The translations under genes and the position numbers were made by a program. Positions 1 to 64,000 of a stretch of DNA of 64,000 nucleotides are shown one piece after another. Positions within the stretch are counted from its first letter, which is position 1; the number at the start of each line of letters is the position of its first letter. Under the pieces are notes generated by a model, which saw only the letters and a list, made by a program, of their open reading frames with translations, did no database searches and had not been told where the DNA came from. The stretch comes from Tubiluchus corallicola (lineage: Eukaryota > Priapulida > Priapulimorpha > Priapulimorphida > Tubiluchidae): positions 186,001 through 250,000 of the forward strand of contig JAQGDQ010000033.1 in assembly GCA_030141605.1 (NCBI GenBank), given 5' to 3'.

Positions 1-109
1 TGGCTTTATCTACTTGTAATTATTTAATACAATTAATGCTAAAGGCTTTGTCAATACTAAAGTATCTAGTGAAAGAGAGTTTGATACAGTTATATGATTT
101 GTTTTATAG

Positions 110-2459
110 GCCTGAGCCAGGTTATGGAAATTACGTCACATCTGACACAGTTGGAGGTATGTTTTCTTTATTATAATATATGTACGTGTCGTACACACTA
201 GACACTAGCGCTTCACAGTGTGTGTTTCTCTAAACGATCTTAAATCGAGAAGTTGAACATATGCCAAAATGTCAAATTGCATTTTGATTATGTATTGTTT
301 TGTATGTGAAATGCATTTGTCTTCAAGATGTTAAAGTGACTGAAGGACTGTTATAATGTGAAAGTATACCTTCTGTTATTTATCTTTTGACCTAATTTAC
401 AGACATGTGTTTGGAAAAGCGAGCTTTCTTTCGAGCAGTATCCGGTTTGCATACCAGTATCAACGTTCACCTGTGTGCGGATTATTTATTCCCAAGTATG
501 TAAAATTTAGTAAGTTGTCAGTCTTTTGATGACTTTAATCCTCAATACCTTTCCTTAAAGTTAAAATTGTATTGTAAAAACTTTCACCGAATAAATTTTT
601 TGTTCTAATACCTGCAGTTAATATTCTAAGTATTGGATTCAAAATGAAATTCTTTTCTCAGTTTATTGTAGCATTTCGCATGGCTAAATCGTGCTGCACA
701 TTTTACTGCAATTCTTTTACCAGGCTTGGATGGTGAAGGAAGATGGGGTTTAAATGTTGAAGAGTTCCGACGGAGATTTGATCCTGAATTTACCCAGGGT
801 GAAGGACCACAACGATTACGAAATCTCTACTTTGTTTATTTGCTTGAATTGAGAGCATTAGCAAAGGCTGCGCCTTACTTCCAACAGGTGGTGACATTTA
901 CAAATAATATTGAAATTAATCAAGAATTATCATTTTTTATATCTCTTTTGTTTTAGTGATAAACTGCAGTATTTTCTGGATGATGAGTTACTCTCTTTAC
1001 AGATCCTTTCATTAGGTATCAGTGAGTAGGGAATCTAGGATCAACCGACAGATTATTTCGCCATCTATTATATTATTTTATTGTTTTATTGCAATGCACA
1101 TTCCAGATAGGATTTTACACTGGTAATGAAGAGGAAGATGCAGTAGTACAGAAGGGTGTAAATGAAATTCTCAACAATATTAGGTAACTATAAATTGCTC
1201 TTAATGATACATTCTTACAGATGCCTACAAAACAAAGTGCAGAGCTTTTCTGAGCCAAGACTACGCTATTTGTTTGCTATTCAGTATTTTCTTTTGCATT
1301 TAATTTAGACATATTACTGCCTATCAATAAGTACTTTTAATTTTTACTGCCTATCAATAAGTACTTTTAATTTGTTTTGTCTCTGTGTCATGATATCTTT
1401 TAAAAAGTGGTTGTATAGATTTAACTTTATACGTTAGTTCTGGTGTTGCCATCCTTTGGTTTAATAATTTGTTTTTATTTACTATTTTAATTTATGTAGG
1501 TCATTCCCAAATCACTTCAATGAAAGTGAGATGTTTCAAGGTGATCCAAAAACTGCTATTAAGTTGAAGGAGGAGTTTCGTCTTCATTTTCTCAACATAT
1601 CGCGCATAATGGATTGTGTCGGCTGTGATAAATGTAGACTATGGGGAAAACTGCAGGTTAATAGCCATCTTCATTTTAACATAACGTTTATTATGTCAGT
1701 TTTGATTTTGCTGACTTTCGGTTTAAATACATAGTTCGTGTCCATTGTAGTTTATTAGTACTGGCAGTACTGCATTTCTCGTCAGCTGTTGTCATCCCAC
1801 TTACACATCTTAGGGTTAAATATTGGTGGCAAAATTGAAATATGCACTTGAAAATGTTTTGCTGTAAATAGCATAGAGGACGTTATTATTACCCGGAGAA
1901 CAGTATTATTACTGTATTACTAGTTAAAGATCCAGCACAGATTAGTAATTAAGAAATTTTTGTCCAAAAAAATTAACAAAATCAGTCGGTATGATTGTGC
2001 ATTGCTTGGAACCACCACTAATTATAATAATTAGACTCACAATCGCGTGGCTTCCTTGAAATTTGGTAGAATTCCCTTGTCTTTGTTCTCACTTTCCTTG
2101 GTATAAAATTCTATAACTGTTACAGGTGCAAGGCCTGGGCACTGCCTTGAAAATACTCTTCTCTACAGACATCGACTCAAACATAAACTCACCGTCTAAA
2201 ATGAAAGGCATATTACAAAGAACGGAAATTGTATCTTTATGGAATGCTTTCTCGAAGTAAGTTGTATACTTCATATTAACTTATATGGTATGCTGCAGTT
2301 TCATCTCAACTATCTTTCTTGCATTGTTGCTGAGTGAAGTCTTCAAGGGCAAATCTTCGTATTTGCTCAAGGCAATATATTTGTTTCATTTATTACAGGT
2401 TGTCAGAAAGTGTAGCAGCAGTTGAGCTGTTTAGAAAACAGAAGGATAGTGGCAGATAA
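110..2459 (+). CDS. ERO1: ERO1-type endoplasmic reticulum thiol oxidase, C-terminal exons (5' end outside window)
   Basis: ERO1 is an ER-lumenal FAD enzyme that re-oxidises protein disulfide isomerase using O2. Seven exons join in frame: 110-156, 403-495, 724-887, 1107-1183, 1500-1656, 2126-2256, 2399-2459 (stop TAA 2457-2459), all with GT-AG borders. Diagnostic pieces are [20 protein letters not shown] (403-495), [20 protein letters not shown] (724-887), and MDCVGCDKC (1500-1656). The last is the CxxCxxC redox centre that passes electrons to FAD in this family, and it is intact. It is followed by [16 protein letters not shown] across the next junction. About 240 C-terminal residues are present. 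The N-terminal shuttle-cysteine exons are not in the window; bases 1-109 read as intron. The gene converges on PIGO. Family assignment is very secure; I cannot separate ERO1A from ERO1B orthology, and invertebrates usually have one gene. Confidence 0.95.
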
Positions 2460-3846
2460 CAAAACTAATAATTGATCTAATTTATTTTTCACTTGGAAAA
2501 GTATCCATTTCTCTATTTACGTTATCCGTAATGTTGAAAAAAGCAACTGTAAAATGATCATTTTGCTAGTCAACTTTATTGGAATTTTGTGAAACATTGA
2601 GCTAAGCTATAACACTATCTGTCTAAACGTTAACTGTCACTAGCATAGAGATCTGTCTAATGTCTACATAGTATTTTATCTTTTTTAAACTAGCGTAAGG
2701 CATTAAGAATTGTTGAGCACTGTATGTGTAATTTATCTCGTGAAACTATTAGTTTTAGCATTACAGTGAGTTTGATTTTAGTCTTGTTCTTGATTTAAAT
2801 TTTGTGGCCTTGGTTTTGATCTTGTGTTACACAGTGTTTAATGTATTTAACATATTTTTCCTGTTTACAAATGACAAGAAACTTTTGGCCAGTGATAGGA
2901 CGATTTGTCTTTTGTATTCATTTAATAATTGTGACTCCTCTGTTATCATTAAACATATTGGTGAGAAGCTTGTGATTCACTGGTACGTATAATTACGCAA
3001 AAGCTGTAATTTGTCTTTTAAATTCGTTTACTTTTGCGTCCATTGCTTCCATGACGCACTTGCTTTTGTAATTTTTCCATTTCTATCTCAGAAAATATAG
3101 ATTCAGTTCTACAACATTTATAATAAAAGCAGTTAGCTGCTAAATATGTGTTCTCTTTATTTAATAATTTACTTCTACGGTTACTGTTGAGTACAAAATT
3201 TGTGATATTGTATAATAAAGCAGATGTAAACATTTTTTCAAGTTTGAAACTTTTGATACTTGTATTGCACATTTCTTGTTGGATATTGGAAAGCAAATTA
3301 ATATACTTTTAATTTTACATTTACCTTCATTTGTTTTGTAGCAGTGCCAGATTTACATAAAAGCAGATGTGATTAGCATTGCATGTTATTTTTGTTGTTC
3401 AAAGTATTGGCAAAATCTAATACTGCGTAAAATTATCGAAGTTTATGTATTATGCACCATCACTGTAGCCTTTGAAATTTAGCAGAAAAGTTTGTAGTTC
3501 GTTGAAAAGTTGATCATTTACGTCTGTTACTGATAGTTTGATCTTGCATTAATTTTGAAGGTTGAACAATCTTTACTGTGTTACGAATAGATGTGACTAC
3601 TTTTGCAATAAATTATAATTTTACAGCATTATGAATGCTTCTTGCTTTTGGCATTATTTTTTAAAAATGGCAATCTTGTGAGAGCTTTGAACGTTTGCTT
3701 AAGTCCATACAAAAAAGAATATGCGAACATCACGCGACTCAGTGCAAAAACTGGCATGATTGTGAACAAAACGAATGATACAATGAAAATTTCTTTTTAC
3801 AAATTGCCATCCTGATTTTACTCTTAATTGATATTTCAGTATAATC
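2460..3846. other. Intergenic/3' UTR space between convergent ERO1 and PIGO
   Basis: Low-GC sequence between the two stop codons. The short open frames here have no recognisable similarity, no domain motif and no splice context. It probably holds both 3' UTRs. An AATAAA-like hexamer sits near 3609 on the + strand. I see no gene or mobile element. Confidence 0.6.
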
Positions 3847-6800
3847 CTACTGCATTTTCTGCAGTTTATTTATCCATGTAGTCACAGCTGAATGCACTCT
3901 CATGCTGAACACGTAGCTTACGAGCAATGCTACGCCTGTCACACAGTATCCAATGGCTTCAAAGATAAACTTCGGAGCAAATATTTTCCAGACCATAAGA
4001 TGTCGCCTATGTAGGCCGGCTGTAGCCATGGCTGCCAGCAACTAGAAATATGAATATTAATTACAAAAATAATAAAGTAGTATGTGACCAATAAAAAGTC
4101 AGCTATCCAACCCAAAAGGAATGCAAACCACGGAATGTGAGCCTGACAGTCACACAATTCCCTGTGAATGACTATGCTGGGTGAAATTTAGATGCAGTGC
4201 CAAAAAAGTTAAGGGTGAAATTTAGATGCAGTGCCAAAGTTAATTCCAGTACCTTTGTGCCTTGTACAGTGAGGTACATTATGCAGATTTTACCAACACT
4301 TATCAGAAACTCATTGTCATATGCATGCAGTATGAATTCTCCTTGTTTATCTTCTTCAGCAGTCTTCTGACTGACCTTCACTGTTTTTGGCATTCCTAAA
4401 GTTGCAGAAAGTGATACTACATTTTGTACAAATTTTAAATCACAGCTAATTTTTCAATGAAACAAGCATCTCAGCAATCAGTTCATTTTAAGTTAGATGC
4501 TTAACAACATGATAAAATCGTGTAAAGGCTTTTCCCACATTTTAGGTGAAAATATCGTCTAAAACTGGTTGCAAGAAAAATAATTGATTTCAGTGTTCAG
4601 TGAGATGACAAGCTCTAAAAAACAAGATATGTTGGTCAAACATTTACTTTCAACCACTAAGAAGGCAACACTGTTTGACAAAAGTGTTAATAACAGTAAA
4701 ACAGGCTGATCATGAATTTAGAAGTTTTATTAAGTACAGATTAAATATGTTTTATGAAGGAGAAAAGTGCAGCACTATTCTTACCAAGTTTCTGGAGTGA
4801 TCTACCATGAGCAAATGGCCAAATTATTACTAGGGGAAGAGCAATAGCGAAGATTATCTGCCCTCCATAAGTGTTACAGAGCAGCAACAATCCGGGCAAG
4901 ATGTTGCTGGTGTGGTCACCATGAAAACCCACAAATGCTGCTTCCCAGTTTATGGTAGGAAATGTGGCTTGGTGTCCCAATGAATAGAATGCGTGGATCG
5001 ACATCAGCTGCCATATTACTGCTATCCACCACTGTACAGCAAATTTGTCAGATGCTAAAAGACAAAATTTTAATTTTTGATAAATAAAATATCATTCTTT
5101 TACAGTACTGCAGCAGAATTTCAAAAAATGTCCCACTTTTTTGACTTCATTAAATGACTGAGCTGTTCTTAATAGGTGGCACTCATTAAAAGATATTATT
5201 TTCATTAAAACAAAGGGGAAGATCACCAAATTTTAATGTTTCGGAAATCTGCGAAATGACAATAGTCGCCTATCCTACATCTATCTAAATGCTAAGCAAA
5301 TACAGAAAGGCATTACTAGAAACGTGCCAAAAAGTGAAGCAATAATGGGCGCCATGTTCCAATAAAATTCTATAGTCTGCTAAATGGCAAAAAATGGGTG
5401 TCATGATGTTGTACAATATTAAAACTCCATTTGATTGTATGGCAAAAACAGCCATTGAGTGACACACTTGAAATATTGTCCCATATGCAGGCTAGTATGT
5501 GTAATATTTCTCTCTGCACATGCGTGGCATTTAAATCTACGTCTAGCTATACAGTAGAGAGTTGCCGCTACAATCGCAGAATCTTTTTTATGGTTATGGG
5601 AACAGAACTACTGTAGAGATCATAGACTAGAATCATTTGTACTGTAGTGTGCCTTTTACAATCACAAGCTGACCGTAATTTTTATACAGTCGGTGTCGAC
5701 AATTTTGAACTAGGTAGCAAGCATCAACACCCGTCTGTTGTGACGTCTAAAGGATTTAAATGACATCTTAAATTTTTCAAAAATTCGTCATGGAACAAGG
5801 ACTATAGCACAAAGTATTGGGTGTGATTCTAACTGCGACTATAGTGACATTATTTCAGATTCAGAATTTTTCCTTGTTTGACTGTAGCAGAAACTTTCTA
5901 GTAGCCTAAATTTTGCAAACTCATAACATGAACTTTGCATACAGTAATTTCACATGTTCTTACGTGTTCCTGAAGTTTTTTAGTATATGATATTAAGATC
6001 ATTTACTTAAATAATACCAAAAGAAACAAGGTAAGCCTGCATTGAACCTTATTTAATAATTATATCTTAGATTATTATTTAGTTTTTAAGCAAAAATGAG
6101 ATGAATAAAAATATCTTTTTTCTAGCTTAGATTCTTACTTTTATGATCGATATTCACAACACAACTGTACATTTCAAGAAAGATGAATAAGATAGTAAGA
6201 AGCAAAAGTAGGCTTCCGCTAAATCCATCTCCAAGAAGTAATAACAGCACCACGGACACAGCTGCTAAAAGAGCCATCACACTAGCAGAATACACTGTCG
6301 CAAGCCCATAAACAACAGGCGGCGAGGCTAAACATGAATCCATATTTTGCAAGTGCTCCTTCCAGTGAATCTTCAAGTGATTCCATACCTGTATATATGA
6401 ATAACTGGAATTGCAGAACCATTTTACCAGATACAGTGAACAACTATAATGCTAGTTAATTATGTATAGCCTACACATCTCAGTATTTTATAAGATTAAA
6501 TCTGAGAGGATCATATTAGTTATATAACTTACAGAATATCTATTGAATAGTGAACATCGAATAGAATATCTGTTAGATCTTATGCTTATAGATACTTGAA
6601 TAACTATGAGAATGCAAAAGAAATGTCTGCAGAATTATGTTCTAACTACCCTTTCACATACAAAATTACACAGGTTTACGACTAACCACAACTTTAATCT
6701 ATTCCGCATTAACTAAGTAGGTTTATGGCTTATTTTAGCTATTTAAACGGCAACATAATTAATTGTTACCTAAAACTGAATTACACAATTTAATACCTTA

Positions 6801-9800
6801 CCTGAGGAATAAGCATCCTGTCTTTGTTTAACTGTATTGTTTGACTATTCCCCGGAATCACTAAGTGTACACATAATGGCTGGATAAGGAATGCCAATAA
6901 ACAAATAGCAAATAATCCATATATAAGCTGAGGTAATATTGCATGCTGCCAGGCAGGTAGGGAATCTAATATCTTTTGAGGCATACACAAGAATGCCCAG
7001 TAAAAACACAAACATGTTATCATCATTGGAAGAATGCATTTAACACACATTACACTAAATGAGTAACCTGTCAAGTTACCGAAATGCCGCATTGTAATGG
7101 TGACAGCACCCAGCAAATAACCAATGCACACAATGGCAGAGAAATATCGAAAGTTTCTGAAAGCAGCATAATAAGCAGATATGGCAGAAAGTGGCTGAAT
7201 AAACAAAGATAAATCACAGTCTAATTGTTCTTCTCTGCATCTTCTATAATAGTAGCCAAGTCTTAGAAACAATGTCAACAGAATACACATGACGAAAAAT
7301 ATAAATTTATAATTCGTGACTAGCTGGATGCCATTATTTACATACTTTTGATTGCCTTTGCCCGTCTTCGGTGGGGCAGGGTTATTCAATCCTAGATATG
7401 TAAATACAAAAATTGCTGATTGAATAAAAAAGCAGCAAACACAATCTTCATACACGACATAGCTGTTCGAAAATGCTGACAAAAAGTGGACCGCATTCAC
7501 AAAGCAGCAGAAAATAAACATCATTTGATGTATATGCAGCTTAGATCGTCTACAGCACTTGAATTGTGACTGCTTCCATAGTCTTGGTATTTTCCCCAGA
7601 ATGTACACGCTGGGAGGAATGATCATGGATGTAAATGCCGACACCGATGATAAATTTGTTAAAATGGCATATAAAATTAACAACATGAAAGATACAAGAA
7701 GAGTGGCAAAGACAAACCAGGCCTCAGTTGCACTTTCCCGAAAATCTCCACTTTGTTCAAATAAGAAGATCAGTGCACAAATTATGCTTACCACTAACAG
7801 CATTATGCCACCACAAATAGATAAAATGTCAAAATGAGCCCACACTTCATGACACATCACCTTGACATCATGTAGGTAAGCATCAAGTTCTTGTAATGTT
7901 TGATTTAGTAATGTGACATTCACTTTTTCCCAGACAAGTTGTAAACTCAAGTTACTAATTTGCTCATGAATTCTTGTAAGGTTCAACTGCAGTTGTTTGT
8001 ATCTATAGTAAGGAAGATCTTTGTTGTTTTTCACATACTCAGCCAAGTATGAGCTCACCTGAAAATATTACAAAATTTGATATTCAAGGACAGCATATAT
8101 TGTGCTTCAGTATAATTCAGCAGCGAAACTGTGGCAAAAAAGCAAAGTGAAATACACACTTACTGTAAAAAACATTATTATCCTGAGAAAAACACTAGTC
8201 AATGACAAATACAAGTTTGACAAATTGGCACATGGATTTTATATCTTTATTTTGTAGATCTACTTGTCACAATACCTTTATTCTAGTATTACGAGAATAC
8301 TCTCAAAGAAAATTGAATTCAGCTGCTAAATTCTGAACAATAAACACCTTGACATTATCATATGTCAGACTGAATGCCTTAGCAATATAACTGTGAGGCA
8401 ACAACATTCTGTTTGCAGAAAGCTCAAGACAAAATAAATCCTTGTACAATGCATCAGAGCACAGAAACAATGTTTTACTTTAAAAGAGAACTGTGACCTT
8501 TCTTAGTCACATTTTGAAGATTTTGCAAATTCTAATATAAACAAATCGAGAATTTGTAACATGCCTAGTTACTTTTTTAATCAAGGTCTAAAATAAAGCT
8601 GTGAATGATAAAATGCAGCAATATATAAAATCTTATTTAAAACTGTCTTCCTACCAACTGTATTTCCCTTTTAAGTATTACCAGAACTAAACAGTATTTT
8701 TCTAAATTTACCTGAAATGCATTAAGTTCTAATGCTTGCAGTAATACTAAGCTGTCTTGCACATTATGTAGTAACACCGATTCTTTAGTGTTCTCCTCTG
8801 GCAAGGAAAAAAGATCCGGAATCACTGATCCCAGGTTAGAAAAAGGAATTGGGAGACCAAGTAACAAGGAAAGTGAAGGAACTATATCTACTTGTGAAAC
8901 AGATGTTCTTGATAACTGCAAGAAAGCAAAAACAACATCACAGTATAATAATACTATAAACTGTACCAGTGAAGTAAAGAAAGCATTCAGAAACTCAGAA
9001 AACTTTTTGCACATCCTGGTATTTTAACATAATACTGGACATCAATAGCATGTAACTGGAACAGTCAGTTCTCTGCTTAGAGTATAATTAACTTTCTGAA
9101 CTTGTATATATTAGACAAAACGAAAAAAAGAAATGCAGGTCTTATTGACTAAAAAGCAAATACAATTAGTGTGTTTCTTTTGCTGCCATTCAAATCTTAA
9201 CAAAACATCACACATTGAATATTGAACATTTCTCGCAGCAAACTTCTGGCCCATTGCTAGAGTTCAAACATGTGTCAAAATAAAGTTTTGTTATCACCAA
9301 TGAATGCCCCGAAACAGCTTGAGCAGATAAATTTATTTATACGCAAATATATGCAAAATATTTGATTATTATTACCACTACAACCAGACCTACAATAAAA
9401 TGAGTACATACTAAAACCCGAACTTGTCAAATTAACACAAATTTTTGTATAATAATTACCAAATTTGGAGAATATTTATGGAATACTTTTAATTACTACT
9501 AATGCGCTACATCATAATGCTCACCAAATTAGGACGTGTTCGAATAAATGGTTTCTTGCTATACACAAACAGAGCAGAATTCACCTCATCATTACTATCT
9601 CCACCATGATCACCTGTTCTGGTCATTCCATGATCACCCATTACAAGGAGCAGGGCATCATTAGGAAGAATTTTAACAACAGACCTGTAAAAAACAAGGT
9701 AGTATGATTGGTGAAATTAAGAAATAAAACAAGAGCCAAGTCTCTTTCGAAGTTGAACTTATTTTAACATATGAGAGAAATGTTAGAAAGTTTCACAATA

Positions 9801-12744
9801 AAATTGTGATAAGCACCTCACAAAATTAGTAAAATCAATTTAAAGTCACAATCACTTCAGCCCTAGGCGCCCTTATTTCAATGAAAATTGGTGTCATCTG
9901 GTTACAGTGATATGATACAAACACCTACCCTGCCAGGTGCTTGAACAATATTTTTTTGGAAATGCAGTTACAATTGTCAACTACAAACAATCCAAACATT
10001 AAGCTAGATACTATTAACATATTTTTTGCCTTTTGATTGAATATTGTTGCCCAATATGTAATTAAAATCAGTTAATCCCAACAAAGTGACAGATTAATTA
10101 TAATAACAAGCTAAAACTGAGATAAACTAAGTAACCCGCCCGGCACCTTCTATATCCTTGCAGAGCTGCACGTTTATCTGAAAGTCAATAACAATGTATA
10201 AATTAATTATGTACACATTGTACTGTACTTGCACACTTAAGGTATAATCCTGTGGTTTAAAGTTATGTAGCCACTTTGAGTTGTTGCTAATGTGTCCGAT
10301 GACTAACAACGTTAGAATAGGGGACCTATTACTTAGTGTACCTTCAAGGCATTCACGCCGTCCATCAGCTTACATCATTTTTTCATGTATGCATGCAGTG
10401 AGGTGTGTTTAGCATGAGACAAGAATGATTTAAATTTCGTGCGCATTTTTAAGCAAAGCATTTTATGCACATATATTCTATAGTTGAATACAAAAATATA
10501 ATAAATGTTACACGAAAGAGCCAGCTTCTAGGAATCAACATGTTTATTGAGCGACAGTCGTTTTGGCTCTTGAAGCCATTATCAAACTATAAATCAAGCC
10601 AAAAAGAAGAATAAACGATACATTAATGATACAAAGGCACAAATTGAAACTACAAACAACAGATTAGAATTTAACTTATCAAAATAAACTAGGTCGTAAA
10701 GAAATGTACAAACTTTTTACCCAACATATGAGAACCAAAAAAGAACAACAGGTAAACAATTAATCCAAGTCTACATCATGAAGAACCACAGCAGTAAGCA
10801 TTACAAGAATAAAACACAACTTCTACAATTTGCAAAATTTACAACAAGTGGGAACTATAATAAGGGAAACCAGCAGCATGTCATTGTGAAAGTGACAAGA
10901 GACTAAATATCCAACAGGACCACTACAGACTCTGAGGAACATAGTCAAACAAATTTCAAACCACAGAAACAAATAGAGTGCGACAAGGTACCATCAATGA
11001 TAGTTGCGTATCAAGAATTGGGCGGTGCTTCATAATGCATAAAGCCTCTGCTATTTTGAACATTACTTGCCCTAAATAAAATGCTAAATGCAGAGTTGAA
11101 GCTATGCCAATCACATCTGCATGCAGTATGGTGAGAGTCAAGCTGGCTTTTGAGAAGCTCCCCAATTCTAGTACAAAGATGATGCTTCGTCTGACCGATG
11201 TAAGATGCCTGGTACACACCACAGGTGTACTCATACACAACATTAGAATGCAATAATTTGTGAGTGTCTTTTGTCACTGGCAAACAGGAGATTTCATACT
11301 TTGATAATGGCTTCAACAGGCAAAACGATCATTGCTCAATAAACACAATGAATGTTGTACGAGGGTAGGTTTCCTTTAACAAATTGTTATTCATTACTCA
11401 ACAAGCTAAAAAAACATGAATGAAAATAAAGTTACTATATACCCATGTGATTGTAAAATAAGTGCATCTGGCAGACAGGCATCTATGAGCTCAATAATAA
11501 TTCAAGGCTAACAAGGATTCCTGGGTGCTTTCCACCCAATAAGTTATGGGTTCAAATTTCATGACCCAATCATACCAAAAATTTGGCAATTTCATGACCC
11601 AATCATACCAAAAATTTGGCAATGGTATCTGTTAAAGAACGTGGAATGACAGAAGTAACATACATGATGGTAATAATAATAATAATCCACAAATTATTAT
11701 GTAGAGTATTTATCAGATGTGGCAAAAGGCAAATTACATCACTTATGCACAAATGAAACCTAAAAACTGCAAAAGAGAGCAAGGCCTAAGAAAATTAACA
11801 TTACCATTGATACATTGGGACAAGTAGCTATGTTAGCAATAAATTTTCGGGTCGAGTCACGGGAATTACTTAGATCAATTGCTGCCTGACATGAGGAGTC
11901 AACTTTTATAAAATACTGGATTTGAATATAAATGTTTTATTATTTCATACCTTAAAACACCATTTATTTGCTTGAGCTTTTCGGCCATCGCGGGATGATT
12001 AGGCCCATACCGATGACCACAATGATCGACTCCAAGAAAGTGTGCAATAATTATATCCCATTCTTCTTTTTCCATTTCCGGCAGTAGATGTTCAATGACA
12101 CCATTATCTACTGTATGTAGATCCTTAACATTAAATGATGGATAAGGAAAATTCCAAAAAAACCGTCCAGGGTATAAACCTAACCATGTGTCATCACCCA
12201 TAAATACAATTTTCTTATTTGCTGACACTAAGTGGTCTATTAAATTGTCTTCACGAATCTCAGCAGATGCAAAATTTGCCCCCGCATCAATGAAAGTTGG
12301 CAAGCTTCCTGTTGTCATGCCTTTCAGACGTTGCATTGTCGTTGTAGGAGGATCAGCTAGAAATCTCATGAGCTTAGATGAGGCAGGATGTTTTCTAATA
12401 AGCTGTTTAAAAATAGAAAGCTTGTTCGCATAAGGAACAGAAGTGTTCAGTGACGACTGATAAGCAGCAAAGTCATAACGCAAGCCATCCACAATGATAA
12501 TGACTGCTTTTTTAAAATAAGCCTGCATCCAACAATTACCATCAAGATGATTTAAATGTACGTAATTTCTTTCTCTCAAAAATCTTGAATAATGAAGTAA
12601 ATTATAATCTGTAATTTTGCAATACGTTGTGTTTCTCAGTTCATCTCGCTTGAGTAAAAACCCCTTTGTAAACACAAAAATAGCAACAATACCAATTGAA
12701 AATAAGGATAAAAAACACAAAAACAGAAATTTTGTTTTTTGCAT
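3847..12744 (-). CDS. PIGO: GPI ethanolamine phosphate transferase 3 (PIG-O), complete eight-exon gene
   Basis: PIGO adds ethanolamine phosphate to the third mannose of the GPI anchor in the ER membrane, the residue later joined to protein. Exons on the - strand: 12744-11951, 9684-9525, 8915-8712, 8058-6802, 6388-6139, 5054-4785, 4395-4253, 4041-3847. They total 3273 nt, 1090 codons, with all phases matching. The start ATG (12742-12744) opens MQKTKF plus a hydrophobic signal anchor. The alkaline-phosphatase-like catalytic part shows IVDGLRYDF, DPPTTTMQRLKGMTTGSLPT (family nucleophile Thr), LGVDHCGHRYG and MGDHGMTRTGDHGG, which supply the metal ligands. The 1257-nt exon and those after it encode the multi-pass membrane region, and the last exon carries HRRHLMVWKIFAPKFIFEA, highly conserved at PIGO C-termini. 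All key residues are present, so the gene looks intact. It converges with ERO1. Confidence 0.97.
9733..10490 (+). repeat. Dispersed repeat, copy 1 (in PIGO intron 1)
   Basis: This stretch aligns by eye, in the same orientation, with 62238-62935. Shared blocks include aattagtaaaatcaatttaa, tctgccaggtgctt / cctgccaggtgctt, the taatatttttttg block, a tgaaagtcaa block, a ggtataatc.tgtgg..taaag block and tttttaagcaaagcatt. Copies are moderately diverged with indels. I see no ORF, terminal inverted repeats or target duplication, so the class of element is unknown; a non-autonomous or decayed transposon is most likely. Confidence 0.75.
10553..10588 (-). ncRNA. Decayed hammerhead-ribozyme-like motif downstream of the Penelope-like remnant
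   Basis: On the - strand this reads TTGATAA, then a perfect 5-bp hairpin (TGGCT, loop TCAAG, AGCCA), then AAAAC and a GTC. That is the layout of a hammerhead core (CUGAUGA, stem II, GAAAC, stem III, cleavage after NUH), with substitutions in both invariant boxes. Flanking TTTAT and ATAAA could form stem I. Penelope-like elements are known to carry hammerhead motifs in their terminal repeats, and this one lies about 370 bp 3' of the GIY-YIG remnant on the same strand. With the core mutated it is probably inactive. Confidence 0.45.
10956..11316 (-). pseudogene. Penelope-like retroelement remnant: C-terminal GIY-YIG endonuclease
   Basis: The - strand encodes VVYEYTCGVYQASYIGQTK followed by HLCTRIGE, the GIY-YIG core with the CxC-type insertion typical of Penelope-like elements. 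A SHH...F motif follows, then after a frame change AEALCIMKHRPILDTQ, the conserved EA..I....P.LN ending. Two overlapping frames are needed, so there is at least one frameshift, and no reverse transcriptase is visible upstream. I read it as a 5'-truncated, dead copy inserted in the first PIGO intron in the same orientation as PIGO. The domain call is strong; the element's exact limits are not determined. Confidence 0.85.
11557..11622. repeat. 33-bp direct tandem duplication
   Basis: The unit beginning tttcatgacccaatcatacc is present twice, head to tail, with period 33 and almost no divergence, in PIGO intron 1. The near identity suggests a recent replication-slippage or repair event. Confidence 0.9.
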
Positions 12745-15013
12745 CTTCGAATTTTACAGCCTTTGTTTCTAAGGGTACAAATCAAGGAAGTTTGCAAATA
12801 CAGCTTTTTATCACCAAGATCGAGACGACCGAGCCATCCTTAAATAGAAGGCTTAAGAAACAACCCGCTTTTTAGTCCACTATATTATAGTATAAGGTAC
12901 ATCCACTATACTATAGTATAACATGCATTGCACGACAACCTGGTGAGAAAAATAACGTAAACGCCTCTCTCATTTCGTCTTCGTGTTGGTTAATACCGTT
13001 TCAGAAGTTTTGATCATAGTTAAACACTGTGCACAACAATTTAAAACAGATCATCATAAGTACTAAAAATGTTTACATCACTGTCATTGTCTTTTGGCCA
13101 TAACGTGTATTATAGATATTATGCACGCAGAATTTTAAAATAATATAAGAAATCTGCCCCAAAGACATATAAACACAGCAGTTAACAGACGCAACTTAGC
13201 TGCAAAAACGATTAGCACTACGGGAGTGTGGGCTGACATGTTTCTCCTGGAAATAAAATCCTAGCACATTCAACGCACTGTTTAAAACGCGAAAGTTGTT
13301 TTAACTACGTGCAGTTTGATCCTCAGTCCTTTTTCAATTTGCTGCGATCTACTACGTTTAGCTATGCAAGTACATAACCTATAAATTTTGTATTATTGGC
13401 TGAAGATAACAAACAAGCTGGCTATACAATGATTATTTCCAGCATTGTTCTGCAACAGCTGAACTGTAAAAAAATGAATGAGAATGTACTGGTGCCATTT
13501 TTATGACTCAGGATTCTTAATGTTCAGTACGCTATTAACTAAGCCCATTCAACAGTACCAATTGTGATACTGTACATTAACTCGAAAAAGTCTCAAATTT
13601 GAAAATGTGATAGATCATACTGGCTACCTTAACTGAACAATAAGAAGCACGTCGTTTGTGAATATAACTCAGGTTAATCTGCATAAAATACATACCAGTA
13701 GACACGCTTTTAAATAGCTGTCAAATTTTTTTTAGAAATCGAGATTGGTAATACTTTGTATGTATGGAATAGATTGTCCTGGCATAGGGTCAAGCGCAGG
13801 AGGTATGCGACTATTTCTGGTGCTTTTTCAGGTACCACAGTACGAAGCACCTTTGACCCAATAACTACTTTGTTTTCCTACCATTCCTCAATATCACATG
13901 TGCGCTAGACTAAGACATAATGTTACCAGCAAAATCTTAAATCAGGTATTCTATAGATACGTAATCATTTTATAGAATGCCAAAGCAAACCAGGTAGTGT
14001 CTGAAATAGTTCATTCTACTTTTCTTAACCATTATATATAATACAAGTCAACGCAAAGTGAGTAATTCTTAGATTTTAAACATTTAAATTAGTTTTTCTA
14101 GGCATTTTTAAGAATACTGAATAAATTTTAGCTAATATAAAAATAAAACAATCATTCAACTGTTCTGATATAATTTTCCTAGGCATTTTATATAATGCCA
14201 ATTTTATTTTAGGGAATGTGTGAAATTGAACCCAGTTTTAATGTGCTTACGAATTTCTGTAGTAGCTACATTCGTTGGCTGACTTGACTTACTCTCTTGT
14301 CCAAGAATTCTGTCATTCCTCTTCTGTGGTGGGCAGACAAAGAGAGAGTGAGCAAAAAAAAACGCTTTCATTCAAATGGTCTAATTTTAAAATTGCAAAA
14401 AATACATTCTACATAAAAGAACAATTCAAAAATAATTTTACAAAAATTGGGGGCGGGGGAAAAATAAAATTGAGGGTAAAAGTTAAATACATGTATTCAT
14501 AAATGAAAATATTCTGATTTTAAAGCGATGGTGACATTCACTCTGCAACAGAGCACATACCTATTGCTATTCATTCAAATTTAAAGAATACTGCTTTTGA
14601 TTAAGGAGTGTCCAAATATATATATATATATATAAAAAAAAATGAACAATATAAGATAAAATATTTAAAAGTTATCTCATACAGCTTTCTAGACATGCTT
14701 AGTACAGAAACCAGAGATGTTACTTACAGCTTATGGCTAATTATAACATTTCCCGGATCATTCAGAAAATATGACACAAAGTGATCTACATGTTTATTGT
14801 AAGCCTGATAGCAGGATATCCTAGAAAAAATATTTAATTATTGTAACAATAATTATTATTACCCACTGTCTTTTCAACAAGCTCACCAAATGCCAGTTCT
14901 ATCTATCAGCATCCATCACTATTCTTTTCAAAACAAGGGTAATTATAGTATTATTGCAATTATTATTACTGGCACAATGTACGTTATGTATGATGTTGTT
15001 TAATTAATAATTT
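12745..15013. other. Intergenic stretch upstream of PIGO and downstream of the 7TM receptor gene
   Basis: It contains the PIGO 5' flank and the receptor 3' flank. I find no convincing gene. A near-repeat of ctatattatagtata / ctatactatagtata lies at 12879-12924, and a (TA)n microsatellite at about 14618-14634. A 31-codon open frame with splice-like borders at 14727-14822 (- strand) is discussed under rejected items. Confidence 0.55.
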
Positions 15014-18000
15014 TTAGGAAGTGTCTTTCACTGGAAATTCCAATTTTCTTTCCAAAGAGTCAACAGGTCGACTAGAACTTTCACCAAACTGGTTTGTTTT
15101 GTTCTGAACGTTCTCATCTTTCAAGGTCTCTGCAGGCTTTTGCTTCTCCTTAGCTGCTTCAACATCTATTTTCCTCATTCGCACACGGGTTATTTGCCTT
15201 TTCATGTCCTCATCATCACCTATAGTGATGAGCAGAATACAAATGCCCTAGCACAAAAACAACTGACATCAGCTTGCTATGTAGATGAAAGTTTCAACAG
15301 ATTATTGCTAAGAATTGAATATTTACACTTCTGTTTACAATATTTTCTATCTAATTTAGAACAGTGTTTGAGTAATTTCAGTTAACAAAATTATAAGGTG
15401 AAAGAAACGCATGATTCGACTTCACAGTAAAACAGTATTTTAAAGTAATGGGAAACACAGAAGCAGTACTGATCAACGCACAACTTTAAAGGAGCATTGA
15501 GGTATTTTTACAAATATGAGGTTTTGTGATGTATCCACATCATATTATGACCTGATATGAGTGACTAATTCAAAAAGTTTAGTATTTTGTCAGCCTCTAA
15601 TGGATTTTCCTGTATTTTCATGAATTTTGGAGGCTTAAAGTGAGCTTTAACTTATAACCATCAAATGTTAAAAATTGCTGTTATAGTAAATCCATTTTTA
15701 GGAATATGTAGGCTGTTGTGTATAACCTCTAAAGCATAAAAAAGGCAACGTTATATTTACATGCTGTGCACTATGCAGTTATGGGTTCAAAGTATTACAC
15801 AGCAAATTATGGACAACAGAATGTAGCACTGTGACATTAATTAAAATGTTTAATTCTACTAATCTTCTTAAAACAGAAAAGCATTTATTTCATGAAAAAG
15901 TAAAGTGCTGCAAGTCTATATCAGGTCTTCAAAGAAAAAAAGTACTCACAAGTAAAACTAAATCTATACCATTTATAAATTCAAATTACCTGCAAAGTTA
16001 GCAAAGACATGAAGAAGTAGTGAAGCAGAGTTGAAGCTGTAACGAAGCCTTGGAAGCCCACCCACCAGGTAAAAAAAATCAGAGGTACCAAGGTTAAGAT
16101 ATACCTGAATGCATGCCTAGAAAAAAGCACAACATCATAAACACTAAAGGTACTTCTACAGTATGAGTTTGTAGACGTTAAATTTTAAATTTAATCCAGC
16201 TTTTGAGCAAGTTATGAATTTTGAATCCCACAATAGCTAATTGCATGAATAGTGACAAATAAATAGCAGTAACTGTGCTAAAATTGTTAGAGGAAAACAG
16301 TGCTGTAAAAGCTAAATTCTTTCTGATTAACTTAGTTCCTTACTAAGATAATGAAACAAATTTTCAGACAGTAGTAAATCTGACAACACCTAATTAAGAA
16401 AGGTGATTTTATAGTGTAAAGTTATAGATTTTTTACTTAAATTGAAATGTTTATCATTGAAACTGATAAATACACTGTTTTGATAAAAACGGACCTTCTG
16501 TAGTTTAACACTTCAAAATTACTTCAAAATTAAAAAAAATATTTAACGTTGAAAAATGGTATAATAATGCTGCTATGAAAAGATGCGTGTTATATTGCTA
16601 TTAATAACTTATTCATACATTTTCAAATATCAGACATATGACTGTAACTTGTAAGACTTACAAATCTTACTAGTTGGATCAACAGATTGAGACTGTAAAG
16701 ATATAAAGACTAACCTTGCCCATTTGACTTTGATGTCCTCAGGTAGTGCTTCTTTTAGTTTGCAAAACTTTAATGAGCAAGCCAGGATAAGGAAAAATTC
16801 GAGCTAGAAAAGTAAATTAGCATAGATTCACATACGCATGCACGCACGCACACACATAGTTAAATAGACAGATTAGTTACATATATATATATATATATAT
16901 ATATATGTTAATACCACAGGAAATGAAACTTGCTAAAGTTTTACTATACAAAAAAAAATTACAATCCTACCCACTTTTAGGTTACTGGTACAAACACAAA
17001 CACACTTTGGACATCACAGTCAGTACAAAAAGTTCTCTTTTAACGACACCTTGTTTAATGATATCAGCCTTTAATTATGTTTGTTGCACTCAGAAATCAC
17101 AGTAATAATTTGCCATATTAAGCAGTCAGATGCAGACATTTATAATTCATTGCTGGTCACTCACTAATTATTGAGACTTTCCCATATACAGATGGAATTC
17201 CTCTGATAAAATTCTCCATGTTACATTGCTGGGTTAATTATACTTGAGTTCACCTCGTTTGCATTTGGGTTGTCAGAAAAACAACACTATACACAAAAAA
17301 GTCTGCTAAACAGAAATGGCTGGTACTAAACAACTGCAGGAAACTTTTAAAAACACAGTATTGAAATAACTCTGGCAGAGAACAAACAAAAGTAAGACAT
17401 GATGTTACTAATGCTTTACAGTTCTAAAAAAACAAGCAGAGAAAGAATAGAAAGAAGAAGAAATGGAAGGAGAGCAATCAGGAGAGGAAAATACATGTAT
17501 TGAAGAAAGAAAACCTACGTTAAAAATTTCAAGTTTCGCTGTAAACTTTAGCTTTTTAGCTTTTACTTAAAAAATGTCACAAATAATTGCCACGTAGTGT
17601 TTGATTTATGAATCAATGCAACTGAAAGATTTTACACAGCCAGGTATTATTGATTTTTGTCTTCTCAGTGGTCGCTTTTACCTAGCCAAGTATTATTGAT
17701 CTTTGAGTTGGAAATGCGAAAAAATGCTTCTACATTAATTTCTATGGAAGGTACTGTTTCACATGAACGACATTTCCCTTAACGATGAATTTTGCTGGAA
17801 CACATTAACGTCCTTAAGCGAATACTGTCTATACATTAATTAACACCATCATTTAAACAGTGTACCACTTTATAACAAATTCAAAGCTGAATTGGCTCAG
17901 AACTGTGAATCTGACTAAAGCATGCAAAAACACAAAGCCCAGCCATCATGAAAAATTTAATAAATGTTACTACGACAAGTTTTTCACATAAAATATCAAC

Positions 18001-20116
18001 ACTAAAATCATTGCTCGATGATTTGAGTGATTTTTTTAATTGTTAAGCCATTTTTGTCAAAAATTGCCTTCTCAGCATAAAGCTAAATGTATCTTAAAGC
18101 AATTTAGCTGCTTGAGCCAAAACAGTTAATGTGCAAATGAATTAAAGAGCAAAATTAACCTTTTTAATGAGTTTCAGTCCACTCTGATAAAACTATTCAT
18201 TAAAAAACTTGCTTTCCAAAATTTGTCACTAAATTGTTTGGAAATGGTAACAAAAAATGAAAAACATTTTATGTCCTATTTAGTACTTACAATGGCCATA
18301 GAGGCAGCAGGTCCAATAAATGACAACAAGAATAGGCCACTTGAAATGAAGCAGCTGCAAAAAAACAGCAAAATGGCTTTTAAAACATAATGATTAAACA
18401 AGAATGCTGGTTTGTTCACTTGTCTGAATAACGAATGTTTCTTGCTTTCAATTTTTGGTGAAATGCCAAGAATACAGACCTAACGTAATTACTGTAATAA
18501 TTTCAGAAAAATGTCATTTAGATAACATTGTTTGCAGTAATAGTTTACATTACCTGAGATGCAAAACTATATCAAAACACAAAAAAAACATTTATTTATA
18601 TAAATCAAATATTGTTTTCTTGCTGGAGTTTTGCATCGGCATGTACTCATCCGATATTAATGTATAATGAATTAAACAGATATAGTTGCATTGTGCAGCT
18701 TATTCACTATGCCAGTTAACGTTTGCAGTTGTAACTATATAAAAATGCGAAGTGTATTTACTTACAGGTAATCACTTATAAAAATGCTGCGTTTAATTGC
18801 AACAGTAACCACGACAATTATCAATGGAAATCCCCAGCCAATTAGACTGGATATGATAGAAATACGAAGTCTTCTTGGCGAATTGTGAGCATAAAGAAAG
18901 ACGGTCATGACAATGCCAAAAACAAGCAGCCACGATATCACAGCAAGAAAAAAGTAATGGAGTAGAACAGCAGTTACAACACAACCCACCTACATTCAAA
19001 AAAAAATTATTTAAAAATTACGAGAGCACAGAGATGAACAATAATCAAATAGTCTTAGCATTTTTTTATATATAGTCCTGTGTTCTGCAAGCCTAGCTTG
19101 AAAGGGACAGTACTCAGTGGCAGATGGCAGGTTCTACTTAAAGTTAATAGTCGCAGCAGGACTTGAACCATCCCAATGTCATCTACTAAAATGAGACAAT
19201 GCACCAGCAAAAATGATTTGCACATTCAGGTATATACTTTGTCAAGGAGATAAATAACTGAGGATACTACAGCAGATGAAACTCCCAGGGATAGTTTTCT
19301 AGATAGTCACTCATTCATTTATTGATTAGGTTAGACAGTGCTTAACTTTTCCTTGATAAGCATATACTATGGGCACTCCGTTGTTCCCCTCATCGGATAA
19401 ATAAACTAATTGAAACCACATCTATGTAAACACTTCTAGCACTTCTAAAACAGAAAATGCGTAAGGCAGCAAATCGGCCATTCTTGCAAATTCAGCAGTT
19501 AAGTGAATTACGAGATTCAATTGTTTAATTACCAAATTAACCATAGTCAAATTACAAGTGGTTCAGTATAGTATTATTACCATTAATAATGATGATGACC
19601 AGACAGTGATAACAATGATGTAAAAATACATAGAACAACTAACTTTGTTATGAGTTGCTGTTATTCCTGCAAGAAATGTAATCTGTGCAACAAGAAGCGT
19701 GAAGCTCAAATTTTTTACAATGAAAGCTCTCACAGAAAGCATTTCCTGAGCCAAAGCATTCATCTGGTTACGACTCACACTACAAATAAAAAATGTAAGC
19801 AAGCTATCAAAATAAAGCGGACGGGCACTACGTAATTCAAAGTGCTATAGTATTTCAATGTTAAGTACATACCACGAAATTAAACCACTTTTATAAGATG
19901 TCCAAAAGTTAATGTACTTGCTAGTGCAAAATATTTAGAGAAAGTACTGACTTATTTGTCAAATTCCTTACCAAAAACATGTTAGTATAAGTATCGTTAC
20001 AAAAAGGCTGAAAATGGATATTGTCATAATGACAGCAGTAAAAACCTTCAAAGTTTTGAATGCTGTAAGCAATTCTATGTCTTCTACATCAGAGGTAGTC
20101 ACATCTAATGAGTCTT
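15014..20116 (-). other. Seven-transmembrane module of the receptor (adhesion/secretin GPCR type)
   Basis: Seven exons encode the bundle. TM1 is FTAVIMTISIFSLFVTILIL. TM2 follows IVKNLSFTLLVAQITFLAGI, matching the adhesion-GPCR pattern I.KNL...L...Q..FL.GI. TM3 is CVVTAVLLHYFFLAVISWLL, with the expected Cys and LHYF..A..SW. TM4 has IGWGFPLIIVVVTVAIK (family GWG.P). TM5 is CFISSGLFLLSFIGPAASMA (C...S.....FIGP). TM6 is FRYILTLVPLIFFTWWVGF. TM7 is LLHYFFMSLLTLQGICILLI, where LQG matches the family's SLQG. The tail is about 65 residues, Lys/Glu-rich and Ser-containing. All seven segments are present, so the module looks functional. The exon before TM1 has no C-x-W...HLT.F GPS sequence. Confidence 0.93.
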
Positions 20117-23100
20117 CTGAAATTACAAACATAAATAATGTTAGGCACTTCATAATTTGTGTACAAGTTAATATGTAGTTTGTATAGTCATAATCGTCAA
20201 CAGCATTAACAGGTTGTTGTATTTATTTATGGGGACCACCTACTTTATAAATTTGATCATATAAAAAATAGAAAAACATACATTTACTTATAACTGGACA
20301 ATTGTCAGAAAACTTTATAAATTCCTAGCTTGATTTTTTATAATTCAGGCAGGTCCTAGCCAGCTAAAGTCCTTTTCCATACCAAATTCACCCAATCTAA
20401 CCCACTATGCTCTATTTTAATCCACTCCACCCCAGTCTGATTAATTAATTGCAGGCTAATCCAAATTAATCAAGCCAAACTAGATCTTATCATCCTATAC
20501 AATGGATCCAGTCCAACTAGATCCTTTACAAATTACACTACAGCAGTTATTCGCACAAAGTCTCACACAGCCTATTTTCACACACGAAACCTAAAAGAAA
20601 GCATATATAAAATACATTTAAAGGCAATTAAAGTCAATTGATATAAGTGAATAGTTTTGTCTAAAAGCATATTCATTGTACAAAATACCTGTAGTTGATA
20701 ATGCCAAAGTCGAAGTCGTAACAAGTAACGCAGTAGTTGGCTCAGTTGACGCCATGGTTGTTTCTTTTACAGTAGATATTGCTTCAGTAGTATATGCAGT
20801 GGTCGTGGCAAGTTCTGTAATCGTTTCCAAAGTTGTTGTAGGTGGTCCTGTCATAGCATCAAAGCTAACATAATCTAACATTATTTAATCCAATCTATTA
20901 TATTCTATTCTTGTGTGCTAATTTATTCTAAGCTGGCCTGGCTCAAGTTAACCAAATCAGGTGTCGTTTAAACTCGACAAAATAAACGTCACTAAACATA
21001 ACTGAACATAAAATAATTCTATAAGTCAATCAACCAAGCATTACCTCCCATAACCTAACCACTCCAGGGAAATATACAATTCCAGCCTTCCCATTAAGTT
21101 TATAGGCATACCTAATAGATTTCAAGGACAGCAACTAGACTTTAAAGAAGTTAACCTTTTGAAGTTGATATTAAAAAGCCCAAACCAACTTACTTGCATG
21201 TGTAATTGAGCCCAAGGAAAGTGCTTACAAAATACAGTAGGCACCGCTTAATAGACTCACAAAGGGACCGAAGTGTCGTGACCCAATTAACCGATTGAAC
21301 TTATTAACCGATGGGTGTACCATTACTGGTATAGAAGTATAAGTCACCAGCTTATTATGCACTGCAAAAATTTTTAATGAATTTTATAAATGAAGTAATG
21401 CCTAAATTCCTTTGTACAGTTAAAAATTAGATAAAACATTTTAAAATATTAATTTATTTAAGTGAATTAGAAATAAATAAAAAAGTATATTTTCTAAATC
21501 ACACAATTACAAAAATTCCTTCAAAGACGGCTGCTTCATTTTATCGTGAAGAAAGTTGGCTCACAAAGTTCTCACAAAAATCTGTTGTTGTATGATGCAC
21601 AAATTCGTGTAAAATACTTACATACATCTCGTAAAAAATCCATGCTAGGGCTACTTAAACTATTGGTGGTGCCCGTGTTTCCTCGCAAGTAGCTTTGTCT
21701 GTAGTTTTGCCTAAGCTCCTGCTTGCTATAATTGTGATGCACTTACTGTACTGTACCTGCATCCCTGACATACCAGCAACATCTAACTGATTAAACGTTC
21801 TGACAAAGACAGCCAGAGCTTCAAAAGCAAACCGCTAAGCAAGTGATTCCATGTTTAGCTTCTAGCAATTCTTTTGTAACAAGGTTAATTGCAATGGACG
21901 GGCGAGTCAAAGGAAACCATTAGGCTAGCATATTAACATATGATAAATGTTCCTGCTTACAAATGAAAAGGTACTTAACATGATTGTTTCTATGTATATT
22001 ACAGGACAAAAGTGAACTAAGATGATATAAAAGTCGTAAAACCTTATTAGTCACACAAAAGTGTCTTACTGAAACATGTGAAGCAAAAATATTGAATCAA
22101 TTATGCGGAGCTATTTGAACCAATTACCGACAGTTTTTATGTACATTTGAATAGAAGCGGCTCATACCAGGCATTTATGAGTGAATTAAGAAAACGAGTC
22201 TATTAACCGTGAGTCTATTAAGCGGTTCCTACTGTACATCAGACGAGATTATGTTTAAGTTTCTTGCCATAAGAAAGAGTTATGTTTAAACAGCATATTT
22301 GTCTTACGGTATACAGTATACCTGTTGTAGATAATGCCAAAGTTGATGTTGTAATCAGTAACTCAGTAGAAAGTTCAGTTGACACTACAGTGGTTTCTTG
22401 CACAGTAGAAGTTAGCTCAGCAGTAGGCACAATGGTCACTTCAACTTCTGTAGTCATTTCCAGAGTTGTAGTTAATGGTTCAGTTGTCGTATCTTCTGTT
22501 GTTGGCTCCTGTGTGGTTGAAGGTGCTTTCGTTGTAACAGGTGTTGTTTGCTGTGTCGTTGTGATGACTTCTAGAGTGGTAGGTAATGCTGTGGTGCTAG
22601 GTAACGTTGTGGTATCCACTGTAGTAGTTTTAACTTTGGTTGTCATTTGCTCTGTGGTTATGACAGTTGTTGGTAGAACTGTTTCAGTGGTAGTTTCTAT
22701 TGTTGTAGATTGAACTGTAGTAACTGGCATGGAAGTTGTAAGAATTGCAGTTGTAGTTTCGATCTGTGTTGTCGGAGCGGGAGTAGTGACACTTTCCGTT
22801 GTTGTAACAGCAATTGTTGTTGTTGGTTCTATGGGCTCGCCAAATGTCGTTTTCATTTCAGTTGTACTCATCTTCGTAGTAGCTGTGGTAGTAGGAACTG
22901 TAGTTATTTCTGGTGTTGCTGGTATGACTGCTGTTGTTAAAGCAGTTGTTATTGGAACTGTAAAAGCAGTAAAGAAAGTGACAATTATTAATTTTAAAAC
23001 CTAAACTATACGAACATAAAATATGCCATTAAACATCTGCACTCCATTGCAACTACATAATTTTGACGCTCAAAATATTTTCAAAAGTTAGAAATCAGAA

Positions 23101-26100
23101 TCAGATTACACCATTTATAAGCACAAAAGGGCAATACCGATAATCTTGCTGATGTATCTTGTTAGCTTCATTGGTTCATATAATAATGCAGGCAAGTTCA
23201 ATGGCTTGTCATCACTAACATAAGACACCCATGGTACATCAACTGGTTTAGCAAGCATCCCTTTGTAACCAACAAACACGAAATCCTCTGAAAAAAATTG
23301 TGCAATGTGTTCTATTGTAGGAAAATAAACACAACCATAAAGATCAGCAGTGTAACACTAAATCATTCTGCTATGTCTTGGCATACTAAAAATTACGAAA
23401 TTGAAAAAACGATCGCAACCCCTCTAAAACTTAATGTGAGACATTGCCAAGGCTGAGACTGATAAACAGTTCAAGAAACATACAAGCCAACATATACAGA
23501 CAAAACTTTATCTAATTTCAACTCAGAGTGATCTAAAAAAACATTACAGTGGGCAATATAAAATTTTACTAAAATAATTTTTATGGATACAGAAAAGAAA
23601 TTAAAATATAAGACCTGGAACATTAGTTTGCAGTTTGTTGGTAGATTACACACATCAGTAATAACATAGCCATTGGCTGTAAATTTATAATCACGTAATC
23701 TTGCATAATTTAATTATCGAAGTTTTTCCACGACATTTAAAAAACTACTGAAAACATCAATGAGCTCATAAGGCAATTCTGTAATTACATGCTTGCAGAA
23801 AATGCCCGTGTGGCTTTCCAAGTAGTTCATGGAATAATTGAAATGTGTGCTTGCAAACCAATACCATCCATTAAGTCAGCATAGTCAAAACTACGTTATG
23901 ATGCTTCAAAGTAGAATGCATCAAAAATTTGGTCAAAAGCCAATTTTTTGCTTTTATAAAAACTAACACTAGCTTAATTGCCAACTTATGAACGATTTTG
24001 CTATGCAAGCACACAAATACTAAAACAACTCAACTGAGCACTGATAACTTTTGTGACGAGCATGCATCTAACAAACTATATAACAATATGAAGCAAACAG
24101 GCAAACAGTAGTCGCATGACACGAATGCACAACAAAACTATAGCATGCAAAAATATTATTTTCTTTTGTATAAAGTTAGATCAGACTGGCTGCACCGTAC
24201 GCATCACCACAGTAGTGTTGATTCTTGCAAAGTTTAATTGCCAAGACCTTAGACAATAAAAAACAGTATGTCAGTAAGACACAAACTGGCGTTAGTCTCA
24301 TTGCAGACCTTGTAACAGGCGATTCTATTTAATTTCGGAAAAAGCCTATGTTTTCCATTTCATACCTAACCCAACGGTGTCATTTAAAGGTGCTCCAAAT
24401 GACGACAATTGACTGAAGACTTTAGACTGTCTTGGCATGCTAAGAGAAATGCCCTCGCCAATCACTACAATTGCAGACTCGTCAGCAATGCTGTCTAAAT
24501 GCTTTTCAACGTCTAATTCTGTAGCCACATCAGCTTCTCCACATTCCATATTGTAAGTACGGCCAGGACTAGGCTAGAATAAAATACACTCACAATAAAA
24601 TACAAGAAATGAAGCAGCTATGTCCAAATAGTTTCATCATAATTTTACCAAATCATTTCAAATGGCTATAGATTGGCTCAATTTAACTTTTCACGATTAA
24701 AGGTAAACTATAATAACATCATATATTTCCATTCTTCCCAAGAACAAAATCTATTAACAGACCCCGCAAATGCTGTATCCTAAAAAATTGTCAATTAAAG
24801 AATTGGCACCAACTAAAGAATTACCTGTCCTGTATTCAAATCAATAGAAGAAATAAAAAAGCCACAGTCTAAGTGGCTTTCCCCATTAATCTCCAAAAAT
24901 CTTCCGTCAACTTTCACCATTGTGGTGGGCGGAACATTGCCAACAACTTCCACGTAAAATCCTAAAATACAAAAATTTAACAATATCAGAATTGTTTGTT
25001 AGCTTGTTGAGGATGGTCACAGAGGTTTTGGGTATTTAAAAAACTACAATCTTGGTATGACTGAGACTGTATCATTGCATTACACAATTCTTTGTTCACT
25101 AAACTTGGTTGTTATTTCATAAAAAAACCCTATCAAATCATTATAGACTGAACCATATCAGTTTTTACTTTTCACGCTTGATAAATGATCGGTTCGCTCT
25201 GACAGCACAAAATAGTAAAAATAATTCATCTTCACTTATTGTCAAATAGATAGGGTGACAAAAAAATCGTTAAAAGCTAACAATACATAAAATGTTGCAG
25301 CAGGTACAAAATTGTACAGAAATAAAAACAAGTGATACATGGTTTTTTAGTCAAAAATTGTTCTCTTCCCTCAAATAAAAGATCAGAAAATTTAGGGTGT
25401 ACCTTTGGTCAACTGCTCACGTATCATGTAAAGTAAGATAGAGGCATTATAGCCCTCAACAAAACATGGCTGATCATCATTTGCCGAAATCAGAGTTCCA
25501 CAGGAATGAATAGAATTAGATGCAGAAACAGTAAGAATCCTAGGAAAGTACAAGATGCGCACAATTTAGTAAAAAATTGGCAGTAGAAGTGTTTTTAAGC
25601 ATAAAGGTTTTTAACAACTTGTTGCGGGAATAGCTGAAAAGTCAAGGAATGTGCTTTGCAACCGAAGTTAAGAATAATATTAAGGCTAGTCAGAGGCTGA
25701 TGGATGATCGCTGGACTCAATACTCATTCTGTGTGGTTTCATACAACATACTGATTTTGGCTGTTTACTTGGTAGAGAGAAGGTGTATTCACATTCAAAG
25801 GTTGTAAAGACACCTCTGCTGGTACATCTTAGAGGTATGTACAACCTCGTAATGAGATAGGTTCTGGTCTCACCACAACCCCATTGAGTAGGCCTGTAGT
25901 TGAATACTGGATTCTGGCTTGTATTAATGTTACCGACAAAAGTGTACAAACATTATTTTAAGCGAGTAATTAGTTATTTATGTGTAACGGAGAAATGAAA
26001 CCAAAATTAAGGAAAAACACAAGTGACGTGCTTTAAACTTTTTTAGTTGTAACAAACCTTTCTTCCGGATCAGATTGTGGTATCCAGGGTAATCTATCAT

Positions 26101-29100
26101 CGATATTTGGAGACACTTGACCCCAGCTACCATAAACAGTCTCTCTAATTATGCCGTTGGTTTGAGAGTCATCAGCAGAGGTCAGTGTGTAACCATGTGG
26201 AGCTCTCCACTTTGCTCCGAAATGTGAATCCTCATCGTATGCCTCTAATCTATACTGAAGTAACAAATGTAATCAATGAATCAATACAAGGCAATGTTTG
26301 AAGTGTTTGAAGACCAAAAAAATTTAAAGAAGTATTTGAGAGCAAAGGCTAGAAGAAGTTTTAGATTTAAATTACAAAGGTTATTTGCAACAACAACAGC
26401 AGCAGCAACAGCAAAAACAGCAATGATAACATTTTTCTTCTGTATCATTACCATAAAAATATTTATAATATTTATAATTTATAATTGTTATTATTAATAC
26501 TTGCTTTGAGAGGAAAAACATCTATATCTATTTTTCACACCTAATGCTATTCGTGACTATCTTTAGCCATAATTAACAGTTTACTAAACAGTAATTCCTA
26601 CTAAAAAAACAGAAATCACACAAAAATAATTTAATCAGCTATGAGGTAGTAGCTGAAAAGATAGTTCCTTCATAGACTACAGTGTATTTAATTAATAGAT
26701 ATAAACATTAAAGTAAGTGCTTGCTTACGACTGTCCAGGGCTTGTCTAAAAAATCACAAGTGACTTATACCAGCAGTAACTAATTAACATGAATCATGAG
26801 CAGTTATCATTAAGTACTACAGTAAGGCACACTGTTGACTTAGCAATTCCAGCAGTTCTACAAATTTTTAAAATGCTGCAGTAGCATTATTGCAGTTCAT
26901 CTGGTTTGAAAGTTTTGTTGTAATTAAATCATTTAAATTACTTGCATCCTATACAAATATACCTAGAATTTACAATAACTCCACTTTTTTATTTTTTGAG
27001 AACTTTCATTTTTATAAAAGACAATCATACGGAAGATGATTTCCTATTCTGTGTTTATATACATAAACATTTTATTATGCAACTTACTTCAAAATATGTA
27101 GGCTTTGCTAAATGTAAAATCATTTCTCCATTTACAAAGGAGGGCAGCTGCATAACATCATTTGTTCTTAACGAAGGCATTGCCGGTGTTGTTATGCTCA
27201 AAACTGTCCAACCACCACCTACAAATATAGTATGAGATGGTAATCAGCATGACTCATTAAGAGCAGCTGTTAATGTGTGCCACACAAATGAGTGATCTAT
27301 GCTACTGAAGAGGTACGCGAAAAAATGTTACTGTGACCACTTCAGTGGTCATCTAATTAGGTGACATATTATCAGTGTTATAGTTAGTCTGCATATAAGA
27401 GGCAAGATCTTGTAGTAAATTAGCATTGTACTGCAAAATTCCTTTGAAAAAACTTTGGAATTGTATGAAAGTTCAAGACCTTGATTTTCTTAATATGACA
27501 CGCCGATGGAAAAGGTGCTTATGAAAGTCGTTTCTTTCATAACTATCCAATATTGATGTCAAAATCTTTTTTGTTTTTTTCTTCAATTTAATTGATTAAA
27601 TGTACAATCGAAGAAGGGATACGAAAAAGCAACCAAGTAGTGGAAGTCATCATTTGCGAGATGATACTGAAAAAAATTGTAAGAAATTAAGCTGATAAGA
27701 AAAGGCATCAGTGTTACTTTGAAAAAAAAGGCAGGCATCATAAGCAACTCAGGCAGTAATCCAAAACTGCCACTTAATCTTGGCAACACAGAACATCTGA
27801 TTTTTTTCCCTGACTGCACCAGTAACACACTGCCTGTTTACCTTTCTGTAAATGACAATATACTGTGCATTATTAATTAAGGTAAGAAAATCAGCTGTAT
27901 TATTAAAGATAACAAAGTGGCTTAAATAATAATGTCATAAGAATGACAAGTGGCAGCGTCATTAATGCTGATAAACATCTAATCTAGTTAACCTAATTTG
28001 AAACCCATGGGTACAATTACTGCAACAGTAAGTGAAATTATTCAATATGTGTCATGGAACAAAGATAATACATAACAAAATTACTGAACGCACCTTCCTG
28101 TGCCAGATCACAGATAAAATATGTGTCAGTTACATTAGAGTGAAAGACTGGTTGATCCAAAATTGTTGGCACTGGTACTTTTCTATACTGAAACTAAAAT
28201 GAGTTAAGTGACTTATGTTACAAAACAGTAGCAGATAAAGAGCTGGTACTCACTCTGTTGTTAGTTCATTCACCTAGGAGTGCTTAGGCCTTATTGTGTG
28301 CTTGGAAAACATACTTAAATTTGTAAAGAAAAAATAGCTCTCCTTTTATTCTTATGATCAAATACTTGTATCAAAACGAAAATGAATAAAAACTGGCAAT
28401 AATAATTCAGAAAAGAAAAAAATATGATAGCAAGCATACGAAAAGTGCTGATTTCAAATATTTCTTATTCGGTCGTAATTTCAGAGTTAGCCTTGATTAG
28501 AGAAATCATATTAATTAATTACAAAAAACTAAATGTAAACAACATAACTACATACCAATGTTGTTATTTCATGACATGACACAGCTTCACAAGAAACAAA
28601 TGAACATCCTTCATCAGCAAACATGGAACCACTACAATGCAAATCTGCTCTCAATCTGGATGGTAGAGCAGTTGGAGTGCTGCAATAGCGAACCTTTGTT
28701 ATAGGAACCCTACCCTCGCAAGAGCATTCTTCGAAGGGTTGATGAAGATCAAACCACTTTGTCCATAAGCCTTTCCTATCAGCTGAAATTTCAATACACT
28801 CATTTAACTTTTTACAATTGACAAAAAAAATACTAAATACTGCCTTATTAATTTTGTTAAAAAGTTAAAAAGGACATTGCTTTTCTGTTTAACTATTGGC
28901 TTGCTCGCAAATTGTGCTATAGTAATTTGCTTCTTCAAGAATATTTAACTATATAAGTCAAATAGTTTTTAGCCCTAAAAACAAAGATATTTGCTATGTT
29001 GATGAGATAACCTGTATGTCCTTGGAAGTGGCATCAAGAGGCTGAGCAGCTAGTCTTGCTTTCTCCCTACTTCACTTCCTACTTCCTACTTCATAAAAGA

Positions 29101-32100
29101 TTTTCAATGACACATTTTCTAGACTTATATAAAGCAATTTGATAAAAAAGATTTTTACATGTCTCCCAAAAATTTGGAGGAGAGAAGTAATAACACATTG
29201 AGGATCCCAGGTTATCTATTTGTTACAGAATGGTTTGCTAAACTAACTGCTAACTCAAACAAAGTTCCATTATTTTTCATCTCAAATGCATATGAAATTG
29301 CTAACAGAACAGTGAAAAACAAATCAAGTAACTACTGATCCTTATTAATGTAACACTAGCAAAGGCCCCGCAAAAAATTTTGCATATAAATACACTTATA
29401 CTCAAAAATACACGAACGTCCTACATAGTCCTCATTCATAATGCAAAGCCAATAGCAGCTTTTACTGAATTAAAGTTACAAGGTTATAAGCAGAGTATAA
29501 TGGATGATGTCAGAACACTGGCTTTGTGTCAGCAGTTTTCCAAGCAAAAATTGCCAAATTTGGAACATTTAATTAACTCCTCGCTACTCCTCTTGGTAGA
29601 TGTGTCCTAAAATATAGCCTACATTATCGTGTAGCTCTGTTCTTCCTCTTTCTAAAGACCCGCATATCTCCTTCCAAGAGTCACACTAAGCGCTGCTAGA
29701 ACGCTTTTCCGCATGCTGTTTGGTCAAAATTTCGAAAAAATCGCGAGCTGGGTCCGGGAAAGTTGCGGGACGCCGTGGCTCTCTCGCAAATTCTAAATAC
29801 GCCTACTACACCCACCACTGAATGGGCTATCTATTCATGGCTGGCACTGCCCCCGACCCATTCCCGTTCTCCAGAAATCAGAGGTATAAGTTTTGCAAAA
29901 AAACGGCCGAAAAATGGCCAGTTTGGAGGTTTTTCGCCCCCCATTCCTCCCGATGGGCCCGATTCGAAAAATAAACCCCAATGGCACGACACTAGATCGC
30001 GACCTTTCGTTTGATGTATAGATCGGCGCAAATGGTGCCACCGTCGAAGCTGCAGCCTCGAATCTTATATATATATATATATATATATATACCAGCGAAA
30101 TTAATATATACGATAACAGAATTAATATAATTCAATATAAGAAAGTGGATTACTTGGTTTACAGCTACCATCTGGCAGAGGAGTTCCATGACAATCAATA
30201 TACCGCACTTCGCCTGGGTGACAGTCCGTATTACCATTAGTGAAAAATACTTTACTGTATTGATGTTCAGTTATTTCAGTGAATACACAGAAAGTACTGG
30301 CATACTTTTCTAAATCCACGCATATTTTGGAAACATCTGCACTTTGAAAACACAAGTTGCGCCATTCAGCTGAAAACAGTAAAAACGGACTGAAAGCAGC
30401 AATTCAAACTGTGACATGATAATGCAGTATAACGCAACGTAATGCTTGTGCAATCTGGAATGATATTTTGGTGTAAAGTTTGAAATATTTAGTAGAAGTT
30501 AGCAGGAAGTACTACTAGCGATGTTGTTTTAACTGTCATTACATCTTTTCCAGTGTGCAGAACAGTATTAACATTTCAGAAACATTTAACGAACAACACA
30601 ACATTATATTCCAAGTTTATGTTATATATGTAATCTCATTAATAGCGCTCTTTCTGTGCTGAGGGTTTGAATATCGTCCACAAATTTGTAAAATTAAAAT
30701 CCAATGATGATCTAACTAATGTATATATATGACTAATAAATTACAAATAAACAAACGATCATCAAAAAAACATTGAAACATAGATATACAAGGACAGACT
30801 GAATAGTTTCACTCCCTTCACAGTATCAAGAAACTTCGTGTACACTGAACATTCATAAATTCATCATAGAGTCATGTGCACTCAATTTGAACAAATCTGT
30901 CTAACTAGCTTAAAACCATCCTGACCCTAACAGTTTATTATAAACTACCTCAAACTATATCAATCTAAATGTATTGCATCAAAGACATCCACTCCTCAAT
31001 AAAGTTTTGGATTCATTCAAGATTTATTGAAGATTTAACAAGTTAGTGTGCTGAAAAAATAAAAAAGCAACGAAAAGCATTAAAAAGAATAATATTTATT
31101 GATGCCAACAGTAAATTCTAAGACAAATACTCAAACAGAAAATAAAATTTGAATAGAAAAGCTAAAATTCTTATCTGTTGTTTTTATCTACTAACCTGAC
31201 AGATCGAGTCGATACTGCAATACACCTTTATAACCCCCTTCATATAGTCTCTGTAATAAAGTGCCATCATCTAACAAAAAGAAATTAAACGACATTATTA
31301 TCTCATAGAATCTGATCCTTATTTCCTATTTAAGACCTTACATTTTTTAACACTAACCACAGAAATTTGAGAATTTTAAGTTACGTTCATTTCCAGTCCA
31401 ATAACAATTATGCATGTGAGTAGAAAGGACTACATTAGTTCTGCGATGTATGAATTTTGTTTCCTTCTCTTTGAATTTGGTTGTCATCGGATTACACCAC
31501 GCGTGTCTGATAAACTTATAATAGGTAACAATAAATATACCAATATAATGTAGCATATCATAAAACCTACCAATATCTTTTGTGGATTGTTCCAAACTAG
31601 TTAAGCGGATGGCATTTTTAGCTCCAGCCTTATAAAAACCATCTACTTGTTCCTTGGTAAATATCAAGCTTCCATGTGAGTTCAACACGCACAATAATAG
31701 TATCGGTACAATAATTATTAAGAAATCCTAAAAGAAATAAAGTTTAATTTCATTTTTAGTAAGAGCTAAATGTAAAAAAAAATTGGAATAACTTTTTTTA
31801 GTCTTTCCATTCTATTTGACTTTATCGAGTACCAACCACTTGACAAAATGATAACCTTTTTAACATGGTCTCATCTAGTTTCTTTAAATTGATAGATATT
31901 ACAAGCACACAGAAGTTAACTCTCTTTACGTGATCATTACAAAGTTCAATGCCGAGATGCAAATGGTTAATTCAATAACATGTATACATGTACATATAAA
32001 CATACCAACATACATTTTGCAAAAAATGTGTTTCAAGTGTCCTTGTATTTGTTAAAAACGCTCTTAAATATTCTCCATTTTACACTCATCACACATTTTA

Positions 32101-32229
32101 CATTAGAAACAGTTCTTCATTACAAGTTTTATAAGATCTTTAGAAATGTGATAAAATCTTTTCTTGTTATGAAATCAGACAAGTAAAAGCAAAATAGGCT
32201 TAAAAAAGTTATTCAGTCAGCCATACCAT
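15014..32229 (-). CDS. Adhesion-type 7TM receptor with TSP1-like, fibrinogen-like, ILEI/FAM3-like and mucin ectodomain
   Basis: Predicted cell-surface receptor of roughly 1200-1250 residues; its ligand is unknown. Exons (-): 31727-31571, 31270-31196, 30369-30154, 28782-28556, 28193-28094, 27218-27088, 26254-26058, about 25893 onward, 25539-25403, 24961-24825, 24573-24366, 23287-23138, 22957-22322, 20874-20689, 20116-19972, 19773-19644, 18989-18766, 18354-18291, 16803-16715, 16116-15990, 15247-15014 (stop). Phases agree except around the 25893 exon, whose donor I could not place. The 31727 exon opens with a signal peptide (FLIIIVPILLLCVL), so the start Met must lie at the end of an upstream exon. 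Two ATG|gtatg candidates fit: 32227-32229 (used here) and 33354-33356. The donor at 30153 is weak. Order: TSP1-like Cys-rich region, GGGWT motif, ILEI-like domain, two Thr-rich exons, 7TM, short charged tail. No GPS cleavage motif is visible. Confidence 0.85.
19075..19265 (-). mobile_element. Possible tRNA-derived SINE fragment
   Basis: On the - strand a GGTTCAAGTCCTGCTGCGAC block (about 19149-19168) matches the RNA polymerase III B-box and T-arm pattern of tRNA-derived SINEs. It is preceded by GCTGGTGCATTGTCTCATTT, which resembles a degraded tRNA 5' half. It lies in an intron between TM2 and TM3 exons. No poly-A tail or target duplication was identified, so this is tentative. Confidence 0.4.
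20689..22957 (-). other. Mucin-like Thr-rich stalk of the receptor: two related exons
   Basis: Exon 22957-22322 (212 codons) and exon 20874-20689 (62 codons) encode almost only Thr, Ser, Pro, Val, Glu and Ala, the composition of an O-glycosylated stalk. The smaller exon resembles the 3' part of the larger one in nucleotide and protein sequence. Both end in a TTSTLALSTTG-type sequence at a phase-1 donor, indicating exon duplication. The stalk sits directly between the ILEI-like domain and TM1, where other adhesion GPCRs carry GAIN/GPS. Confidence 0.9.
21235..22234 (-). mobile_element. pogo/Tigger-type DNA transposon remnant, 1000 bp, with TA target duplication
   Basis: Terminal inverted repeats of about 26 bp start CAGTAGG[C/A]ACCGCTTAA at each end, and the element is flanked by TA on both sides (21233-21234, 22235-22236), as expected for Tc1/mariner-superfamily pogo elements. 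A copy in opposite orientation lies at 45594-46422. The - strand contains MKQPSLKEFL followed by stop near 21520-21555, resembling the PIP-box-like QxxLxxFF end of pogo transposases. The body is otherwise AT-rich with no long ORF, so the element is non-autonomous or decayed. It sits in the intron between the two mucin exons. Confidence 0.85.
23138..24961 (-). other. ILEI/FAM3-type domain of the receptor
   Basis: Three exons (24961-24825, 24573-24366, 23287-23138) read as one domain. It starts FYVEVVGN, then has CGFFISSIDLNTGQ, then ELDVEKHLDSIADESAIVVI, then LSSFGA and DFVFVGYKGM. This follows the ILEI (FAM3, TMEM2, CEMIP, POMGNT1) layout: G.N..V.D..TG, a helix before a D..IV... strand, a helix with a LG/FG turn, and a closing F.GYKG strand. 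Members of this family bind carbohydrate or act as secreted cytokine-like proteins. The call is by pattern only and would need a profile search. Confidence 0.72.
27088..28782 (-). other. TSP1-like and fibrinogen/intelectin-like segments of the receptor
   Basis: Exon 28782-28556 encodes GLWTKWFD, CSCEGRVPITKVRYCSTP and a Cys-rich ending, fitting a thrombospondin type 1 repeat (W..W, C..G...R.R.C) in a variant form. The next exons read YFICDLAQEGGGWTVLSI, which matches the N-terminal CD....GGGWT motif of fibrinogen-related and intelectin-type domains. The following exon (26254-26058) continues with YRLEAYDED..FGAKWRAPHG, but I cannot trace a full fibrinogen fold. Exon 30369-30154 upstream is also Cys-rich and may hold another partial TSP1-like unit. 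Confidence 0.55.
29640..30066. mobile_element. GC-rich inserted element ending in an (AT)n run
   Basis: This intronic block is strikingly richer in G+C than the surrounding sequence (runs such as ttttcgccccccattcctcc and gccgtggctctctcgc). It ends directly in a (TA)n microsatellite at about 30066-30091, a tail arrangement often seen for short non-autonomous elements. It has no coding potential that I recognise; open frames here are short and compositionally biased. Likely a SINE-like or other short mobile element, family unknown. Confidence 0.5.
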
Positions 32230-33512
32230 TTGCTATCACAAAATCACTTAATATTTGGTTTCACAGAAAAATACGAAAGATCAGCATCAGAAGTGACTAG
32301 CAAGAACTTTTAGCCAAGTTTGAAGTTTTGTACTAAACCTATGTTCAAATATTCGTGACACTTTGCTCACAACACCACAAAATGCTAACTTATAAAAAAT
32401 CATATGTAAACTTGTTTTTGACATGCATTCAGAAAAACTTCCAAACATCAAAACTACTATATATTGACAACAAGAAAAAACTGTGCAGACGCCATGACGT
32501 CATTCTACCGGTGAATGCGTAATAACTGCAGACCCGTCATTAAATTAATGGTCACCGCACGGTTAGGTGCCACTTTGGAACAACATTACTGAGCAATATA
32601 TTATATTGATGAAATAATTAATAGTTAATTATTCATGTCGACTGCTGTGCTGGAAAGTGAAATGCCAGAAACGTGGTAGTAAGTCTTTAACACACCTGAC
32701 TGATTCAATCACTATACACCTGAGCACGAAGTACACAACATTTGATGATGCACCCTGCAGTTGCAGGCAAGTTTACAATAAAAAAATGCAATACAGGAGT
32801 AATTTAGTTGAGCAAGTCATGAAAATCTCTAGAGAACAAGAGATAAGAAATTATTCGTGCATTCATAAAACATTCATACTGCTTACAAAAGTTCGGCTTT
32901 TGTGTAACCTTGCACTTAAGGTAAGTTAAGCAATACACGCCTTTCACCATCCTTTTTTCTTATTGATTTAATAACTCTGCAGCAATAATTGTTGATATCT
33001 GTGCATATGGAAATAAAAATATTTTGAAATGAAATGAACACTGGCACTTGATTAAAAATCTTTTTTTCTAAAGCTTTATGTAGAAAATACCAAATTTGAA
33101 CATTATTATAATGGCTCATGCATGTGGCTGAAATATTGCATTTACGCTAGTTTCTGTAAGATTATAATCATACTATTGGTAGACAGCCATTCTTAAGAGT
33201 GTAATACACTATTGTAGCATAATACAAGAAATGTGATAACATCTTTTGCCAAAAAGAGGCGCTATAATATGCTACTTCTTTAACAAGCTGGTGAAACAGT
33301 CTTGTAAGTTGAAACAATGAATTTGTATCATAATAAGTTGTTTCTCTTCATACCATTAATAAAGTCAATCAGAAGAAGGTAAGTCTTCATAGTTCATACT
33401 ACATATTAAAATTATAATGAGATGAAAATACCTCAGTGACTGAATTGTTTTTTATCTTTTTTAAGTATTAATAATCTACCTTTTATTCATAGGCCACTGA
33501 GATGGTGAAATA

Positions 33513-33576
<64 letters not shown>

Positions 33577-34210
33577 AAACTGAATGAATTTGAAAGCTAT
33601 GAATACACTGGCTTTTCTAATTCGTTTCTAGAAATTTCAGAATGCCATAACAGCAGTGGCAGTACTGGTTGTTAAGCAGCGTGCAGTCACACAAACACAC
33701 TCAATCAATCTGAAAATGAAAGAGAAAAGGTATGCCAAGGAAGTGCATTCATTAATTGCTGTTGCAGGAAGTGAAACAGGTCAATATGTTACAGGTATAC
33801 ACAAAAAGCACGAAATCAGGCAATAACTTGAAAGCAAAAGCAAATGCTATTGTTCACAGTAGTTCCATTGTTCAAAAGCAAATGCTATTAGCAACCATAC
33901 AAAGTTTCAATTTCTTCCGTTTTGTCAACTATTACACTTTTTGGTCAATGAAGCCGCCAATCTTTTGTTGCATAGTAACTCGTTCATTACAAAGCTATGT
34001 TTTAGCTATTTAGTACTAAGTACAATGCATTTTTGCTGTTTGAGTTAAAAAGCAAAGAAACTTTTCAACAATAATCTCCATTAATATTTCAGTAGATTAA
34101 CACGTCAAAATTGCACTATATTCTTCGAGAGTGAACAAGCAACTGACATTTTCTCGTAAACACTATCAGCTACCAAAGAATTACAGAGTTTTTCAAGAGA
34201 CAAGAAAATC
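32230..34210. promoter_or_regulatory. Candidate bidirectional promoter region between the divergent receptor-type genes
   Basis: Both flanking genes read outward from here. It contains a long (AT)n tract at 33516-33573 framed by an inverted tatgca/tgcata. No TATA box or initiator can be assigned with confidence. If the alternative first exon of the - strand gene (ATG at 33354-33356, followed by gtatg) is the real one, the two start codons are only about 0.86 kb apart. Short open frames here show no recognisable similarity. Confidence 0.4.
33516..33573. repeat. (AT)n microsatellite, about 58 bp
   Basis: Uninterrupted TA dinucleotide run, the longest in the window. Shorter ones lie at about 14618-14634, 16880-16906 and 30066-30091. 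Confidence 0.97.
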
Positions 34211-37200
34211 ATGGTAAGGTAAATTACAACTTTTGAATCCATATCTTGTACCTTGCACAAATATTAATTAACCTTCTTATCACTCAGCAACTTTCATTCT
34301 CACTTCACTGTGCTGCATTGAACATAAGTGCCAATTTTAGAAAAGTGTTTTTTGTGTTTTGCAATCTCTAGAGTTTATATTAAAAAATGCTATAATGTGA
34401 TGAATTTAAATGATACAAAAACATAAGTGCTTGTGATGCAGCTAAAAAACTATGTTCGCATTGCCTGTAAGACGCCAAAATGGAAAAACACCATTGCTGC
34501 TTAAACTCAGGTTATTAACTTTAATAAAACGCTGAACAATATTAAAAAGATAAAAGTTGCGTGCTTCCATAAAAATATCAATTTTTGCATAATAAAACAA
34601 AAAGGTGCATCTTATTTATTATAGATTTATGCTTACCCTGTTTATAACAGTCATAAGAATATCACAAACACATTTGTCAGGAATTGGAGGCACATACAGA
34701 ATTTCAAAGTTTTACTACTGAATTTCTTCAATGAAAAAAATCTATTTAAATGTATTTAAGGCATTCTAAAAGTACTTAAACGATCACAGTATGGCTTAAT
34801 AAGTAATTCTGATGATAATTTGTTTTTGCAGGTAACCTGCGAATATCCATTCTGTGTTGTCTTAGTATGTGCCGGCTTATTTGCAACAACTAATTCCTGG
34901 TCAGGTAGGTTATCAGAAAACTTATTAATTTAGCGAAACATAACACAGTCCAATGAAAAACAATGCTTAACATTTGTTTGTTCACATTCATTCCTGTCTG
35001 CACAAAGTTTTGTAATTCATGCTTTGTTATAAATTTCTACAACCTATTCTCAACCTATTGCAAAACAATATGCTAAACAACGTAAACAATGCATGTGTTT
35101 TATACAGATATTGAAGACGAGGCTATAGATGTACCAATAACATTCCTGACATATGACGAACAAATTACCTTATTAAAGGTAAAATTACATACTTTCATAC
35201 ACAGTGTTGTTAAAGTATTTCTCAAAAGGTATAGAACTGATAGGCATTTACATGTTTTACCTGCTATTTAATTCACAACACAAAGCAAAGTAATTTTACT
35301 GAGCGAAAATCAGAGGACAAAATGTACTCAGCCAGGGCTGGATTACTGCAAGGGCTGGATTAGGCCAAGTAGGCCCGAGCCAAAGACCCCATGCCCACAG
35401 GCCTAACAGGCCACTGCATAGCCCCTTACAACTAATATTCCCTACTTTTTCAACAGTTATATCACAGTGAGAAAACAGCAAAAATGAAGAATTTTTTTTG
35501 AATAGCACTGGTAACGTAAAAGAGTAATTTGAAAAAAAAACAGGAAACATGGAATACCTTGTCTAACTTGGATTTGAACTAGAAACTTTTAAGCTTATAG
35601 GTACTACCAGTATTTCTTAGTTCACATTTGCTTTTCTCCACCAGACATTAAGTGACTCAAATTTAATAACTGGTCGTAACGAGTTAATTCTATCAATGAT
35701 AACCTTTAAGTTAATATTATATTACTTACAAATTACAACGTATTTTTCTATGAGTACTTATGAACAGTAATGTGATCGAATTTATTGCAGAGGTGCCATT
35801 AAAAAAACCTTTTTACCAAATAAGCACTTTATATGTGTTTAGCAGACATTTCTAGTTAAATTATGGTCCCGACAAAACAACCAAATCGAAAGCTAGTGGA
35901 ATTGGTGAAAACCTCTGATGTAATTAATCACTAAATACATGTACATCTACAGGAAGCTTAAACTAAATACTCATGATACCATCTATTCAGATTATTCAGA
36001 AATATTAAAATTCATGATTAAAGCTTCTAAAAAATTCTAAAAAACAGAAAATAAATGTCTTTCAGGCCTACACTCCTGGACGGTATTGGGAGAAATTTGT
36101 ACTCAGCTATTTTTACAAAATTAGAGAAAAGTAATAAATAAACAAATATACTTGATTATTTGAAAGGCATAATGTAACATCAGTATCTAACTTTCGCAAC
36201 AGATAAAATTCAACATTTTCAAATTCTTGTTAATAGGAAAACTCGTTTATATGCATTTCTGACAGCACCTTTGGAAAACCAAGAACTAAAAGTTTTAGAA
36301 ACATATGAAGCCCAAATTCAATAAAGTACATTAAATTTGATCTTTAAGCCAAGGAATCAATGTATTTATTATTAGTAAATCGTTGCAAAGTTAACTGCTG
36401 ATCTCGGACATTAACATGAACATTTGCCATTTGCTAGATTTATGCAGGAAGTGGCTATGACATTTTCAAACTATGGAACAACAATATAGCACTTAATGGA
36501 GACAGCGAATTAGGACTTAAAGGAAATCTATACAAATCAGAGTTGGCTAACATTTGGAATGACATCGACGAGGTATAAAAGAAAAAATAAGATGAAGAGT
36601 TTTCATATAGCTTGGAATAGTAATGTGACTGACTTGTTAATCTTTTTCAACCACCAGTGCAAAAGAAAGATATACATGTGTATAGAGTTCTAGCTTATGA
36701 AGACATGGGCAATTATTATTTATTGCACACATATAGTTCTATAATGCACCAAAAATGGCTTCTTTATAAGAATATCACAACACTGAGTAATTATTTGACA
36801 TGTCTGCGGAACTACTTCACCAAGAACTTCTCTGTGACAACTGGTGGCAGAGAATAATGTACTAAGTCTGCATTTCTGGAAAAATATACTATGCTTCCGT
36901 AGTTCCCTTGAGTAATTCATAGTTTTTACAACCTTTGCTGCAAACTTAGTCAAGTTATTGTTCCAACAACCTTCAAGTGACAGAAAGTAAAACAATTGTC
37001 ATTGTACAGTGTAACAGTTGGTACTACTACCATATTGGTAATATCAAAAAACTATATTTTTTTAGAGAGACCCGCTACTACACGCAACGTTTTCACTTAC
37101 AGGTCATGCTGACAGTTTACAGCGAAGCAGGGACTGTTTTGCTCAAGGTTATTTTTGATGCATGGGGAGAAGACAAAACGTCTTGGTTTTCTGAACAGCA

Positions 37201-40200
37201 CGTAAGGAAAGTGGAAGTTCAGACATTCGAAGAAAATATTTCCAAGCTAGATAAAGTAGAAAAATTAAAAGATACAGCATTTTCTATGCAGGGGTAAGTG
37301 ACTAAGTGCTGTGTTCCTGGAAAAGTTGGCTGGTTTCACATACGAAATGGTTACAATTTTTTTTGGAAAGTATGAGTTTTACATATAAGTACTTTGATTG
37401 GCCCTTTGTGGTACAATTCTCATACAAAAAAATCATTTACATTTTTGGTTGCGATTATGAATGAACGATCTGAATAAATAAATATCTCAAATTCTGTTTC
37501 TTTTTTGTACAATTTATATACTGATTGTAATCAATATCCATGTGACAAAAAATTCTTTTCGTGTGAAGCAGTTTATCTTACCCTGTTCGATATTAGGTTC
37601 GCCAAAACTTAAAAAGGGTTGTAAATTGTAGTGAACTCACAACCATGTGCATGCTATCAGCACAAATGAAATTAAAATCCTAGTCTACAAAATCTTATAG
37701 AATAATTAAACCAGTCTTTTGCACCAGAAGATACAGTGCAAAAATTCCATATTCCAAAAGTCCTTTTCAATACAGTTGGAAGTTGAAGCTTATCTGCTGT
37801 CAGATGAACTGCTTTTAGGTTTTAATACCTTTATTGCATAATCCAGGCAAACATCTAACAGAAATTTCGTCATAGCCACAAAAGAAGATGGATGTTTTGT
37901 TTCGGGGAAGAGTTTTGCATTTGTAGTATCACAAGCACCTACCGGTCATACATGTGAATGGGAACAACCTTATAATTCTGCATATCCAAGTTTCCACCTT
38001 TTGGCAGCTATTGAAGATGAACAAGAAGCTGGTAATATGAATGGTAGTGCAAGTAAGTAAAACTAAAACTTTATTTGTTGTTCATTACAGCATGTTCTGT
38101 TCAATGATGAACTAATTACATGTTAACAACATTCTATACTGTCAACAAATTATTTGCATTATTTTTACCAACTATTTATACATTTTTCTAATACAGAAAA
38201 GCAAAATAAGAAGTATTTAAAAATAATATGTAATCATCACCTGAAGTTACTTTTTCATCAAGAAATAATTTGTAAAGTTAGATTGAGCATATAATGTACA
38301 AAAAATTATTTGCACATTGATATACACAGGTTTTAAGCTGAATGTGTTATTATCTTTGTCACTATCAGACAAAAATTGAGTTGTTGCCTTCCAAGTGCAA
38401 CTATAAAAAGTAAAGAGAAGTCGTAGGCTGTAAGATTCACATGTAAATATGTCTTAATTAAATAAAAGAAATGAACCATTAATAATTGTTGTTACAACAC
38501 AAAATTTGCACAATAGGCATATGAAAGTTTTTACTATCAGAAGTGTTTATAACAATGAAAAGGAATGGATAAAAAGCGACAAAATCAAGAGACAGCATTT
38601 AATTTCGAGTGAAGAACATCTATTTTAATATCTAATACTGCCACTATTTGCAGCTTTATGGGATATAATGTTGACAAAGTACAAATCACATTAGTTTCTT
38701 AATGGGAATAGTGTCATGTTAAACTCATTTCTTGAAAAACTTTGTTGACTTTTTTATTTCTGGCAATAAAAAGTGAAAAGAACTCTAAAAAACTGATTAA
38801 ATAAAAGTAATATAAGGATTAAATGGCAAATAAGTTGATACCTACTTGTAATAACTTTTAAGGGCTATCATTTCCTAACACAGGGCTATCATTTCCTAAC
38901 ACCCTGCAAATGCTAAACAGTTGATTTCTTTGCAGCTAACTATTTACAAGGGTATCTCCTGGAAATTTCTGCAAGACGACAATTAGGTAAGAAACTAAAC
39001 TATGTATTTTACAAGGCACCAGCTTAAATATCTTAAAAATTACAAAGCTTACTATCAAGGTCAAGGAAGACTTTTTAGCTCAGCAACTAGAATCATTATT
39101 TTAATAATTTGAAACAGAATGCACGGCCTGCGTAATGAATAAAGTCAATAATTCTTGCAAAAAGCAAGTTGAATCTACGCAAATCTCTTGCCACAAAAAA
39201 CATAATAGATGAAAGAGTGTAGCACAGAAAGTAAACAATTTGTATTACCTGTCCTATAACTAGTAGTCCAAATTATCATTAAACCATTTGGCACCTGTTA
39301 GACAACAAAAAATGAATGTCAAATAATTTATTAATCATTTAATGATAATCATATATGACCAAGGCCCTTACTTATAGATGTTTTGTTTTGACAGTTAGAG
39401 CAACAACAGACATTCTTGAGATAATGCCAATAACGGACATTACAGCAAAATACCACAACAGATTTTTGGCGCAGGTTACAGGTAAAGAGACAATTCTATA
39501 TGGCACAGATGCAAAACAGATTAAGTGGAGTACTTCTACTGCATACTTTCCAGAGAACAAACTTATTGAACCAAAAGGCTTATATGAACAGTATATTCAG
39601 TTTGACTTGTGGACACTAACAGAGGTAAGTGTGCAAATAATATAAGCATCTTTTGCCAAGTGTGTAAAAATTGTAGTTTACAAACAACAGTTGAAATACA
39701 AAATACAAAAAAATCTTCAAAAAACACTGATAAACTTTAAACTAATAAATGAAAAGATTGTATATCCTCTTTTTACTGCCATGCCAGCTTTAGTCAGTAT
39801 TCCGTAATCGAAGTGCAGTTTGCTACTGCAGTACGTCTATAAACATAAATGTGTTTTAAATGCAAAATATTTTTCGGTGCTTTGCAATTTAATAGAAATG
39901 CATTGAAAAATTACACTAATTATTAATAATGATCCTTGCCACATTTACAGTGCAAATAAAAATAACTCACATCAATTATCACTTTCTATCAATACTATTT
40001 GCTGCCTGGCATGACCAATTGTTGATTTGACAACACGCTAACTAATTACATATAATAATAATTTCAACTGATACTATTATAAACTTGCTGTTGCTGAGAT
40101 TTTCAAGTAGCACTATCGTAGTTTAAATGATTCATGTTGCTACTTAAGGTGCTTCCAAATACTCTTTTCTATAAAACAGAAAAGTGGAAATAATAATTGA

Positions 40201-43200
40201 TGCATATGTCACTCGCACAAACTTTACAGGAAGGCCAAACCACTTTTTCCAAAAATCTCATTTTTACATTCTGGTTAATCTGGTCTCTGGTTGGACAATA
40301 CTGGCATTCTCAGTTAATTGTTACACTGAATTTCAGGGCTGATTAAAAACACTAGGCCTCTTTCTGTTTTATGTCAGACAAATATTTTACAAAAGTATCA
40401 ATACATTAAATTCAGTATCACTAACATCATGTTACCAGAAATTTTCCTACAAAATAGAATACGTTTTTAAGCTCCTGCCAAGTTTAACACATATGGCTAT
40501 AAATTTGAACATGAACTATAATTCTTTGTAATTTTACAATTATTCTAGATAGTTGGGTTTTCAAGCAGAGGTTTTGCTGGACATTGGACAACTCATTACC
40601 TTGTGAAATTCTTCACTCCAGATGGATACTTCAAAATGGTAAGAAAAAAAGCATTGTGAAATATATCAATCAAACGCATTATCACTCTGTTAAAACTTGT
40701 AACAATACTGCAAATGCTACAACTTAGACTGTCTATCTAGCTTAACCTGTGCACTTCACATCAGCTCAGCTTAACAATGTTTGACATTAAATAATACAGT
40801 AGAACATTAAAGCGTTCATGCCAGAGATATTGCTGCAAGTAAAATAATCTTTGATACAGTAATATTGAAAAATTAGACATTGTAGACTGTAGTTGTGAGA
40901 CAAAACTAAGAGACAGTAACAATGCCAGGTATGATAGTGTGCACTATGAGGCAAATTGACAAGACAGTATTACACATAATACAGGATTGTTAAAACATTC
41001 CTACACATTACAGCTGCAAAGTTTCACAGGGCTGAATGAACTACTGCTTTCCACACACTCTCCAACTCGCAACAGCAGGACTCACCTAATGCTTTACCTT
41101 ATGGAAAGACTAAAGCCTATAACATTAGCAAAGATAACACTCTAAGCACAGGCACCGAACAGGTAGAGGAATAAATCTAGCTAAGAAACTAAATAGCTGT
41201 GCGCAGTATGACAGACAGGGTTTTGAGAAAAGATCTTCATTAGAAATCATATTGGCTGCAATTTACAATATCTTTAAATCTGCCTTTAGGAATTATCAAG
41301 CAACACAGATGACACCAATGAAAAAATACGCTATTTCACTCCAGTAGTAGCAAAGAAGCTGAGAATAACACCACTTGCAGCCATTAACAACCCTAATTTA
41401 TATCCACTACTGAGCATGAAGATTCACAGAGGCTCTGGTATGTATCAGCAAACATTGAGCTTTTAAATTGAAAAAATAAAATTAGTTGTTAATTTTTCAT
41501 TGCCGCATTAGCTCAAAAACATGCTCCCAAAGTAATACTTCCATTCCATTCCACTAATTAGCAATGAAAAAACAGTCCAAAAGCAATAAGTGATATGTCA
41601 TACACTGGAAATGTAAGAAAATGTATGACGTCAAAGACAAATGTCACTCTTGATTTGAATGCCAAGTGTTTTAAATACAAATCATTAAGGCAATTTACAT
41701 TGATAAAGCCGTATAAGTGAAACGTGTTGTAAAATTATCAGCTTTGATTCTGAATAAATTTTTTTTTTGTTAAAAACGATTTCGAATAATATCATTACCG
41801 GATTCATGTGTGTGTTTTCTAATACGTGTACTGAAGCGCGTTTTCTTACTGAAAAGTCTATTTCAAAAACTTGTATGTATAGTAAATGAGTTGTGAAAAC
41901 TAGCAGCCAACTTCCCACATTAAATTTCAGAACCATAGTTATTATTGTGCCAATAAAAGAATATAAAAAAGTAACGATCATACCTGAAGCAGAAGGCAAG
42001 CATAAAAGGACATGACGATTTTCGACTATTTCAAAACAACAAATTTAATGAACTACTTTCAATAGTCACAGCATAAAATTATTAAAAACTTTGTTGCTGT
42101 ACCTATAGAGGGTGTATCTGGTCGTATTCGCACTCCAGCCATCTGTGCAGGTGATCCACTTGACTTGAAGTGTCCGGAGGGCAGTGTACTTATTAACATT
42201 CAAATAATCACTACAAAAGACACAAAGGGGGCTATGTGTCCAAAACAAACTAGAAAAAGAAGGGATGTGGAATCATCACCAGAAGAATCAGAAAACAACT
42301 ACAACGGGTGGCGAAGCTGTGAAATTGAAAAACTTCCAATGCTACTAGAAGATCACCTTTCAGACACTTGTAATGGTAGGAAACAAGTACTACATTTTTT
42401 AATAAAGAATGCCTTAAACGTATACAAAACACATTTTAAATATTTAGACAAAGAAGGCTGATATTACATAAAAGGAGGATGCACTAGAAAATATTTTGAC
42501 TGAACACAAACAATTGTTCCTCAAGACAAACAAACACAGCAGACAACACAGCTATTACAGATAACGTAATGCTGGTGGTTTAATCTTGTGAAAAAAATCT
42601 AGTTTCTTTTCAGAGACAGTTTGTGTTTCACAGATAATTTTGCAAAATCGGCATATTATTAATATAATGTATCAAAAACCAACTAAATGCAAGCATCAGT
42701 CATTTGTACATGAAAACAAAAGTATAACAGTGTATAAATTTCTCCACTTAAAAGCAAATTATTTAAAAAGGTTAGCTGTTCATATACTTACCCGGGCCGT
42801 ACAAGACACGTATGGTTCACAGATAATGAGTAAATCCTATTTTTCGTAGATGTCCATGATTGTAGCATTACTGCATCAGGAATATCTGAGTTTGAAAAAA
42901 ACACATTTTGTTACAATGGAGGATTTTATCACCGCGCTTATTACACATGTGAACTGAAAGGTGTGTATCATTATTATTTTCAATGTCGAAATGAACACCA
43001 TTAGTCTAAACATATTTTCAACTACCTCTGATGGTAATGAAGTATATTTTATGCATTTTTCAATTCAGATCAAAGTGAATGGACCTTGTGGGGATCGTGG
43101 AGTCCATGTAACGTAGAATGTGGAACAGGATACAGTTTCCGAACTAAATACTGTATTGACGAAAATAAAGACAGCAGTTCTTGTTTAGAAGAAGGAGTGC

Positions 43201-46200
43201 ATAAGCAAGAATTAAAAACATGCAGTGGAAATGCATGCACAGGTAAAGCAATGAACAAACCACTAAATGTCTTCAAGGGTCTGACACAGAAGCAATGAAT
43301 TTTGCTTATAAAATTACATTATAATGATAAACCACAAAGCAATGCAAAATCCTGTCTGAACTATATGCAAGTTCCGGAAATTTGCATAACAATATACCAA
43401 CACATGGTGCAACCCTGTTTTGCCACCAAATTCTGTAAATTATTAAAAGCTGAAGTTGTTTTACCAATTGGTTCATATTTTCTCGTGCCTTGATTGTCAT
43501 TAAACCTAGCTGATTAAGAAATAACTAGTATCCCTGTGAAATTAAACTAGAAAGCTCATATAACTTATGAATAATTGGTGTAGTTGGGCAGGTGCAGATA
43601 GGCTGTACATTTGATAGCAATACCATGTGCAAGTTTTACCAAGACAAGGATGACCAGATTAATTGGATCACAAACAAAGTTTCAGGTGAGCAAGTTTTAT
43701 AATGTACATTGATTATTTCTAAACTTTCTAATTTCTATTGCTGTTTTTTCCTATTTCTAGTTTTACCATGAAACAAGAAAATACAACCAAAAATTCTACA
43801 TCAACTATGTAGCCTAAGGTTGTATACCATGCAGCCAAATAAAATGTTGTACTGTATTTAAGAATACTGTGAACCTAAGAATAAATAGTTCAAAGTTTGG
43901 AAAGTTTAATTCATGTTAATTTGGAAACTTAAAGAGCTAGACGCACAAAATACACAAAAGTAGGCACCTGTGGTAGGAGGCGGTTTCAATACAGTTGGAA
44001 GTTTCAATACAGTAGGCACCTGTGACAGGGAGCTTAAAAATGGTGTGGTAAACAGTGACCTCTGTCAACTTGGCACCATCCCTAACAATTTAGTCATACT
44101 AATAATCCACCGTAGTTAAGTGTAAACAAGGTGTCATGGCATTACGCTAGTGTATTTGGATTTGAATTCATTCAGTCTTGTTTTTGTTACACTTACAAAA
44201 ATGCATTCTTACAACCATTGTCATCTATTGAGTACTTTTTAACAATTTCCGATTACTAGGCCTATAATTGTTTTACGAGTCCAAATTTCAAAATCTCAGT
44301 AGTACTAACAATATAAGAAATTTAAAGAACGAAACATATATTGCTACCCAGTGCAAACATTAATTTTATTACTCATTATGATAATGATCACAAAAGTACT
44401 GATATAGCACGACCTAGTCATTTAGTGAAATATATGGTTGCTGAGCGTTGTTGCTTGAGACCATGCAGTTTCATACATGTATGTGCAACAATAAAAAAAG
44501 CATAAATGTCCAATATTTTTTCAGGTGAATCATCAGACACTCTCTATTTAACAAGTGCTATAGTAAGAGACGACTCACGAGCCAGGCTGTGGCTTGGGAA
44601 GGTCCATATGGTTCAAGAAGGAAGACAAGAAACAAAATGTCTTACATTCAAGTAAGAAATTTTTACAAGTGATGCTGCTCAGATGTCTACCCCCAAAAGT
44701 ATAAGAATCAGCCTCACTGGAACATTCAATAACAACTGTTTAAAGCTAAAATAACTCTTCTTTCTTTTGTTCAGTAGCAGATGCAGTGAAATTATTACAT
44801 CGCGTGCATCTGCAATGGTAACGACATTATGAGCACTAGATCCACTCCTTACAAGGCATAGAACTCAAAACGTTAACACAGTCAATCAACACTTGCCACT
44901 GTGACACTTACCATGTATTCTGTTGACACAAATTTCAGACACATATGCAAGCATAAACACAGTCTAGATTAGACATCAAATGCGACTCCCAGGGACTTTA
45001 AAAGATATGACTGCTAAAACAAAAAATTGACTTGTGCGAGTAATTGCAATGTTGAAATACTTTTCTACAGGTTATTTATATCAACAACAACAACAACAAC
45101 TGCGGGAGAGGTCCGGATCTATGATGCGAGTACAGATCCATTAATGAAAATGCCGATTTGGACATCAAAAAACGAGGTGTGGTATAATTCCTAATCTCAT
45201 ATTTTTGTCTACATACTATCTTATTTTTTTACAACATGGTAGTGTCAAACTCTTAATGTATTTTAAATTTTCTGCACATTTTTCTCAGTATTAATTATTA
45301 ATACTATTTTAATAATTAGGCATCTATTGTTAGGATTACTATGATGACCAGTTCGAACCAGTACCACTAAATGCATGGACTACAGTGAAAGTAGAATTCA
45401 CATACCAAGAATCAATGGAGGTATAATCAATAAGCAAATAACAGTTTCAAGAACATAGTTATCTAATGGTGCTAAATTAAAGAAAATTTCATAAACAGCT
45501 ATCCACTGATAACTCTAGCAAGTCTAAACACATTTATAAAGCAAGATTTGCCTAAATCTTGCAGTTCAAAAGTATAAATAGAACACTTTGGTACAGTAGG
45601 TGCCGCTTAATAGACTCACGGTTATCCTTCACCTACTTAAAATAAGATATTTGTATGTGACCAAAGAGCCTTTCCTACTTTTATTTCATCTTTACTTCCC
45701 TTTTGTGCACTATGTATGCAGAAACAATCATGTTAGGTACCGTTTTGTTTATAAGCAGGTGTGTTTATCGTGCGCTAATACGCTAGCATAGTGGCTTTGC
45801 TTTGAATCTGTTACCCGCTCGCCCACTGTTACTCAAAGAATTTCTGAAAGCTAAACATTTTGTCACTTGCCTAGCGGTTTCCTTTTGATGCTCTCATCGC
45901 GAATCACGCTTTCAGGCTTAATGAGTTAACAGTCAAAGATGCAGGTACAGTAATCAGTCCGTATTCCTTGTGACTTACAAGAGTAAACATCGTACAGCAA
46001 ATAAGAGCAATGTAAGTGAACAGACGATTCAGAACTGTTTTAGTCACGCACAACAGATTTTCGACGTTTTTATAATTACGAGAACTTTGTGGGCCAACTT
46101 TTTTGCGAGAAAATGAAGCAGCCGACTTTGAAGGAATTTTTGTAGTTTTCGCAAATAAACAGAAAAGTCTGTGATTTAGAAAAGTATACATTTTTATATA

Positions 46201-48479
46201 TTGCTAATTCACTTACATAAATTAATATTTTAAAATATTTTTTCTAATTTTTAAGTGCACAAAGGAATTTAGGCATTACTTCGTTTGTAAAATTCATTAA
46301 AAATATTTGCAATGCATAATAAGCTGGTGACTTATACTTCTATACCTGTAATACTACACCCATCGGTTAATTGGGTCAAAACACGTCGGTCCCAAAGTGA
46401 GTATATTAAGCGGCGCCTACTGTATTTGTATTCAATCTAGGTAGTAATAGTATACATATTTAATTACGTTTAATAATAATTAAATATACTTCTATTAAAA
46501 TCTTAAACAATTACACCACTAATGTTAATTTTGTTTAATGCCTGTATCAAATTTATTAAGTGTTGGGTCAAAGTAAAGTAATGAAAACTTAACATAATTT
46601 AATAATATTATCTGCACCGCGATAATTGAAAAAACATGTCACCTGACAGCAATTTATTTAATACTTTGTAAAAGCAATTATAATAAAATGCACACCTTTT
46701 CAATATCCTAAATAACTCAACTAGAACATCAGAACAAACTTACCTCCTGCCCCACAAATACATCCAGTATTATATGATATACCTTTGAATCTTGGAAAAA
46801 TTTTAAAATGAGTAGTAAAATGGTTCTGTTCTTAGGCAGTGCTTGAAGGTTACTACAAAAAAACATCTGATGACTCCGCAAACTACATTTCAATTGACGA
46901 TCTATTCATTTTGAATGGGCTATGTGATCCATCAGGTATATACTGCTTTTTGCAAAGTGCAAAATTATTATTAATTATGTTTAATTCATATGAAATTATT
47001 GCCTTGGAAACTCATAATATCACACGAGTGTACTGCGTGCTATATACTGGAAAGAAAGTTGAAATACGCTCCTTTCCTAAATTCTGCATGTCACTTCTGT
47101 GATTATCTATGATACAATAGCCTTTTTTATTTCAGATACTACAACACAGACTACCACTACTATGGCACCTACATCAAGCTTAACTACACCTACAACAACT
47201 TTGACAACTCACCCGAGCAAAAATACAATTCAAGAGTCAACTAATATGGTGACGACTGCCACACACTTAACAAAACCTATAACAACGCAACCAATCACAC
47301 AGAAGCTTACAAACACAGACCAAGATACTACACCACCAACAACAAAAGCAATATCAACAATAAACACTGTATTTACCAAAGCCCAAACTAGCCAGCCAAC
47401 CACACAGAGGTACACAACTAAGTTACAGCCTACTGCAGAACCAACAACAGAAACAATATCAACCACAAGCACTGAATCTACAACAACCCTAACAGTCCAT
47501 CCAAAAACAGAAAAGTATGCAACCAAGTTACAACCTACTACAGAAGAAACAGCAGAAGCAATGACAACTACAAGCACTGCATATACTAAAACCCAGACTA
47601 GCCAATCAGCCACACAGAAGTACACAACCAAGTTACAACCTACCACAAAAGCAACAACAGAAGCAATGCCAACCACAAGTACTGCCTTTATCACAACCCA
47701 GGCAATTGACACAAATAATGCAGTCACTGAAAAAACAAAAACAACGATCAGTCCAACAGAATCAACCACACAAGAGCAAAAGGCTAAACCTTCTACTAAA
47801 AAAGATTCGACAGAATCAAGTAGTTACTTTACTTTTGCCATCACTTCAACAGCTCCTCTAGACATAAGTATAACTTCACAAGCAGCAGAGACAAGTGAGA
47901 AAGCTGCAACAGCTGCCGACTCTGCAATACGAGATACAAACACAACGCAAACTACACAAGGGCAAATCACCAACAGTCCTCCTGATATTGAAGGGACAAG
48001 CCAAATAACAAGAACAGTTTTTACTGATTTTACTACAAATGCAGGCGTATCATCCACAGCAACTTTACCAACAACAAAAAAATCATATGATGAGCACAGC
48101 AAAGCTTCAACAATAGAAACAATCAAGTCAGGTACCACCTTATCGATTGGAACAACAATCACTACCTACCACATAACAGAAAAAGAGAATGATTCTGAAA
48201 CCATTGAAATAGAAACAGAATCCATAGCACAGGACAACAATTTGCAAACTACTGAACTAACCAAAACAACTAATGAAATTACGACTACAAACGATCTTCT
48301 AACTAGTGAAACGGAAGCAAACATTAACGTGACGATGGATGTTGGCACGAGCAGCAAAGATTCTTCAGTAAGTCAACAACAAATAACAACTGAGGGAAAC
48401 ACAGCAACTGTCGTAAAGAGCAGTGATTTTGGCTCTGCTTGGCAAATGACTCAAACCACAAAAGAAGATAATAGCGAGG
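34211..48479 (+). CDS. Secreted or membrane mosaic protein: discoidin-like, SUEL lectin, TSP1, MAM, mucin
   Basis: Nineteen exons: the ATG at 34211-34213 ends exon 1, then 34832-34904, 35108-35178, 36438-36572, 37103-37293, 37847-38052, 38936-38986, 39395-39624, 40549-40638, 41290-41437, 42109-42375, 42850-42960, 43069-43242, 43584-43685, 44525-44651, 45071-45176, 45334-45420, 46836-46935, 47136-48479. All phases match, giving about 1205 codons. Exon 2 supplies the signal peptide (FCVVLVCAGLFATTNS). Residues about 50-226 form a region I do not recognise. Then F5/8C-like (244-399), SUEL lectin (400-525), TSP1 (526-583), MAM (584-757) and Thr-rich (758-1205). The last exon ends at a strong phase-1 donor (gtaagt at 48480) but also reads on to a stop at 48521-48523, so the product may be secreted, or further exons were missed. 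I see no membrane-spanning exon before 56.4 kb. The role is inferred to be adhesion or recognition at the cell surface. Confidence 0.85.
36438..38986 (+). other. Unrecognised N-terminal extracellular region of the mosaic protein
   Basis: Exons 4-7 encode SGYDIFKLWNNN, LTVYSEAGTVLLKVIFDAWG, KTSWFSEQHV and GHTCEWEQPYN. The sequence looks like a globular beta-rich domain with one late Cys-x-Trp-Glu motif. It recalls uncharacterised domains found beside lectin and discoidin modules in marine invertebrate proteins, but I cannot name a family. For exon 6 two donors are possible (38032 or 38053); the second is the better consensus and both keep phase. Confidence 0.5.
39395..41437 (+). other. F5/8C (discoidin)-like domain
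   Basis: Exons 8-10 together match the coagulation factor 5/8 C-domain pattern: YIQFDLWTLTEIVGFSSRGF (Q.DL.....I.G...RG), WTTHYLVKFFTPDGYFK (W...Y.V..S.DG..W), and AKKLRITPLAAINNP (A..IRI.P......). Family members bind glycans or membrane phospholipids. The domain starts after about residue 244 and ends at a phase-1 intron. The terminal Cys of classical members is not seen, which lowers certainty. Confidence 0.7.
42109..42960 (+). other. SUEL/rhamnose-binding-lectin-type domain with an internal basic cluster
   Basis: Exon 42109-42375 begins ICAGDPLDLKCPEGSVLINI, the C.G..L.L.CP.G.VI.I opening of SUEL/Gal_Lectin domains. The second exon ends FYHRAYYTCEL, like the closing L.V.Y.C strand. Between them lies TRKRRDVESS (42249-42278), a run fitting the furin consensus R-x-K/R-R. 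The usual A.YGR sugar-contact motif is not obvious (IITTKDT in its place), so sugar binding is uncertain. Both bordering introns are phase 1. Confidence 0.75.
43069..43242 (+). other. Thrombospondin type 1 repeat
   Basis: A single exon encodes WTLWGSWSPCNVECGTGYSF followed by RTKYC and a CxGxxC-type ending (CSGNAC). The W..W..W ladder, C..C pair and Arg strand of a canonical TSP1 repeat are complete. It is bounded by phase-1 introns on both sides, so it is a clean shufflable module. Confidence 0.95.
43584..46935 (+). other. MAM domain spread over five exons
   Basis: It starts IGCTFDSNTMCKFYQDKDDQ, then INW, the C.FE...C...QD..DD..W signature of MAM domains. It continues through ARLWLGK, VRIYDAS, AWTTVKVEFTYQ and closes SIDDLFILNGLC. 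MAM domains mediate adhesion in receptor phosphatases, meprins and similar proteins. The pogo-type element at 45594-46422 sits in its last internal intron without breaking the frame. A (CAA/ACA)n run at about 45085-45103 encodes consecutive Thr residues inside the domain. Confidence 0.88.
45594..46422 (+). mobile_element. pogo/Tigger-type DNA transposon remnant, second copy, inverted relative to the first
   Basis: It has the same terminal repeats (CAGTAGG[T/C]GCCGCTTAA at both ends), TA on both sides (45592-45593, 46423-46424) and 829 bp between. Its reverse complement matches the left half of 21235-22234 over several hundred bases. The + strand retains transposase C-terminal traces: NVSEQTIQNCFSHA (about 46008-46051), fitting the TI.NCF.KAGF stretch of Tigger transposases, and MKQPTLKEFL plus stop (46113-46145). 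These two are in different frames, so the copy is dead. Confidence 0.85.
47136..48479 (+). other. Thr-rich mucin-like region of the mosaic protein
   Basis: One 1344-nt exon encodes about 448 residues dominated by Thr, Ser, Lys, Gln, Pro and Ala. Within 47378-47698 a 35-residue (105-bp) unit is repeated three times in tandem, each copy containing an (R/K)Y(T/A)TKLQPT core. Downstream the repeats give way to a non-repetitive Ser/Thr/Glu-rich stretch. It is expected to be heavily O-glycosylated and extended. Confidence 0.93.
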
Positions 48480-48756
48480 GTAAGTATTTCAAGGTAACAA
48501 CAACCTGCAGTATACTACATTAAAAGGTAATAAAAGTAATTCTAGTTTAATGCCCATCTAAGCAACAGTTTGCAGGAAAATTGTTAAAGGTAATATGCCA
48601 ATTTTATCTAATGCATTTCCAATTTAAAGTTGTGTGCCAAGAATTTAAAATTGATGACTGATTGATTGAATTGCCCGAGATTTTCAATTTTGGCAATAGT
48701 ACAAATCTAAGTTAAACACAACTCAACTAGTACAAAGGTAAGTATTATTTAACGCA

Positions 48757-48899
48757 CGAGTCAATTGTGCGGAGTCATATGAGTCAATTACCGATAATTT
48801 TTAAAGTATATTTGAATAGAAGCGGCTCGCTCCAGGCATTTTTGAGTCAATTAAGCGATTGAGTCAATTAACCGTGAGTCTATTAAGCGCCGCCTACTG
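48757..48899 (-). mobile_element. pogo/Tigger-type element fragment, one end only
   Basis: About 140 bp match the right end of the 21235-22234 element (gaatagaagcggctc, accgtgagtctattaagcg, then CGCCTACTG followed by TA). The other terminus is missing. It lies 280 bp past the last mosaic-gene exon. Confidence 0.8.
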
Positions 48900-51800
48900 T
48901 ACGTACAAATTTCTTTATCAGCTTATGAAATATCCAGAAGTAGGATACCTTTTCTTAGTTGAATTCTTTCCTTCAGACCATGAGTGGATTTTGTGTGATA
49001 GTGTGAAACTTCTAAAAATGAATAAATGAAAGTGAAAAAGAGAAGCCATTAGCTTAGACACAAAAATATTTAAAATTCTGTATTTGTGCAGGCATAGCAA
49101 ATGGTGGTTAAAGCAGTAGTGCAGCTTAATTTTTAAATGTGGTTTGGCTTTCACAGTTCATTATGTGTTGAGCATTTTCATGGAAAAGCCATTTATGAGG
49201 TATATAAACCGCTATGTCAACAAAATAACATAGAAGTGCTGTTACCAACGTGCTCTCTATTGGACGAAAGACAAAGCAAAAACTGTCCATAGTTAAGACA
49301 ACAAACTAAAATTACTAAGTGTGAGAGACATAGTTTCGACTACATACTACATACTACTGCACCTAATAAAGACTTTTTTAAACTTCAAAAGAATGTTCAA
49401 TGCATTAACACTAATAATTGTGACTGTTAACTGTACTGAATAGTGAACACCATCACGTGAAGTTAAAAAGTCACGGATTTGGTTCAGCGTTTTCATTGTA
49501 ATATTGTACTTTGTGTTATATTTAGTTTGAATTTAGTTGAATTATGTGGTATTACTGTTAAAGGTGTTTGGCTTTTTAAGTTATGTAATCATTTAAGTTA
49601 CCACTTATTATTAATTTTTGTTTTTTAAAGTAGGTTATTCTTAAACACTCATTTTAAAAGGTAATTTAGCAACTATAAAAGTCAATATAAACACACATTT
49701 AAAATAGAAAATTACAGGTATAAATTACATCAACTCCATTAATAATAATTTGCAACACAATCTAACTTAGGAGAAAACTATATAGGATGCTCGTGCTTGG
49801 TCAAGATCTCCGTGTGCCGCTGAGCTACATATCGAGCAAGGCGGTACACAGGGATGTTAAGCAAGTGCAGACGCTCCACTATCAGAGTTTTCGTATAAAA
49901 TAAAGACTGGACTGTGAGCAAAGCTGCACATGGTGAGCATTAGGACGCAAGAAAGCAAATGGTGTCCGTTTGGATGAAACTGAAAATCGTCATGTGCGCA
50001 AAACAACGTAGAAACAGCGAAAAGTTTTGTGCAGTTGCTTCTACTATTGGACAAAAAACGAAGCAAAAACCTGTCGGTAGCTGGAGCCACGTTACATATA
50101 ATTTTCTTCAAAATAAGGCGAGGGCAAAACTGAGTGAAGTGACACATTAAGCAGTGATAGCAATTTAATAGCAATTGGGTAACCCTGTCAGTAAAACTCT
50201 ACAGCAGTTGCTGATAAAAAAAACTTAAATGGTGGTTACTTGAAGCACTAACTAATGCTTCAAAACTGCAAATAATTAATATAAAATGTTATTTCAAATA
50301 ATGTAAAAATGAAAAACTAACATCTTAATAGCTTCTTAATATTTTCCTTGAAAATCAGAAAGCAACTTATAATTGCATTACATCAGACAGTTACAAACAG
50401 ATGTGTATTGCCCCACTATGAGGCATAAGGAAAGAAAGAACCATAGGCAAAAGCATATACCTTTTTTATGTAGGCGGATCTACAGTAATCGGTAATTGTA
50501 GTTTACTGGCAACATAATGCACAGCAAGATACATGGTGATATTAAGTAAGCATGACTGTTCACATAGCGTCAATGCAGATGCTATATGCAGTGTGGTCAG
50601 AAATGCATTACTGTAATCAACATTTTTTATAGTAACGAGTAGTGTGACACACCCTCTTGTAATCAGATTACTAGTTACTTATGCAATAGAGCTACTAAAT
50701 CTGTGTTACTTATCTATCCAAGAATAACATTTTAAACTTAGGCTGTTTTGATCATTCAAACTCCTTCCTTTTGTTTAACTCTGTAACACAACGTCTGTCT
50801 ATACACAGCAGTTTATTATTTTGCTCAAATAATGACCTTATTTGTCACTCGACTGTGTAATAAAAACTTCTACAGCTGTAGCTGATTGTTAAATAAACTC
50901 ATTGCTTGGTCGCATGCACATATTGTAGAACAATATAGGTAGCTCAGTAAAGCCTGGCCCAGTAAAGTACACGACTGAACGGCATGAACGCTATTGTGTG
51001 TGTGTTTGTTTGCAGCAGTTACGTGTGAAAGAAGGAGCTTTTGTCAAGTGGCAGTTCAGCCATTTCTTCACATTTGTAAATACTGAAAAACAAAACATAC
51101 AAATTGTTTCATTACACCTATGATTAGGAGACTATAGCTACAGCAGTCTGCACCAATAAGCTTTCCTAATAACTGATCAATAAAAATATTGCAGGAGTTT
51201 TGCTAGAAAATTGCTACTCAAACTACAACACAAAAGTAATCAGCAAGGGATTAAACTTTCTAAAAATAATCGGTATTTGATTACAATTTTCCCGAAGTAA
51301 TCAGTAATCATACCAAATAACTTTTCAAGAGACTTAGTGGAGAACCCAGTACTGGCTATAATAACATAATATGCTATTGCTGATCGCAACTTCAACAGAA
51401 CTTATATTACTAGTTATAATTAATCATAGGCCTACAGCTCTACAAATCAGATTTCACTTTTGTAATTTCTATATTTGCCATCATTTTTTGTTTTCAATTG
51501 AACTTGTTCTTTTTCTTTTTATATACCACCTCTTTTAGTTGTAAATTTTAAATAATAACTAGGCTGTGTTTATGACAAAGTCTTTGCTGGCTAGATCTTT
51601 GTCTCAAAATCATAATTTTGCTATTGCTAAATTCCCCATGCTTGATTGCCTAGTAATTCCATTTTGTTGCAAACCCATTTTAGCACTTTTGCCCATATAT
51701 CATGTGACCTGGACATACCCACGTTTTGAAAAATTCTTAGTACATATCAACCCTTAACTGCCTACCCATACGTGCAATAACATAATACCTCTAATCCAAT

Positions 51801-52287
51801 ACTGTAAATGGAACTGAGTGACAAACTCACTCGTCCTAATTTCCACATTGTGGGTCCTGCTGATGTGACTTTGGGCCAGGTCGCCCTATACCGTGCTGTG
51901 GCTACCTATGTTAAGTGCCTACCCTGCAAGTTTCGTGATTCTAGCTCTTATGGAGTTATTGACCAGACCCCGTTTTGACACTTTCGCCTATGTCACATGA
52001 CCTGACCATGCCCACTTTTCGAAAAATACTTAATGCACATCTACTCAATATGCGGTTACCCTAAATATATATACATAAACTGTGACTCGTAGACCAATAC
52101 TGTAAGTCTGTATGAGTGTAAGAGGAGTTGAGTGACAACGTCCACACATGCATAAACATTGGCTCCTAACTCCGAACTTTCCTAGACTCCAATTTCCGAA
52201 AGAGTTAATGCACATCTACCCTACAGTACAGGGCCTAGATACTTGTGAAAAAAATTTGAATGTAACTCAAAGCTCTGGGAGGAGTTG

Positions 52288-52460
52288 AGGGAAATAATAA
52301 TAATAATAATAATCTTTTATTTATCTTTTAACACACGCACAGTTGTAATACAATTAATTTGGTAACAAAAATGTGAAGAAAGGGCAGCGAAAGACCAATT
52401 GGTCATCCAGTCAGCTGCCCTTTGGTTAGTGAACATTTTTAATAAGCGCTATGCAACAGT
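52288..52460 (-). mobile_element. LINE 3' end with hairpin and (ATT)n tail
   Basis: On the - strand a perfect AAAGGGCAGC...GCTGCCCTTT stem (52381-52424) encloses an inner GACCAATTGGTC palindrome. About 65 bp later comes an ATT-repeat tail (52291-52313). The same hairpin design occurs at 55080-55125 beside LINE coding sequence, which identifies this as a 3' fragment of the same family. Confidence 0.65.
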
Positions 52461-54381
52461 GTATCAGTGTTAGTACTGCTAATAATAAAAGCTAAATTGT
52501 TACGAATGAGATTAAATTGATATGCTTATAACGTGTGTGACGTCAGTCTGGAATATAAGAACTACCGAGCAGCATTGCAACCCCTTTCTAATATAGTTGA
52601 ACTGTATTTTAGTATGATTTTGTGTATGTCCTATACTTAGGCTCCATTAATAGCTTAGGTTAGCTAATTGCTTATGTTATTTGAATGAGTCTTTAGTTAA
52701 TTACTCATTAAGCGAATTTATCTACTACAATAAAGCAAGTTGAGACTGTACATATATGAGCATGCACTTAGTTAGCTCTGGGAAGGGTCCCACCTCATAC
52801 CTGTCCTAGATCTCCTTGACAAGAAAACAAGTGATTGGCCATATGCTCAACTGAACAGGCTGTTTAGCCAATGAAACGTCGTATTAAAGGACAAGGTCAT
52901 CCAGTTTTACCTGTTCTAGAAATTGAAACCAGGTTCAACACAGTGTGTCGAACGTGCTAGGCCAGTGAAGTCGCCGAATATGGCTTCCGACGAACACTTA
53001 TTAACAATCGAAGTCAAGACTTAATTACTGTGGCGACAGAAAGTGATTTAAAGGGCACAGACACACCAAAGGGTTAGGTGTTCGAGCCGCGAGGCGGAAA
53101 CACCAATAAACTGGCTATCACTCGTTATTTGACGTACTGCTGTAAACGGAAATTCAGGAGATCTGGTGCAGAAACAACCAGGCGATGACCAGACGTTGTA
53201 TCAATGGTGGTTCCACGAGCTCCACAGGTCAGGACTTCACTGCACTCCACTAGGATTGGAGAAGTAACCACTTACGACTTCGGTACACCTGACAAGTGTA
53301 ACAGAAGTGACCACGTAAGATTCCACCACCTGCTGAGCTTTGGAAGAGTAACTGCTCAAGATTCCATGAAGTTCGCATAACCGGTTAGTCACGTTATTCC
53401 AGTTTCCAGAGTGATGGAGATCGTCAAACGTTAGAATCCGACAGCTTCCGACTGCAGTCACTACAACTGATAAGTATACTTACCTTACATCCTTCTCCCT
53501 CACCTGGGTTGGGCTAACTAGTCTTCTGTTTATCGTAGGTTGTCTAGAAACGTCGCTTGTAATTATAACAAGTTTGTTATTGTTTTGATTTAAAGTGAAT
53601 TGTTTTTACTTCTTGTTATCTCATTAAACCCAGAATTTATCGGTAATATTAAAAACAGTTTTATTTACTTCTATTCTGTATACATGTCTGTGAACTATGC
53701 TTAAATGGAAAGATTCACTGAACCCACGCGTCAGCACATATCGGTAATTAGTAGCAAAAAAGTGTTTGTGGTGTCGTAACGAAAGCGTCCTATATCACAG
53801 GTGGTACACCACACATATCACAACGTGTTAGTACAATTCATAAACAGTAATAATAAGTGCATAATATTAAAAAAATCAAACTGAAAATAACTGAAATAAG
53901 AACTGAAACAAGAACTGAAATAAAAATCTGACAACAGGAACATAATAACAATGGCAACTGAAATTTACTTTAGCATAATTCTTAGACATAAGCAAGTGAA
54001 TGTATAATGGAGTCATAATAATGTAAAAAAATACAGAGCGATTTTTGATGATCTGAGGTATAATAAATAGGCAGATAGTTAAAGCACAAAAAATTACCTG
54101 TATGACTGCATGAGGAGATTGACAATTGGAGTCCAGACTTTGAAAATGATCTACAGAAGTTAGACAATAAACAATTAAATATTGAAGTTAATTGAACCTG
54201 GTATAACAATAACTGCTCTTGCACGCAGTTAGACAATTTATTAGTGGGCAAAGAAATAAAAGTTGTAAAAGTTGTTGCAAAATACTGTACGCTTATATGT
54301 AGTTAATCTCAGTAATAAGTTTGCAAGAGTTGACATTTATATAATTTACTTAACTGACCGATACAAGTTGACTGCTTGAGA

Positions 54382-54714
54382 TCATCTGAAAGAGTATTCC
54401 ATAGAATTGTACCATTGTTTTAAAGTTTGTAGACCTTTTGTTGTGTTAAATCTTTCCTGAAAATAGTTTTGTTTGGTAGCTGCTCTCGTAGAATATTGGT
54501 GAACGTCACTAATCTTTTTGAAATAATTGCCGTATAATTTAGGTAGAAAGCCCTTTTTAATTTTATAGTTGAACATGAATTTCGCTAACTCAAGCTTATA
54601 AATTTCATAAATTTTTAATAATTGCAAAGCATAATAGGAAGGGGTAGCAAGGGAAACGGACAACTGACCGATGTCCAGTGTCCTTGACCATCTGACCAGA
54701 GGCCACCATACCAC
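54382..54714 (-). pseudogene. LINE retrotransposon ORF2, C-terminal fragment
   Basis: The - strand encodes LLKIYEIYKLELAKFMFNYK, then DVHQYSTRAATKQNYF, TTKGLQTLKQWYNSM. This matches the C-terminal tail of non-LTR retrotransposon ORF2 proteins (L.IYKLQ..KFMYK...H.YNTR....Y..P....G..S....G...WN.L). Reverse transcriptase motifs upstream are absent, so it is a 5'-truncated copy. Confidence 0.8.
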
Positions 54715-55070
54715 TGCCTGTTCCCTACCCTCAAGATCCTATCCAAAAAGGATGGTGACTATAGGTACTATCGTTATTCACTGTCGTAGTGCAATAACAA
54801 AGTGCAAATAATAAACGGTTGATTTCGAAGAAGATTCTGCTACAAGCCGAATCTTCATTAATTTAATATTTAAAAAACACACGGGTTATTCTGAAATCCG
54901 TACGTTTTAAAACGCCTGTTAAAACGTGGAATAAGTAATATAAGAAACCTTTATTTTAAAGAGTTAAGTTGCTGGGCCCCATCTACCGCGCAACCCCATA
55001 GACATACACATAGAACATTTATTTTCTCCAATTAGTTTAACATCAAATTTTTTTTAAATATTACGTAATT

Positions 55071-55830
55071 ATAATCATGGAGCAGGGCAGGGAAGGACCA
55101 TAGGGTCATCTAGTCTCCTGCCCTTTCTTATAAATAGATTAGTCATATTAAAAATTAACGGTGATCCTGCCGATAACAAAACCAAATAAGAAAAAAAAAC
55201 AAATAAAACAGTATAAATGATACAAATTATCCAAAACGAACTGAAAACAAAATAATAATAATAATAATAATAATAAAGTTGGATACCAAAATCTAAACAA
55301 AACAATACAATTATTCAGTAATTAGGATTATCATATGTAGTAGTTTCAAATGGGGTCTTATTAACAGGGGAATTTGACCAAGGTTAGCGAGTAAAGTAAA
55401 AAAAACTGAGAGTATGGAAAGATAAAATAAGTATCAAAAAAGTGTAATATAGAAAAATTTAAGAGAAACAGTAAGTATGGAAAGAGCAACAATTACTTAG
55501 GAGATGAAAAAAAACTTGCTAGCTTGCTTGTTAGTCCTACAAGTTATGTACTACAGGTATATTCATTTAGTAATAATTTTGTGTATTTTTTGGAAGCAGA
55601 AAATAAGCTACTTTCAAAGGTATCTTTTGGCAACGAATTCCATAATTTAACTCCTCGTGATTTTAAGCTATTGAAACCATGTCTGGTAAAAAATCTCTCC
55701 ACAAAATACTGTTCATTAGAAACAGCTCTTGTGAAGTAGGAATGTATATCAGAGACATTAGTGAAATATTCACTAAAAACTTCGGGTAATAAACCAGCAT
55801 TGAATTAGAACATAAACTACATATGTAATT
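55071..55830 (-). mobile_element. Second 5'-truncated LINE copy: ORF2 tail, 3' UTR, hairpin
   Basis: On the - strand from about 55800 the sequence reads GLLPEVFSEYFTNVSDIHSY, FTRAVSNEQYFVERFF, SLKSRGVKLWNSLPKD, the same ORF2 tail as at 54382-54714 and better preserved around KLWNSLP. The 3' UTR follows with an ATT/AAT run (55249-55277) and the AGGGCAGG...CCTGCCCT hairpin (55080-55125). It is truncated upstream, with no reverse transcriptase visible. Confidence 0.78.
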
Positions 55831-56465
55831 AAATTTAATTTTCATAATGACCCATCTTATTCACACCTAATCCAGAAACGTAATTTTGCTTGTTAAATTC
55901 AATATGTTTGAGAAATCTTAATTTGGTCATTTTAATGCATTTTGCTCTAAACTCATCAGCACCCTTTTTGCTACTTTATTTTTAGCCAATTTTTCCATTC
56001 AGACTGATTATTTTTATTTACTTGTTCCATGTCACTACTGTTTATTTCACAATAATTGCCAATTTTTACAATTTCATCATATCAACATTGTTCTACAATC
56101 TGTTTTTTGTTCTATATATACTCATTTAGCAATTCTATCATCGTCAGAATTCAATAATGGTGATAAAAACATTACCCTTTTGTGCTCAACTCTATTTTTA
56201 ATTGGCGAGCGGTTTACTTGAATTAAAATGTCCCAGTAAGGGGGGTTGTGTTTTTCTGACACAATTTTGACAGAATACTTTCTGACCGTTTCCACTCTTT
56301 CTTCTCTATAGGCTTAATAGAGGAATTTTTATATTTAGTACCATAGCTTCTCGGTAGAAGACACTACCAAGCTGTATTTATCCACGTGTGTAGTGTTTAT
56401 AAAATTTAAAACTTGAACGTTTAATTAATACTCTTTAATAAGTTGATAAAAATAGTTTTATAGTA

Positions 56466-59400
56466 ATGACGTCGAGTAAATGTCGTGTTTTTTCTATTCA
56501 AAGCCATGTTGTATCTGGTTACGTGGGTAACAAAGCAGCAACTTTTCCACTTCAGGTAATTTAGTTATTTGCATCAGAATTTCGCCTAGGGCCACATGCA
56601 TGGGAGATGAGCAAAAATGAGCCCCAATGCATTTAGATAATTTGAACTAATACAGCAGTAATATCTAGTCCGCTTTTAATGTATTAATTGGAAGGATTAA
56701 AAAGTAAGTTTTATTGTATTGTAAGTTTGTAATGAATTTCCGTTGTAAAATTTATACTGCTCTGCTGCGATCTTTTGCAAATGTGATGCATTGAGAGAAA
56801 TTTCCTTTTGTTTGCATGTAAGAGCACTATGGCTTCATTTGTGCCAACACTCCCCACTGTTGCATTGGTTACATCCTACTTGTGACGTAGGCATTATTAC
56901 CTAACTAACTGTTAGCCTCCGCCCAATCTAGGCTCCCCTGTTAACTGATGAGTCTGTTGCTATGAAACTTCTTTACTGTTTTCAATAAAATAATTTATTT
57001 TGCCTAAATATGTGCAGTTTTGGTGTTTCCTGTTAGTGAGCTTACATGCATTTTAAATCTCCTTGCTAAACTGGTACAGACGCGTCATTGTATGACGTAA
57101 CAGATACTTGTTGCTAGCTTGAAGCTAATGTATAGTACGCTTTAAAGTAGCGTCGAAATGTGTACCTTTTGCTTTATTTTTAAGCTGTTGGGGTTCGAAG
57201 TAGATGCCATCAACTCTGTGCAGTTCAGCAACCATACATGTAAGTTTGCTTCGCTGATCTTGTAACACCCATGTTCTTAAAACTGTCAAAAAGGGAAATT
57301 GGAATCAATAGTTCAGAAATTGGTGATTATACATGCAAACCGATATGGACAATTAATAGTTTTAAGGTTAGATTATTGGTTAATCTTGTCAAGTTGTTAA
57401 TCACATTTTATGTAGATTAATATAAATTTGTATTATGAGCATTTACTTCTACCTGTTAAAAATGAGTTTTCAGAAGATACGCTTAAATTTTGCAATGTCA
57501 GTATACTGACATATATAGTCAGTTCAACAGAATATCCGAATCTGCCTTTAATTTTATTGAATTTTTAAGTTACTGGTCAGTTACCAAGAATTGATTCATT
57601 ATAACTTTACAACTGAAATCTTATATAATAGGCTGATGTAAATATACATCTATTCTAGCCTAATTAAAAAAGTAAACATCAAGGCCATTCATTGTCACAT
57701 GTTGATAGTGTCCTGTAATATCAAGCAGTAGCATGTGAAATGTATGACATGTGTTTCTAGGTAATCTTATCAGCAGATCATCTTAGTACCAATTGCCATG
57801 CTGCACCGATAGGTGTCTTCATAATAATTTTAATTTTTGTTTAGTGTTGTGTTGTTTGTTTACGTATGTATTATAACAATTCTGTCAGCAATAGCAGCCT
57901 TTTCACATTTGTTTTAATTATTTATCAAGACAGTTCTCATTACGCCTAATATTAGTTGAATCTTTTGATTAACAAATTAATGGCATGGAAAACTTCATCC
58001 GCATCTGGTTCCTCTGCTTCAACTTTGGTTTCTTCCAACCATCAGCTCTCCTTCGTGAAGAAATCTTTCCGGGTTTTCTTATATTGCAACTACCACACGT
58101 TTTTTCACCAGACATTGTTGACACCTGTACAGCATTAGACCAACACTAGCAGTGCTGAACGCATTTTAATGTTAGGTTCAAATCACAGTTTTGTCCTTAA
58201 CTATTTCAATATACTACATGCGATTAATAAAAAAATTATAGTAGTGAGGTACGTGAAATTCAGCCAGAATGGTTATTATTACCATTTTACTGTTCATGTA
58301 TTAACTCAGAAGGCTGCGACTAGCAGCTAATTCAGATGTAATAATAATAATACTTACTTGTAGATCACACACAGATTCATGGAAGTATTTGATGTGCTCC
58401 AAGATTATTTTTGGCCATTTGAGATGCATAGTTGTATACAATTTGTGTAATTTCAGCAAGAAAAATTCAATACAGTATTATGTGACATGTATTTGTCTTT
58501 TACCACATACATTGTTAAATGTGCTAGAGATATCAGTGACATCACGGCAAAGCCAAACCAACTTATTTTTGCAAGTGCAAAGCTTTTGCCAGGTTTACAT
58601 ACGATATAGTTTATATCAACAATGTCTAAGCTACATTTTGATATTCAGTTCTTTTGATGTTTTAAATTCAGTACTGCTTTAAAGCCCTCAGTTTATATCA
58701 TCTGGTATCATATTTATATTCATTAGAGTTATAAGCCTTTAAAAAGTGCCATTGATGTTACTTGTTACATTGAATACTGTTTTGGGGTAGGTCTAGCTTA
58801 GAGTAAAATGTCGGTAATACATTTTTAGAACCTGTAACTTGACATTGCTATTTGTGACACCATATTTATAAGCAACATACTCTGATTCTCAATGTCATGA
58901 ACGGCAAGCACGACCGCCCTATAAATGAGGTGTAACACGTAGTTCTGGGGTCCTATAGTGTTAGATAATTTACTATTGGAATTCTGGAATTGGGCTAAGG
59001 CTTTGTTGTTTCATACGGGGCACGTGGAATCCGAGCCTAGGAGTCTTAATGAGCTAGTAATATTCAATGGTAGATAGAATACCAAAATAACTATTCAGCT
59101 GTATATAACACAATTTAATTGATTACTACTTTAGTAATCCTGGTAGGTTTTAACCAGGAGAAAATAAATAGTTAACAACAACAATCAATCACAGTACAGC
59201 AAATAAGTAAATATATTCTCTAGTCTAATAATAGAGAGGGAGATGTTAGTGGGCGTAGCACGTGCAGATGATGACACACCCTCGATGACGGCAATCCAAC
59301 GATGACCATGTACCAACGGAATTATGCTAAATAGCAAACACTGAGCAAAAGTACAAAAGTCTTGGCTCACCACATGCTCCATGAACACCATGTGAAACAA

Positions 59401-61755
59401 TAGCTGCTAACCTGTGGGGTAACATTCATGGATTCACCATCTATGGTGTGCTTCACCAAAATGGACTGCCCACCATAAACTTCAGCGTGACTTCAGACAA
59501 TGACGGTAACAGTAACCACCTCATCAAGCCAAAGCAACGCACTCATCATAGATCTGTCAGCACTGTAACAGTGGCTGTTGACAGAAGAAATAGTGACATC
59601 TGTTATGACGGCATTCCTCGTGGGTGATAGTAATTAGTAACTTATGCAATACGAGTAAGAAGCGCATTAACTTTGGTAAAGTTGCGAGACTGATACTGAG
59701 GCTTTTGAATACGGAGCTTTTCCTGTAGTTTATTTGTACCTGTTTCTGAATAAAAATTTGGCTGAAAGATCAATTAACATTTCAGTGTTTTAATTCTACT
59801 GACAGACAACTTGAGTGAGCAAGAAAAAAGAAAAATATACGTTACAATAATTAAAGATGTCCATTTCAAAAATTACAGCACGAGTTTTTGGTATCAAACA
59901 GTAATCTAATAGTAACTGCAGTCTTTACTGTCCATAAAAGTTTGTGCTCAAGATACCACCAATTTGCGTAATCACAATTGAGCTCAAAAAATAAACTGTC
60001 ACTTATCTCTGGAGGGAGCACTCACTACGTTAGTGCATTGGCAGTCACTGGGGTACACCTATCGTCTCTCCATGAAAGGGATACCACCTCCGGAACATCT
60101 CGTACTACGCTTGACATCACTAGGTGCTGTGTAGAGGGCTCAAAGTTGTTTTTTCGCTCAGTTGCATCGCAACATATTGTCCATTAGGATAGTATTAGGC
60201 CATTTAGAACTGTCCAGGATTTTTCACCAATAAAACATCAGCTCAACTAATTTCACTAGATAAAACTTAGATTTGTCCTCAAAGTTATAAATCCAACATT
60301 TTAACTGCCATATTTTCCAGCTTATTTCCCCACACTTCTCAATATCACATTTTCCTGTTACTGGAACAGTTCATTACATTTCAAGGTAGTTTGATACTTT
60401 AGACAGGTAACTATAGTACTATATAGGCGGGAAAGTAAAACACCCCTGTAATAAAGTAATAGGTCTGAAGCCAACACACTTTCAAAATGACCTGCATAAC
60501 AGTGGCATTTCGGTTAGCTGTGGGGCAGATGTAGTTTATGGGTACCTAGTACATTATTAAAACAACAGCAATAAAAAATAAAGTAAACTATGTAGGTAGT
60601 TTCCTTATACAAAATCAAACAAGAGTTAGGCCTCTTCGATCGAACAAAACATTTATCATTGAACCAAGTTGCATGGTATAATTTACAAAGTTGGTTACTT
60701 GTAATGTGCAAGAACACACTTTAGCTAAGGGGCGGACCTTGTCTGGTCCATCACAACGCCTACTGCATTATAACATCAACAATGCTAATCGACATTTCTG
60801 ACTGTCTTTTCACAGACATGAAAGATCAGACGATGGTCATTTTACATGACTTAAGCCTTTCAATAAACGGCCGACTGATTGCCAGTTGCACGTCTCAGAC
60901 ATTAGCTGTAAAGTATGTATTGTGTAAACTTCATACCAGTACGGGTTTCACACATTTGAAAGAAGCCGCGAGTATCCCAGGTATTGTAGAACACAACCAC
61001 AAGACGAGGCGGGTGTTAGTAGGACTCCTACACTACTACACTAATTAGGCTAATAATACAATATACCTTACTACTATAGTGACTACTATATTGCAAATAA
61101 ATTACACTAGCAAGTGACAAACAAGTAAACAAAAATATCGTAAATAATAGATGGTTTGTCACACTGTTTAAGTGACTGTAGTAAACATATGCTTAGCGAT
61201 AAGAGACGCCAGTCCAGTTATTTGTGTGAAAATTGGCAAGAAGTTATGTATTTTTCTTACTAGGGTACCACCATGTGAAGGGTCAAGTGCTGAATGCAGA
61301 TGATGTAGGAGATTTATATGAAGGATTAAAACTGAACAATATTCACCACTATTCTCACGTTTATACAGGTTTCTACTTTTATTACTTTCTATTGTATTGT
61401 AAACTTTATTAATGTTTTGTGATTATTTTTTGTGTAATATGTGATATTCTATGTAGCATTACAACATTATTTTTTCTGTTTGGTGTGATAATATTTACAT
61501 TTGCTGGATCACATTACAGTTTACAAATTATAATTTCCTAAAACATTGTAATAAACTTAGTATTAACTATCACATGTAATAAGTGATTTTAGTTAGATTA
61601 ATTATTATTCAGAAATGCAGACCGCACTGTATTATAATTAATACAAATTTTCAAATTTTTGTCATCTGCAGGTTATGTTGGCTCGGAATCTTTCTTATAT
61701 AAACTTAAAGACATTATAACAGAACTCAAAATGGAAAATCGAAATCTCATTTATG
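56466..61755 (+). CDS. PDXK: Pyridoxal kinase, first four exons (continues beyond the window)
   Basis: Pyridoxal kinase phosphorylates vitamin B6 vitamers with ATP to make pyridoxal phosphate in the cytosol. Exon 1 (56466-56555) starts at ATG and reads [20 protein letters not shown] then TFPLQ, the conserved ribokinase-fold N-terminus that contacts the pyridoxal ring (S, V, G, K). Exon 2 (57185-57239) gives [18 protein letters not shown]. Exon 3 (61264-61368) gives [20 protein letters not shown] then LKLNN. Exon 4 (61672-61755) gives [20 protein letters not shown] then NRNLIY. Joined they make about 111 residues, roughly a third of the family length, in good frame. The exon carrying the next CDPVLGD motif is not found before 64000. 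The codon across introns 2/3 gives Trp where Gly is usual. Confidence 0.93.
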
Positions 61756-62237
61756 GTAAGATATTTTTGCACATGATATTTTGACTGTAGCTTAATTCTT
61801 TATTGTGCTTATCATCATTACGATTCAGAAGTTACTTTGGCTGAACAGGGCTTTCATATTTATTGATATTTATTTAGTGATGAGAAAACCTGTTGTATTG
61901 TATAAGATTTTTGTTCTGAAAAAAAAACTAGCAGGACCCATTGTGGACTTCCAACTTGTCTGTAGGTTGTACTCGAAACATTCTAAAAATCAAGCATTGC
62001 AGCAACAGAGCAGTCACTAGGATGTGACAAAAACATGGCATTTTATCATTGTGACATATTGCCAGCTAACCCTAAAGTGATGCTTATTCTCATGTTATGG
62101 TCATTTGCTTTTATTGGTGCAAGGAGTGCGCCGAGGGCCCTATGTGTAAGGATCCACTTAGATGAGCTATATTCTCAACGACCGTGATTGCCTCACACAC
62201 CCAAATTGCAGTAGCAAAAATTCACATAATTCTTAAA

Positions 62238-62935
62238 GCAAAAGCCTCTCGGGAAGTTGAGCTTATTCTAATATTTGAGAAAAATGCTAGAAAGTTTCAG
62301 AGTAAAATTGTGATAAGTGCCTTATGTAATTAGTAAAATCAATTTAAAGTCTCTGTCACTTCATGCTTGGGCGTACTCATTTTAGACGAAAAATGGCATA
62401 ATCCGGTTTCCGTGCAATATAAACACTTACTCTGCCAGGTGCTTCAGTAATATTTTTTTGACTTATAGAGCAAACTCTATAAGCTAAGTAATCGACCTGG
62501 TACCTATTGTATACTCGCAAGTTTGCATCTGAACATCAGATACAGCATATCTGAAAGTCAACAAACGTCTGTACATTAATTACACTTACACAATTAATGT
62601 ACACTACTTATACATTTTACGGTATAATCATGTGGATTAAAGCTATGTAACCACTTTAAACTTGGTCGTAATTGATCAAATGAATTTTACGTAAACACTG
62701 TTAAATATGATGCTAGAATAACGGAACTTCTGAGTGAACTGTAGAAATTTCCCAAAGTGTACCTTCACCACAGCTTACCTTCACAGTATTCACTTTGTAC
62801 ACGAACCACCAGCTTACGTCATTGCCGGCAGCAATTTTTGTTTGATGGGAGATAAAAAAATATTTAAATTTCTTTTACATTTTTAAGCAAAGCATTCTAT
62901 CCGCATATATTGTGTGGTGATTTCAATATTTTTAA
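62238..62935 (+). repeat. Dispersed repeat, copy 2 (in pyridoxal kinase intron)
   Basis: Same-strand counterpart of 9733-10490, sharing the aattagtaaaatcaatttaa block, the gccaggtgctt..taatatttttttg block, the tgaaagtcaa block and tttttaagcaaagcatt in the same order. No coding potential. Copy limits are approximate. Confidence 0.75.
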
Positions 62936-63239
62936 TTCAAGGGTTGGTTCTTCCTTTAAAGTTTACCAGGTGACTGCAAGATATTTACTTGTAAAGATGC
63001 TACCTCTTACTCAATTTGGGACATGCAGCGATGCATTTGATAAGTCGACTTATTAAAGCACTTGTTCTTGCAGAAGCATCTTAACAGATTTTCCACCGCT
63101 TGGTGCATCAGCTAATGTACCAAATATCTCTTCATCTAGTAAGCCAACTATAAAAAGTGATAACAGAATCTAGCCACAGCAAACAGTAGTAAGAAAGCGA
63201 GACAAATCCCCAGTAATATAGGAGACAAAAGGGGAGACG

Positions 63240-63900
63240 ACAGCATCAGAAAAAGGCTGTCACGGCGAGTACACCTAAAGATCTTCATTGTCAGTGACAG
63301 TCAACTAATTGATCAAATTAGAACTGTCATTGAATCACAGAATGTCACAGTAATGAACATTGAGTAAATTGAAAATAGCAAGAATGCTTACCATCCCTCT
63401 GGACAACAGGGAGAAAGTGTTTAAGCAGGACCTTTGGCCAGAAGGAATAGGCCTAGAAGGAAGGTGCTGGTTGCCCAAGAGAAGAAATGATCATGCAGTT
63501 ACTGGCTCCAGACAGGCACTTCAGGTCTCCTCGCTCCCTCATTCTTTTCAGATGTAGCTATGCATGAAATATTTAATAAGCTCTGCATTGTGCCATACAA
63601 CTGTAGTGGTTTATCTCCCCAGATGTGTAGGTTCATAGATAAAGTATGTTTTAGAAAATCAAATACTAATTTATGCTTACTCCAAGAACATTGGCTGCAT
63701 TTTGCAGTGCTCAGCAAGCTAGGTTTTTATGGTATGTATGATATTCTGGCACCAATGGCATGTTAGATGACCAGATTTTCCAAGGAAGACCATATAGAGG
63801 AACTGGTATTCTGTGGAAGAAATGTATTAGCGGCATTATTAATCCAGTTAAGTGCGATTCAAACCATCTAACTGCTAACATTAAAAAAAATCTCATTAAC
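63240..63900 (+). pseudogene. LINE endonuclease-domain fragment, decayed
   Basis: The + strand encodes YNCSGLSPQM and NLCLLQEHWL, the N-terminal strands and QEHW catalytic Glu motif of apurinic-type LINE endonucleases. After a frame change it continues GRPYRGTGILWKKCISGIIN then CDSNHLTANI, matching the GR..GG.AIL.K.......S.R..A region. Stops and at least one frameshift interrupt it. Upstream, NREKVFKQDLWPEGI may be the end of ORF1. The element may extend past the window; it lies in the pyridoxal kinase intron. Confidence 0.75.
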
Positions 63901-64000
63901 AAATAGTTGTTCAGTCTGCCTGATAAATGTGATGATACATGCCTGTAGACCTGTTCACTATGCGAGTAAATGAAGATTTTGAGGACACGTTAAGTTTTAA

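Follow-up and report, generated by a model that had tools for sequence, protein, structure and literature searches.

Can a receptor of the adhesion lineage join a large ectodomain to its seven-transmembrane (7TM) domain without a GPS between the two? The question is raised by a locus of Tubiluchus corallicola in a stretch of 64,000 nucleotides, referred to here as the window (C2043:186001-250000 of a 343.5 Mb genome), whose positions serve as coordinates throughout. The reading that we favour, with moderate confidence, is that of a single-copy, intact gene encoding a class B2-type 7TM domain which has lost GAIN/GPS and which carries a GGGWT and ILEI-like ectodomain on a Thr-rich stalk. An earlier note on the same DNA had described such a receptor; its GPS-less adhesion-type 7TM domain, mucin stalk and ILEI-like module fit the data, but the TSP1 and fibrinogen labels that it gave to other parts of the ectodomain fail in profile searches.

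Gene structure

Twenty coding exons lie on the minus strand between positions 31727 and 15014, all with AG acceptors, GT donors and consistent phases, and join into a single uninterrupted frame of 1176 codons and a stop. The consistent reading phase across ectodomain and 7TM exons noticed earlier is thereby borne out, and the junction near 25.7 kb, which had been left open, is settled as a direct, in-frame splice from E7 (ending at 26058 in phase 2) into E8 (starting at 25539). The locus is free of N and gaps, with a GC content of 0.40 in the exons and 0.32 in the introns. Our guess at the start codon is an ATG at 32229, which is followed immediately by a GT donor and fits the phase of E1; joined to E1 it gives M-DFLIIIVPILLLCVLNSHG, which resembles a signal peptide. 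Residues are numbered from the first residue of E1, leaving out this Met. From strand, order and phase we infer that the ectodomain and 7TM exons belong to one transcript. The features are as follows, all on the minus strand:

32227..32229, minus: candidate start codon ATG, GT donor directly after it, in phase with E1
31571..31727, minus: E1, signal-peptide-like start of the ectodomain (DFLIIIVPILLLCVLNSHG...)
31196..31270, minus: E2, N-terminal ectodomain, no family match
30154..30369, minus: E3, Cys-rich N-terminal region, no family match
28556..28782, minus: E4, Cys-rich, called TSP1-like in the earlier note, no Pfam TSP_1 match
28094..28193, minus: E5, leads into the GGGWT module (YFICDLAQE)
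27088..27218, minus: E6, GGGWT motif, fibrinogen-like by motif only
26058..26254, minus: E7, GGGWT module continued
25421..25539, minus: E8, end of the GGGWT module, spliced directly to E7
24825..24961, minus: E9, N-terminal part of the ILEI-like domain
24366..24573, minus: E10, middle of the ILEI-like domain
23138..23287, minus: E11, C-terminal part of the ILEI-like domain (FVFVGYKG)
22322..22957, minus: E12, Thr-rich stalk, 212 aa
20689..20847, minus: E13, Thr-rich stalk continued, duplicated from the 3' end of E12
19972..20116, minus: E14, linker EDSLDVTTSDVEDIELLTAF and TM1, no GPS
19644..19779, minus: E15, TM2
18766..18989, minus: E16, TM3 to TM4
18291..18354, minus: E17, ECL2 and start of TM5
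16715..16803, minus: E18, TM5 and ICL3
15990..16116, minus: E19, TM6 to TM7
15014..15247, minus: E20, end of TM7, cytoplasmic tail and stop

A further candidate exon at about 23680 (NGYVITDVCNLPTNC) was rejected, because the phase in which it ends would disrupt E11. Neither the Rfam nor the tRNA scan gave a match in the window.

The transmembrane domain

The 7TM domain is of class B2 type, that is, of the adhesion lineage. Residues 858-1103 match Pfam 7tm_2 with E = 5.5e-22 and 78.7 bits, where the cut-off is 20.6, and the best PDB sequence matches are the adhesion GPCRs ADGRL3 (9.5e-19) and ADGRF1 (2.4e-18), in agreement with the full adhesion-type bundle first read from the sequence. The domain was aligned with six receptors of this genome that carry a GPS and with ADGRL3 and ADGRF1. 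Of 14 columns that do not vary in the references, the window gene agrees at 13, the TM3 cysteine among them, and departs at one, where Met has become Leu952; the ECL2 cysteine is retained as well. Among other changes, the usual Glu of TM3 is replaced by Phe955, a Glu which ADGRF1 and the receptor on contig C1372 also lack, and the Asn of TM7 by Leu1096. The Trp that follows the ECL2 Cys in the references (CWL) is Phe1008 in the window gene, a change that could follow from the loss of docking by a tethered agonist.

In the 7TM tree, the window gene joins the GPS-bearing receptor on C1372 (L028, G000:C1372:1-9000), its closest 7TM relative there, with support of 92/91, on a long branch (2.77) that leaves the placement unsure. 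The two are 57% identical over a 35-aa stretch of TM2. By eye, the exon borders HNK|VGC and TLQ|GIC appear to be matched in at least one GPS-bearing receptor, that on C562. A separate group in the tree is formed by L025 (C1732), L036, L038, L039 and L040, class B receptors whose entire 7TM domain lies in one intronless open frame. An identical short 7tm_2 match of equal score and frame length occurs on C1752, C1831, C1974, C2072, C2074 and C2107 and is a repeated or duplicated fragment.

Absence of a detectable GAIN/GPS module

A canonical adhesion GPCR requires a GAIN domain with a GPS next to TM1, and none was found in the window gene, while GPS is detectable elsewhere in the genome: a Pfam GPS search of the genome returned 21 matches, none of them in the window. 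With a local profile built from nine of the genome's GPS exons, nothing on the strand and span of the gene rose above noise (best 5.7 bits, E 3.8). The same profile recovers two GPS exons with E-values of 1e-19 to 1e-21, both of which were in its seed, making them a weak positive control. Both searches thus uphold the observation that the exon leading into TM1 lacks a GPS.

The alternative of a canonical adhesion GPCR, with GAIN/GPS exons that escaped detection through divergence or alternative splicing, would accord with the finding that nearly all human adhesion GPCRs have a GAIN domain (PMC8421042), and intron 12 (1474 bp) and intron 13 (572 bp) would offer room for it. We regard this as very unlikely, as neither profile finds a GPS-like stretch on the strand of the gene, several exons would be needed for a normal-sized GAIN domain, and intron 12 (22321-20848) consists mostly of a transposon-like element of roughly 1 kb (21233-22236) whose inverted ends, each of 28 bp, lie at 21233-21260 and 22209-22236. 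Partial copies of this element lie at 45591-46427 and 48758-48902, in and near a neighbouring gene described below.

Because the nearest 7TM relative, on C1372, has a GPS, loss is the simpler history; on this one uncertain branch, it is likelier that the GPS was lost in the window gene than that it was never present. If the gene model is right, loss of autoproteolysis follows.

The stalk and the limits of the gene

E12 and E13 together encode 265 aa, of which 108 (41%) are Thr, bearing out the Thr-rich stalk proposed earlier; from its composition, the stalk is probably O-glycosylated in the manner of mucins. The stalk has lengthened by exon duplication, since E13, together with its donor and the beginning of the following intron, copies the end of E12 at 71-73%. 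Provided that all exons belong to a single transcript, about 850 aa precede TM1, so that the ectodomain is large and its stalk rich in Ser/Thr, as is expected of an adhesion GPCR.

The locus could also hold two genes, one for an ILEI-like/mucin protein, secreted or anchored (E1-E13 with a last exon of its own), and the other for a 7TM receptor whose N-terminus is short. This receptor would start from the ATG at 20153, which is in frame ahead of E14, has an A at -3 and is followed by a hydrophobic, signal-like stretch, MKCLTLFMFVIS, and then by EDSLDVTT; among sponge class B receptors, GPS-less forms with short N-termini are reported (PMC4302439). However, this stretch coincides with the acceptor tract of E14, whose richness in T would yield hydrophobic residues in translation anyway, the phases of E13 and E14 match, and the search for a terminal exon of the first gene found only read-through stops. 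Mucin-like stalks beside the 7TM domain are also typical of adhesion GPCRs (PMC8421042). We consider two genes unlikely and continue with the single gene of 20 exons.

The ectodomain

E9-E11 as a divergent ILEI/FAM3-like domain is a reading that is more probably right than wrong. Pfam ILEI (PF15711) matches the window protein with 16.3-16.9 bits (E = 0.009-0.014), below the cut-off of 27. The best match (16.9 bits, E = 0.0093) nevertheless spans positions 2-89 of the 90 in the model, so that the whole model is aligned. Its E-value was computed over 24,736 Pfam models, and the match can be taken as a test of a single model because ILEI had been named before any search. An hhalign comparison of E9-E11 with ILEI gave P = 0.0058 over 88 columns with the domain ends in register, at a probability of only 6%. 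By eye, the first exon border of E9-E11 is near the place where an ILEI gene of the same genome has its own.

It is somewhat unlikely, in our estimate, that the gene encodes a GPS-less adhesion-type receptor in which E9-E11 is something other than an ILEI domain. Such a reading would explain the score under the cut-off, and E9-E11 did not rise above noise with two small HMMER profiles made in-house from PDB FAM3 and POMGnT1 and from ILEI sequences of the genome. It would also explain the replacement of binding residues. In POMGnT1, sugar is bound by Arg129, Asp179 and Arg207 (PMC9802357); in the alignment, Arg129 corresponds to Cys440 and Arg207 to Glu523 of the window domain, while Asp179 falls ambiguously on Gly492 or Glu493, so that at least two of the three are replaced. 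Against it stand the match treated as a single-model test, its coverage of the whole model and the similar position, judged by eye, of the first exon border. With the ILEI-like reading retained, the replacement of the Arg129 and Arg207 equivalents weakens the glycan-binding role that the earlier note had suggested for the module, and sugar binding appears less likely here than in POMGnT1 or FAM3C.

The ILEI domain, aligned here over its full length, is known from the FAM3 cytokines, the stem domain of POMGnT1 and cell surface hyaluronidase (TMEM2), none of which, unlike the product of the window gene, is a GPCR. Elsewhere in the genome, ILEI exons with a PDB match of 4.6e-29 occur at L019 (G000:C1246:44500-54400), likely a POMGNT1 orthologue, and at L020 (C1699) and L023 (C2017) ILEI exons lie, by eye, near C-type-lectin-like exons.

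The labels given to the more N-terminal exons fared less well. Searched alone, E3-E4 had no Pfam TSP_1 match up to E = 10, and the same tool detected TSP1 in the neighbouring gene at 8.9e-8; the TSP1-like label is unsupported. For E5-E8 the GGGWT motif is present and is the sole ground for calling the module fibrinogen-like, as these exons alone had neither a Pfam Fibrinogen_C match up to E = 10 nor a PDB sequence match.

No close paralogue of the ectodomain was found in the genome besides the gene itself, and none of its sequence is homologous to the neighbouring candidate gene, which is arranged divergently on the plus strand (36950-48523). That candidate has a lectin-like exon at 42066-42461, which by eye resembles SUEL and has no match in Pfam, a genuine TSP1 exon at 43041-43298 (the Pfam match of 8.9e-8) and a 480-aa Thr-rich open reading frame at 47081-48523; no 7tm_2 match was found beside it.

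Relation to known receptors

The latrophilins (ADGRL3) and ADGRF1, which provide the nearest 7TM sequences of known structure, differ from the window gene in having GAIN/GPS and other ectodomains. The C1372 receptor, nearest in the tree, differs in its GPS exon; no ectodomain was found between this exon and the start of the contig, and it lies past the contig end or was not recognised.

GPS-less adhesion receptors are already known. ADGRA1 (GPR123) has an adhesion-family 7TM domain but no GAIN domain and hence no tethered agonist (PMC8421042); it shares the absence of GAIN with the window gene but is listed without extracellular domains (PMC8421042), in contrast to the large ectodomain and Thr-rich stalk found here. 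In the sponge Amphimedon queenslandica, 12 of 40 class B receptors are reported to lack GPS, some of them with short N-termini, and the accessible text mentions no ILEI-like or GGGWT ectodomain on them, a difference from the window gene (PMC4302439). In a literature search of partial coverage, no description of an ILEI domain on a GPCR was found. The window gene is thus of the adhesion lineage by its 7TM domain, like ADGRA1, and is not a canonical adhesion GPCR with GAIN/GPS. To call it an unusual receptor class, as was done earlier, overstates the case, as the gene is present in a single copy and its nearest relative by 7TM carries a GPS: it is an unusual combination of domains, not a new kind of receptor.

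Proposed mechanism and significance

In the model that we propose, the ectodomain would consist of a Cys-rich N-terminal region, the GGGWT module and the divergent ILEI/FAM3-like domain, carried on the Thr-rich, probably O-glycosylated stalk from which a short acidic linker would lead into TM1. In the likeliest mechanism, the ectodomain would bind a partner in the matrix or on a cell surface at some distance from the membrane; the stalk would relay this binding, or tension, to the 7TM domain without cleavage, or it would hold the ectodomain in position while the 7TM domain signals at a basal or ligand-set level. As predicted from the gene model, the receptor would work without self-cleavage or a tethered agonist. 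That the ILEI/FAM3-like module on its mucin stalk has replaced GAIN in this receptor lineage, and controls the 7TM domain through partner binding or stalk tension with neither autoproteolysis nor a tethered agonist, is a tentative proposal which we think possible but doubtful.

A precedent for function that needs neither element is BAI3 (ADGRB3), whose physiological work is possible without tethered agonist or GAIN although BAI3 itself has both (PMC13322242). If confirmed, the window gene would be a natural receptor of the adhesion lineage with a large ectodomain and no GAIN/GPS, and would offer a useful test of how signalling proceeds in the absence of a tethered agonist, which the work on BAI3 has made a sharper question (PMC13322242).
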